A DNA stretch of 64,000 nt from Macrobrachium rosenbergii (Eukaryota; Arthropoda; Malacostraca; Decapoda; Palaemonidae), in NCBI RefSeq assembly GCF_040412425.1, contig NC_089767.1:2177969-2241968 (forward strand). The letters are read 5' to 3'. Each line of letters begins with the position of its first letter. Position 1 is the first letter of the stretch. Shown here piece after piece: positions 1 through 64,000 of the stretch. The translations under genes were made by a program, and so were the position numbers. Below the pieces are notes generated by a model. That model was not told the origin of the DNA. It made no database searches and worked only from the letters and a program-made list of their open reading frames with translations.

Positions 1-2025
1 CTATAACAACGTGATTCGCTATATATATTCATATTAATTATTCTAATTTTTAAATATAATCTTCATCGTATGTGCCACGAATTTATTCAACCGAGGATAT
101 ATTAGAATTATATGTTATATCCACAATAACAAAGCTCCAGGTAAAAGGAAGAGTGACCAACCCCTCAAGAAACAGGGGTGCCAATGTTTCTGGTCCAGGT
201 ATGTCGCAAGAAACCTGGAAAGCCTCAGCGTATTTTTTTTATTATTATTACTTTCTGACGATTCATTCAATGCACACTTACAACAAATGATATTTTCAAA
301 TAGCTCAAATATATTAAAAAATTCTTAAGATTCAAAGTACTCGATTCTCAACATGAAACACAAAGCTACTAAACTTCGAGTACTTTGTACGATATGCACA
401 TTAGTCATCTAAACAATTGTTACGTTATAGTACAAATATCTATACATCGCGAACAAAGATGTATTAGGAAATGCAAATAAACATCATGGAAACACTGCTG
501 AGTTTAATTTATTGAATCCCTTGTTAATGGAGACATGCAATCGTAATGTTGAGATTTGCTTGCAGAAAAAACGGAAACGCCCTTTGTTGTTATAATGACG
601 TAGTTTTACGTTCCGTTTTGGTAGTACTTCTTGGCACAGAGTGGTACTGAATTATTGTCAAAAATAGTTAAACGCGTGCACGTCGTATTAATTTGTCTGA
701 AAGAAAAAAAACCAGTTTCTGGCAAAGACTAGAACAAAGCAAGGCAAAACAGAACCCATCTCAATTTATATGTGTGATGAATGAGCTATACAGGTATAGC
801 ATCGTCGTATCGTAAACGCTTTGCTGCATTGAATGTGATGAATTTTTCTTTATATTAAATATAAAAATTATGGTAAGATGGATTAATGGTGATAAAATCC
901 CCATTTAGGTACTCTTGCACGTGATTACTGTAGTATATATAAAAAGGGACGTTCCATTCACTTAGCAAGTTGTGACCATTCCCCTTTAGAGGAAACCAAA
1001 TTTCCGTTTCCATTCCCTCATTAATTAGAGCAGAATGATACACAGTTGGGGTGATACATTTTCTCTTGAAGGGCAGCATATTTCTATATCTTTTCTCTAC
1101 TGGGTGTGGCATATCAATACACATTTTTGTGCACCATTTCCATTTGTGGGAACACAGCCATGCCCATTCTCTCCTGAGTGGAGCGGTATATATAGTATAC
1201 TATTCCGTACTGAGTTGAGCAGCAAAATACCTAGTTAGACCTAACTAGATATTATGCTTTGGATGAGAGAAGGTTTCAATTTCCTTTCCTCCTTTGAGGA
1301 AACTATATTCTGTAGAAAAAGGAAATGCAAATTTGTCCTAAACAAATGGGAGATAGCACACGTCATCTAGCTAATATATTACTCCGCTCCCAATTTCACT
1401 GAATCTAAAAATTCTTGAGCAACAAAAAAGCGTGGGGAACAACAAAAAACAAAGGAAAAAAAATGGGATTTTGCACAATTCATACAAAGTAGTAAAGTAT
1501 GAAAAGCTTTCTTATTTCAAATATTAATATATAGTTTTAGAGCAAACGGAAAAATGCTCACGTCTGGTGGGGAAGTCACAATTCTGCCTCAGGGAGATGG
1601 AAGCTGTTTTCCTGAAACATCACGAGCCAAGCTGTTATGTAGGCTACCTCCCTCACCCAACTCTTGATCAGTGTAGACGGTGTAATATTTGCACCAGAAT
1701 TATTAGCAAGTAAAAGTAAGAAATTCAGTTCGGATTAGAAAGTCAGCGTGAAGTAAAAGTTGTAGCAATGAGGAAAATAGTTGAAGACCAACATGCCCCC
1801 TCTAGCAACTTTAATTTTGACATTCAGTCGGTGTAGGATACCAATCGTTATCAAAGCTCTGTCTTTCAAAGTTAAGCTTTGTATTTCAACAACATTAAGA
1901 TGTTAAATATTGCCATATGTATGGCCACTTAAGTCAGGACTGTAAGAAAAAGCCAAATCACAAAACTGCCATAGGTTCCAAAATATCGATCCTTCATCCA
2001 CATTCAGACAACCTTCAAAGTAGTA
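1..2025. other. Unassigned AT-rich sequence
   Basis: No exon with convincing splice sites and no recognisable domain. Open stretches are short and compositionally random. Confidence 0.6.
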
Positions 2026-2027
2026 TT

Positions 2028-2035
2028 ATATATAT

Positions 2036-2079
<44 letters not shown>

Positions 2080-2105
2080 GTATAATTTTTTTTTTTTTTT
2101 TTTTG
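2028..2105. repeat. (TA)n microsatellite and T run
   Basis: TA dinucleotides with one CC break, then 18 T. Confidence 0.95.
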
Positions 2106-2388
2106 AGAAAGAAGTCCAAGTGATTAGAGTAATGGTGAAGGTTACATTCAAAGAGGTCAGACCAAGTTGATGCGACCAAAAGAGCCCTTCTCATCAATAC
2201 TAAAAAAAAAAATGCTTAAGCCTAACCACACTCGAGAATCTTGTGCATTTATCTGAAAAGAAACAAATTCAAAAACCATAGTAAAAGTAAATGATGATTC
2301 AAAACCTCAGCAGGGTAGTAAAATAAAGACCTACAAAGCAAGACAATGGAAGTCCAGTTCAGTTGAAACGGATAAATATTAAAGAAAA

Positions 2389-2937
2389 ATAGATGGCGGA
2401 CAAGTAGCGGTTGAGGCGCTTTCTGGGCCTACTTCCTCAGGGACTAGTAACTCCAATAAAGAAACAAGTAAAAAATGAGTCGAAGTTTCTTTGGAGCAAT
2501 CGAGTTTTCTGTACATCGTATAATCAAGGCTGCTGACAACAGATCTTTCGGTGGTCTCAGTATAATGCTGTATGAGCCGCGGCTCATCAAACTCTCAGCC
2601 AGTCGTGGTGGCCTGTGTTGTTGCTTTGCCAGAAGCACGACTATGGCTAACTTTAACCTTAAATAAAATAAAAACTACTGAGACTAGAGGGCTGCAATTT
2701 GGTATGTGTGATGATTGGAGGGTGGATGATCAATATAACAATTTGCAGCCCTCTAGCCTTAGTGGTTTTTAAGATCTGAGGGCAGACAGAAAAAGTGCAG
2801 ACAGAAAAAAGTGCTAACGGACAGACAAAGCCGGCACAATAGTTTTCTCATACTGAAAACTAATAGATAGAGGACAAGTAGTGGTTGAGGCGATTTCTGA
2901 CCTACTTCCTCAGGGACCAGTATCTCCAATAAATCAA
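2389..2937. repeat. Pair of ~73-bp direct repeats flanking hairpin element copy 1
   Basis: 2389-2463 and 2864-2937 both read GACAAGTAG(C/T)GGTTGAGGCG...ACTTCCTCAGGGAC...CTCCAATAAA. They lie immediately on each side of the element. Confidence 0.75.
2464..2863 (+). repeat. Multi-hairpin dispersed element, copy 1
   Basis: About 400 bp with three successive inverted repeats: a short stem around GAAGTTTC, a stem around CTTTCGGTGGTC, and a long stem whose arms read ACTACTGAG..CTAGAGGGCTGC. The copy ends with AAAGCCGGCACAATAGTTTTCT. Other copies are at 10497, 49420 and 53005. Confidence 0.8.
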
Positions 2938-3158
2938 AAAGCGATCTCTTGATAGATAACTTATACAAAAAATATTTGCAAAGCAAATAAGAAAAGAGAC
3001 AGCGCTCCAGGATAGAAACCAGAAAGTATTAAAGTCGAAAAAGTAGAGCAACTCCTCCAGATTCCATAATGCCTTCAAGAACCGTTCCGGAGGTAAAGCG
3101 CACCAGTGGAATTACCAAGTTTCAGAAGAAATTGGAATACCTAGGGTCAAAATATTTC

Positions 3159-3378
3159 CAGTAAAAGGATCTTTCCTAGGTAGTGAGCCCCAAGGGTTTT
3201 TGGAGGTCGTTATCTAGGACTAGTTTTTCTTGGGGATCATTATCTTTATGACATTTAAAGTCTTTTGTTTATGTTTTACGTTAATCCCCAACGGGCTTGT
3301 ACTAAACACGCCGCAGAAGTGGATACACACCGGGTTAGAACCCTTGGGGGTCACTATCTAGGAAAGATCCCAGTAAAA
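3159..3378. mobile_element. 204-bp MITE with 8-bp target duplication
   Basis: Inverted ends of about 31 bp (GGATCTTTCCTAGGTAGTGA and its mirror) enclose 3167-3370. CAGTAAAA is repeated directly at 3159-3166 and 3371-3378. An 8-bp duplication suggests the hAT superfamily. The Gypsy LTR begins 17 bp further on. Confidence 0.75.
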
Positions 3379-3394
3379 TATTCTGCTGTGCCTC

Positions 3395-3817
3395 TGTAAG
3401 GTGTCAAAGAAACGAGCAGGTAAAGGTTACTGCTACTTTATTACAGATCCAGGCAGCTTATATTGCGGCCGACTGACGCCGGGCCGTGAGAGACAATGGA
3501 ATTGACTGTGACCTGAGGTCGAAACAATAAACAATAATATGCAGTGAACGAGTACAAATTACAATACAAAACATACAGAGCTACAATATAGATACAGTCT
3601 TGATGCCTGTGAATGAAGAAACATGTGATACACAATGTGTGACATTCGTATAAATACCATAAAGTAAAAATGATTAAAATGCGTGACCTGGCACGTTTTA
3701 GGCGTGACTAATTGAGCTTGAAGAAAACGGGAAGTCACCAAAGAAAACAAGCTCAGCGGAGACTTAGTTAATGGCGCCGCCGAAACACTATCCTGGCGCC
3801 GAATTGGTGACTTTACA
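3395..3817 (-). repeat. 3' LTR of the Gypsy element
   Basis: 423 bp, TG...CA ends. Read on the - strand it holds an AATAAA (complement of 3437-3442). It differs from the other LTR at one base that I could see. Confidence 0.95.
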
Positions 3818-3832
3818 AATACTCCCCAAGAC
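3818..3832 (-). other. Polypurine tract next to the 3' LTR
   Basis: On the - strand GGGGAGTATT runs directly into the LTR start TGTAAAGTC, the expected place for the plus-strand primer. Confidence 0.65.
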
Positions 3833-3859
3833 GAGGGACGCGTCTGATTAATCCCTGTA

Positions 3860-5000
3860 CCTGGTGGGACGCTGAAGGTGCCGCGGCTCCTTGAAGATAA
3901 CTGAGGGCCTCCCGCCTGTGAGGCTGCTGTTTGGGCGGTCCCTTCCTGGGGCGGCTTGGCGCCTGCGGGGTGAGGGCGTGCTGGAGTGCGTTTGGGCGGA
4001 AGGGTGCTGCGTCGCTGCCGGGACTCTCCGACAGGAAGGCGGGCTTTAGCCGGTCTATGGAAACCCAGTCGTTCTTGCCTGGGAGTGCCAGCCGAACGCC
4101 TTGCTGTTCGCTCCAGCACGCGGAAGGGTCCCCTGTAGGGCTTAGTTAGTGGTGGACGGACGGCGTCGACTCTGACGAAGACGTGGGTGGCGGATGACAG
4201 CTGTGGCGGCATGAAGGTGGTTGCTTTGTCGATGTATGAGCGCCTGCAAGGGGGCGAACTTGCCGCCACGTCGCGGAGCCTCTGCAGAGATGGGAGTGGC
4301 GATCATCCGTCACGAGCTCTCCCGGCACCACGAGGGGTTCCCCATAGGTTTGTTCAGCTGCGGATGGGGTGCCGTCGGCTCTGGGGCGGTCCTCAACCCG
4401 AGGAGGACCCACGGCAGCTGATGTTTCCAGTCCTCGGCGGTGCAGCGGGCCATGAGGGATGACTTTGGGACCTGTGGAACCGTTCAACCAGGCCGTTGGC
4501 CGCTGGGTTGTACGCTGTGGTGGTGTGGTGCGTGGTTCCCAGCAGTTGAGCCAGGGCAGACCACAACTCGGAGAGGAAAGCGGGGCCCCTGTCGGTTGTG
4601 ATGTGGTCCGGGGCGCCGGCGGCTAACCCAACTGGAGAGCAGGGCCTCAGCGCACGCGCTGGCGGTGGCTTCTTGCATGGCGTGGCCGGGCCACCTCGTC
4701 GAACGGTCTACCACCGTGAGGAGGTATCTGGATCCGCCTGATGGGAAGGGGCCCGGCGGCGTCGATGTGGATGTGGCTGAAGCGGCGCCCTGGCTGTGGG
4801 AACTCGCCTACCCCGACTGCGTGTGACGACCCACTTTACTGGTCTGGCACTGCAGGCACTGTTTTGCCCAGGCTGTGGCGTCCTTTTGCACCCCGTGCCA
4901 GACGAACTTTTTGAAAGCAGTTTGGCGTGGTCCTGCCGGAGGGTGTGAGAGGCCGTGAATGATGTCGAATACCTGGCAGCGGCGTGAGGCTGGAACCAAA
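3860..5000 (-). pseudogene. pol: Integrase region of the Gypsy pol, several frame breaks
   Basis: An HHCC zinc-binding part (HGLSH then CLQC) lies around 4999-4808. Core pieces follow: VDRSTRWP (near 4714), TDRGPAF (first part of DDE) and NPAANGLVERFHR (with the catalytic Glu), then a C-terminal RGPFRVLER, a GPY/F-like module, near 4050. The pieces lie in all three - frames. Integrase would insert the cDNA; this copy is interrupted. Confidence 0.85.
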
Positions 5001-5024
5001 GGGCGGGGCTGGCCTGTGCTGATG

Positions 5025-5530
5025 TCACAGAGCAGGCTGGGGCCTCCCGGGCGAGGTCACGTCCCGCCACTTGAGGGATGTGATGGCGGTGCGGTATGCT
5101 GGGGTTTCTGGGTCAGCGGCCTGTTCTCTGGCAAGGTCCTGGTAATCTACACCAAGCTGCACTGCGTTCAACTCGACTCTGGAGAGGGCGTCTGCTACGG
5201 GATTTTTCTTGCCGGGAGGTACCTGACGGAACAGGTAAATTCGGCTATGGCTGAGAGGTGGCGCTGCTGTCTGAAGACCATGCGCGTCCCCCTGCTTCGT
5301 GAAGGCGTGAACCAGTGGCTGGTGGTCTGTGAAGATTGTGAAGGGCGTCCCCTCCAGGAGGAACTTGAAGTGCCGAACTGCGCGGTACATCGCGCAGAGT
5401 TCCCTGTCGAAGGTGCTGTAGCGGGACTCTGCGGGACTGAACTTCTTGCTGAAGAAGGCGATGGGCTGGGGCGCCGTTGATGATTTGCTCAGAACAGCAC
5501 CGCAGGCAGCGTTACTGGCGTCTGTCGTCA
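5025..5530 (-). pseudogene. pol: RNase H region of the Gypsy pol
   Basis: TDASNAACGAVL begins in a new frame near 5528. TIFTDHQPLVHAF and PVADALSRVE follow in the stretch 5390-5025. These are Ty3/Gypsy RNase H motifs with the catalytic Asp residues visible. Confidence 0.85.
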
Positions 5531-6621
5531 GCTGGAGGAGCCTTGGGATCCTGGTGTGCCAAGGCGGTTGCCTTGGTGAGGGCGGCCGTCAGGGAAAAGG
5601 CCTGCTGCTGGCTGGGTCCCCAAGACAGGGACTTCGGTTGACCTTTTAGGACTTCCGTCAGGGGGGCCGTGGTGTGCGCGATCCCGGGGATGAACCGCCT
5701 GTAGAAGTTTACCATCCCAAGGAACTCCTGGACGGCCTTGATGGAGGTGGGTGTCGGGAACTTGGCTACGGCTGCCACTTTCGATGTAAGAGGGCGGACG
5801 CCTGTCGGAGACACCTCGTGACCCAGGAATTCTGCTTTCTGGACGCCGAAGGTACACTTGTCAAAACGGACGACGAGGCCGTTTTCTTGGAGGCGCTGGA
5901 GGACTGCTTTGATGTGCCTCTGGTGTTCGCTGTGAGACCTGGAAAATATGAGAATGTCGTCGACGTAGCAGACGCAGAATTTTAGGTCCCCCAGGATGCT
6001 GTCCATGAGCCGCTGGAAGGTGGCCCTGGCGTTCCTCAGCCCGAAGGTGGAGAAGGCGAACACATAGGACCCGAAGGGCGTGATGATGGCTGTCTTTGGT
6101 ATGTCCTCTGGCGCAACAGGTACCTGGAAATAAGATTTAAGAAGGTCCAATTTAGTGAATATTTTGGCCCCGTGAAAGGAGGCCGTGAGGTCTTGCATAT
6201 TGGGCAGAGGGTAGTGGTCGGGCTCCGTTGCAATGTTGAGCCGCCTGTAGTCGCCGCAGGGTCTCCAGGAGCCGTCCGGTTTCTGCACCATGTGGAGGGG
6301 AGGCCCATGGACTGGAGGCTTTCCTGCAGATGCCCATCTGTTCCATCTCCATGAATGCTTTTTCGCCTCCTGAAGGCGCTGAGGGGGAAGCCTGCGGAAC
6401 TTCGCATGTGTCGGGGGCCCTTTAGTCACTATATGGTGGTATATGCCGTGCTTGGCTGGGGCCCCGGGGACTTGGCGAAGCTCGGGCTTAAACACCTCAG
6501 GGAACTCCGACAGAAGGTGTGCATACTGGTGGGGGCGGCGGTGCTGATGGTGGGTCTGGGTCCCGCCGTTAACGGGAGAGACCGGCAGGAGTCGGTATCG
6601 AGGAGGGCGCTTGCGCCCCAC
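5512..6621 (-). pseudogene. pol: Reverse transcriptase of the Gypsy pol
   Basis: 369-codon open stretch with LLSEFPEVF near the start, VQKPDGSWRPCGDYRRLN, motif A FTKLDLLKSYFQVPV and the catalytic YVDD at residues 219-222, then FLGHEVSP and FLGMVNFYRRFIP. All are classic Ty3/Gypsy RT landmarks. Between about 6295 and 6360 the conserved reading lies in another frame (MEMEQMGICRKAS), so two compensating frame changes are hidden inside the open stretch. The frame is lost at its C-terminal end, at the start of RNase H. Confidence 0.9.
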
Positions 6622-7105
6622 GTCGACTAGCAGGCCGAAGTGCGCCAGAAAATCGGCCCCAGGAGTGGGGTTCCCACGTCCGCGACGATGAAGTCCCAGG
6701 AGTAACTCTGGCCAAGGATGGAGATCGACAGGAGCCTGGTGCCGTAGGAGAGGATGGGGTTCCGTTGGCGGCCGTCAGGAAGGCGGCCGGGTCTGGTGTC
6801 TGGTTGCGGTCCTCTCTGGATGCTGGGAAGACCGACTTAAAGGCTCCTGTGTCGACCAGCATCATCCTGCCGAGACGGTGTCGCCGGACGTAAAAACCTA
6901 CTGTTTTGAGGCCCTGGGTTCTTCGGCTGCCATGGCGGCCTGTCCTGCTGGCCGCCGCCCCCGTTTTTTGAACGGTTGAACGAGCAGGGCGGCAGGCAGT
7001 TTCGGCGTCCTTTCCGAACCACTTGTGGTAGCGACAGAAGCCGGGGACCTCCGTCTGCTGTGGTTGGTGGACGTCTGTTGGCGATGGCGTTGACGGGCTG
7101 CTCAC
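6569..7105 (-). pseudogene. pol: Protease region of the Gypsy pol
   Basis: Open stretch on the - strand with MMLVDTGAFKSVFP, where D-T-G-A is the retropepsin active-site loop. It follows the gag zinc-finger region and precedes reverse transcriptase. Frame breaks lie on both sides. Confidence 0.75.
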
Positions 7106-7864
7106 GTCCTCTTCAGGCTGGGCCGGAGCTGACCGGCTGTGGCCGGTTTTAGCCGCTGTGAAGCCTTGACGGAGTCTGTGAGGTGTTGTGCCGCCTCTAT
7201 GAGGTCCTCGACAGGCATGGTGTAGGGGTGAGCGATCTGGTTGCGTACTTCCGGGAGGAGTTGGCGAAGGAAGATTTCCCGATGAAGCTTATCTCCTGCC
7301 GCTTGTTTGTGCCACCCAAGACTGGTATTGACAGGAGATCTCGACCATGCCCCAAGCGTCTCTTGGATTGAGGTCGTGGCGTGGATTATTGGCAAGGTCG
7401 ATAGCACAGGCGGCCCGCTCGGCGATGGGCAGGAGCAAGCTTCGAGGAGGAACTTTTTGTGGTGCTGTATGTGAGGGTGTGTGTTTGGTACTCGCGAGAT
7501 GAGTTTGTTGTACACGTCCTCGGAAGGGCGTTGAGCACTGTGTCGGCCTGTAGGATTTCGTCCGTGAGGTCCGCGATTCTGAAGTGGCTCTCCACCCTGC
7601 GCAGCCACATTGATGGGTTCCCCTGCGTAAACGGCGGCAGCTTTACGGTGAGGCGGCCCGCGATTGTGTTGCCCGGCCGTCGTGTGTTGGGCGCTGGTGT
7701 GGAGTTGCGGGAGGGCCTCGATGCGGGGCGGGCGCGGCTGTGATGGGAGGTAGGTAAACCTCGGAGTCCGGGGTCGCGTTTAACTGCATGAAGGAGGGGA
7801 TATCCGCGTCCATGCTCGCTCCTTTGACCCCCTTACTGGAGTGGGGTATCGCGTCAGTACGCAC
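7050..7864 (-). pseudogene. gag: gag of the Gypsy element, frameshifted
   Basis: A likely start at 7813 opens MDADIPSFMQLNATPDSEVY. The open stretch ends at 7643. Capsid-like sequence (MWLRRVESHFRIADLTDEIL) resumes near 7610, then moves to another frame near 7525 (EDVYNKLISRVPNTHPHI) and runs to a stop at 7102. A short zinc-finger-like motif of the form C-x2-H...FG..A...C follows around 7000-7050. At least two frame breaks separate the parts. Gag would package element RNA into virus-like particles. Confidence 0.8.
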
Positions 7865-8036
7865 TTTTGCGTGCGCCGTGTGGTTCCGCTAGTGACGCTG
7901 GTGGGGTACGCCGACGAGTCAGCACGCTCAAACGCTGGTTACAGCGCCGTGTTTAGGCCGCTAAGAGCGTTTTGGAGAAATCCTGGAGCCAAGACTGAGT
8001 CGCCGTGTGAGTCCGCTAATGGCTCCGGGATACTCC

Positions 8037-8047
8037 GGGGGTCACCA
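8037..8047 (-). other. Primer-binding site of the Gypsy element
   Basis: One base inside the 5' LTR, the - strand reads TGGTGACCCCC. It starts with the TGG expected for pairing to a tRNA CCA end. The tRNA species is not assigned. Confidence 0.6.
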
Positions 8048-8048
8048 C

Positions 8049-8471
8049 TGTAAGGTGTCAAAGAAACGAGCAGGTAAAGGTTACTGCTACTTTATTACAG
8101 ATCCAGGCAGCTTATATTGCGGCCGACTGACGCCGGGCCGTGAGAGACAATGGAATTGACTGTGACCTGAGGTCGAAACAATAAACAATAATATGCAGTG
8201 AACGAGTACAAATTACAATACAAAACATACAGAGCTACAATATAGATACAGTCTTGATGCCTGTGAATGAAGAAACATGTGATACACAATGTGTGACATT
8301 CGTATAAATACCATAAAGTAAAAATGATTAAAATGCGTGACCTGGCACGTTTTAGGCGTGACTAATTGAGCTTGAAGAAAACGGGAAGTCACCAAAGAAA
8401 ACAAGCTCAGCGGAGACTTAATTAATGGCGCCGCCGAAACACTATCCTGGCGCCGAATTGGTGACTTTACA
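8049..8471 (-). repeat. 5' LTR of the Gypsy element
   Basis: 423 bp, essentially identical to 3395-3817. As the upstream LTR on the - strand it would carry the promoter; TATA-like motifs are present but not decisive. Confidence 0.95.
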
Positions 8472-8749
8472 CCTCCATGGAGACATCCATCTTTGGAAAG
8501 AGTGTACTGTAGGTGAGTTTCAAGTTCGAAACATGTTGCGTCCAGTAAGATGATGCTTCTCACCTTCTAGTGCATCTAGAAAGCCAAAAAGAGCAAATTT
8601 AATCAGCTCAGGCGTCGAACTTGGAGCATTCTTCCCAAAATGGTACTCGAAATGTTGATTGTCTCATCACACATCAATTTTTGCTGCAAAGTGCTATGGT
8701 GTTTTGATAGCCTTAAGGAAATCTAGTCACAGAGAAATATCGTGTCATC

Positions 8750-9110
8750 GTGTCATTTGGCAGTTTGAAAAGCCTGGTTAATGGTTTGTTTGGACCAGAT
8801 CATTTGATCAAAATATCAAGTTTTTTGAGGTCTGCTCATGTTTGCGTGGCAGAAATCGGTCCAGTGGTTTCAGGAGTAATGACACTGGATGGCCATGTGA
8901 TGAGAAGGGTGAGACATATGTGGGGAGGAAAGTGATGCAGATGGAGGTGCCTGGTGGGAGAGCAAGAAAACAGCGAAGGTGGATGGATGTAGTTAGAGAA
9001 GACCTGAGAGACAAAAATTATCAGAGGACGATGTGTTTGCTGAGCCAGGTCCTGCTGTCAGAAGCATCGACTTAGAAGTGGGATAAGATGCAGAGAAAGA
9101 AGTGCTGCAG
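8750..9110 (+). pseudogene. RTE-like LINE 3' end (C-terminal fragment)
   Basis: The translation holds GHVMRR, GRKVMQMEVPGGRA and RRWMDVVREDLRDK in two + frames. This is the C-terminal tail typical of RTE-type LINE polyproteins. The fragment is frameshifted and ends in a (CT)n tract at 9123. Confidence 0.6.
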
Positions 9111-9122
9111 GAATAATATAGT

Positions 9123-9128
9123 ATTATC

Positions 9129-9166
<38 letters not shown>
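9123..9166. repeat. (CT)n microsatellite
   Basis: Directly follows the LINE fragment ending near 9110. A short (GA)n lies at 9730-9757. Confidence 0.95.
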
Positions 9167-9167
<1 letters not shown>

Positions 9168-9353
9168 CATATGCAGGATATGTATCCTGTAATTTGCTTT
9201 GTAGTTTCAACCGGGAGCTACAAAATTCGATATTGAATGAGTTCACAAACTCAGTATCCCTGCAAACATCTGAGTATGACGAGATATATAAAGTTTAGAA
9301 ATTAATTACACTAAAAATCGTATCTCTGACTGTTTAATCAACACAATCACAAA

Positions 9354-9668
9354 AATAAATTTCTGACTCACATCAGGATCGAATCCAGGTCTTTCAAATG
9401 AAAGGCAAGGCAGCTGCCAACTAAGCCACACAAGTCATAATAAAAGTAATTGGAACCCAAGTACCACTGTAGCGAAGGCTTTACCTGGGCAGGCTAACTG
9501 GGGAAAACATGCTGGTGTACGAGACAGTCAGCCTGCCCAGGTAAAGCCTTAGGTACGGTGGTACTTAAGTTCCAACTTCTTTTATGGCTTGTGAGGCTTA
9601 GTTGGCAGCGGCCTTGCCTTTCAACCGAAAGACCTGGGTTCGATCCTGATGTGAGTCAGAAATTTATT
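9354..9668. repeat. Head-to-head tRNA-derived SINE pair (large palindrome)
   Basis: The right arm (9526-9668) contains a tRNA-like stretch with A box TTAGTTGGCAGC and a perfect B box GGTTCGATCC at 9637-9646. The left arm (9354-9503) is its inverted copy. Arms of about 145 bp are separated by about 22 bp. A degenerate single copy lies at 27105-27235. Confidence 0.8.
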
Positions 9669-9724
9669 CCTGACTGTTCTATAAAGAAGAAGAGCGAGAC
9701 AGACGTTTAATGACTACATGAGAG

Positions 9725-9756
<32 letters not shown>

Positions 9757-10496
9757 TAGTAGAGAGTAGTCTTTTGACTAATTTTAGGATCAAGTTTCAG
9801 GAAAAAACTTTTTGATTTTCTTAAAGGCTTTGAGGTTCTGACTCGGATTTAGCCAGGTCTGCCAGTTATCTTGTAGATGAGTTGATTTGGAAATTTTAGT
9901 TTGGTATCTCATTTTTACAGTACTTACCTGCTTTTAGACTCATCATATTTGTGTAGTTTTATTCAGCGACGTCAGTAAGTTATGAATTCATGATGCCAGA
10001 AAACTTTAGATAATTAATGAGTTGCCACATTTTCAAATGCATGAAAATAACAGTAATAACTGCAATATAGATAACTCTTCCAGAAGAAGTAACAAAAAGA
10101 AGCAATCAGACAGAGGCACGAAAAATAATATACGAAAATTAAATGGTAAACACAAAGAACCAAATAAATTCCGGGAGGGATGCAACGATTCATGTCAAAG
10201 TTCAAACAAGATATGCCTTAACTAACAAAAGGAAATGGAGAAAGAAAATTAAGACTTGCATTAACCAAACATACTTCTGAAGAATATTGGGCAATAAATT
10301 TCTGCAAACCAAATAAATGTAACGCCGAAATTATCATGAGAACAGAGGGGAGGCAGAAAATTTATTTAGGAAAACCACAAAATAACGCCATACCATTTGC
10401 ACTGCCATCAAAGACTAGAAAGTAATTATCTATCTAGACACAGGAATGTGTGGCAAAATTAATGCAATGAAAGTGGAATATAAAAATTAACAGTTA

Positions 10497-10871
10497 ACAA
10501 GTAAAAAATGCTCCAAAGTTTCTTCAGCGCAATCGACTTTTCTGTACAGCGTATTTGATTATACGCTGTACAGAAAAGGCCACCGAAAGTAGATCTATCT
10601 TTCGGTGGTCTCGGTAGAATGCTGTGAGCCGCGTCCCATGAAACACGATTATGACTAACTTTAACCTTAAATAAAATAAAAAAAAAAAAACTACTGAGAC
10701 TAGAGGGCTGCAATTTAGTATGTTTGATGATTGGACGGTGGATGATCAACATACCAATTTGCAGCCCTCTAGCCTCAGTAGTTTTTAAGATCTGAGGGCG
10801 GACAGAAGAAAGTGCGGACAACAAAAAGAGCGGACAGAAAAACGTGCGGGCGACAGACAAAGCCGGAAACT
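10497..10871 (+). repeat. Multi-hairpin dispersed element, copy 2
   Basis: Same family as 2464-2863. It carries an extra 18-bp perfect stem with a 6-base loop at 10537-10578, made by an inverted copy of the TTTTCTGTACAGCGTAT segment. Confidence 0.8.
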
Positions 10872-10879
10872 AAATAATT

Positions 10880-11685
10880 ACCGACAGCTCGCTACTAAAT
10901 TTAAACTAGTATTAAACCCCACTCTTTCAGTGGGGTGTCACACAATATCCTGCAAAGATACCACCTTAAAATCAGGCGAAGACCTTAAAATTCCGTCAAA
11001 TAGGAGGCCAAGAACTATGCTTATACCAAGGAAAATGTTTGAAAGAATGATTCATAATAAAAACAAGGAAATCTGAAATACAGGTTTTAAAAGGGTATCA
11101 TCGCCAGGGTAGATCATAAGTCATACGAATTAACTATCCATAGATAACAAGGCTTTGTGCAGCACCTGTGAAAGTAGAATGGTCACTGTTTGGAGCTTTG
11201 GGGAGAGCATCGAAGAACCAGGAACTACTCTTGATCTCAGGCTAGAGAGCATTTATTTTCATGATTAACAAAAAAATCCAAATTACCGATTAATACTACA
11301 AATGTGTTCCAGTTAGCATTTCACGTTTCCCAAAAATATTAAACTTGGTTTTTATGTGCACCGAGAAGTGTTATTATTAGTAGTAGAAAGAATTTGTCTT
11401 TGTAATTTATTGAAGCTATCGCGAAGAAGAAGACTGCGATGATAAATGTAGCGTAAAGTGCTAAACAATGAGGCTTTTATGTTAAAGTATTTTAAAAATT
11501 ATAAAAGGGTGGAATTAAGGAATGAAACAGAACGATATAAATAAAACTATAATATTAAATTTAGATTCCTAAATAGATAAAATAAAAATGGAAATCAATA
11601 AAAATCAACAAAATATATAATATAGCAAAAGTCGCTAAAGAATGCAGATTACACATATCGGCATCTGGCAACACCACCTCCTTCC
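10880..11685. other. Region upstream of RpS9, nothing recognised
   Basis: AT-rich; presumably holds the RpS9 promoter next to 11690, but no clear TATA or initiator beyond the pyrimidine start. Confidence 0.5.
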
Positions 11686-11689
11686 TAGA

Positions 11690-11731
11690 CCTTTTTCTTC
11701 GTCGGACGTCGGTTGACAGCCCGATCCCAAG
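11690..11731 (+). promoter_or_regulatory. RpS9: RpS9 non-coding first exon with 5'TOP-like start
   Basis: A pyrimidine run CCTTTTTCTTC at about 11690-11700 fits the terminal oligopyrimidine start of ribosomal protein mRNAs, which places them under growth-dependent (TOR/LARP1) translational control. The exon would end at 11731 before donor GTAAAT. The next acceptor (TTCGCAG) abuts the ATG at 11902, so the whole 5'UTR would lie in this exon. The transcription start is inferred, not seen. Confidence 0.6.
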
Positions 11732-14700
11732 GTAAATATTCAAATTTTACCGAGTTATCCCCGTATTATGTCTTAAATTAGTACAGTGTATTGATATTCC
11801 TTATGTAAACATTTAGATAGGTAATATGCTATAGATGTGAACAAGACGATTCATATGATATCGATGGATGAATTATATGTTTTGCATGTCCCTCTTCGCA
11901 GATGGTGAACCATCGCATCAAACTCGTGCAGAGCAAACGGTACTCCACCCCAAGGAGACCTTTTGAAAAACCTCGTCTCGACCAAGAGTTGAAGGTGAGT
12001 TTTGCTCTATAATGTGCATTTACAATAAGTTCTTTTATTAAGTCAGTTTTTGTCCGTGTCGGGTAGAGATACCAAAGGCTGCCGGTGGTTCCGCCATGAA
12101 CCGTTCTTGATTATTATCTTGGGTAATTGTAAAGCATTTCTGTATTATATAACGTGGGATGTATCGAGTATTTTGAATGTTTTCATTAAAAAAGTTTTAA
12201 TTGAGTGAAAGGCATATTGACAAAGTCTGTTGAATGGAAAGTTAATTGGCGTGTTCGAAACCACCCCAAGACACTTCACAATTCGCCTGCCGAGATTGTT
12301 TCATTCCATTTGGTAAACAAGGCCAATATTTTTACCGTTGAAAGGAAGTTTTTATTAATATTTTTACAGTTGAAAGTAAGTTTTTCTTTATTTTTACAGT
12401 TGAAAGTAAGTTTTTTCTTAATATTTTTACAGTTGAAAGGAAGTTTTTCTTAGTCCAGATTTGAAGTGAAGGGTGTTGATGAACACCTCATTCCTGTGGC
12501 TCTGTAAGATGGCTGAGGAGGGAGACAAGGGTAACCTAGGCGTTGGTAATTTCGCTGATTAGCGAAAATGTCCATAGAAGAAAATTTACTCTGGTTAATT
12601 AAAGTCGAGGTAGAACTAAGTATTAGCTCATTGTCTGGTATTACCTTGGTAATTGATATGGTACACATAGTATCTTGGTTGATATTATATACAAAACATC
12701 TTGGTTGCTTATCAAGAGTTAACTTTTTATTTTGTCGCTCAACTGTAATTACCCAGTAATTAACCTCAGAACTGGTTATATTTTTGCTGTTGCGCATGTG
12801 CAGTGTTTTAGAGAAACTTTTGGTAAAAAGTGGAGTTCCTTCACCGGGTGGTCTGGCCCCCGGCTAGGTGAGGGACCGTTAGGTTGGTAAGGTTCCTTTT
12901 ATAATAGATTTCCTTAGCCCATCCCTTCTTGAACATATGGTTCCCTAATGTCTTGTATTCATGGAATCATTCCATACAGTCCGTGCAGAGCTAATACCTA
13001 GAAATGCCTTTTCTCCATAGGGGGCTAGTGCTGTCGGTGCACCTCATGCAGTGCACTGTAGGCATCACCCAAGATTCTTTGCAGCGTCTGTGCTGCCCCT
13101 AGCTGCAGCCCCTCTCATTGATTTTACTGAACCTCAGCTCCCTTTCTTCCATCTTGCTATCCACCCTCTCTTAATTATTCTTCCTTTTACACCTTTCAGA
13201 CCTTTCCACTCTCCTTTTCAGCGATGAATAACCTCATAGGTCCCAGTGCTTGGCCTTTGTCCAAAATTTAATATTCTCTCCATGCTAGGAAAGGTTAGGT
13301 TAATGTTTAGTAAGGTCGTGGCCAGTGCCAGATCACATGTTCAGGAGCGCCTGCAATTTACGTTGACGCGGGTGTCGTCTGCCAGTTTTCTAGTTGCGGA
13401 GGAATACCAACATACGAAATCGATACTAAAATGACAAAACCATAACTAACCAACCTAACCTAACCTAGTGTGGCGTGTCCTTACCTAGTTGGGGGGTGAA
13501 CCCCCCCAGAAAGGTAGAGAACATGGCGTTTCATGTGGAACTACTTGCCTTGGCAGATAACTTGGCTGACGGGACAAACGGCATTAGGTGGCGTCAACGT
13601 AAACTGCAAACTACCCCATGTTCTTGGTCGATTTCTCATGCCTGCCCGTCTGCATCCTCCGTAGGGACCTGTGCCATCAGTGCACCTCGTGCGGTGCACC
13701 CAGGGTAGCCATATTTTTCTAGTGGAATTGTCGTACTCAGGCCTCGAAACTTTCGTATTTGGTATAATTATCGTACACTTCCCTACTGATATAATAATAG
13801 AAAGGGATAAAACATTTTTTAGTGCTGATTTAGGCACTTACTATTTTACTTACCAGTAAGACATGTCATGATGATACCCAATAAATTTAATGCATAAAAG
13901 CTGCACCTGTAAAGTTCTTGTAATTAAAATGAATACTTAAAATGAGGCCTATGCAAAGCCAAAAGGAATATAGCAGTTATTCATTCATGGGATCTTCTTA
14001 ATTTATTCAAAACAAAACATTATATTATTAATTTCTACTCCTGAATACAAAATATTACTGAAGAAAATATAATTATCCAAAAATTCAAAATAAAAGATAC
14101 TAAAATTGGAATAAAAAAAAGGAGGAACAGAATTATCGTACAAATGCATACAATACCTTGTGCTATCGTACATCGTACAAAGGCCCAAATTATCGTACAT
14201 GTACGATATTTATCGTACGAATGGCAACCCTGGGTGCACTGTAGGCGTTATTTAGGCTTCAACCCCTTTCATTCCTTTTACTGTATCTCTGTTCATATTC
14301 TTTTTCTTCTATCCTACTTTCCATCCTCTCCTAACAACTGATTCTAGTGCAACTGCAAGGTTTTCCCCCGTGACACCTTTCGGACCCTTCAGCTATCAGT
14401 TTCTGGTTCAGCGCTGAATGACCTCATAGGTCTCAGTGCTTGGCCTTGGGCCTAAATTCTATATTCCTTCCTTCTTTCCCTGCCCAGCATCTGCTCCCAG
14501 GTTAGGCTAGGAAGCTAAGGTCTGGTTGGGTAAGGACGTGGCATAGGATTTTTCATTGTCAATTGGAACCTATGTCCATCGTGCTCAACTGGCCCCAGGC
14601 TTTTGAGTTTATGTGGAATTCTAGTCATCAATCTGTTCACCATTTGGTTAAACAGGACTCCTGGTGTATTGCTCTCCTGTTTTGGACAATGTCAAGGGTG

Positions 14701-17700
14701 CTTTCCATCAGCTCTAGTGAAAAATCTAGACATCTTCAACTTTTCTGCATAATAATCTGATTCTGCTGGTTTGATTGATCAACATTGTGTTTGTCACTAG
14801 AATATGGAGATACGGATATTCAGTGTTACTTTTGGGGGTCCAGGGTGTTAAACCCCCAGACTGGTTAGGTCATGGAGCTGTAGGTTAGGAAGGTAAGGTC
14901 TGGTTAGTTCAGGACACGACATTCTAGGAAAAGTTAGGATTTTTCATGCCTACCCCAGTCTCCCTACTCGGCATCCGCTCCCTTTAGGTGCCCATATTCC
15001 CCTTTGGTTCTTTTGAATTAGTTCCCCAGAGAATGCCCTTTGGCCTACTCTTCTGTTGGAAACAATTTTAGACCTGATTAGGCTAAGGCTAATTGGACCA
15101 TCTCTGATTGGTGTCCTAAGTAGGATTTCTTGGTGGTGGGAGAGACACTTCAGCAGATTCCAAACTTACATATTGACCATCATTGAGGCAAGGTCCTGTG
15201 GGGAAAGCCTGTTGCTCCGCCAGGTCTTGTGACTGAAGACCATGTACCTCTGTTCCTTTTATAGTTGACCACACTCGTAGGAGCTTCAAACAGGTTTGGC
15301 CACCTTGTTAGCTTTTGCCTTTGGGGTGGGATGTCTCATCTACAGCTCAGTGCAAGCACCTTAAGAGACTTAGGATATTGGGTTGAAGTCTCACCTTCCA
15401 GACTTGTTCTGTTAGCCTGTAAGATATTGTGTTGAAGTCTCACCTTCCAGACTTGTTCTGTTAGCCTTTAAGATATTGGGTTGAAGTCTCACCTTCCATA
15501 CTTGTTCTGCTAGCCTTTAAGATATTGGGTTGAAGTCTCACCTTCCATACTTGTTCTGTTAGCCTTTAAGATATTGGGTTGAAGTATCACCTTCCAGACT
15601 TGTTCTGTTAGCCTTTAAGATAATGGGTTTGAAGTCTCACCTTCCAGACTTGTTCTGCTAGCCTTTAAGATATTGGGTTGAAGTCTCACCTTCCAGACTG
15701 TTCTGTTAGCCTTTCCTGTGTAATCTCTTGATGAACTGCATACCTATATCTTCTATAGCACTCACACAAGTTGGGATTTCTCTGTCTCGTTCATGTATAT
15801 GTGGTGAAAACAGAACCTGTCAGTTTCTGACGAGATTAGATATTTTGGTTCCTACCCTATGGGAACGTTATTTAGGAGATGGATAGGATGCATTTTTGCC
15901 CAGTAAAAGGCTTATGGCATCAGTGAGAACCAGACTTTTCAGGCCAAAATGGCATATCTTTTAAGTATGCCTTCTCTCTAGCCTGATGAGGTGGTAGTTG
16001 ACATTAGATTTGTCTTCCAAGAATGGTTGTATTGTTAGGGCAAGATCACTAGAAGCCAGGCTAGTTGTACTATGAGCTTGGTAAACTTGGGTATTAAGTA
16101 AAGAGGGCAGGTGTCTGGCAATGCCAGATTACCTTTACCTAATTTTACCTTGGGTATGTCACAGAACCTGTACCGATATGAATACCCCCATGGCTGGAAA
16201 GCAATTGACGACGTGTGGGATCAGACCAGGACAGACTAGGGCAAGCAGGAAGCAAGTGGACTTAAGTAGAACCAGTCTCCATTCAGCCAAGTCACGCGAA
16301 GCACGTGTGAATCTTATATATGAAGGTGTAGGGTTGCATGTTAGGAAAAATACAAATTGTTTATTTTTTTTTTTATTTCCCTGGGGTATGCTGATGGCAA
16401 AGAGCTATAGGTTGAGTGGATGAGAGACTGGATGTGTCTCCCCTTTCTTCCATCATATCAGCAAGGCAGCAGGCAGGCCAAGTATGCTCTTGGAGTGCCA
16501 CACTGCAAGTAGACATTATAATCACATATCCTGGCTTAGATCATTGGTGTATTACTCCTCCACTCTTGGAGAGTGTCAGAGGTGTCTTAAAGTTATCTGA
16601 ACCTAGCCATTTGTGGTTGACCATAATACTGGCTGCTTTCTGTCATTGCTGCCCTATCTTTAGTGCAGCTCTGTGGTCTCTGAGGTTTTCCTAGCATGAG
16701 GTGAGACACATCTCAGCTCTGGCTCAGACTTGTATCCCTATGCCAGATTGTATAGGTTATTACAGGTGTCGTTGATCCCCTATGGTTGTGACTTGGGCCA
16801 TGTCATTTCTGGGTATTCCATTAGCTAAGAGACTGTCCTATCAAAGGAGTAAGCATCCAAGCCAGTAGTTTTTATTCCCTTGAACAAATACCAAGTTTTG
16901 AAAACTGTATTTTACTAGGTATACAAACCCAAGCTTATTGCAGTCTGATGTCAAACATCATATAGTCCCTGAGAGTTCAGGTTATTTTGGCCGTAAGTCA
17001 TGTAGTCCGTAAGCACGTTAACGTGAAAAATGGGTGCTGTGTTCAGTACCAGCCCCTTGGGGATGTACATAAAACATAAAATAATGACAGTAAATACCAT
17101 AAACATAATGGTAAATAACAAGAACAGCTTCTTCTGTTGTTTTGAGGTTCAGCCTAAATGACTTGAGTCTGAAATGACCTGGACTGTTCCCTGATGCTGA
17201 AGGAAAAAGGGTGAGCAAATGGGCAGTCTCCTCTCCCCCCCCCACCCTGCTTCCCCCTTCATTACTCACTAATAATATTATGTACCAGATTTCAACAAGT
17301 TTCCAGTTCATGTAGAGAATTATACATCCATAAAACGCTCTGGTTTGTATACCAGAGATATGCTTATATTTATGTATATTTTGACAAGCTTAAAGGTTAA
17401 TTATACATGTGATATAGTTGTATTTATTGAAAGTTTTACAGAAAGTCAATGCTGATAATGTGTACCTTTTTTGCCTTCTGATAGCTTGTTGGTGAATATG
17501 GCCTCCGAAACAAGAGGGAACTGTGGATTGTCAAGATGTTCCTCGCCAAAATCCGAAAGGCTGCCAGAGAACTGCTGACCTTAGATGAGAAAGATGCCAG
17601 AAGGCTTTTCCAAGGTAAGAGTTTAGAAATACTGTGTTCAGGACTGTGGAAATTGTAATCAGCCTTATTGGTGGGATAGTGTTTCCTTTAGACTGAAAAT

Positions 17701-20700
17701 TACTTGGGTTTCACGTATCCCGTAGGGGCTAAACGCTCTCTGTGCACCTCATGCGGTGTACTCTAGGCATTACTAAAGGTCCTTTGCAATGTCCCTTCAG
17801 CCCCTAGCTGCAGCCTCTTTCATTCCTTTTCTGTACATCCATTCATATCTTTCTCCATCTCGTTGTCCACCCTCCCTTAATAAATGTCTCGTAGTGCAAC
17901 TGTGAAGTTTTCCTCCTGTTACACCTTTCAGACCTACCAATTCTCAATTTCCGTTTATCCTAAACTGTATGTTCAGTTCGCTTCCGTACTGGTCTGTTCC
18001 TGTTGAGAATTTGTAACACATCACAACAGTTTCATTGCAGGCCCTGAATTTATTAACACATCACACAGCAGACTATTAATGTCATATTTAACAGTAAATG
18101 TTTATGTAGGCAGTTACTGAATTTAAACAAATGCACTTGAATATCTATACTGTAGTAATTAATTCTGGAACAAATAACAACAAAGAAGCATTTTATTACT
18201 GCTGGAGAAATGCTTCAAAGCAATGAGCAGTGATTTGGACTTGCATCAAGGTTGATAGTATATACAAGTAACAACCTGCTCAACATACAACCGCTCGTAC
18301 TTGCAACCATACTTCTGGCAGCGGGGCTGGGTGTGCCGATGTCTTAGAGTACACTGCCGTATGACATTTGACTGCAGTTTCTCGGCAATGTGTCATCATG
18401 TCAGAGCTCTCGTATCACACAGGCAGCATCAGATTGAGGTACCTTGCCCTATGAGAAGCATCATACTATGTTAACTGTACTGTATTGTACATACAGCAGA
18501 ACAGTAAATTCCACCATGGTCGCTAAGAGGAAGCCTGAATCTGATGTGGAGTTTCTGGCAATAAGCCAAGAAAAGCTATTACACATTCCAGACCTGAAGA
18601 TGTTAATAATTAAAGAATGTGGGGGTGGAGAAAAGTCAACAGCATTTCTTGCAATCTTCAGCTCTCCCATTCCACTGTGTCAACAATCCTTAAAGATAAA
18701 GATCTGCAGCAAAGCAGCAATGAAATCAGGGCTCCTACGAAGTCGACAATTATCACTTAAAACGTGAAGGCCCAATTGCCAAGATGGAAAAAATGCTTGG
18801 TGTTAGGTTGGAAGATTATCGGCCAAAAAAAAGTGAATGTGATGCTTTCTGAAGTGCAAAGAAAAGTGAAAAGTTTGTTTGAAATGTTAAAACAATGTGC
18901 TTGGGAGGGTTACAATCAAGAATTTTTGCAAGTGATTGGTGGTTTAGGAGATTTCATCAACCTAACATGATGCAAAAGGTGAGGTAGCCAGTTGTGACGA
19001 AGAAGGTGCAAGAAACTTCGTTAGTGGATTAGGTAATTTGATAGAAGAAGAATGGTATATGCCAGAACAAATTTTAAATGGCGATGAAACAGGCCTGGAC
19101 AGGAAAAAATAATTCCTGAAGGAACTAATGTATCTAGCGAAGTTAAGAGCGTGCTAGGGCATAAGGTTATGAAGCTAAAAGGTTTCTTTGCTGCTTTTGG
19201 GGGAATGTTGCTGTTTTCAAATTAAAACCCTTCTTAAATTACCTGGTCAAGAACCCCCCGTGCTCTCAAAAACATGAACAAGCATATGCTCCCCATGCAT
19301 TATCGATACAGTCGTAAAGCATAGATAATGATGGCCTTATTCAAGGATTGGTTTTTAAATTGTTTCATCCCAGCTGCACGCCAGTATTGCCGGGAAAAAG
19401 GAATCCTTTCAAAATCCTCATGCAGACAATCTAGACCCTGATGTACGAGTGGCGTGTATTCACCCTAATCACACATCAAGGGGGTTATTTCAACATTTAA
19501 AACTCACTATCTGCACATATCTTTTGCTCAACCTATCAAGGCCACTGATTCAGACCCAGAACAAAGAGTTTTGGAAAGAATATAATATCAGTGCATCAAA
19601 AACAACAAAAGCATGGGAGGTGGTCACAGCTAAGTGTATGAACAGCGTCTGGAAGCAGTGTAACAAGTGCTTTACAGTATTCATGATTTTCATGGCTTTG
19701 ATAGTGAGGAAGAGTTAAGTGTGGTTAGAGGCAAGATTTTAAAATTTGCAAACGAACTCTAAATTGAATGTGAGAGAGGCAAGATTTTAAAATTGGCAAA
19801 CGAACTCTAAATTGAATGTGAGAAAGGCAGGATTTTAAAATGGACAAACGAACTGTAAATTGAATGTGATGCGGATGATATTGACAAAATTTTGACAGTA
19901 GTAGTTCAAGAGTTAATGAATGAAGAACTCCTGATAATAGAAGAAGAAAGAAAAGCAGAAGAACAGAGAAAAAAAAAAAGAAGAGCCAGAAAGAAAGTTC
20001 TTTGTGAAGGAATTATTGCCATTTTTCTTTGATAAACCAAGGGCTACGAAAATAGGTGAAAATGGACCCTAACATAGAATGGTTTGCCAAGATTGAGAGA
20101 ACAGTACAGGAAGCAATGCGTCCAAACAGAGGAACTTACAAAGAAAAGAAGAAATGTACTAATCAAACAAAGCTCGGTATGTTTTCCAAGAAGAGTGCTC
20201 CCCCACCTCCTTCCACCCCTACCCCTTCAGCAGCCACATATTATATGAAGAAACCTTAGATGATCCCCAGCCAAGCACTGAAGTGCTGTAAAAGCGTAAG
20301 GATTGTTTTATTTCGTCTATATTTCATTAAAATTTCCTTCGATTTCCTTTTTTCTATTTTTGAATTTGTACTTTTCTGTTCAATTTTTTTATTTTATTTT
20401 TAAGCAAATTCAAAAACCTGGTTTTGTAAGCAGATGCCCTCTGAAACAAACAACTGTTTGTGTTGTACAGTGATTCTCCTAAACCTTACAGTATAAAATA
20501 CAATACTAAAGGCGTAAAAATTAAAGTACAAAAATAAATTTATTTAAAATAAAATAATCAAATAAAATCATTTCAATAGCTGTGATATTGATAGACAGCA
20601 GGAAAATATTGAAAACAGTACAGTAACAAGAATTTACAAAACATCATGCAGCAGGCAGTGCTTACAAGCAGCAGTCCCAGCAATGCATGTAAAGCAGGCC

Positions 20701-22214
20701 TTGCACTCAAACGTTAATCCAGCATGGCATATGATCATATAATTAAACAGTTTCAGGGTTGGCTAGATTGGAAGGATTGGCTAACAGTTTGTTGATAGGT
20801 TTGGTGAATTCATAAAAGAAAAAGGGATAAAATGTTAAAACATTTCCCATGCAAAGGCTATGAGTTAATTACCATTCTAAGAATGAACTTAGAAAAACTT
20901 AGAAAAAAGTAGTTGAACAATATCATTGATGCAATACTCGCTAGTGTATAGTGTGATGAGGGAACGCAACAGTGTTAAAGGCAGGTTTACTGAATTAGTA
21001 AAACAAACGATTACAGGTTCACACTCCTTTATCCGAAATTCTAAAAACCGAAAACATAATTTCATGGTTTGGCGTGCTAACGGCTGACCTGAGTCATTTA
21101 GGTGTGTGCTGTTACTCATTACTTTTTTAATGAAATCCCAAGATTAAAAAAATATTCCAAGATGATGTGTAAAAAAAAAAACAAAGCATTAAAAATAGTG
21201 TAGACCAAATGACGGGCCTGCGAGTGAGGAAATGTGACGATACGGGAGCAGCATTGTCTCCCAGTTGTGATGCAGTGACTTCCAACATGCATGCAAGAAC
21301 CTAACCCCGCGGTTAGTTTTTGCATGAGAAATGTAATATTTTTTCCTTTTTTTCTTTTTTGAATTCATCAAAACTATCGACGAACTGTTAGTCAGTCCTT
21401 CCAATCTAGCCAAACATGCTGAAATTGTTTAATGTATGATCATATGCAGTGCTGGATGAATGTTTGAGTGCGAGGCCTGCATTTTGCATTTATGTAATGT
21501 ACATATACATTACTTTGGTGATTAAGATATATCAGTAGAAGTACATTATGGTAAAAAGATTGAAATACTAGTTGTACATAACTTCACTATGTAAGCACTT
21601 TATATAGCAAATGTTTGACAATATGCCATACCCAGTTTGTCGGCCAATAAAATAACATGCAAAATTGTAAGAAATTATAAACTCTTTCAAGTCTTGAACA
21701 TACGGAAAATACTATGTTGTAAGAAATTATATACCCTTTGAAGTCATGAACATACACTAGACAGAAAGGTGTTGAAATGAACATAGAATATGGACGTAAT
21801 TTTTTATTTTTCATTTTACTAACACAAGAACTGCATCAACATATTTTACACGGTGTCATTGTTGGGCTAATTCACACATTACTGGTGATAGGTCACAATT
21901 TATTTATTATTACAGAAGGAACCATATGGAAAAAATGGTATTTTGAAAAATCAGTATACTGTATCATAGTGAATCAGTACTGAAAAAACGTTACAGGTAT
22001 TTGGTATAAAACTGAATTTCACGTAATTGTAGTTAGCAGTGATTACTGTTATTAGCAGGTTACATCATAAATGCAAACAGTTCGTATGTCAGCAGTGCAG
22101 TGAATATTTTAGCAGTGGAAAGTGCTCATTACATTTTTATTTTCAAGTCCATATTAACTCACCAATTAGAATGGAGTGGATCTCTCCTCTCATTGAATGT
22201 GTGATAGGAACCAC

Positions 22215-22247
<33 letters not shown>

Positions 22248-23966
22248 TTCACAGCATTACAAGTATGCAGTTACAGGAATATCTACCTGTACCTTCAAAA
22301 CATATGTACGGGAGCATGAAATGCCTGGGAATATGTTTATGAGTTTTGAAAGTGCATGTATAAATCCATAAACAGCATGGAGAGACAGGTGGATTTCTAG
22401 AATGAATTTTAAGACTTGGACCAGTGTTGCAGTGTTATAAAGTGCAAATTTGATGCAAGTCAGCATTAATAATGTCAAACTGGATTTTTCCCCAGGTAAT
22501 GCTCTCCTTCGTCGTCTAGTCCGCACTGGTGTTTTGGAGGAAAGCAGAATGAAGCTCGATTACGTGTTGGGTTTAAAGCCAGAGGACTTTTTGGAAAGGC
22601 GCTTGCAAACACAGGTTTTCAAATTAGGTCTTGCTAAGAGTATTCACCATGCTCGTGTACTAATCAAGCAAGGACACATCAGGTATGTAACGAATTTCAG
22701 GCTGTAAACCTTCCAGTGTGCGATATGGATAACATAGGAGATAGACTATTATGGCAATGCAATGGGAAACTGGGTTGCATTTGTAGTATTTTGAGGAAGT
22801 AGTGTACTAGTGTAAGTTTTTCCCAATTAGGATTTTTTTCACTGCCAGGTAATTTGGAGTTCAGTAATTTCCTACAATTGCTCATGATTTTTGGGGTTTG
22901 GGAATACTGCAGTTGTAGGTTTTAGCACTGACATGGACTAACAAAAAAAGCTCTTTGTATCTTTATAAAGCCCATAGTAAGCTACAGAAGGTTAGGTTAG
23001 CTCATATTATTTGTACATATATGATTCTTCATGTACTGGAGTGGTTAAACCAGAAATGAGTATTTTGCCTAGGTCACTTCAGTAAACTACTACTGTTTCG
23101 TAACCTTAAATTGGATGAATTTTTAATAATAAAATAATGTTCCCTTGTTATGAATAGAGTTTAACACAAATAAAAACTGAATTGGTTGTAGTTCATTATG
23201 ATGTAAGTGGTTTATTGGTTGTAGTTCATTATGATGTAAATGGTTTTCCTCTGAATATCGAAAGGTTTCTGCCTTTAACTCGAGTTGTTTGACTATATTT
23301 ATTTTTGGAGAAGATTCACTAGCTATTTACAGTTTATTTTTAGAGAAGATTCACTAGCTATTTACAGTGGTACCATTTATTTACAGCTGAATGGTATAGC
23401 AGTTGTTCCATTAAATCATGTTCCTGAAGACCAATTGACTAGGTATATCCTAGCAATGTCTTTACTATCTTTCGTGAAAAGTCCTTGCAACAAGTATGTC
23501 TGGCATGAAGTTATCATCATAGAGGTGATAACTGGTAACCACTTGTAAGAAGTATTCATCAAGGCCACTTGTCTAGGTATATCCTAGCTACGCCTTTAGT
23601 TGAGGTGATCTTGAATTGATTTTGGTAAGCTGATTCTTGCCATTTAACTTTTTTTTTAAACTTGTACTAGGCGTACTGTAGAGTTGTAAATGCTTCTGAA
23701 ATGTCCTTCAGAAGTTGTTGGAGATACGAAGATGGTTTGTTAACGTATCCATTTTCTCTTTTTCAGAGTTCGCAAACAAGTCGTGAATGTCCCCTCTTTC
23801 ATTGTGAGGTTGGATTCTCAGAAGCATATTGACTTCTCGCTTAAGAGTCCCTTCGGTGGTGGCCGTCCTGGCCGTGTCAAGAGGAAGAATGCTCGCAGAG
23901 GTGGAGCCAAGAATGAAGATGGTAGTGGTGATGATGAGTAGACATTGAATTGTCAATTCCAATAAA
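11690..23966 (+). CDS. RpS9: Ribosomal protein S9 (uS4) gene, complete, five exons
   Basis: Encodes the 40S subunit protein S9 (uS4), which binds 18S rRNA and takes part in small-subunit assembly and decoding fidelity. Coding exons 11902-11994, 17485-17614, 22496-22682 and 23767-23941 total 585 nt, that is 194 residues plus stop, the usual eukaryotic S9 length. Introns are GT-AG with phases 0, 1 and 2. Recognisable family segments are [65 protein letters not shown] (S4 RNA-binding region) and a basic/acidic tail ending DDE. The N-terminus beginning MVNHRI resembles insect S9 more than vertebrate S9. The frame is intact, so this is a functional intron-containing gene, not a retrocopy. Introns of about 5.5, 4.9 and 1.1 kb are filled with transposons and minisatellites. 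Confidence 0.97.
11902..11994 (+). CDS. RpS9: RpS9 coding exon 1 (start codon exon)
   Basis: 31 codons from an ATG placed directly after the splice acceptor at 11900-11901 and followed by donor GTGAGT. The intron that follows is phase 0. Encodes the S9 N-terminus, including the family motif TPRRPFEK. Confidence 0.96.
12331..12450 (+). repeat. ~34-bp minisatellite in RpS9 intron 2
   Basis: Four units of TTTTTACAGTTGAAAG(T/G)AAG. Each unit looks like an acceptor plus a donor around a few bases. Confidence 0.8.
13018..13285 (+). repeat. ~300-bp dispersed SINE-like family (family S), copy
   Basis: Head GTGCACCTCATGCAGTGCAC (a hairpin), CCCCTAGCTGCA, then the tail TGAATAACCTCATAGGTCCC and CTTGGCCTTTG. 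Lies in RpS9 intron 2. The same family recurs at least 13 times in the window. Confidence 0.85.
13664..14475 (+). repeat. Family S copy split by a hAT-like MITE
   Basis: The head is at 13664-13700 and the rest at 14233-14475. Removing 13701-14232 and one target copy restores a normal family S element. Confidence 0.85.
13693..14240. mobile_element. 532-bp hAT-like MITE nested in a family S repeat
   Basis: The element at 13701-14232 has ends CAGGGTAGCCAT and ATGGCAACCCTG (inverted). It is flanked by GGTGCACC (13693-13700) and GGTGCACT (14233-14240), an 8-bp target duplication with one mismatch. Several TCGTAC motifs sit near both ends. CAGGG ends plus an 8-bp duplication point to hAT. No transposase is present. 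Confidence 0.85.
15372..15712 (+). repeat. 49-bp minisatellite, seven units
   Basis: The unit starts GATATTGGGTTGAAGTCTCA and ends GTTAGCCTTTAA; spacing is exactly 49 bp in the first units. Lies in RpS9 intron 2. Confidence 0.9.
16995..17110 (+). repeat. Dispersed repeat shared with 42160-42260
   Basis: Both contain AAAATGGG...TGTT(C/T)AGTAC, GCCCCTTGGG and an AT-rich ACATAAAACATAAA stretch. Family unknown. Confidence 0.55.
17485..17614 (+). CDS. RpS9: RpS9 coding exon 2
   Basis: 130 nt between acceptor ATAG and donor GTAAGA; begins in phase 0 and ends in phase 1. Encodes [14 protein letters not shown] through the ARRLFQ segment. No stop or frameshift. Confidence 0.96.
17716..17955 (+). repeat. 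Family S copy, 3'-truncated
   Basis: Head TGTGCACCTCATGCGGTGTA and body are present; the copy stops before the usual tail. Lies in RpS9 intron 3. Confidence 0.8.
18515..20291 (+). pseudogene. Tigger/Jerky-type (pogo superfamily) transposase, dead copy
   Basis: Starts at a good context (CCACCATGG) with [13 protein letters not shown]. In shifting frames it then shows a helix-turn-helix piece [37 protein letters not shown] (first catalytic Asp), the PFKIL segment, [17 protein letters not shown] and a C-terminus [10 protein letters not shown]. These match the order of Tigger transposases (CENP-B-like DNA binding, then DDE). Many stops and frame breaks mean it is inactive. It lies in RpS9 intron 3. 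Confidence 0.8.
19731..19870 (+). repeat. 48-bp triplication inside the Tigger relic
   Basis: GCAAGATTTTAAAAT...CTCTAAATTGAATGTGAG occurs three times at 48-bp spacing, so the reading frame is kept. Confidence 0.8.
20694..21480. repeat. Inverted repeat with ~135-bp arms
   Basis: 20694-20826 and 21341-21480 are mirror copies (GGCTAGATTGGAAGGA; GCAGGCCT(T/C)GCACTCAAACG). The spacer of about 510 bp holds a Tigger-like terminus (ACAGGTTCACACTCCTTTAT at about 21014). Confidence 0.75.
22496..22682 (+). CDS. RpS9: RpS9 coding exon 3 (S4 RNA-binding region)
   Basis: 187 nt after acceptor CCCCAG. The first two bases complete a Gly codon, and the exon ends in phase 2 before GTATGT. It covers [13 protein letters not shown], the [17 protein letters not shown] block and [12 protein letters not shown]. 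The GQGHIR-like stretch reads KQGHIR, where most S9 proteins have RQRHIR, a small substitution. Confidence 0.96.
23185..23365. repeat. Two short direct duplications in RpS9 intron 4
   Basis: GGTTGTAGTTCATTATGATG is repeated at 32-bp spacing. GAGAAGATTCACTAGCTATT is repeated at 33-bp spacing. Confidence 0.8.
23767..23941 (+). CDS. RpS9: RpS9 coding exon 4 and stop
   Basis: 175 nt after acceptor TTTTTCAG. The first base completes an Arg codon; the stop is TAG at 23939-23941. Encodes [20 protein letters not shown] and a Gly/Lys/Arg-rich then acidic tail typical of S9. Confidence 0.96.
23961..23966 (+). terminator. RpS9: RpS9 polyadenylation signal AATAAA
   Basis: AATAAA lies 20 nt after the stop codon, giving a very short 3'UTR as is usual for ribosomal protein mRNAs. 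Confidence 0.8.
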
Positions 23967-23998
23967 ATTATGATGGAATTGAGTTGGGAGTATAAGTA

Positions 23999-24140
23999 TC
24001 CTTGAATTTTGCACAAAAGTAGAGTTGAATTTTGCACAAAAGTAGAGAGTTGAATTTTGCACAAAAGTAGAGAGTTGAATTTTGCCCAAAAGAAGAGAGT
24101 TGAATTTTGGACATAAGTAGAGAGTTGAAATTTGCAATTA
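23999..24140 (+). repeat. RpS9: ~25-bp tandem repeat just after RpS9
   Basis: Six units of GTTGAATTTTGCACAAAAGT with AGAGA spacers begin about 35 bp beyond the AATAAA. Confidence 0.85.
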
Positions 24141-24144
24141 ATTG

Positions 24145-25350
24145 TAAGTATAATTGGTTGACCTCATCTCAGCCATTTCCTGCACAAGAGTACTCTGTTG
24201 ATCATCAGCCAGTGTGGTTGGGTGTATAACCTTCTGCAAGAGCCATCGTGTTCTTGTTCTCTTATGTGTTCTCTCAATGGGATTACTGTGAAGAATGTAT
24301 GTTAGTGTGGAAAATTTGTCGTCATTCTAGTTACCATTGAAAGGCTGTTTGATGCCTGTTAAGGAAATTAAATTGCCAGTATAAATTGTGTTTAAGAAAG
24401 CAAATCTTAAGCAATAAGAATCTTGCATCGACAGGTCATATCAGCAAAGCTTGGGCTGCTTTTTGTATAGAATGGATTAATAGCTCGATAAAAAGTACTT
24501 GATTTATAGGCAATTCAAAATCTGCTAGTGGGAAATCTTAAAATGTCAATGATGTAAATTTGATGTCTTAAAAATTTCATTTAGTTGAAATCATCCTTTA
24601 GGTTCTAGGTTTGGGATCTTGCAATTGCTGCATAATCTAAAGTCTGAGTTCAGATTACCTGTTCAACTGTTAATCTTCCCTACCAAATAATATTAAATGT
24701 AATCATCTCCCATGAAAATATAAATCACAAAAAAGCTCTAGAGTGAGGCACCTCCCTTGAGTCAAAGTGTCTCCATCTACTGACTACCCAGACAGATTTT
24801 AAGTAATTTAGATTTAATGAGAAATGTAGTGTCACCCTTGTTAATTTCTACGACCAGAAAAGTTGCCTTGAATTTCATGCAGCTATTTTTAGCTACTAAA
24901 ATTTAAAAAATAGGGTGATTATTTTACAAGCCTGGTGTTGGGGATGGAGTAAGAAGTCTAGATGAATTTTAGGGTACATTTCAAAGGAGCCTCAAATTGA
25001 TGAGGGCAATTTGACTAATCAGATTCATAAAATGCAAGGCAATAACTATTCATTATCAGGATTTTGCTGTGACTCCAAAGCAGAGGTATCAAAGGTTATA
25101 TAGTGTTAGGTACCAGCACATGAAGGCATACTTGTGACCGAGACAGGTAAGTTTGCTTAGCAAATGGCAGGAGAATTGTTTACAGTTAGATACTTGGTAT
25201 TATGTCAAGACATTTTAACCAAGTATTAGAAAGTTGGCAAATAATGCTTGGTAACAGCAGGGGGGACTGGCTACAAAGAATGGTGTCTCCATGGAGCCAT
25301 GCCCAGTAATTGGGATTTTTTTTTTTTGCTTCAGTGATTTGGGCAGGTGG
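24145..25350. other. Intergenic sequence after RpS9
   Basis: No gene, RNA or repeat recognised. The stop exon of the convergent CCHamide gene could lie here or up to 30388. Confidence 0.5.
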
Positions 25351-25351
25351 C

Positions 25352-25560
25352 TCGTCCCTTTTACTGTACCTCCATTCATATTCTTATCCACCTTGCTATG
25401 CACCCTCTTCCAACAATTGTTTCATAGTGCAATTGCGATCATAGTGCAATTGCGAGGTTTTCGTCTGTTATACCTTTCAAACCTTTATGCTCGCAGCTTT
25501 CTTTTCAGCGCTGATTTACCTCCTAGCTCCCAGCACTTGGCCTTTGGCTTAAATATTATA
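25352..25560 (+). repeat. Family S copy, head missing
   Basis: Runs from CCTTTTACTGTACCTCCATT to CACTTGGCCTTTGGC. A short internal duplication repeats CATAGTGCAATTGCGA. Confidence 0.75.
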
Positions 25561-25916
25561 CCTATTGTCTGTTCCATGTGGATTGTCCATGGTTTCTCAA
25601 TGGCTGGTGCGCACTGCCCTCTTAGATTGACTAGACCCCTTGATTATAAGGCATTTGTTAGATTGAGTGTCCCGTCCGGGGATCTGAGAGAGACTCCGGT
25701 CCTAAGGCTCTTGATGGGAACAGTAGATGCATTCTCACCAAGGTTTGTGGAGAGAATTTAAACAACTTGAGTTGTGCCTTTAAATTTGGTACCAAAGTTG
25801 CTCAAGTTTAACTTGAAATCTTACTAGTATGTTTAGTGTCACTGACTCTGGTAATGATAATATTTAGATAAAACCCATTCACTTACTCTTGATGTTTCAG
25901 ATCTAGAAAGTACACA

Positions 25917-26304
25917 TACAGTAAACCCCCCATATTTGCGGTCTCACTATTCGCCGACTCATATTCGCAGATTTCTCAGTGGAACATATCTACCCATTAT
26001 TCGCGGAAAACTTGCCCATTCACGGTATTTTTCACTGAGAAATATTCACTAATTACAGTGTTTTCTTATTTTCATGACTTAAGTGCACTTTTTGTGATAA
26101 AACTTAAAATACTCAGGTATAAGCTTTTTTTTTTTTTTTTGACAAAATAGGGAGTTTGACGTTTTTAGAGGAGTTTAAGCAGTTTTATAGCTATTTTGGG
26201 GAGGGTTTTCCCATTCGAACGGTTTATTATATCTTCACTACTGATTGCCCGGAGATTTGAATGAAACAAATGATAATTAATTGCAAATAAGGGGGTTTAC
26301 TGTA
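25917..26304. mobile_element. 384-bp TA-flanked MITE (Tc1/mariner-pogo type)
   Basis: Ends CAGTAAACCCCC and GGGGGTTTACTG are inverted and flanked by TA on both sides. The sequence next to the left end reads CATATTTGCGG, and the right end mirrors it as GCAAATAAGG. The interior is AT-rich with no ORF. Confidence 0.85.
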
Positions 26305-26390
26305 TATTGTATCTTCACTACTGATTGCCCGTTTAAACCATTTTATGAGATTTCAAAAGTGAATGAAACAAAGGATAATTAATTGCAATA
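26230..26390 (+). repeat. Duplicated segment across the right MITE end
   Basis: ATCTTCACTACTGATTGCCC...GAATGAAACAAA(T/G)GATAATTAATTGCAA occurs once inside the element and once directly after it. Confidence 0.75.
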
Positions 26391-27104
26391 TCTCCACTAT
26401 CTTTTATTGTTTCATACTACATGTATGACAAAAATTGTTTTTGCATTAAGACGTCCTCCAGTATTTTTTATGAATATAAGATGTTTCTTCAACATTTTTT
26501 AATATAAATTATGTTCTTGTACAGTGTTTGTCAACAAGGTTATATATCCACTAACTTGAAATTCAGCCTCTTATATAATAACATGTTTTGAGTCAGTTTA
26601 TATATAACAAGTGTAGTGTACAGCATTTGGAAGTTATTGAATTCAGTAAGGTACTTTATCACTCAAAAAGCAGATGCAAGAATTCCCAGACGTCTCTTGC
26701 TGAAGTTTCACAGTTCACCGCTTCCTCCAGGACTGAAAAAGGAAATATTAAATTGATACTGATTTACAGTAATTAAAGTACTGTACATGTACAGTGTAAT
26801 TTAATGTAAGAGTTGGGTAAAGGCACAGAGTTCAATCACTTATCACTAACACGACTGCTTTTCTTACATCACTACAGTAAATTGTGTAGGTCATACAAGG
26901 TATTAGGTTTAATTTTGAGCTAGAGTAATAAGTCTCTCCCTTGCAAAATGCCATCTAACACCCACCTTCCATAAAGGAAGTTGGAATCATACCAGCTTGT
27001 TTACCTAACTATCAATCCTAAAGTGAGGTACTAATTTGATTGAAATGCTATGAATTGGGTTGCTGATGGGTCACGAATTTTGGTAAAACTCACTGGTATG
27101 CATG

Positions 27105-27235
27105 GTGTGCAGCCTGCCCAAGTAGGCCTTGGTTACTGTACAAGTAGTTACCATTAGGTTCCAGCTTCTTATATGACCTGTATGAGCCTGCTGGTAGTGC
27201 CCTTATTTTTCGTTTAGGTCGTAGCTTTGACCCTG
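27105..27235 (+). repeat. Degenerate copy of the tRNA-derived SINE
   Basis: It shares CAGCCTGCCC, TTCCAGCTTCTTATATGACC and a decayed tRNA-like part with 9526-9668. Confidence 0.6.
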
Positions 27236-27304
27236 TTTGCCACTAGTGTGAATCTTTTCAAAATACATTTTGTCCTAGAAACAACATTTTCCTTACGGGA
27301 AGCT

Positions 27305-27308
<4 letters not shown>

Positions 27309-27345
<37 letters not shown>
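27309..27345. repeat. Poly(A) tract
   Basis: About 37 A on the + strand. It could mark an old retrotransposed tail; no source recognised. Confidence 0.8.
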
Positions 27346-27348
<3 letters not shown>

Positions 27349-27649
27349 GCCAGCAGTAGGCAAGTGTTGGGGTGAGATAACACCCAATCTCATCCCAATC
27401 ACAATTGTCAGCCTTTTTCTTCTTCTTCAGCTGCACTCATGTCAAGGTTTATCTGCTACTGCACTTTTTTACACTGGCTGTTCCCATTAAAGATTGTGGG
27501 TTTCCTTTTGGAGACTAAAATTGTGAACAACTCCAGTCTCTTGGAGGGTTTTGAGTACATGGGTATGTACAAATGATATCCGAGTCTCCTTTTCTGAAGT
27601 ATGGTCAGCTTAAATATCTAGTCATTTCTTTTGTGCCTCCCCTTCTATG

Positions 27650-27780
27650 TAGGATCATCTAGATATCTTGGGTTACTGCTGGGATTCTTACATATAAGTT
27701 GTGCTTCAGCGTAGGATCATCTAGATATCTTGGGTTATTGACAGCTGGGATTCTTGCATATAAGTTGTGCATTAGCATAA
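27650..27780. repeat. ~60-bp direct duplication
   Basis: TAGGATCATCTAGATATCTT...GCTGGGATTCTT(A/G)CATATAAGTTGTGC occurs twice in tandem. Confidence 0.8.
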
Positions 27781-27979
27781 GTGAGGGTTTTTCCTCTTGT
27801 AAAATTTCCTGGTAAAGCTGGGATTGAACATATGGGATAGGACTAAAAGGTTTTGTGGTAAGTGGCCCCTTGCATACCAACTGATCCAAACCATTCAAGA
27901 CCTTGATAAAACGGGAAAACTTCGAGAGAAAAGCAGGCCCACATAAAATGACAAGTCTGTCCAACATTTATGAACCAAT

Positions 27980-29345
27980 ATCTTTAAAGCAAAATTTCAC
28001 CTTTTCCTTGGAAGACAAATTTTCAATGTGAAATATTTTTTCGAGTTCACATACACTGGAGTACCCAAAATTTCCCAAGTGGGCAAGGGAAACCAACTGA
28101 TATGAAGCACAAATGCTAAAAAATTTGTTATGAAAACAAAAGTAATGTATTCCTCATAAAAATTATACTTCAAACCTCTTAGGAGTACATTTTACTGCGT
28201 TACCACTTAGGTCTATGCTTTTTAATTTCACACTATCCAATGGCATTTACTTCAGTTTTACTTCAGCCTTACCCAGTTAAGACAAATTTTGTTTCTACTT
28301 ATGTGATCTCCAAAAATATCACCATTTATTCCATTATTCTCTGTAAATGTCAATACTTATAGATTGAAGGTACTGGTTTGTAAAACCCTGGAAGAACTTG
28401 TAATTGCTTTGGTCTTGGTCTCCTCTCAGAAGTTCTTTTGTGATTTGATGAAACATTGAGGAAAAATTGCTCAAGAAATTCAGCCGGAATGTGGTTGAAG
28501 TTCCCTGAAACTGTTTTACCAGCTTGGGGCAAATTAAGGGTAAAGCCTTATGTATCATTAACAAGGTTTACTACTTGCTAACTGTATAGACGTAAAGATG
28601 TCTTCTGACAGCTTGAAGTGAATTGCGTATCTGTGAATGGAGAACATACCTAAAGGGAGTGTATAAAAGAACCATACTTTGTTTACCTGGGAGAAAAACT
28701 TGCTGTTTCAAACAAGAACTGCAAGAGAGAATTTTTTTAAGGAAGTCTTTAGCAGTAAGAACAAGGAGCAAACTTTCTCCGGGACAAACGAATGGCTAAC
28801 AGCCTGTCCAAATTCAGCATACATGCAAATGTACTGAAAAAGAAAGAATAAAGCAGAACAAATAATGCTTCATTGTTTATGATTCTAACTAGAGACCTTT
28901 ATAGAAACAGCTGTTAAGTCCTCAAGAAACACCAAACTGAGCTAAATTGCAATATGCTGACAAAAACCTCCAGGATTCCATAAATAAATAAAAATGTTCA
29001 CAGAATGGGAACACATCAGTGGCAGTTGGTGCCTATCACCTCTGGAGCCTTGACCAGCCACTTTTGGTGCAATGCCAGCAGCAGTTAGCACCCAGACCTC
29101 TTTTAGAGTTGAAACCAGTAAATTCTAACAAAAGCAAGAGCATTTTGTATGTGTCGCCTCTGTGAAAGCTAAGATGAGATGGCAAACAGGTCATTAGAAA
29201 AGGGCAAATATGGCTTCCCCTTTGGGAGGCAACATCAGTGACAGACTCTGCAATCATTGGAGATAGCAAAATTGCAGCAGGGAAATCCTCTTCAGCATCC
29301 AAAAGAGCAGGCAATAACTAAGTCAATAAAGAGGATGGTTTTCAA
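27980..29345. other. Unassigned sequence
   Basis: Short - strand open stretches around 28334-28771 and 29036-29314 show no domain. They could include the missing CCHamide end exon, but none has a convincing acceptor in phase 0. Confidence 0.4.
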
Positions 29346-29349
29346 ACTA

Positions 29350-30120
29350 CTCCATCCAAAACCAATCAACAAACTAGTAATGGTTCCAAACATCTCTAGA
29401 ATTTCCTCAATAATCCAGTGTAAGTGTCAGGGACTTAGAGCTGAAGATACTGCCATACACGAATTTTAAGGCAGGTGTATGATTGCAGGAGACATGTTAA
29501 ATGAACAAACATAGTCCAAATGAATGGTTCCCATATAACTGGTTATGATGGAATGGAAAGTTACATTAGCTGCTCACCTGCCTCCAAGATATTCCCACAA
29601 ATTCAACTAAAAGGTAAAAAAGTTCCCTTTATATTCTTCCAAACTAGGTTATGAGAGGAACTGATCACCTTAATTTACAAGCTACTTAGGCCATAATAGC
29701 AGACACCCTTTATGGGGGAAATGTCAAATCAAAAGAATTGTGAGCCTCAATTATTGAAAATGAAGACTGGACTGCTTAATATTGAAGAACCAAAGCTCAT
29801 ATCCACATAGGTGCCTTTTGGTATAAACTGACAATTTGTAGTTACAATGGTAATACTAATAGTTAGCGGGGAAAACAGGTACTGTACTAATGATTGGCTA
29901 CCTGTTCAAATGAGAAAGCAGACGGGAAAATTTAGATTTCAATGAAATAGACAAGCTGATGATTCCATTTAGTGCAATAAGAGAGCAATTGACATATTTT
30001 ACACCACCATGGCATTCTTTCAAGAATGACCTACAGTTCTTAATTTGACTTTAGAGTGAGAGCACAATCACTCACATTGGTGTTTAGGGACTGAAGTCAC
30101 TGACTCTGGCAGAATTCCTA
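29350..30120 (+). pseudogene. Possible LINE endonuclease relic, heavily decayed
   Basis: Near 29400 the translation ISSIIQCKCQGLRAED resembles the start of a LINE AP-endonuclease (IIQWNCxGL). Further fragments such as AIREQLTYFTPPWHSF and LRREPSEL are weakly LINE-like. Many stops. This is a tentative call. Confidence 0.3.
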
Positions 30121-30388
30121 TACGTACTGCTGATGATAGAAGAAAACAATATGTTAAAGTTACGAAGAGAACCAAGCGAACTGTACCACTCTGATACATT
30201 GTTGTAAGAAGAGGAATACATAATTGTATGCAAAATCATTCCTACACTTAGGAAATTTGCACTCTTCATGTAGAGGTCAAAGTAGGAACAATACTTTAAC
30301 TGCATCTTATTTTTCTTTAAGAATCTTTTGTTTTTGTTTGTACAAATCACATAACATTGTTGGTAAAAAAATTATCGTAAGTGCTCAC

Positions 30389-30515
30389 CCGAAGATTAAT
30401 GTAGTTTCTGTTATCATTCCCTTCTTTATGGTGAATCCTGCTTTCCATTTCACGATCCCAATCGCTGTATGTCTCCGGTTCATCTTTAGTGCTTGTGGTC
30501 ATCTCTAGAGCGATT
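30389..30515 (-). CDS. CCHa: CCHamide precursor tail exon (last one seen)
   Basis: 127 nt between acceptor CTTCTTTACAG and donor GTGAGC. The first base completes Arg, then 42 codons encode [20 protein letters not shown] and end NYINLR in phase 0. Reading on into the intron soon meets a stop. The terminal exon was not identified. Confidence 0.78.
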
Positions 30516-33500
30516 CTGTAAAGAAGATGAGTATTAGTAACAAAGATGTAATTGTTCATAAAAAAGGTTGGAAATTTATATACAGGATGGAATTTCTGAG
30601 TAAGTTACAAGCAAAGTCCTCTTGAATATGCCCACTAGGTATTTTAGTTACTGAAACTTGTCAGAAATCTCTGAAAATCTTGATTATGAACACATTTCGG
30701 GCATAATATTCAGGTATGGTGACCTTCCCCTGGCTTCCTAAAAGGAACTGTGGACCAATTTGCCTTTCTGACCGTTTTATATCCTTGGTCATTAGTCTTC
30801 ACTGACGTAACAAACCCAGCAGAATCAAGACCATTGTCTGTTCTACAATTGAAATGCCTTCAACTTTAGTCTAGGTAATTTGCTGATTGCTAAGGTCACT
30901 GGACTACAGCCACTAATGTTGAATTACAGCCAGACAAGATGACTAACGTACATTCCGAAACTGACATTTTTTCAGTTTCCCCGAACATATTTCACAGTAC
31001 AGGCATTCTACCATTTAGACGTGGTGTTTACAATTTTGCTCTCACTTTTATTCCATTCCATGTTGTCTGCCATTTTGAGTTTGTAATGTATCATTTTTGC
31101 AAGTTAATCAAACTATAAAAGCAATAAAAGGGAAACACTATTATTGAATTATGAAAAATCTAAATTGCAGATATACTAAAGGATAACAAACAAAGTATTA
31201 ATTATAAGGTAATTGCTTTGCAAAAAAATTGTAGCATGTCCTTAAATATTTCAAGATTGTGGCCAGTTACTCTCAAGAAATCTTACGTCAGTATTTTCAC
31301 CATATTCCTTACCAAGTTACAACACTAACTGGAGAAACAGAATTCTACAAGCTGAGGGGTTCCAATTGGAAGAGCAACATGTGCTGAAAGGTGATATATG
31401 ATTTTATGAAATTTAAGCTTTCAAGCCAAGCACTTGGCACTGCGGCCATTCAGTCCTTAATTCAGTGAAAAGGATTGAAGTGGTTGGACAGCCAGGTAAA
31501 GCCAGCCAGCAAATAAGAGAGATGAAGTACAAGGATCACGAGGTGGAAATTGGAGAAAACCCCCCACCTGCACTAAAAAGTAATGGTTTGAGGTTAGACA
31601 GCAAGACTGATAAAAGAAGTGGGGATGGAGGTAAAGTAAGAGGGTAAAAAAGTAGGTGCAGCTAGGGGTTGGAAGGATGCTGCAAACACCTTTCAGCTAT
31701 GCTTTCAGTGTACCATGTGTTGCACAGACCGCACTACCCTCCATGATGCCTGGTATGGAAATGCAGAAGTAATGAATCTGACAGAAAAGAGAAACAGACT
31801 AAAATAAAATAGATAACAACAACAAATAAGGGACACCATTATGCTATGTGACACTTGTCAGCCAGGTCACCAAAAACGAATTTGTACAGAGTAGAAAGAA
31901 CATTCCGTAACTTGGTCACAGGTGGAACAACGCCCCCTGGTATAAATCCAAGAAAAATAATAGGCCAAATTATTTAAGTTATCATCGTATCTAATACTAT
32001 ATGGTGGATGGTGCAATCTGGGACGATGTGAATACACAGGACTATTAGAATTACAAATGAGTCAGTTGGTGATGAACAGTAACCAAAACATGGAGTAATG
32101 AAAGAAAAATATTTCCTGTGAATAGACAGGCCTCCATAAATCTTGAAAGACTCTCAGTCTACCAGTTTTTTTTTTGGTACAACAGAAGAGATAAGATAGA
32201 CAATGTGTTTTCTAAAAATGAGTACGAACAAGAATAAAACACAGACTTTCAAATGAGTCCTGGCTGATTTAGCTAGAGATTACATAAATGTGAGCAATGA
32301 GAATTGGATTTCAGTACTTAGTTTCTTTCTGATGCCCTACATGGGACTGGGAGTCTAGGAGAACTGGGGTAAGAGAGATAAGTCTGGGAGAACCTGGGTG
32401 AGAGAGAGAGAATAATACCTGATCCAGGATCCAGTCCTGACTTATCGCCAATAAGATACTGTTTTGGATTGATAGCATAGTACAGTACTGACTTGAATTC
32501 AAAACTCTGTAGTTAAGGCTCATTGACAAAACTTGGTTGAACTAACATAACAGCTTTCTTACGTTTAAACAAGATTGCACATTCTTATAAACACTGACCT
32601 CAGGAGGAAAAACTTTAGAAAAGTGGAAAATATATATTGAAAATGTTCTACTTTTCAACAAAATAGATTTCATATTTAGCTGATGAAATATGCAAGAGTG
32701 GAAATATAAATTAATATTCTCTTTTTATAAAGATTCACTGGTTCATGTGATGTAGGGGGAAGGTGGTGAGAAGTCGATATTTTTAAAAAACAGTCCATGG
32801 GTTAAAAAACAAAGTAGATTTGGGTATCCCCAATGCGTAACTCAAGAATCTCATGAAATTCCTTTTTTTCTGAGTAAGAAAACACTGCTAAAAGCTCTTG
32901 TGATTTAAAAAAATGTGGGACATTATTGCAAAATTGAAAATGTTTTTGACTGGCTGAAAGTAATAATGATGACTTGTAAAGTATTCATTTACTGGACTGT
33001 ACAGACCACCTGTTACCCTTTTGGGAGGGTTACTGCTGTCAATGCACCTCACGTGGTGCATTGTAGGCATTACTTAAGGTTCTTTGCAGTGCGCCTTCGG
33101 CCCCTAGCTGAAACCCCTTTCGTACCTTTTACTGCACCTCCTTTCATATTCTCTTTCGTCTCGATCTTACTTCCCACCCTCTCCTAACAACCGATTCATA
33201 GTGCAACTGCGAGGTTTTCCTCCTGTTACGCCTTTCAAACCTTTTACTGTCAATTTCCATTTCAGCGTTGAATGACCTCATAGGTACCAGTGTTTGGCCT
33301 TTGGCCTAAATTCAGTTCAATTCAGACCACCTGTTGGTGTCCAAACTATCCTCCATGCTCTGGAGTGTACTTAAAATATACTGAGAGGACCTTTAATATG
33401 TAGTTCGATAGTTACAACCAAGGTTATATTTCTGGGTATGGCACTGACCCTTGGATCCACCACATGAAATGGGACACCCCCATCAACTTTATATTATACA

Positions 33501-36500
33501 TAAGAGTTTTCATGTCTTATATTAAAAAAGATATTAAAATTGCAGTGCTTTAAAAACCTAAGATCCTAGCTAACGGGTGGACATGAAGGCAGCCGTACAA
33601 GAAGGTCAGTGGCGAGGGATTATAAAATTTAGACCAGAGGCTAAGTGCTGAGACCTACGAGGTTATTGAGCGCTGAAAGGGAAATTGAGAGTGAAGGTGG
33701 TTTGAAAGGTGTAACAGGAGGAAACCCTCGCAGTTGCACTATGAAACAAATGTTAGAAGAGGATGGAAAATAAGATGTAAGACATGAACGGAGGTACAGT
33801 AAAAGTAGTGAACGGAGTTGCAGCTAAAGGCTGAAGGGACGCTGCAAAGGGCCTCAAGTAACGCCTACAGTGCACAGCGTGAGGTGCACTGATGGCACTA
33901 ACCCCCCTATGGAGTAAGGCAAGCCAAGGGTATAAAACTAGGGACAATTCCCAACAGTTTTTCAATATTTCATTACTGAAACGGTGCAATTACACTAATG
34001 CAGCAACTTTTCCGTCTCCGTTCAGGATTCAAATTATGTCATTAAATATCAGTAACAAAGATTTGTCCCACTCTGTGACACAATTGTTTTTACCCGAATA
34101 TTAGAAGCCCCGTAGTTAGCTAGTGCCGTCAATGCACCTCAAGCGGTGCACTGTAGGCATTACTTAAGGTTCTTTGCAGCGCTCCTTCGGCCCCTAGCTG
34201 CAACTCCTTTCGTTCCTTTTACTGAACCTCAATTCATATTCTCATTTTTTCCATCTTGCTATCCACCCTCTCTGACAATTGTTTCATAGTGCAACTGCGA
34301 GGCTTTCCTCCTGTTACACCTTTCAAACATTTCTCACTGAATTTACTCTTCAGCGCTGAATGACCTCATACGCCCCGGCGCTAGGCCTTTTGGCTAAATT
34401 CTATATTCATTCATTCATTCGAATATTAGAAGCTCACCTTCCGTCGTCATCGTCAGTATATTCGTCCCTGACCTCACTGTCGAGGACGGGGGGCTGCGAG
34501 AGGGTCTCGTAATCCTGAGTCGGTGTCCGTCCATTGTTCGGCCTGGGAACAGCAAACATATATTAGCATCTGGATGTCAGGAAAATGAACAGCAAACATG
34601 TTTTAACATCTGGATGTCAGGAAAATGAACAGCAAACATATTTTAGCATCTGGATGTCAGGAAAATGAACAGCAAACATATTTTAGCATCTGGATGTCAG
34701 GAAAATGAACAGCAAACATATTTTAGCATCTGGATGTCACAGCAAACATAAAATGAAAATGAACAAACATATTTTAGCATCTGGATGTCAGGAAAATGAA
34801 CAGCAAACATATTTTAGCATCTGGATGTCAGGAAAATGAACAGCAAACATATTTTAGCATCTGGATGTCAGTACAATGAACAGCAAACGTGTTTTAGCAT
34901 CTGGATGTCAGGAAAATGCAAAATCTGGATGTCAGGAAAAAACATATTTTAGCATCTGGATGTCAGTAAAATGAACAGCAAACGTGTTTTAGCATCTGGA
35001 TGTCAGGAAAATGAACAGCAAACGTGTTTTAGCATCTGGATGTCAGTAAAATGAACAGCAAACGTGTTTTAGCATCTGGATGTCAGGAAAATGAACAGCA
35101 AACATGTTTTAGCATCTGGATGTCAGGAAAATGAACAGCAAACATTTTAGCATCTGGATGTCAGTAAAATGAACAGCAAACGTGTTTTAGCATCTGGATG
35201 TCAGGAAAATGAACAGCAAACGTGTTTTAGCACTTGGATGTCAGTAAAATGAACAGCAAATGTGTTTTAGCATCTGGATGTCAGGAAAATGAACAGCAAA
35301 TATGTTTTAGCATCTGGATGTGAGAAAGGAGTAGTATTCGTGCAGGTAGGAAGTGGCTGTGAGGTGCTCTGTGAAAAGCGCTTGACTTGAGCGATGTTCA
35401 GAGTGAATACGAAGAAGAGGAAGGAAAAAGAGAAACTAAATGCAGTAGAAATTAAATCAAGTAAATTAAATAAAACTATCATACGAACATTATCTCATAA
35501 TTATCGAAGCAGCACGTAAAGATGGAACACTAAATAAATTACTGGAGAAGGATGAATCAACCCAAATCAAGAGAGAGTAAGCAACCTGCAGACACTGCTC
35601 TGGGGAAGTTGATGATGAAGGAACTTGCTGTGAAATGTGTGACGTATGGTTCCATTATGAATGTTCAAGTATCGAGGTCAGATACACACCCATACTTCGT
35701 AGTGATAACATATTGTACATTTGTAATAATTGCATGGGGCCTGAACAAAGAACACACAAAAAACTCATTGAAGATGAACTTGAAGAAATAAAAGGAAACG
35801 CAGAGATGTTAACAAAGCTGATTCAGGTTTCGGCTCAGAAAACTAGTGACGTAATGATCAACATAGATGAAATCCAAAACAAAATTGACAATGTTGATAA
35901 AGATGTAAAGACCATGACAAACATGGACAAAACTTATGCTGAATCACTAAAGACAAAAAAAGTGCTTCTGATCAAATCTACAAACGAAGAGAGCACAGCA
36001 GCTAATGAAAAGAGACAAATTATGAGTAAATAACGGCGCCAGTTGAACAGATTAAAACGACAAGAGATGGACACTTATTTGTGAGATTTCCAGACAGGAA
36101 AAACTTAGAAAAGGCAAAAATGGAGATTCAGAAAATCAACAATATATCAGTAAATGAGATGGGTAAACTTAAACCAAAAATAAAAGTGGTCTATGTCCCG
36201 AAGGATGATGACATTGTCGATAACATTGTAAAGAAAAATCCATGGATAGGTAACCTCTTTTCTGAAAATGACGACCTGAAAATTGTAAAGGAAATGATAG
36301 CCGAAGATGACAAATATAAACACTATATCATCAAATGCACACCAAATATACAAAGGGCTATCTATGATAGAGGTAACAAATTGTGTAAATTGTATAGCCG
36401 TTGCAAAGTATACGACTGTTACATGCCCTACCAATGCTATAAATGTCAGGAATTAGGTCACAGCTCAACAAATTGTAGACATGACCAAGCTTGCCCTGGA

Positions 36501-39500
36501 TGCGGTGAAAATCACAAATCGAATGTGCTAGCAGCATCTTCGAGTGTAAAAATTGTGTAAAGAAAGGTCATAGTGATACTAAATATAAAACATATGATGG
36601 CAGTAAGTACACAATTAAGTGTCAAAGGTGAAAAATAATACGGATCACGGCTTTGACTAATATCTTCCATGCAATTTAATACAAGAAGAAAGCAAATCTA
36701 AAAAGAACTACAGACTCTCCTGTTCTGCAGGAGCTACGATACTGACGAGAAAACACTGAAGGATAATTATAAAATATAAGAAGCACCTTATTTTGAAAAC
36801 GTACAAGGGCTTGCCAGAGGAGGGCTGTACATAAAACCAAACAAAGTGAAACAAAGTGAAAGTGAAAATGAGCAGCAAACATGTTTTAGCACTTGGATAT
36901 CAATAAAATGAACAGCAAACATGTTTTAGCACTTGGATATCAATAAAATGAACAGCAAACATGTTTTAGCACTTGGATATCAGTAAAATAAAATGACTTG
37001 GATATCAATAAAATGAACAGCAAACATGTTTTAGCACTTGGATATCAGTAAAATGAACAGCAAACATGTTTTAGCACTTGGATATCAGTAAAATGAACAG
37101 CAAACATGTTTTAGCACTTGGATATCAATAAAATGAACAGCAAACATGTTTTAGCACTTGGATATCAGTAAAATGAACAGCAAACATGTTTTAGCACTTG
37201 GATATCAGTAAAATGAACAGCAAACATGTTTTAGCACTTGGATATCAGTAAAATGAACAGCAAACATGTTTTACTTGGATATCAGTAAAATGAACAGCAA
37301 ACATGGACTTGGATATCAGTAAAATGACAGCAAACAGCAAACATGCAAACATGTTTTAGCACTTGGATATCAGTAAAATGAACAGCAAACATGTTTTAGC
37401 ACTTGGATAAAATGAACAGCAAACATGTTTTAGCACTTGGATATCAGTAAAATGAACAGCAAACATGTTTTAGCACTTGGATATCAGTAAAATGAACAGC
37501 AAACATGTTTTAGCACTTGGATATCAGTAAAATGAACAGCAAACATGTTTTAGCACTTGGATATCATGTTTTAGCACTTGGATATCAGTAAAATGAACAG
37601 CAAACATGTTTTAGCACTTGGATATCAGTAAAATGAACAGCAAACATGTTTTAGCACTTGGATATCAGTAAAATGAACAGCAAACATGTTTTAGCACTTG
37701 GATATCAGTAAAATGAACAGCAAACATGTTTTAGCACTCACTTGGATATCAGTAAAAAGCAAACATGTTTTAGCACTTGGATATCAGTAAAATGAACAGC
37801 AAACATGTTTTAGCAAACATGTTTTGGATATCAATAAAATGAACAGCAAAAACATGTTTTGAACAGCAAACATGTTTTAGCACTTGGATATCAGTAAAAT
37901 GAACAGCAAACATGTTTTAGCACTTGGATATCAGTAAAATGAACAGCAAACATGTTTTAGCACTTGGATATCAGTAAAATGAACAGCAAACATGTTTTAG
38001 CACCTAGATGTCAGTAAAATGAACAGCAAACAGCAAACATGTTTTGTTTTAGCACTTGGATATCAGTAAAATGAACAGCAAACATGTTTTAGCACTTGGA
38101 TATCAGTAAAATGAACAGCAAACATGTTTTAGCACTGGATATCAGTAAAATGAACAGCAAACATGTTTTGGATATCAGTAAAATGAACAGCAAACATGTT
38201 TTAGATGATATCAGTAAAATGCAAACATGTTTTCACTTGGATATCAGTAAAAGGATCACTATAATGTATTCATAGTATTTTTTCATTAATATGGAACATA
38301 TGAAGATTTGTTTTAGAAGGCAAAGGAGTAAAAATTTAGCAGTTAAACTACTAGGTACTTCATATTTTGGAATATATATAAAATTTAGGCCAAAGGCCAA
38401 GTGGTGGGACTTATGAGGTCATTCAGTGCTGAAGGGGAAATGGAAAGTAAGAGTGTTTGAAAGGTGTAACAGGAGGAAAACATAGCAGTTCCAATGTAAT
38501 ACAACTGTTAGAGAGGGTGGAAAGTCAGATGGAAGAAAGAGAATATGAACGGAAGTACAGTGAAAGGAATGAAAGAGGTTGCAGCTAGGGTCCGAAGGGA
38601 CACTGCAAAGATACCTTAAGTAGTGTCTACAGTGCACCAAGTGAGGTGCACTGACGGCACTAACCCCCCCTAACGGGGATACTTCATATTGAACATGCGT
38701 ACTCCGTTTATGAAGCTGATGTACAGTGTGAGATAAGTGCTGATGTTAATATAAATTACATGTGTGCTAAGCATTTTTAGTTCATATAAAGCATCACAGA
38801 GCAAAGAAGACAGGAAAAAGAAGAAGCATTCTTTCTGTACCTTACATACTGATGATGCAAATCGGCGCCCTGAGCAGCATCGTCCTTGGAGTGACTAGGA
38901 CTGACCACTGGGCTCTCCAGCAGTCTGTACAAAATGCGGATCATCCGCAATTCGGGAATCGAGGTATGCAGTGAGGAGGATCTCTTGCCATGGCCTGAAA
39001 TTCACACAATTTTTTATCAATGAATACGAAGACGAAATATGGATGCAACACTAAAATCATACCCTAAAGACAAGATAAATGAGCCTATGCAAACTCAAGA
39101 ACGAATTAAAAGGCCTGATGGAAGGCGTCACCACAGCACAAACATAAAAGCGACAAAAATAATAAAATAGGAATAACCCATTTCGAGAGTTAAATGATTT
39201 CCTATTAATGATACACTTTGTTTTATATCATATATTTTATATCATATACTAAGATTAATTCACTGTCAGTTCGCTTTAGATCAAGCCAGCCCGTGCTGGC
39301 ACGGGCTCTTGCTCCACGGCAGCCCGTAACATTAAATTCGTTTAGCTTCATGACCTTTGATTATATACATTGTGAAGGACTTCAAATGTCTGATGTCAAG
39401 ATTTTGCTGTATTGTATTACCAATTCACAAATCCATTCTGGGGTTATGCGCTTTATCAACTGGTACACAAATCAGGAACCACGTAGGGAGGTAGTGTCAT

Positions 39501-42500
39501 CAGTGGCACCTCAAGCGGTGCACTGTAGGCATTAATTACGGTTTGCAGCAACCCTTCGGCCCCTAGCTGCAACCCTATCATTCCTATTACTGTACCTCCT
39601 TTCATATTCTCTTCCTTCCATCTTACTTTCCACCCTCTCTTCACAACTGTTTCATAGTGCAACTGCTTTGAGGTTTTCCTCCTGTTACACCTTTCAAACC
39701 TTTACTGTCAATTTCCCTTTCAGCGGTGAATGACCTCATAAGGTCCCAGCGATTGGCCTTTGGCCTAAATTCTATATTCCTTCCTTCCTTCATTTATCAA
39801 CTGGCACGAAAATCAGAAAGCGCCACAGAGGTGCATGAAATGTTATTGACAAAACTACTACTTAATTCCCTTGCAAAACACTACTTATCCAACACACCTT
39901 GAGAACGTTTGCTCGAAAAGAATGCTTAAAAAAATAAGTCGGTGTGGCCTGTAATGACGTAAAGATCAGAGGGTGTTTGCAGCTATAAAAGTTCAAGCCA
40001 ATTCTATTTTTGAGTGGTCTTCGAGTTTTGTATACGGACACCATAATGATATACAAGGTAGGAGGGAAGGGGGCGACAGGTTTGCAGTCAAGGATCCTTA
40101 ATGTATCAGTTGAGTTATTTGAAACTGACATGAAACTGAGTAATAAACAATAACTGTCACAAGCTCTAGCATATAAGATTTAAACTGCTTTTTTTTAGTG
40201 AGTGTACCATTTCTGAAATTGGTCGTCTGCTAAATGAAATGCAGTATATCATGAAGTACAGTATATCATCGAGTCTCTCTCTCTCTCTCTCTCTCTCAGC
40301 AAAAAAGATAAATGGTATAATTATAGAAATACAAAACAAATAGACAAGCATGTTATATATAAAAAATATTTCCTCATTCTCTCTCTCTCTCTCTCAGTAT
40401 CATTAAATGTCTTTTCAGCACTTCGAAGACCAAATTCTGTAGTGGAAATAAAATTCTTATCTTGATACACCTTCATTACTACTCGAAGACATTCCTAGGT
40501 AATTTTTTTCCCTCAAATTATCTGGGTGAAATCTCCGATTATCTCGGTAAATTTCTAAAATTATCTCTATATATTCTCAATTTATCTCGGTAAATTTCTC
40601 AAATTATCTCGGTAAATTCTCAATTTATCTCAGTAATTTCTGAAATTATTGAGGCAAATTTCTCAATTTCGGTAAATTTCTTAAATCACCTATGTAAATT
40701 CTTAAATCATCTCGGTAAACTCTAAAATCATCTCATTAAATTCTCAAATAATCTCGGTAAATTTCTCAAATCATTGAGGTAAATTCTCAAATGATCTCGG
40801 CAAATTTCTCATCTCGGTAAATTCTCGGTATTATTTCACTTATGGACATCCATTGCTTTCAACATAAAAAAGGTTTTCTGTTGTATTATGATGTGATTTG
40901 AATGATTTTGAGGTTTATTTCCATCGCAAATGAATTTATCTTCGGCAAATGATATACTGTATACAAAATTAATAAAATTACGACTTGTAATTTCATAGCT
41001 AATACGGCAAAACTGTGTCAACTGATTACAGTTTTGCCGTATTAGCTATGGAGAGGGGGTGCAGTATTCTGACAAGTCGTAATTTATTAATTTTGTATAC
41101 AGTATATCATTTGCCGGGGAAGGATAAGTATTCATTTGCGATGGAAATAAATCAAAATCATGTAAATCACATCATAATACAACAGAAAAACCTATATTTT
41201 ATGTTGAAAGCAATTAATGTCCATAAGTGAAATAATACCAAATTCTCAAATAATTTAGTAAATTCTCAAATAATTTAGTAAATTCTCAAATTGTCTCAGT
41301 AAATTTCTTAAATTATCTCGGTAAATTCTCAATTTATCTCGATAAATTCCCAATTCATCTCTGTAGATTCTCGATTTATCTCTGTAAATTCACAATTTAT
41401 CTCGATAAATGCTCACATGATCTCGGTAAATTTCTCAAATTATCGAAGTAAATTCTCAAATAACGTCGGTAAATTTCTTAAATCACCTCAGTAAATTCTC
41501 AAATTATATCGGTAAACTCTCAAGTGATCTCGGTAATTTCTCACATGTTCTCAGGAAATTTCACAAATGATCTCACCTGTACTGCAGTATTTAACCCTTT
41601 GCTACTATTGCCCTTCCCAGCCTCAGTCTCAGACTCGTCTGATTTAATTCATAAAATATAAAAATAAGTGAATAATAAAAATACGAAAACCATTCGGGCG
41701 TTTAAAGAATTTTAAAACAAAATTTCAAAATGCTACTTAACTTATTCTGAATTTTAATATACCATTTCAGTGTGTCTATGTGGAAACACGAGTAAATGTA
41801 TTTGTGTGTGTGTTCCAGTATGAGGGCATATGCCTTTGTGCATTTTTTTTTATCTCATTTTCATTCATTTATCACCGTACTGAATGACCTATTTGGCCTC
41901 AGTGCTTGGCCTCTGGGCTAGACCTGGTATTTCATGTAAATCCTTCGAGCTAGCCCTATGAGAGCTGATAGTCAGCTCAGTGGTCTGGTTAAACTATTTT
42001 AATAATAATAATACTTATGTAACGTTTTTAATGCAGTGTCTCCTATACTCTCATTACACTTCCATTCTTTCAAAATTTTACTGTGACTCTGTTCACATCG
42101 GCATAACATCTGAACAATCGAAAAATTAAATGGAAGACTACCACCGCGCCCCCTTGGTTCGGTACTAACTGTTTACGTGCAAAATGGGGACCATGTTTAG
42201 TACTTGCCCCTTGGGAATGAACGTAAAAACATAAATAAAAGACGGTAAATATCATAAACATAAACAGAAGGCATAAACATACAAAAAATCATAAATAAAT
42301 GTCGGTAAATACTCCGGTCGGCGACTTGCCGGAACCAGGCCGCGGTAGTGTTCTTCACTTTTACCTCGAAACCAACTCCCGCGTGCTCCAGGTTACTTTT
42401 CCACAAGACCAGAAGCTGAACAAGTTCAACTTCACATGGCTCACCCAACCTTATCTTCCTCAGATTTTTGCGATACAGCACTTAAATTCGGTTTTGTTTT

Positions 42501-43057
42501 CGCTTCATCACTGGGGATAACAGCCGGGTCACTTTTTAATGCTCAGTCTCATTTGTCCAAGTTATTCTTTATCTCGGCTGGCTAATATTCTGTTTACATC
42601 TGAAGTATCTGCACCTCTTGCTTAAATAATGGTTGACGGACGTACACAGCACAAAAATGACAGTAATATACTATGCAGCTCAGTAACACCGTTGAGATAC
42701 TGGAAGAGGACTCCCCAACCCAACCCCAACAAGGGATACGACTACAGCCCTTGTTTCACGCCATTGCGTCCACGATGGAAAGAAGCTGTCGTACGGGGCA
42801 GAAAAAAAAAACACACACACACAAAACAATTGCACACAAAATGGTAGTATTGATACATCAACTTTGTAAACTACCCTCGGAAAGGGGGCGTGGCTCGGTT
42901 AGGATGTTCCCTTTAACCCGATTTAAACGGCAAAGGAATGCGCAATTTGCTAAAAAAAAAAAAAATAACGTACGTCTGGCATTCGTGACAAGGTTGAACT
43001 GAGTGAAAACGGAGACAGAATTTCAATAGTTGCAACCCAGAAATCCATTTTTTACTG

Positions 43058-43129
<72 letters not shown>

Positions 43130-43581
43130 ACGTTTCCCCTATTCAGGAATAATGAGTTGTGTATTAAGTCATATTTTTACAGTTTCTCTTTGATGTTATT
43201 AATATTTGTCACTGTGAGAGAGAATATTCATTTTTCTCCATCCATTAATAAGTTTAGTTTCTTTTCTAGGACAATAAAATACCTAACTTAAAGCCATCAG
43301 TAAAGAAAATGCTGCATTGTTTTGGGTAATGTATTCAGAGCAATTTCCGTAGTGGCTTCTTTAAACAGAACCGTAATTGTAATTACATATAATTTACATC
43401 GTTTATGTATTATAAGTCATTCAGAGGTTGTCTGTATGGGTTATGTACGCACGTGAAAATACCCTATACAGTGTATTAGACACTTGCTTATAAGGGTTTT
43501 GAGCATATGCTATTTTTAACTTAAGAGGGACCAAACCCCCACTTGAACGTTAATAAAATGTCATTACTTAAAAGAGATTAT

Positions 43582-43616
<35 letters not shown>

Positions 43617-43619
43617 TAT

Positions 43620-43702
<83 letters not shown>

Positions 43703-43809
43703 TTCTTTTGAAGTCAACCGCATTATTTGAGATTAACTTTTTAGTTAGGCTTTGAATCAGTCTATACTTCTTTTTCTCTTCGGATGAGCTTCTCAGAAAT
43801 AAAAGAAAT

Positions 43810-43884
<75 letters not shown>

Positions 43885-44228
43885 TATATAATTTATATAT
43901 GATTCTTTCAGATGTATAGGAACAAAGGTACCTCATACAGGCTCACTTGATCTGGGATTTACTGAAAGACTAAATAAGGAACATCAAACAATGTGCAGCC
44001 TCAACATTTTTGGAAATCCGACAGACTGAATTAGACTGCACCTTGCTCTATTAAGATCTGTATGGCTATACGGAAATGAATAAGACTAAACGAGACAAAG
44101 CGTGAACATCAACAGATGAAAAGGAAACATGAATAAATATGAGAAATAGCACATAAGTACTGGAACAGTAAAAGCAGGTAACAGCTACTCACCCCCTAGA
44201 CAAGCTGGGCCGTAGTTCAGACATCCTT
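30389..44228 (-). CDS. CCHa: CCHamide-type neuropeptide precursor gene, partial (four exons)
   Basis: Four spliced exons on the - strand (44193-44228, 38841-38994, 34438-34542, 30389-30515) join in one frame with intron phases 1, 2 and 2 and canonical GT-AG ends. The joined frame starts [16 protein letters not shown]: two cysteines six residues apart, Tyr-Gly in the loop, then Gly-Gly-His followed by a Gly amide donor and a Lys-Arg cleavage site. This is the pattern of arthropod CCHamide, a disulfide-looped C-terminally amidated peptide acting on a bombesin-receptor-like GPCR in feeding and growth signalling (known for insects). About 120 residues of acidic, repeat-free tail follow. The signal-peptide exon should lie above 44228 and may be outside the window; the stop exon lies below 30389 and was not identified. 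Loop position six is Pro, where known CCHamides carry His. Confidence 0.85.
31411..31745 (-). repeat. Diverged relative of family S
   Basis: The ends resemble family S (AGCCAAGCACTTGGCACTGC; AGGTGCAGCTAGGGGTTGGA), but the middle differs (GGTTGGACAGCCAGGTAAAG). Confidence 0.6.
33024..33322 (+). repeat. Family S copy
   Basis: Full-length: head hairpin TGCACCTCACGTGGTGCA through TGAATGACCTCATAGGTACC. Confidence 0.85.
33622..33910 (-). repeat. Family S copy (inverted)
   Basis: Full-length on the - strand, about 300 bp from the preceding copy and facing it. Confidence 0.85.
34107..34420 (+). repeat. Family S copy next to a CCHamide exon
   Basis: Full-length copy ending about 20 bp before the donor of the exon at 34438 (that is, in the downstream intron of the - strand gene). 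Confidence 0.85.
34438..34542 (-). CDS. CCHa: CCHamide precursor tail exon (acidic)
   Basis: 105 nt between acceptor TGTTCCCAG and donor GTGAGC, phase 2 in and phase 2 out. Encodes [18 protein letters not shown] and ends EYTDDDDG. The acceptor and its upstream tract are the first unit of a 40-bp satellite that runs on from 34543. Confidence 0.8.
34543..35335. repeat. 40-bp satellite, variant A (about 20 units)
   Basis: The unit reads AACAGCAAACATATTTTAGC then ATCTGGATGTCAGGAAAATG on the + strand, period 40. It begins directly at the splice acceptor of the CCHamide exon at 34438-34542. Units near the far end carry CACTTGGATGTCAGTAAAAT, intermediate with variant B. Confidence 0.95.
35577..36632 (+). 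pseudogene. Non-LTR retrotransposon ORF1 fragment (PHD finger, zinc knuckles)
   Basis: A PHD-type C4HC3 finger (CRHC, CEMC, WFHYEC, CNNC) lies at about 35588-35740. It is followed by a coiled-coil-like charged stretch, then, after a frame change near 36030, an RNA-binding-like region with [13 protein letters not shown]. Zinc knuckles follow ([27 protein letters not shown]) across another frame change near 36525. This layout is known for ORF1 proteins of CR1/Jockey-group LINEs, which bind element RNA. No ORF2 follows. It sits between the two satellite blocks, antisense to the CCHamide gene. Confidence 0.7.
36862..38255. repeat. 40-bp satellite, variant B (about 34 units)
   Basis: The unit AACAGCAAACATGTTTTAGC then ACTTGGATATCAGTAAAATG is homologous to variant A, more uniform, with several partial units near 37300, 37740 and 38030. 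Confidence 0.95.
38384..38675 (-). repeat. Family S copy
   Basis: Full-length on the - strand, in a CCHamide intron. Confidence 0.85.
38841..38994 (-). CDS. CCHa: CCHamide exon with amidation and cleavage site
   Basis: 154 nt between acceptor TTTCAG and donor GTACAG. The first two bases complete Gly, then His-Gly-Lys-Arg ends the mature peptide, followed by [20 protein letters not shown] and a Ser/Asp-rich stretch. It ends in phase 2. An upstream alternative donor (GTAAGG, six bases earlier) would give phase 0 and a stop in the next exon, so the GTACAG donor is preferred. Confidence 0.82.
39482..39785 (+). repeat. Family S copy
   Basis: Full-length with head GGCACCTCAAGCGGTGCACT and the usual tail. 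Confidence 0.85.
40495..40826. repeat. ~20-bp degenerate tandem repeat, left block
   Basis: Units of AAATT(A)TCTCGGTAAATTCTC, diverged, run up to the foldback element. Confidence 0.85.
40827..41239. mobile_element. 413-bp foldback element (near-perfect palindrome)
   Basis: Arms 40827-41016 and 41028-41239 are inverted copies with an 11-base loop. The right arm has a ~20-base insertion (GAGAGGGGGTGCAGTATTC). The arms start GGTATTATTTCAC. AAATTCTC lies directly on both outer sides, an 8-bp target duplication or a chance match in the surrounding repeat. No coding capacity. Confidence 0.9.
41240..41580. repeat. ~20-bp degenerate tandem repeat, right block
   Basis: Same unit family and orientation as 40495-40826, resuming after the foldback element. 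Confidence 0.85.
41853..41935 (+). repeat. Family S tail fragment
   Basis: Only CTGAATGACCTATTTGGCCT...CAGTGCTTGGCCTC remains. Confidence 0.5.
41940..42000 (+). repeat. Tail fragment of the second tRNA-derived SINE
   Basis: ATCCTTCGAGCTAGCCCTAT and TCAGCTCAGTGGTCTGGT match the end of 61380-61692. Confidence 0.6.
42160..42260 (+). repeat. Dispersed repeat shared with 16995-17110
   Basis: Second copy of the AAAATGGGGACC...GCCCCTTGGG segment. A weak further echo (TCATAAATAAACGTCGG) lies near 63107. Confidence 0.55.
42270..43050. other. Unassigned sequence in the first visible CCHamide intron
   Basis: An open - strand stretch ([20 protein letters not shown]) near 42310-42450 ends at GAG|GTAAAA but would disrupt the phase-1 join between the microexon and the next exon. 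No function assigned. Confidence 0.4.
43058..43126. repeat. (GA)n microsatellite
   Basis: About 33 GA units. Confidence 0.97.
43588..43895. repeat. (CA)n-(TA)n and second (TA)n microsatellite
   Basis: CA units at 43588-43613, TA to 43700, unique sequence, then TA again at 43813-43895. In the first intron-side region upstream of the CCHamide exon at 38841. Confidence 0.95.
44193..44228 (-). CDS. CCHa: CCHamide microexon encoding the cysteine loop
   Basis: 36-nt exon with a strong acceptor (polypyrimidine TTTTTTCTCTCCACAG ending at 44229) and donor GTGAGT. It starts with the last two bases of a codon (AA, so probably Lys or Glu) and ends with the first base of Gly. It encodes [11 protein letters not shown]. 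Phase matches the next exon exactly. Read in another frame it would also be open, but that frame meets a stop in the following exon. Confidence 0.83.
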
Positions 44229-44264
44229 CTGTGGAGAGAAAAAATATAATATTATAATGGAGGG

Positions 44265-44540
44265 AAGGAATACAGAATTTAGGCCAAGGGCCAAGCGCTG
44301 GGAATTATGAGGTAATTCAGCGCTAAAAGGGAAATTGACAGTAAGAAAGTCTGAAAGGTGTAACAGGAGGAAAACCTAGCAGTTGCACTGGGAAACAATT
44401 GTTAGAGAGGGTGGAAAGTCAGATGGAAGAAAGAGAATATGAACGGAGGTACAGTAAAAGGAATGGAAGAGGTTGCAGCTAGGGGCCTAAGGGACGCTGC
44501 AAAGAACTTTAAGTAATACCTACAGTGCACCCCTACGGGG
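44265..44540 (-). repeat. Family S copy near the CCHamide microexon
   Basis: - strand copy, 37 bp upstream (in gene orientation) of the microexon acceptor. Its head is slightly truncated. Confidence 0.85.
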
Positions 44541-44959
44541 ATAATATTATTATGACAAATAATGAGTATATAAAAAAACGACAGCGATTCCTCTTGTATT
44601 GGTGACTATTACCACTGTGGCATGAATAACAGAATCTACTTTAGTACATTCCTATTTTAGGCACATATTTGCACGCACATAAATACAGACGACATGAAAA
44701 CATACGGTACGCACAGATGAACAGTAGAATTTTCGTTCATATGAGTGAAAAATATCATAAACCAATAATAAAAAAGATAGTCTTTTCTAGTACTGAACTG
44801 GAAAGAAACAACTCTGAGTCTAGTTTTAAAAATGAAAGCTTTTGTAAGAAGATGATTATCAGTCTAAGCATGTGTAAACTCGATCCATTAACTTCAGAGG
44901 AAATGTGTAAAATTTATATACAGATTTTAAGAAAGATAGAGGGCATGCCCAGTACAATA

Positions 44960-45282
44960 TGCAGGGGTCCTTTATTCCCCACACAGTTGGACTATGGAAC
45001 AGCCTCCCTTCAGAGGATGTCGTGCAGTTGGAACTTCTTCAGAAGTTCAAGCGAAGGTGCAATGCATTACTACCCTAATATAATTCCTGTATTCAGTAAT
45101 TTACTTACATTTTTATAATGATTTATTAATTTATTTTTTTTCTTTTGAATAAGTGATCTCTTCTTTCTATATTCCCCATTACCTACTGTTACTTCTTTCT
45201 AATGAACGTCATATTCTTTGGAAGCTTGAATTTCAAGTCAATGGCTCCTGTGGGGGTGTTACACATGAATAGGGTTCATCTT

Positions 45283-45345
<63 letters not shown>
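44960..45345 (+). pseudogene. LINE 3' end with (AAT)n tail, copy 1
   Basis: Encodes the tail HTVGLWNSLPSEDVVQLELL ending in a stop near 45070, typical of LINE ORF2 C-termini. A 3'UTR with GGAAGCTTGAATTTCAAGTC and GTTCATCTTCTG follows, then (AAT)n at 45287-45345. Confidence 0.7.
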
Positions 45346-45346
<1 letters not shown>

Positions 45347-45349
45347 TAC

Positions 45350-46205
45350 GAGGAAAAGTAGGAGACCACCTGCAAATACAAACATTTTTTGTAAATAAAG
45401 TGCTTGACTTTATAATGAGTGCTATAGCTCCACCCTCTCCTACCTGTCAGGTAAGAATATTTATTTTCCAATGGTCTGTATGTTCGTTTGTATATACTGT
45501 CCCCCTGGCACATATATTGTAAATTTCTACTAATATGTAACAGTTCTCTGAAAATGTCTTAGCTACAAAGATGAAACCAGTCAGGATTTACATGCAAAAT
45601 TTCATTTTCCCTGAGGTGAAGCTGCATATATCAGTCACTTGTAAGTGTGATTACAATCATGAAAACATAAAATGGAATAACAACCGACATGTAAAGCAGT
45701 GAAGCTTAGCGGTCGAATTCTGGCTCAGCCAGACAATCAGGCGCGACTCTGAGGTCACGTGACTTAGACGTCATGCACCAACTCTCGTCTGCTGCCCGGA
45801 CGTTACTGAGTATCATCTCCGCGTTGGTAAAATGGAAACAAAACTGGGTAATATGAATACATCCACATCATACATGAGTTCACCTCCCACCATACGAAAT
45901 TACCAAGGCATGAGATCAATCAGTAATATCAGACATGTTGAGGAAAATATTGGAAGTTGATTTACCGCCATTAAATCATTCGTATGCTGTCGCGCTCACA
46001 GGAATCCTGATGCAAGGGTTGTGAATACAAAAATGGGACCTTTAATTATGCCAAGATGTGTGACAGTAAATAGTTATAACGCAACTTTCTTTTGACAGGT
46101 CCACGAGCTATAAAGGCAAATGCTACGTGTGGTCGCGGTGGTTACGCATTAGATTATCTCAGCTTTTGTCCGTCTTTTAAAACCTGTTACCAACACAATG
46201 GGTGA
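45350..46205. other. Unassigned sequence upstream of the CCHamide microexon
   Basis: No exon or repeat recognised. Confidence 0.5.
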
Positions 46206-46209
46206 TATA

Positions 46210-46500
46210 TGTTGTAATGTGAAGGAGAAGGCTAGGGAGGGAAGCTCGTCTGAGATACTATGGCCATGTGATATGGAGAGAGGAGGTGGAGCCAATCAAG
46301 AGAGCTAAGAACATGCCAGTGATGGGGAGGAGGAGGAGGAGTGTGGGGCGCCAGCGGATCAGAAGGATGGATGTGGTGAGGAGGGATACGGGTGAGGTGG
46401 GACTGGGGGAGGAAGATGCAAGGAGTAGAAATAGATAGAGAAAGTTGACTCCAGCGGCCGACCCTCCCTGCTATACAGTGGGACTAATAAGGTCGAAAGA
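46210..46500 (+). pseudogene. RTE-like LINE C-terminal fragment
   Basis: The translation has EARLRYYGHVIWREEVEPIK, MPVMGRRRRSVGRQRIRRMD and VVRRDTGEVGLGEEDARSR, then a stop and PAADP. This is the conserved C-terminus of RTE-type LINEs. It ends at GGGACTAATAAGGTCGAAAG, which begins the following tandem array. Confidence 0.75.
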
Positions 46501-46948
46501 AGAAGAAGAAGAAGGGACTAATAAGGTCAAAAGAAGAAGAAGAAGGGACTAATAAAGTCGAAAGAAGAAGATGAAGAATGGACTAATAAGGTCGGAAGAA
46601 GAAGAAGGGACCAATAAAGTCGAAAGAAGAAGAAGATGAAGAAGGGACTAATAAGGTCGAAAGAAGAAGAAGAAGAAGAAGAAGAAGAAGAAGAAGAAGG
46701 AACTAACAAGGTCGAAAGAAGAAGATGAAAAAGGGACTAATAAGGTCGAAAGAAGAAGAAGAAGAAGAAGAAGGAACTAACAAGGTCGAAAGAAGAAGAA
46801 GAAGGGACTAATAAGGTCGAAAGAAGAAGAAGAAGAAGGGGCTAATAAGGTCGAAAGAAGAAGAAGAAGAAGGGGCTAATAAGGTCAAAAGAAGAAGAAG
46901 AAGAAGAAGGGGCTAATAAGGTCGAAAGAAGAAGAAGAAGAAGAAGAC
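46480..46948 (+). repeat. Tandem amplification of a LINE tail, (GAA)-rich
   Basis: About 14 units of GGGACTAATAAGGTCGAAAG plus variable (AAG)n. The unit equals the last bases of the adjoining LINE fragment. Confidence 0.9.
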
Positions 46949-46949
46949 C

Positions 46950-47930
46950 AACACAGTCCGCTGAACAACTTGCTCAAAGCCAAGACGCCACCACACAAGT
47001 TATTTTTTATTTATATATGTTCTGGGTGTTCTAAATCTTTTGATAGACTCGTTAGCCGAGGTTCAGTGCAATCTGACGAGACGGTAGCACCCGCTTTTAA
47101 TGGCGAACATGAAACTGATCCCAACTTGTGTTTCAATTTCACTCGTCAATCATTAAAAAAAATCGGCCAGGACATAATCAAGATGGAAGGGCGGTTACTG
47201 CGGAGGATATCGTGGTCATTAGTGCCATGATATAAACTTTAATTACAGCCATAACAAGCGACAAATAATTGGGGCCGATGAAAGTTTAAAACCCTCATCT
47301 ATAAAAAATATAACAATGATACAGTCAAGTGGTTTAGTTTATCATTAGTACAACCATATAAAAAACATTGACAGTAATGTGCTCTGCTACGCAATGGCTG
47401 ACATAAATGGCAATAAACAATATCTAATTGGAAATGGCGGTTTATTGCAGTATTGCACGATGCAAAAAATTGATACATCTATATTACCCATTTTGGGAAA
47501 TATTTTTTTCCTTTAGGTATGAAAATCTCAATTTTAGCTGACTTAAATTTCGTCGATAGAAAACATTTTAGCTTATTTTTCCTTACGTTTTACAGTCGAG
47601 TATCACGGCATAAATAGGTTTAAACTATTTATAATTAATAAAATGACAATTTATCTTTGTCTCTCACTGTTCAGTGCAATCATGTATCCCTAATACTTTA
47701 TTTCTAAAGAGTATTTTTTGACGGCCTAGTGAATAAATTTTCGGTCTTCGCTAATTGTTAATTTCAACTTGTTGTTTTGACTTCTTAAATGATGCGCAAC
47801 TGATGAGCTTTATGGTGACACTGAAATCAGCAACCTAGAGGGAAAATTAACCTTACATAGATCGATCAGGGACAAAAAAATCACTCAGGCCAAACAGAGT
47901 CAGTGAAAGGTGAGTACCCTGTGGTATTAC
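46950..47930. other. Unassigned AT-rich sequence
   Basis: No domain, splice-bounded exon or repeat recognised. Confidence 0.5.
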
Positions 47931-47934
47931 TCCC

Positions 47935-48440
47935 AAAAGATATTTCAATACACAGTGGCTTTTATACACTGGGATTATTCTGTCATGTTCATGTTATTAA
48001 TAACGACAAAAATAAATATAACAGCAATAAAAAGGTATCATCACAATTTCAAGATATAATTATTATATTATAAACTAAAAAATAAAGAAAAAGGCATTTG
48101 CTCCCAAAATATATATAAACAAAATACATATAAATACACACTGGATTTTATATGGTAAGATTAGTCTGTCATATTCTTATTATTAATAATGGCAAAAACA
48201 AACTTAACATCAATAAAAAGGTATCCTCACTGTCTTAAGATATAATTGCTATTAAATTTATAATTATACATAAAAAGATAATAAAGAAACAGGTAGGTTT
48301 TATACAGTAATATTATTCTGTCGTACTCTTATTATTAACAATGACAAAAATAAACATCACAGCAATAAAAATGCATCCTTAACTTTCCAAGATTTTTATT
48401 ATTATTATATTTATTTAAGTATATATTAAAAGATAAATGA
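47935..48440. repeat. Three diverged ~165-bp tandem repeats
   Basis: Each unit has TTTTATACAnTG, TTATTCTGTC(A/G)T, TATTATTAA(T/C)AATG(A/G)CAAAA, CAGCAATAAAAA and AAGATAT. Confidence 0.75.
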
Positions 48441-48543
48441 AGAAAGAGGCACAAAAAAATCGAGGCATGACTGAAAATTTGACGGTGTCTCTGGAGCCAG
48501 TATCCCAATCGGAAACAAATATCCTGATGTCCCAATGAGGCCC

Positions 48544-48544
<1 letters not shown>

Positions 48545-48600
<56 letters not shown>

Positions 48601-48728
48601 TCGGGTTGTTTCTTGTTTCCCAACCCGCTAACCCTGAAATCTTGTGGGAACAAAACAAAATACTTTGATGTAACATGTAAGGAAGGAAGAGGTCCATTGC
48701 GCTGACTAGTTTTGCTTGTGTTATTCTT

Positions 48729-48783
<55 letters not shown>

Positions 48784-49047
48784 GGTTTCTCTACTGAAAA
48801 TATTGGGGGATTTCTCACTTATTTTCCTTTACTCAAAGAATGTTATTTGAATTTTCAAATATCTCTCTCGCTCTACTTTGAGGATTTTAATTTATTTTGT
48901 CTTTGTCTGAGTAATACCGAGATTATAAAAACTCTCTCTCTCCAACAACGTCCAAGAAATATTGTTTAAAATTTAAAATGTCTCTCTCGCTCTACTTTGA
49001 GGATTTTAATTTATTCTGTCTTTGAGTAATGCTGAGATTATCTCTCA

Positions 49048-49110
<63 letters not shown>
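48545..49110. repeat. (CT)n, (GA)n, (CT)n microsatellite cluster
   Basis: CT at 48545-48598, GA at 48731-48780 and CT at 49050-49108. TCTCTCTCGCTCTACTTTGA with flanking sequence is also duplicated (48860 and 48978). Confidence 0.95.
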
Positions 49111-49112
<2 letters not shown>

Positions 49113-49419
49113 AATGTTCAGACTTAGTCAGCAAAATCTTAATTTTTCACCACACATTTTCCATCTCATTATCTTTCTTTACGTCATTTTCAGTACCAAA
49201 ATCGATGTTAATCAAGTTATGCTGACGCAGCAGTATCACGTAAACACTTATTAGCGCCAGAGATAAAAAAAAAAAAACAACTCCTAAGTAAGCAAGCAGC
49301 ATAAATTTGGGTACAAAAAAGGTAGGAGAATATTTTAAAGAGCTGCGCAGTAATGGCATGAGAGAATTTAGAAGCGGGGTTAATGTTTAATCCAAACTTA
49401 CTCTCGACATTCTGAACTT

Positions 49420-49831
49420 AAAAAACAAGTATAAAAGGCGCTGAAGTTTCTTCGGCGCAATTGAGTTTTCTATGCAGCCGCTACAGCGTATAATTAAGGC
49501 CACCGAAAATGGATCTATCTTTCGGTGGTTTCGGTACAATGCTCTATGAGCCGCGGCCCATGAATCTTTAATCTCGGCCCGGTGGTGGCCTATCCTGTAT
49601 CGTTGCCAGAAGCACGATCGTGGCTAACTTTACCTTTAAACAAAATAAAATCTACTGAGGAGGCTAGAGGACTGTAATTTGGTATGTTTGATGACTGGAG
49701 GGTGGATGATCAACATCCCAATTTGCAGCCCTCTAGCCTCAGTAGTTTTTAAGATCTGAGGGCGGACAGAAAAAGTGCGGACGGACAAACAAAGCCGGCA
49801 CAACAGTTTTCTTCTACAGAAAACTAAAAAT
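49420..49831 (+). repeat. Multi-hairpin dispersed element, copy 3
   Basis: The best preserved 5' stem (GGCGCTGAAGTTTCTTCGGC) and all three hairpins are present. Confidence 0.8.
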
Positions 49832-50107
49832 CAAATAAAAATGCAGAGACTCCATAATAACAGAGGAAGATTAAACCATTACAAGGGGAAAATATTTCTC
49901 ACATATGTGATTATCTGACACTTACACTACCCTCTAATATTACTGTGATAAACCAAGACGATCTTTACTCGAAAGAATATATATAATTTTCTAGCTGTCT
50001 TTGAACTACATTTTTTTTTCTTTACACAATTAGACAATATACCTTTAGGAACCTTGCCAGTGAAATAGTGGTCTTTCGACTTGTTCTGTAAGAATATGTA
50101 CACATTG

Positions 50108-50110
<3 letters not shown>

Positions 50111-50169
<59 letters not shown>
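50111..50169. repeat. (AAT)n microsatellite
   Basis: About 19 units. The preceding sequence differs from the LINE tails, so its origin is unclear. Confidence 0.95.
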
Positions 50170-50171
<2 letters not shown>

Positions 50172-50644
50172 CCCACGCAAAAGCATATACCGTACATCTT
50201 TCCGAAGATAAAGATGACGACCTCATTTTCCAAGAGGGTCATACATCATTTATAATAAGAGTCACGTCTGTCCATCTGCACGCAAATGAGTTCCTCAACA
50301 GGTGGTTACACGACCCCCTACGCCACAGAGGTCGCATTTTCATTCCTAGAGTTCAATCCTTCCTCAGATGAGCAGCGTTACATTTGCACACACAATCACA
50401 AGTCATGAACACATCTTGATGGTGGGTCTTTCTCAGCTTGCACAGACGACAATAAAATCACAAACAAGGGATTTATTTTTCAGATGGAGAGGCCTTAACC
50501 TATAAAATGACCACAGATTCGTCGGTAAGACAATGAAGTCTTTACATAAGGGGTAAGAATGCTGGCCCAAACAAGCTACAAATTATCACTTCGAAATAGC
50601 TATAAACTATTCAGCAACAAAGTCAAGTATTCACTAACAAGGGA

Positions 50645-50908
50645 ATATAGAATTTAGGCCAAAGACCAAGCGCTGGGACCTATGGGGTCGTTCAGCGCTG
50701 AAACAGAAATTGACAGTAAAAGGTTGAAAGGTGCAACATGAGGAAAACCTCAAAGCAGTTGGCCTGTGAAACAATTGTTAGGAGAGGCTGGAAAGTCTGT
50801 TGGAAAAGAATATGAACGGAGGTACAGTAAAAGGAATGACAGGGGTTGCAGCGAGGGGCTGAAGGGACGTTGCAACGAACCGTAAGTAATGCCTACAGTG
50901 CACCGGTA
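50645..50908 (-). repeat. Family S copy
   Basis: - strand copy; body and tail clear, head shortened. Confidence 0.8.
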
Positions 50909-51354
50909 CTCATTAACAATAACATAATTAGTTCCACAAAGAAGGTCGTGAAATCCTAAGAAATAGGCCTATAAATTCCCCAACAGCAGAGGTCGAGCTT
51001 TCACCAACAAAACAATAAATTCCCCAATGAATGAAACTCCCAATAAACGTAGATATGAACTGCTCGACAACAAAGGCAAAGCATTCAGGGACAAGGACCA
51101 CAAATTCGTGAAATTTCCTTAAATTATGAAGACTATGAACTCCTATCAGTAAAGGCTCTGCATTCTTGAGAAAGTTAGCAAATTACCCAGCAACCAGGAA
51201 CATGAATTCCAAAGGAATAGGGACATGACCTCCCCAACAGTAGAGTCAAGTATCCACCAACATCGGCAACGATTTCGCCACAAAGAGGATCAAAATTCTC
51301 ATCAGTAAGAGTCATTCAGTAAGAATCCTCAGTAAGAATCATGCATCCCAAAAA

Positions 51355-51688
51355 ACCTGGGCCATAGCCTTCTCCCAGAGGATGTCGTGCAGTGTGATCT
51401 GTGAACTTCAGAAGTTCAAGTGAAGATGCAATACATTACTACCCTAATACTATTCTCCTTGTATTTTAATATTTGACTTACCAACTTTTTTTTATTCATT
51501 TATTTGTCAGTTTGTTAATTTATCTGTTTTTCTAATAAATGATCTCCTCCTTTCTGTGTTTCCATTACCTTCTCTGTTGCTTCTTTCGAATGAACATCAT
51601 TATATTCTTTGGAAGCTTCATTTTTTTTCAAGTCAAGGGCCCTTTGGTGGGCTTGTTCCATATGAATAGGTTTTTCATCTTCAGTACA

Positions 51689-51719
<31 letters not shown>

Positions 51720-51745
51720 GTTTAATAATAATAATAATAATAATA
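51355..51745 (+). pseudogene. LINE 3' end with (AAT)n tail, copy 2
   Basis: Same family as 44960-45345 (CAGAGGATGTCGTGCAGT), with stops in the coding tail, then the shared 3'UTR and (AAT)n. Confidence 0.7.
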
Positions 51746-51845
51746 AATTTACCAGCAAAGATTATTTTATTTTCGAGATGAAAGATACCCTATGGCTGGT
51801 CTAAGGCTCTGAAAATACAGGGATATAATATATACACGGATATGT

Positions 51846-51848
<3 letters not shown>

Positions 51849-51941
<93 letters not shown>
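51849..51941. repeat. (TA)n microsatellite
   Basis: About 46 units. Confidence 0.97.
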
Positions 51942-51943
<2 letters not shown>

Positions 51944-52499
51944 TTATGGTTATGAAGCCCTCAGCGTTAAAATTCATGCATTTCAAAGCAAACGCTGTAA
52001 ATTTCCCAACAAGGAAGACCATGAACTCCAAATAAAGTCCTCAGAGCTCCCCAGCACCAAAAGGTCAAGTATTCACATGACATTCTAAACAGCAAGGACA
52101 TTTCATTCACAAACACAGAAGACCACGAATTTCCTAAACCACCCAAGTGAGAAGGTCATAAATTTCATCAGATGCAGAGGCTATAAAATAATCGACAAAC
52201 ATGATATTAATCTCCCAAAGAAGGTGCCACGAACTTCCGAGAAAAATGGTAATGGACTCATAAATGCTAAAGGCTATACGTTCAGCGACACAGGCCATTT
52301 ATTTCCTAATAAAGAGCGTCATGAACTCCCCAGCAAAGAAAGCCCTTTATTCACTAATAACGGGTGCCATGCATTGACAACAGTGACCTTTCTCCCGTAA
52401 ATATTACCTGTACAAAGGAAAACTAAATCCTCCAAGAAAGTGTTTTAAAGTACCGAGAGATACTGAACAATTAAGAAAACAATTTAAGCGTCCTACTGA

Positions 52500-52674
52500 A
52501 TGCAATAAAACTATTTTGCCTTTATTTTTTCTTTTTTTAATAAGTAATACCTCTACTTTCTGTATTTACCTTTATTTCCTCTTACTTTTTCCTAATGAAC
52601 ACCATATTCTTTGGAAGCTTGAATTTCAAGTCAGTGGCCCCTTTGGTGGGCTTCATCCATATAGAGTTCATCTT

Positions 52675-52710
<36 letters not shown>
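52500..52710 (+). pseudogene. LINE 3' end with (AAT)n tail, copy 3
   Basis: Only the shared 3'UTR (CCATATTCTTTGGAAGCTTG...GTTCATCTTCTG) and (AAT)n remain. Confidence 0.7.
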
Positions 52711-52715
<5 letters not shown>

Positions 52716-52723
52716 CATCTGAC

Positions 52724-52755
<32 letters not shown>

Positions 52756-53004
52756 GTTGGAATGTATCAACAGATGGAAACTTCCCGGGGGCCAAGAATC
52801 GAACACCCATTACTGAACAGGCGAGTGGTTCACCGAGGCTTAGGCCCTTACACCCGAAAGATGGTGTAATCACGACAGGATATAAAACATGGCTTCTGCG
52901 GAGACGGGAGGAAAAGATGATTTTTGCCATAGGGAAAGAGGGAGCAAGAGGAAGAGGCAAGGAAGACAGTTACTGAAGGGTGGGAGAGGAGAATGGTTGT
53001 CCAT

Positions 53005-53395
53005 CCTCTTTCAGTTTTGAGATGGCTTTGTCTGTCCGTCCGCCCTTTTTTCTGTCCGCCCTCAGATCTTAAAAACTACTGGGGCTAGAAGGCTGTAAAG
53101 TGGTATATTGATCATCCACCCTCCAATCATCAAACATATCAAATTGCAGCCCTCTAGCCTCAGTAGTTTTTATTTTATTTAAGGTTAAAGTTAGTCATAA
53201 TCGTGCTTCTGGCAACGGTGTAGGATAGGTCACCACCGGGCCGTGGTTAAAGCTTCATGGGCCGCGGCTCATACAGCATTATACCGAGACCACCCAAAGA
53301 TAGTTCTGTTTTCGCTGGCCTTGATTATACGCTGTACAGAAAACTCGACTGCGCCGAAGAAACATCGGCGCATGTTTTACTTGTTTTCAGTCATA
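53005..53395 (-). repeat. Multi-hairpin dispersed element, copy 4 (inverted)
   Basis: Same family on the - strand; the GTCCGCCCTCAGATCTTAAA segment and the long stem arms are clear. Confidence 0.8.
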
Positions 53396-53513
53396 TTCAA
53401 TAAATGCAAATGTGTATAATTATCCACATTTATTAGTTAATATGTCTGTACGAACAAAAACGTAAATGTACATTTCGTCCGCAAAAGACGCCGGCGCATG
53501 CGTCAACTTATGT

Positions 53514-53573
<60 letters not shown>
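53514..53573. repeat. (GA)n microsatellite at a LINE tail
   Basis: About 30 units directly next to the (TTTGA)n tail of the LINE. Confidence 0.97.
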
Positions 53574-53577
<4 letters not shown>

Positions 53578-55415
53578 AATCAAATCAAATCAAAACTTTA
53601 TTTCCAATGGTTATTCTACATGTCATATTTTAGAAACATATACAACGTCCATTGACTTAAAAGATACCAGATACGTATAATTTATATCACAGAATCAAAC
53701 GCGCATGACCACGTCCTATTACAAAGAATTCTTGTAGTTAAAATAATTATTAAAAAGCTAAAAAAACCATAAAAACCAACCGTTTAAAAATAAGGAGTCA
53801 TTACAATTTGAACTTAGAATCTAAAAAAATTTTTTGAATACCTAAGTATTGCTGTTTTAAAGAAATTACGTAAACGAAACCTGCAATGTATAAACACACA
53901 TTTACAGCACTGAAAGACCCAAGTACGAAAACGAAAACAAGAATGAGATGACTGTTAAAAGCACTCACAAACGATGTACAAACTTAAAGGACAGTATATA
54001 CTGTACATGACTTAATATGTCGACCTTACACCAAGCTAGCATTATCTTCAGTAGTCAAGATCTCCAATGAAGGCTGACTGAAAATGCAAACGCTTTCGAA
54101 ACAAAATCACACATTCAACAAAAGTACAACACAGTAAAACAACAAGCAAAAACTCTCGATCAAGACTCTTGCAAAAGCTTAAGAGGAAGAAAAGCCACAG
54201 ATTACTGAGTTCTTGTATATCTCCCTATACTATTATTTCTTTTCAAGAAAATATGATTTTAATTTCTTTTTGAAAACCTTGACTGAAGGGACAGTTCTAA
54301 TATTAATTGGGATGTTGTTCCAGACCCTCGGCCCCTTAACCGATATTGCTTTAGCTCCCGTGTCAGTAGTTGTTCGTCTTCCAAAGAGGTCGTTCGACAG
54401 ACGAGTAGGTCTTACTTGCACATCGCTCACAGTGGGGAATTCAAAAAGCCAATCGGGAATTAAATGATTGCAAATTTTATAAGTAAACAAACAAAGGTCA
54501 AAAGTTATTTTGGTTTCCATATTCATCCACTCTATCTCTTTCAAGATTGGTGTAACGTGATCATATTTTCTAGCCCCGCCAAAAGCTATTGTAGCCGCGA
54601 AATTTTGAGCTCTCTGAACCCGGTCTATTTGTTCTTTTGTTGTCATTCCCCAGATTCGGCTGCAGTAGTTGATTATGCCCAAGGCCAACGACTCTATTAT
54701 TGTTAAGCGAGATGTCTTATCTAACCTATCTTTTATGCGGTTGAGAAAGAATAATACACCATTTACTTTTCTTATTATGTGGCTGACGTGATGATCGAAT
54801 AACATATATTGATCCATAAGTACGCCAAGGTTCTTTACCGTTTGTGATGGACTGATAAGTGTCTCATCAAAAAGTATTGTTATATTCGTAGGCAATCTAG
54901 ATATTAACTGGCGTGATCCTATAAATACACACTGGGTTTTTCTCATTAACATTTAAGCCATTCACTTGAAAATACTTTTTTGCTCCTTTTAGAGCAACTT
55001 CAGCTTGATTTAGTAAGTCTTCTAATTCACTGATATTGCTAGATATCATTTGAGAATCATCTGCATACTGAATTAAATAGTATTTACTCAGTACTTTTGC
55101 CATATCGTTAATATAAATCAAAAACAGTATAGGCCCTAAGATTGAGCCCTGTGGCACGCCATAGCCTACGCTCATTGGAGATGACAAAACTGAATCAATT
55201 CTTACTGACTGAGCTCGGTCCGTTGAGTAGTCGTTAAACCAGAACTCGTCAATATGCCGTTGTTTACATTTGTGTCTGAGTATTGGGTGTGATAGCTATC
55301 GAAGGCCTTAGAAAGGTCGAGAAGTAGGAGAAGTGATATCTTCTGGTTGTCGATGTTTTCATATACGTATTCATTAACTTTCATAAGAGCTGATTCAGTT
55401 GATAACTGAACAGAA
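53573..55415 (-). pseudogene. 5'-truncated LINE with reverse transcriptase (CR1/L2/Jockey group)
   Basis: On the - strand: LLLLDLSKAFD (RT motif A, 55384-55202), GVPQGSILGPILFLIYINDM and the catalytic YADD (55187-54897), then a C-terminal region 54952-54233 with NLGVLMDQ, LTIIESLALGIINYCSRIWG and RVWNNIPINIRT ending in a stop. A 3'UTR of about 650 bp ends in AATAAAG and a (TTTGA)n tail at 53573-53590. There are frame breaks near 54945 and around 55250. It lacks endonuclease and ORF1; its 5' end meets a family S repeat. Confidence 0.85.
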
Positions 55416-55421
55416 CAGAAT

Positions 55422-55722
55422 AGAATACAGAATTTAGGCCAAAGGCCAAGCGCTGGGATCTATGAGGCCATTCAGCGCTGAAACAGAAAATAACAGGTAA
55501 AAAAAGTTTGAAAGGCGTAACATGATGAAAATCTCGCAGTTGCACTATGAAACAATTGTTAAAGAGGGTGAAAAGTCAGATGGGATGGAAGAAAGAGAAT
55601 ATGAACGGAGGCACAGCAAAAGGAATGAAAGAGGTTGCAGCTAGGGGCCGAAGGGACGCAGCAAAGGCCCTTAAGTAATGCCTACAGTGCACCACGTGAG
55701 GTGCACTGACGTCACTACCTCC
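55422..55722 (-). repeat. Family S copy abutting a LINE
   Basis: Full-length - strand copy, directly at the 5'-truncated end of the LINE at 53573-55415 and followed by (GA)n. Confidence 0.85.
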
Positions 55723-55723
55723 C

Positions 55724-55725
<2 letters not shown>

Positions 55726-55789
<64 letters not shown>
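55726..55789. repeat. (GA)n microsatellite
   Basis: Follows the head of a family S repeat. Confidence 0.97.
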
Positions 55790-55791
<2 letters not shown>

Positions 55792-56209
55792 AATTTAACA
55801 GCAAGAATACGTGTCTCTATTTCCGTTCCACTTCTGACAAAGCCAAACTTCATAATCCATTCTTTGGTTAACCAAGTGATGTCGATCTTCATTTCTAGAC
55901 CTAATTGTTATTGCAATCCCGTCTTCATTGCGCGCTCTTGCTAAGTCAGTATTATGCTACCGACAGTCTCAAAAAACTATTAATAAATAACACACCAGAA
56001 ATATCCCAAAACAAACTAACAAAGGAATAACAAATAAAAAAGGTTCCTTCCTCACTCCCATCAATGAAAACAAGTTCACTCCACGGAAAAAAAGGAGGGG
56101 CTGCGTTTTGATATTCAAAACACTACACTCGTCGATTAATTAACGTAAACAAACAGCTGCAATTCATTAAGGGTTTATTCATGGGGTTATGTTCTCAGGC
56201 TGACTTCAC

Positions 56210-56212
<3 letters not shown>

Positions 56213-56301
<89 letters not shown>
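56213..56301. repeat. (TA)n microsatellite
   Basis: About 44 units. Confidence 0.97.
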
Positions 56302-56306
<5 letters not shown>

Positions 56307-56374
56307 ATACATTTTTTTACGTCACTTCACCTGGGCAAAATTGTCCGACGAAGCCCTGCAGGGGTAGAAGGGGT

Positions 56375-56555
56375 GTGGAGGAGGGAGGTGTTGCCTAAGG
56401 AGAGGAGGGCACTGTGGAGAGGATGGGGGGTGCCTAAGGAGTGCACTGTGGAGAGGGTGGGGTTCCTAAGGAGGGCACTGTGGAGATGGGGGTTGCTTAA
56501 GGAGGGCACTGTGGAGGGAGAGGAGGTGGGGGGAGTTGGCTAAGGAGTGCACTAG
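56375..56555 (+). repeat. G-rich ~37-bp minisatellite, five units
   Basis: Units of GCACTGTGGAGA(G)GG(T)GGGG then TGCCTAAGGAGG. Confidence 0.85.
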
Positions 56556-56721
56556 ATAATGAATGGTTGCAAACCATCTCCGAAATTTGATCTCTTAGGA
56601 ATCGGACAGGAATGTTTATATTATGAGGATACACTGCAGTAAAAATAGCATGAAAATCATAGTTTATTCTGCATAATCTGTTAAAAACACGCGCACACGC
56701 ACACATACACATATGTATATA

Positions 56722-57624
56722 CAGGGTGTAACAGAGTTTATGCAAATATTTCGGGAAATGAAAAAAAAAATAGTAATTCTGAGCAGAAAATGTTCCATAA
56801 AGATATGCATTGTAAGGATTCTTTTGTCGGTGAGAGGAATTTTGAAATAACCGTTCATCATTAACACTGCTCTCGGGAGAGGGAGGTTGTTAATGGGAGG
56901 ACGGAGTAGCCTAGGATGGCAGGGGGGATGAAGTGAATGAGAAAAGTGGATTGCTAGTTAGGATTATTTTTCTTGCAAGCCATCTAATTTTAATGATTAG
57001 CCTAGAGTAGTACCATATGGCTTTACGTATCAACTAAGTAGTGAAAGTGTTGCTTGGTAACATATATGTGTGATCACCGAATTCTAGTGCGCTCTGTCCT
57101 GCCGCCTCATCACGGAATTGGTTCATCAGGAGTCACGACTAGGCTTACGCATATGGCTGGTGTCTGATGAATGCTTTTGATGGAGAGGGAAAGAGTTTTA
57201 ATAATGCATTCTGAATCTTTGATGGGTGTCTAATAAATAAACCTACCACCATGATGGAGGACATTCAATTAGGCTTGCTTTTTTTTTTTTATTGGTGTCC
57301 AGTGAATACCACTGATGGAGAAGGAGAGGGACAGTGATGCATACATTTTTTCTGTTGTTCAGTATCTAAAGAATACATTTGATTGGGAGATATTTTATTC
57401 ACATCGGCCTAATCATTCCATCCTCAACCCCAACAAAAAAACCCTGACTACTCCGACATCCCATACACCATCTTACTCACCTGAGAGCAGTCCTAATGAT
57501 AAACGGTTATTTTAAAATTCACCTCACCGACAAACAAAGCTTCAAAATGCATAGACTTATAGAACATTTTCTGCTCAAAATTACTTTTTCTCTCATTTCC
57601 CGACAGACTTGCACAAGCTCGTGT

Positions 57625-57640
<16 letters not shown>
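56722..57640. mobile_element. ~0.9-kb element with ~155-bp inverted ends
   Basis: 56722-56882 and 57478-57640 are inverted copies (CGGGAAATGA, AGCAGAAAATGTTC, TGTCGGTGAG, ACTGCTCTC). The left outer end begins CAGGGTGTAACAGAG. The interior has no recognisable transposase. Confidence 0.65.

Positions 57641-57676
<36 letters not shown>
57628..57676. repeat. (TA)n-(TG)n microsatellite
   Basis: TA then TG units at the right edge of the TIR element. Confidence 0.95.
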
Positions 57677-57677
<1 letters not shown>

Positions 57678-57867
57678 GCTTGCACATTATCTTGCCCAGT
57701 ATACTAGAAATCCTGAATTGTTAAATTTTTCTTTTAACTTTCCAAGACATTATAGTTGGCAGAATTTTTTTTAGTTATAGAGTGCATTATGTTACAATTA
57801 TATATTTCATAATTCACGAACAATTTATCTTTCTTTACCTGCTTGTTCGACATCATTACGTTCTCTA

Positions 57868-58092
57868 TACTGCCCTAAAATGGAAAACTGCAGTATCTGC
57901 AAAATTTTCGAAATTGAGATATGCCACCTACTGGGCTCCAGTTACTTCAGTTTCAGAATGATTCTTCAATGCTTTATTTAGGGGGTTCCGTTTGCAGTAT
58001 CTGCAAAATCAGTTGTAAGGCCAGGGAGTATCTACCATTTTTCTCAGTTTTGTATTTTTGCAGATACTGCTGTCTTCCAGTTTAGGGCAGTA
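57868..58092. mobile_element. 221-bp TA-flanked MITE
   Basis: 57870-58090 has inverted ends of about 45 bp (CTGCCCTAAAATGGAAAACT against CTGCCCTAAACTGGAAGACA), flanked by TA at 57868-57869 and 58091-58092. Confidence 0.85.
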
Positions 58093-58275
58093 TGCATATC
58101 CGCAAAGTGGTCTATAGGCTCATAATTCAAAGAGCTTTGTAGCCACTACAATGGAGCGTGGTTCCACATCTTCATTTCTCTTTTATCAAACTCGTCTTCT
58201 TATTTTTTCTCTTCCTCGTCAGTTGTACCTCTGTGTTCCCATTTCTCTTTCCGCCAGTACACCTGCTCTTCACCT

Positions 58276-58590
58276 AAGCCCCGTACGGGAGGTAATGCCA
58301 TCAGTGCACTTTACGCGGTGCACTGTAGGCATTACTTAAGGATCTTTGTAGCGACCCTTCGGCCCCTAGTTGCAACCATTTTCGTTCCTTTTACTGTACC
58401 TCCTTTCATATTCTCTTTCTTCCATCTTACTTTCCAACCTCTCCTAACAATTGTTTCATAGTGCAACTGCAAGACTTTTCTCCTGTTACACCTTTCAAAC
58501 CTTTAACTCTCAATTTCCGTTTCAGCGCTGAATGACCTCATAGGTCTCAGTGCTTGGCCCTTTGGCCTAAATTCCTTATTCCAATTCCAA
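58276..58590 (+). repeat. Family S copy
   Basis: Full-length with head TGCACTTTACGCGGTGCACT and tail TGAATGACCTCATAGGTCTC. Confidence 0.85.
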
Positions 58591-59183
58591 TTCTATATAT
58601 TTCTTAGATCACGACGCGGCAGTTTTCTAAATTACAGTTGCTTTGGTTGGTAGTTTTGTCAAATTCGAATAATACAGTAATACGAAATGGCAATTTATTT
58701 ACCAGGTCGCTTGGCCTGACAATGTTTGTTGAGTATTATACAATCCGCAAAAGGTTGAGTACGGCCCCTTTAAAACTGGCAATTGATGATACAAAAAGAT
58801 TCAGTCCAGTTCATGTCATAATCTGTTACAAATCGTAACACTCCAACTCGACCGTAAGTTTCATTCACCTCAAGAAATGAGAAATGTTTTGAAGTCACTG
58901 ATCGATACAATGCAGCAAATACACAAGTCTTCTTCTCTCTCGAAAACGAGGCTGGCCAGATGGAATTGTAGGGGAGCACTTACATAAAGCAGAATACATT
59001 CAAGACTTTCTATTGCTAGTAAACCACTTTACTATACAGGCACGTTCAATGCTACGTAGCCTGCAGAGGTTCGCCATTGTCACTGACCCTGCGTTTAGTA
59101 CGAATATCTGGACTCGTTCAGTTCCCAGAGGATTTGTTTTATTACGTTTATTTTTATTCATATTCTCATTTCACTACACACAC

Positions 59184-59563
<380 letters not shown>

Positions 59564-59759
59564 CTTAAATATAAGAAACTGGAACAAAAATAAAAATAAA
59601 CTGTAAGTGGTATAAGAAGGAAATGAAAGGTTTGGAAAAGGAAAGATTATTTGAGGTGTAGCTACATGACTAAAGGGAAACTCACGTACAGGTATAAAAC
59701 AGGATGAGAGAAAAAAGGTAATTAAACAAAAATCTTGAATGATAAAGAAGTATGCAAAA

Positions 59760-60330
59760 TAGACTAAGGGAACATTGTCAATACATGGAATGAACTTCCA
59801 CGAAATGCAAATACGGCTTCTTTCCAGGAACTGATTCTATGTTCCAATAATTTTGTCTGTTTTTGGATTCTACCTGTATTTTAAATTGCAGTGAACTTAT
59901 TATATATGAATAGGGCTGACGACTACAGAATCTATTTTTATGAGAATGAAGAAACCATCGTTTAACTATGATGGATGTTAATTTCCTTTGTATATAATAT
60001 AAACAAGTTCTGCTATTCACATACACTGTGCCACTCACCTCTGCTTCCGCACCTACGCATACTCCTTTGATATTAAAGCCCTTCCTTTCCAAAACCTCTC
60101 CCATCCCATCACCTTTCTATGTTTTTCTCCCATCTTTCCTGCTAACACTTCCAAATTATGCATTTATTAACTAACATGCTTTCATCAATTCTTCCTACAT
60201 GACTGTACCATTGCTAAACACCCTTATCCTTCCTGCCTCCAAACCTAACGTTTTCTTTTATAATTCAACATCTTATCACATTTTTTTCATTCTCTCTTCC
60301 TCAAGGAGATAATTTTTATCACCTTGAAAA
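59760..60330 (-). pseudogene. Possible LINE C-terminal relic
   Basis: The - strand stretch GMGEVLERKGFNIKGV preceded by TVM-like pieces resembles RTE/CR1-type C-termini. Weak and interrupted. Confidence 0.3.
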
Positions 60331-60659
60331 CCGCCCATTCATATTTTCAAAACCAAGCAAGGAACATATTCAGACATTCCCAAAATCAGTTCCACTGTAT
60401 ACCTTTCATCTACCTAAGACACAATTACCCTTCACACTCCCTAACCCTCCGCACACTGCCTTTTCCCTTTGCCTCACGAAGTAACAAAACATGCAATTTT
60501 CTTTCATTAAACAGATCACTTATCGAATTCTTCTAATTAGCACTCAATCCACACACATGAAAAACCCAAAGACTTAGTGTTTTTTTGTTCTCAGGTTTTT
60601 TCCTGCTTCCTCAGTACAAGATACGATACTGTAAACACAATACAGCAGCCACCTGGCGA

Positions 60660-63030
60660 CAGGAATAAAGGTGTGGTTGCTACAGGCCTCAGGAGTCTCA
60701 TCTATGAATAAGGGGTCATTTGTCCTCACCAATGAGACCACAACCATTGCTACTGGCTCAGGAGTCTCTGTAAATAGGGGACATTTGTCCTCACCATTGA
60801 GCCTACATCCATTACTTCTAACCTCAGGAGTTTCATCTATGAATAAGGGGACGTTTGTCCTCACCAATCAGCCCACAATCCTTGCTGCTGGTCTCAGGAA
60901 TCTCTACAAAGGGGACATTTGTCCTCACCAATGAGTCTACAACCCTGGCTACAGGCCTCAGGATCTTATCTATGAATAAGGGGGACATCTGTCCTCACCA
61001 ATGAGCCAACAACCATTGCTACTGGTCTCAGGAGTTTCTATAAAAAAGGGGACACTTGTCCTCACCAATGAATCTACAACACTTACTTCCAGCCTCAGGA
61101 GTATCATCTATGAACAAGGGGACATTTATCCTCACCAATGAGCTCACAAACCTTGCTGCTGGTCTCAGGAATCTCTATAAACAAGAGGACAGTTGTCTTC
61201 ACTAATGAGCCCAAAACCCATGCTACTGGCCTCAGGATTCTCTAAAAATAAGGGGACATTTGTCCTCAACAAAGAGCCCATAACCCTTGCTACTGGCCTC
61301 AGGAGTCTCATCTATGAATAAGGGGACATTTGTTCTCAAAAAGAACCCACAACCCTTGCTACTGGCCTCAGGAGTCTCTAAGCTTTTCGTTGGGCGAGTC
61401 GGTAGAGCTGTGGACTGGTACTCGCCAGGCCCGAGTTCACGTCTCCGGCCGGCTGATGAAGAGTTAGAGGAATTTATTTCTGGTGACAGAAACTCATTTC
61501 TCGCTATAATGTGGTTCGGATTCCACAATAAGCTGTAGGTCCCGTGGTTCGGATTCCACGATAAGCTGTAGGTCCCGTTGCTAAGTAACCAATTGGTTCT
61601 TAGCCACGTAAAATAAGTCTAATCCTTCGGGCCAGCCCTAGGAGAGCTGTTAATCAGCTCAGTGGTCTGGTAAAACTAAGGTACACTTAACGTCAGGAGT
61701 CTCTATAAATAAGAGGACATTTTGTCTTCACTAATGAGCCCAAAACCCTTGCTACTGGCCTCAGGAGTCTCTATAAATAAGGGGACACTTGTCCTCAACA
61801 AAGAGCCCACAACCCTTGCTACTGGCTTCAGGAGTCTCTATAAATAAGGGGATGCTTGTCCTCACCAAAGAGCCCACAACCCTTGCTACTGGCCTTAGAA
61901 GTCTCTATGAATAAGGGACATTTGTCTTCCCCAACAAGCTCACAACCCTTCCTACTGGCCTCAGAAGTCTCTATGAATAAGGGACATTCTTTGAAAATAA
62001 TTAATAATAACATTTTGTACCCTTGAGGGACGTTATTGAAGTAAACATTAGTAGGGCATTCATTTATTTGAACTGATTCACCAACAAGCTCACAACCCTT
62101 GCTAATGGCGTCAGGAGTTTCTATAAATAAGGGGACATTTTTCCTCAACCAAGAGCCCACAACCTTTGCTAGTGGCCTCAGGAGTCTATAAATAAGAGGA
62201 AATTTGTCTTCACTAATGAGCCCAAAACCCATGCTGCTGGCCTCAGGATTCTCTATAAATAAGGGGACATTTGTCCTCAACAAAGAGCCCACAACCCTTG
62301 CTACTGGCCTCAAGAGTCTCTATAAATAAGGGGACATTTGTCCTCAACAAAGAGCCCACAACCCTTGCTACTGGCCTCAGGAGTCTCTATAAATAAGGGG
62401 ACATTTGTCCTCAACAAAGAGCCCACAACCCTTGCTACTGGCCTCAGCAGTCTCTATAAATAAAGGGACATTTGTCCTCAGCAAAGAGCCCACAACCTTT
62501 GCTACTGGCCTCAGGAGTCTATAAATAAGGGGACATTTGTCCTCAACAAAGAGCCCACAACCCTTGCTACTAGCCTCAGGAGTCTCTATAAATAAGAGGA
62601 CATTTGTCTTCACTAATGAGCCCAAAACCCTTGCTACTGGCCTCAGGAGTCTCTATAAATAAGGGGACACTTGTCCTCAACAAAGAGCCCACAACCATTG
62701 CTACTGGCCTCAGGAATCTCTATAAATAAGGGGACACTTTTCCTCACCTTTAAGCCTACCCTTGCTAGTGGCCTCAGAAGTCTCTATGAGTAAGGTACAT
62801 TTGTCTTCACCAATGAGCCCACAAGCCTTGCTACTGGCCTCAGGAGTCCCTATAAATAAGGGACACTTGTCCTCACCAATGAGCCACAACCCCTCTGAGT
62901 GGCCTCAGAAATCTATGAATAAGGGTACATTTTTCTTTACCAATGAGTCTACAACCCTTGCTATTGGCCTAAGGAGTCTCTATAAATAAGGGTAAATTTC
63001 TCCTCACCAATAAGCCCACAACCCTGACTC
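60660..63030. repeat. 67-bp satellite, about 30 units
   Basis: The unit reads GGGGACATTTGTCCTCAACA, AAGAGCCCACAACCCTTGCT, ACTGGCCTCAGGAGTCTCTA, TAAATAA. Spacing measured at 67 bp around 62263-62330. It is split by a SINE (61380-61692) and a ~100-bp unrelated insert (61985-62085). Apparent ORFs are by-products. Confidence 0.95.
61380..61692 (+). repeat. Second tRNA-derived SINE family, inside the 67-bp satellite
   Basis: A tRNA-like head (GGGCGAGTCGGTAGAGCTGT ... CCGAGTTCACGTC) is followed by a duplicated 34-bp segment GTGGTTCGGATTCCAC... and the tail CCTTCGGGCCAGCCCTAGGA. The insertion splits the satellite. A tail fragment of the same family lies at 41940-42000. Confidence 0.7.
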
Positions 63031-63518
63031 TGGGTATATTCCTTTACTGAAAAGCATATGTACTTCCTTTGGGACCCATGTCTAGGTTACACTGCAGTAA
63101 AAACAAGTCATAAATAAACGTCGGAGACTTATCGAACTTGCATCACAAACAGTTTGAGTACAAGCCAACGACTTATTGTTGGTTTCAACCATTGCTTCAT
63201 TCAATTATCCAGTACTTGCCAAAGGCTCGTTCTCCATTTTACGGTCGTTGACTTGTTGTCAACCTGTTCGTCTTGTGTATGCTACAAATTTCCAACATGT
63301 TTGTGACATTCTTTATTGTAGTGTGGATGCACCCTTACTAATATTATGATCGCATTCCTCAGTGCATAAACTGGTTTGAAGTAAGTGGATACCAGGGGCC
63401 TCAAGAGACAGAGGCTCATCCGACGAAGTGTTCACAGTCCTCCTTCAGGAACTCCCAATCCATTGGCAACTCATAGGGGAGCAGTTAGCAGTTACAGAGA
63501 GAGTTCTGTAATTTCGAA

Positions 63519-63521
63519 CAA

Positions 63522-63566
<45 letters not shown>

Positions 63567-63860
63567 AAGATGAACCCAATTCTTATGAAACAAGCCCACG
63601 AAAGGGGCCACTGACTTGAAATGAAGCTTCCAAAGACTACGGTGTTCATTAGAAAGATGCAACGGAAGGTAATGGGAAATACAGAAAGAAGATATCAGTT
63701 ATTATTATTATTATTATTCAGAAGATGAACCCCATTCATATGGAATAAGCCCAAGAAAGGGGCCACTGACTTGAAATTCAAGCTTCTCAAGAATATTATG
63801 GCGTTCATTCGAAAGAAGCAGTAGAAGGTAATTGGAAATACAGAAAGAGGAGATCAGTAA
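63519..63860 (-). pseudogene. Two LINE 3' ends with (AAT)n tails in tandem (copies 4 and 5)
   Basis: On the - strand two copies of the shared 3'UTR, 63563-63695 and 63719-63860, each end in (AAT)n (63519-63562 and 63697-63718). Confidence 0.7.
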
Positions 63861-64000
63861 CACAGGCACGAATGACCTGTAACATCGAACACAATTGCAA
63901 ATACTTCAATTTGTACACAAGTGCTATAGCTGGCAACCTTCGCGACTGTAGAAACTAAAAGTACAAAAACCTTCAAATAGCTTATTTGCTTTTCAGTCAC

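Follow-up and report, generated by a model that had tools for sequence, protein, structure and literature searches.

Gene structure on the minus strand

Does the minus strand of the window, i.e. the whole stretch of 64,000 nucleotides of Macrobrachium rosenbergii DNA that was analysed, hold a CCHamide neuropeptide gene spread over short exons, and if so, which of the decapod CCHamides does it encode? The features on which the answer rests are as follows.

44193..44228, minus strand: exon 1, flanked by ccacag/GTGAGT; 11 residues identical in both orthologues
38841..38994, minus strand: exon 2, flanked by tttcag/GTACAG; 96.3-bit tblastn match
38981..38992, minus strand: His-Gly-Lys-Arg codons (amidation donor and dibasic cleavage site), read by hand
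34438..34542, minus strand: exon 3, tail coding, flanked by cccag/GTGAGC; 60.8-bit tblastn match
30389..30515, minus strand: exon 4, tail coding, flanked by tttacag/GTGAGC; 86.7-bit tblastn match
26715..26732, minus strand: exon 5, last coding, SWRKR and stop; tttttcag acceptor before TCCTGGAGGAAGCGGTGA; both orthologues end in SWRKR
26403..26408, minus strand: AATAAA, candidate poly(A) signal by pattern only, about 307 bases past the stop

The coordinates of exons 1-4 had been given in the original prediction and were found to be exact to the base, with AG before and GT after each of the four; the introns between them measure 5198, 4298 and 3922 bases. Exon 1 contributes two bases that complete a Glu codon (as in the orthologues), 11 codons and the first base of Gly12, and exon 2 carries the rest of Gly12, His13, the amide-donor Gly, the Lys-Arg cleavage site and the start of the tail. 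The exons join in phase, as had been claimed, one of the three frames of the join being open over 140 codons. All four exons of the proposed four-exon gene are thus present, but a fifth coding exon with the stop had been missed. It lies 3656 bases from exon 4 and reads TCC TGG AGG AAG CGG TGA (26732-26715, minus strand), after which the 3′ untranslated region follows, and with it the frame comes to 145 codons and a stop. The candidate poly(A) signal is not distinctive because ATTAAA occurs at 26503 and a further AATAAA at 26228. The tail had been described as acidic, which is fair but holds only mildly (25 D+E versus 17 K+R in 129 residues, exon 5 counted).

Orthologues in two prawn genera

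The protein search that had been proposed for the joined frame was carried out with the 140 residues against a database of about 5.8 billion proteins (13 candidates, cut-off E<=10), and it returned full-length prawn precursors from two genera. The protein of Macrobrachium nipponense (LOC135210546, P0001, 176 aa) matched at E 2.7e-78 with 91% over 100% of the query, and that of Palaemon carinicauda ('uncharacterized protein isoform X2', P0002, 175 aa) matched end to end with 64%. P0001 is the same precursor with the same peptide and the same SWRKR end, whereas it has one residue fewer after GKR and keeps 116 of the 128 aligned tail residues, 12 being different. P0002 has the same end too, but its tail agrees in only 82 of 128 residues and it is without the six residues ARRAVK before the peptide. 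The peptide with its GKR is the same in all three palaemonids (16 of 16 residues). On searching the window by tblastn with the M. nipponense protein, four exons were recovered in the right order and phase, at 96.3, 86.7, 60.8 and 36.2 bits, the last match extending over three intron bases. The gene had been called hidden, and this is apt in that both orthologues are deposited only as 'uncharacterized protein', but the proteins themselves were already on deposit for M. nipponense and Palaemon; the present reading gives them a name and assigns them a hormone. A Pfam search gave no match for the gene. It may be noted that PF27941.1 is given as the Pfam entry of the joined-frame and profile-search matches and was not reported by our Pfam search. 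Rfam at gathering thresholds also gave no match for the gene, and two matches from a PDB search (E 0.54 and 0.88) were taken as chance.

Family membership and the altered ring

The CCHamide motif is given as XCXX(W/Y/F)GXXCXGXHamide (PMC7212414), and the joined frame contains it, with six residues between the two Cys (C-LNYGPA-C), followed by the amide-donor Gly and the dibasic site. The CCHamide signature that had been pointed out therefore stands, in that the peptide fits the published family motif and the joined frame has full-length orthologues among prawn precursors. A narrower decapod motif, XCXX(Y/F)GHSCXGAH (PMC8449533), does not fit the peptide, which has GPA in the ring and GGH at the end. 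This lowers only the claim of an 'ordinary decapod CCHamide', because the broader motif does not require GHS or GAH; for the excitatory peptide/CCHamide family the ring position is described as 'often a histidine' (PMC6617912). A profile built of five rows (P0001, P0002, the translation of exon 1 and, with GKR added, two Homarus peptides of PMC4696782) found 137 proteins at E<=10 from 894 candidates. Among the best 120 of the 137, 17 had E<=1e-3. These include two rows of the query itself and three insect precursors that carry the name CCHamide-1 (P0008, P0011, P0013); chelicerate proteins named CCHamide-2 reached only E 0.04 to 0.13 among the matches listed. Insect CCHamide-1 and -2 share with the prawn peptide the two Cys six residues apart, the Tyr/Phe-Gly and the Gly-(Ala/Gly)-His-amide, but have a GHS ring in the hallmark sequences (PMC3788761) or GHV in Drosophila CCHamide-2, i.e. 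HV at the altered sites (PMC3533232).

The unusual part of the gene is this departure from the usual GHSC loop, which is GPAC here; the original prediction had passed over it. On scanning the best 120 of the 137 proteins, the strict motif pattern fits 119, of which 115, among the matches listed, have HS in the two positions that separate the aromatic-Gly from the second Cys, three have PA (the two palaemonids and a spider protein, P0042) and one has HA (a spider protein, P0057); these counts describe the matches listed and not all arthropods, the query having held both PA and HS rows. The sole failure of the strict pattern among the 120 listed (P0029) also has HS. P0042, from Nephila pilipes and named 'Spider venom protein' in UniRef, has a GPA loop like the prawns, presumably acquired independently, and P0057 is a CCHamide-like protein of Oedothorax gibbosus with a GHA loop. 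For comparison within the shrimps, Lysmata vittata is a caridean and Halocaridina rubra an atyid. Both have the ordinary GHS loop (PMC7212414 for the former, P0032 for the latter), and the change from GHS to GPA probably arose on the way to the palaemonids, as far as these few species indicate. A search with residues 1-40 for further palaemonids carrying the GPA loop gave only the two known proteins (2 candidates). The altered peptide looks as if it has been maintained by selection, since all 16 residues of peptide plus GKR agree in three palaemonids, whereas in Palaemon only 82 of 128 tail positions do. The string GCLNYGPAC gave no literature match; the variant may nevertheless be published, as the supplement of PMC4888303 may hold the M. 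rosenbergii sequence. In the main text of the M. rosenbergii neuropeptidome (PMC4449106), no word starts with 'cch' or 'gclnyg'.

For Drosophila, the disulfide and YGH are named as features common to both ligands, and according to the same authors the disulfide and the amide are both needed (PMC3533232). Since the His of the YGH motif is absent here, activation of a CCHamide receptor is not to be taken for granted. The gene may then be a CCHamide by descent whose product, having lost YGH, no longer uses the usual receptor and instead has another receptor partner or has taken on a new role. The retention of HS at both changed sites in 115 of the 119 motif-bearing proteins listed speaks for this, as do the constancy of the variant in three palaemonids while the tail drifts and the presence in M. 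nipponense of a second CCHamide with an ordinary loop (P0037), which could cover the old role. Yet both Cys, the Tyr-Gly and the Gly-His with its amide donor are all kept, and the second of the changed sites varies in the Drosophila CCHamide-2, which is receptor-active (PMC3533232). On balance we regard such a change of receptor or role as possible and rather doubtful. With similar reserve, we offer the idea that palaemonids rebuilt one of their two CCHamides (GHS to GPA, GAH to GGH) and fixed the change across Macrobrachium and Palaemon, presumably together with a matching change of one CCHamide receptor, so that the two CCHamide channels might be more separate than in other decapods. In any case the gene is of a known kind and its ligand is altered; the changed ring offers a natural test of the role of the YGH motif, with the gene, the amide donor and the ring as before and the His absent in all three palaemonids. 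If the receptor has changed too, the prawns would offer a clear example of co-evolution between receptor and ligand, for a peptide hormone that is tied to feeding in other arthropods.

Assignment to a decapod CCHamide type

Decapods are known to have CCHamide paralogues, from a survey that covers M. rosenbergii (PMC4888303), and two kinds were found among the 29 proteins that we read. The first kind of precursor is long, at 189-252 aa in the eight decapod models whose start is signal-like, and carries GCLNYGHSCLGAH; the second is short (113-121 aa, n=5) and carries SCSQ(F/Y)GHSCFGAH. Members of the first, GCLNYG type are the Homarus HRVLKGGCLNYGHSCLGAHamide (PMC4696782), the Lysmata vittata VPKGGCLNYGHSCLGAHamide (PMC7212414) and P0032 of Halocaridina rubra. 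The prawn gene is like them in the GCLNYG start, the two Cys and the G-x-H with its amide donor, M. nipponense sharing with Homarus also a short basic stretch before the peptide (ARRAVK and HRVLK), and it differs from them in the ring (GPA here versus GHS), in GGH for GAH and in a tail that does not align above chance. With the second, SCSQFG type (P0037 of M. nipponense, P0081 of Procambarus) it shares the family motif, but these are separate, short precursors with another peptide; in M. nipponense P0037 carries SCSQYGHSCFGAH.

The N-terminus was compared with only those proteins that have at least 16 residues before the motif. Residues 1-32 of the M. nipponense orthologue found their best non-palaemonid matches in GCLNYG-type precursors of Homarus, Eriocheir, Portunus, Scylla and Penaeus chinensis, followed by a tick protein and then Procambarus; the SCSQFG type is absent from the 20 rows at E<=10. 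With the Palaemon N-terminus, the best non-palaemonid matches were a sea-spider protein and insect proteins, and no decapod of the first kind appeared. The tail gives no such signal. The window tail was tested, along with 500 shuffled tails, on a profile of the tails of 12 GCLNYG-type precursors (11 from decapods, 1 from krill) and ranked 57 of 502, i.e. not above chance, the orthologue tails of P0001 and P0002 ranking 267 and 62; a profile of five SCSQFG-type tails showed no relation to the window tail either. A W-x-R-R end, which comes near to the WRKR of the prawn gene, is present in 6 of 11 aligned non-palaemonid precursors.

Three things make the gene most likely the palaemonid orthologue of the GCLNYG type: its peptide, the N-terminus of M. 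nipponense and the fact that the other type exists as a protein of its own. Judging from sequence comparison, we put at about 0.95 the probability that this is a working CCHamide gene of a palaemonid prawn, most likely orthologous to the decapod GCLNYGHSCLGAHamide gene. We have left it without a CCHamide number, as the numbering of decapod CCHamides is inconsistent between the papers and records seen. The longest contigs of the paired types are equally long in M. nipponense (P0001/P0037), Procambarus clarkii (P0012/P0081) and Panulirus ornatus (P0007/P0088), and in these three species the two types probably lie on one chromosome. Speculatively, the decapod pair might be an old linked duplication. 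Two CCHamide-1 genes have also been reported from the centipede Strigamia (PMC4244043).

Alternative readings of the locus

The end of exon 2 could lie five bases earlier, with the donor after CAGTAT and before gtaagg, so that some of the transcripts would have a different tail. This donor, CAGTATgtaagg, is good-looking by eye and would select a frame that stops within exon 3. Both deposited proteins, however, follow the AG/gtacag frame and read VRP(S/N)N across the junction, and we consider use of the earlier donor improbable. Even less credible is a decaying copy of a CCHamide gene. A pseudogene might show altered loop residues and a tail without recognisable likeness to those of other decapods, as here, but there is no stop or frameshift in the five exons, all their splice sites are intact, the peptide is identical in three species, and the same full-length protein exists in M. 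nipponense and Palaemon. As to a chance string of short open frames, it is true, as had been stated, that no long ORF marks the gene (none of the 45 stop-to-stop ORFs of at least 110 aa in the window covers exons 1-4), but the existence of end-to-end orthologues, and a top match of only 24.3 bits over 100 dinucleotide-shuffled windows (92 of which gave any match) versus 96.3 bits here, leave this reading a negligible probability. The best other tblastn match in the real window scored 26.9 bits and lies within a repeat.

Upstream exons and the signal peptide

Both orthologues have a start that is signal-like by eye, MNS(M/L)KTC...CSPVMA, which in M. nipponense is followed by ARRAVK and then EGCLNYG, and there is one peptide copy only in the joined frame and in each of them. 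The window gave no credible match to the signal-peptide exon or to the ARRAVK stretch, whether searched with the M. nipponense N-terminus (tblastn) or with codon patterns (for the former MNSMK, NSMKTC, MKTC, CSPVM and SPVMA). On scanning 44229-64000 (minus strand) for hydrophobic ATG frames with a phase-1 GT, nine candidates were obtained, none of which resembles the orthologues by eye; the scan works with thresholds, so an exon unlike those of the orthologues could escape it. As the signal peptide and ARRAVK were not found in the window, the first exon or exons probably lie beyond base 64000, and if the signal-peptide exon is outside the window the upstream intron would be at least 19,772 bases long. 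Since isoform X2 of P. carinicauda is without ARRAVK and six residues correspond to 18 bases, a simple reading is that ARRAVK is an optional exon of 18 bases, isoform X2 perhaps being a splice form without it. The Homarus counterpart (P0003) has HRVLK at this position. For the nemertean excitatory peptide, two splice forms are reported whose difference lies immediately N-terminal to the peptide (PMC6617912).

Proposed processing and function

By analogy with the family, a signal peptide encoded upstream of the window would send the precursor to the secretory path, where a prohormone convertase would cut after Lys-Arg, a carboxypeptidase would remove the basic residues and the Gly would become the C-terminal amide. 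The two Cys are predicted to close the ring of the amidated mature peptide, which may start with Glu or a short N-terminal extension, depending on upstream splicing; the mildly acidic tail would be a spacer. The predicted target, again from family membership, is a bombesin-receptor-like GPCR (the CCHamide receptor), and the role would probably be gut-brain control of feeding. Insect CCHamide has been linked to feeding and to the digestive system (PMC6617912), and a CCHamide gene of Litopenaeus vannamei is reported to be expressed in a distinct pattern in the thoracic ganglion (PMC11673531). In palaemonids the otherwise conserved His-Ser of the ring would have been replaced by Pro-Ala and the following Ala by Gly, the altered ligand then staying unchanged in the three palaemonids.

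Repeats and mobile elements in the window

The intron between exons 2 and 3 contains two large arrays of one 40-base minisatellite (34547-35321 and 36865-38252), the near one reaching to 4 bases from the exon 3 acceptor. By eye, the branch-point-like GCTAA and the pyrimidine tract of exon 3 look like the last minisatellite unit. On the sense strand, the near array has ATCCAG 19 times and ATCCAA once, the far array 1 and 32 times, i.e. the acceptor-like AG is kept in the near copies and mostly absent from the far ones. It may be speculated that the array grew out of the exon 3 splice site itself. Between the arrays (35581-36560, plus strand) lie two frames that encode a PHD finger and a CCHC zinc knuckle, the latter falling just under the Pfam cut-off, and we take these frames to resemble ORF1 of a LINE. 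A high-GC block at 3559-7832 (minus strand; GC 0.61 in the 4001-8000 bin versus 0.33-0.43 in the other 15 bins) contains one frame for reverse transcriptase (5515-6774) and one for RT-RNaseH (5028-5588), and Pfam matched none of three further frames tested in it; the block looks like an LTR retrotransposon. A reverse transcriptase fragment at 54900-55295 (minus strand; RVT_1, E 4.2e-11) is LINE-like by eye, and Pfam recognised nothing in the frame next to it (54236-54952). A repeat of 67-70 bases forms two arrays, at 61693-63025 and 60677-61380, that have stretches of sequence in common, and many long AG, AT and AAT runs occur across the window.
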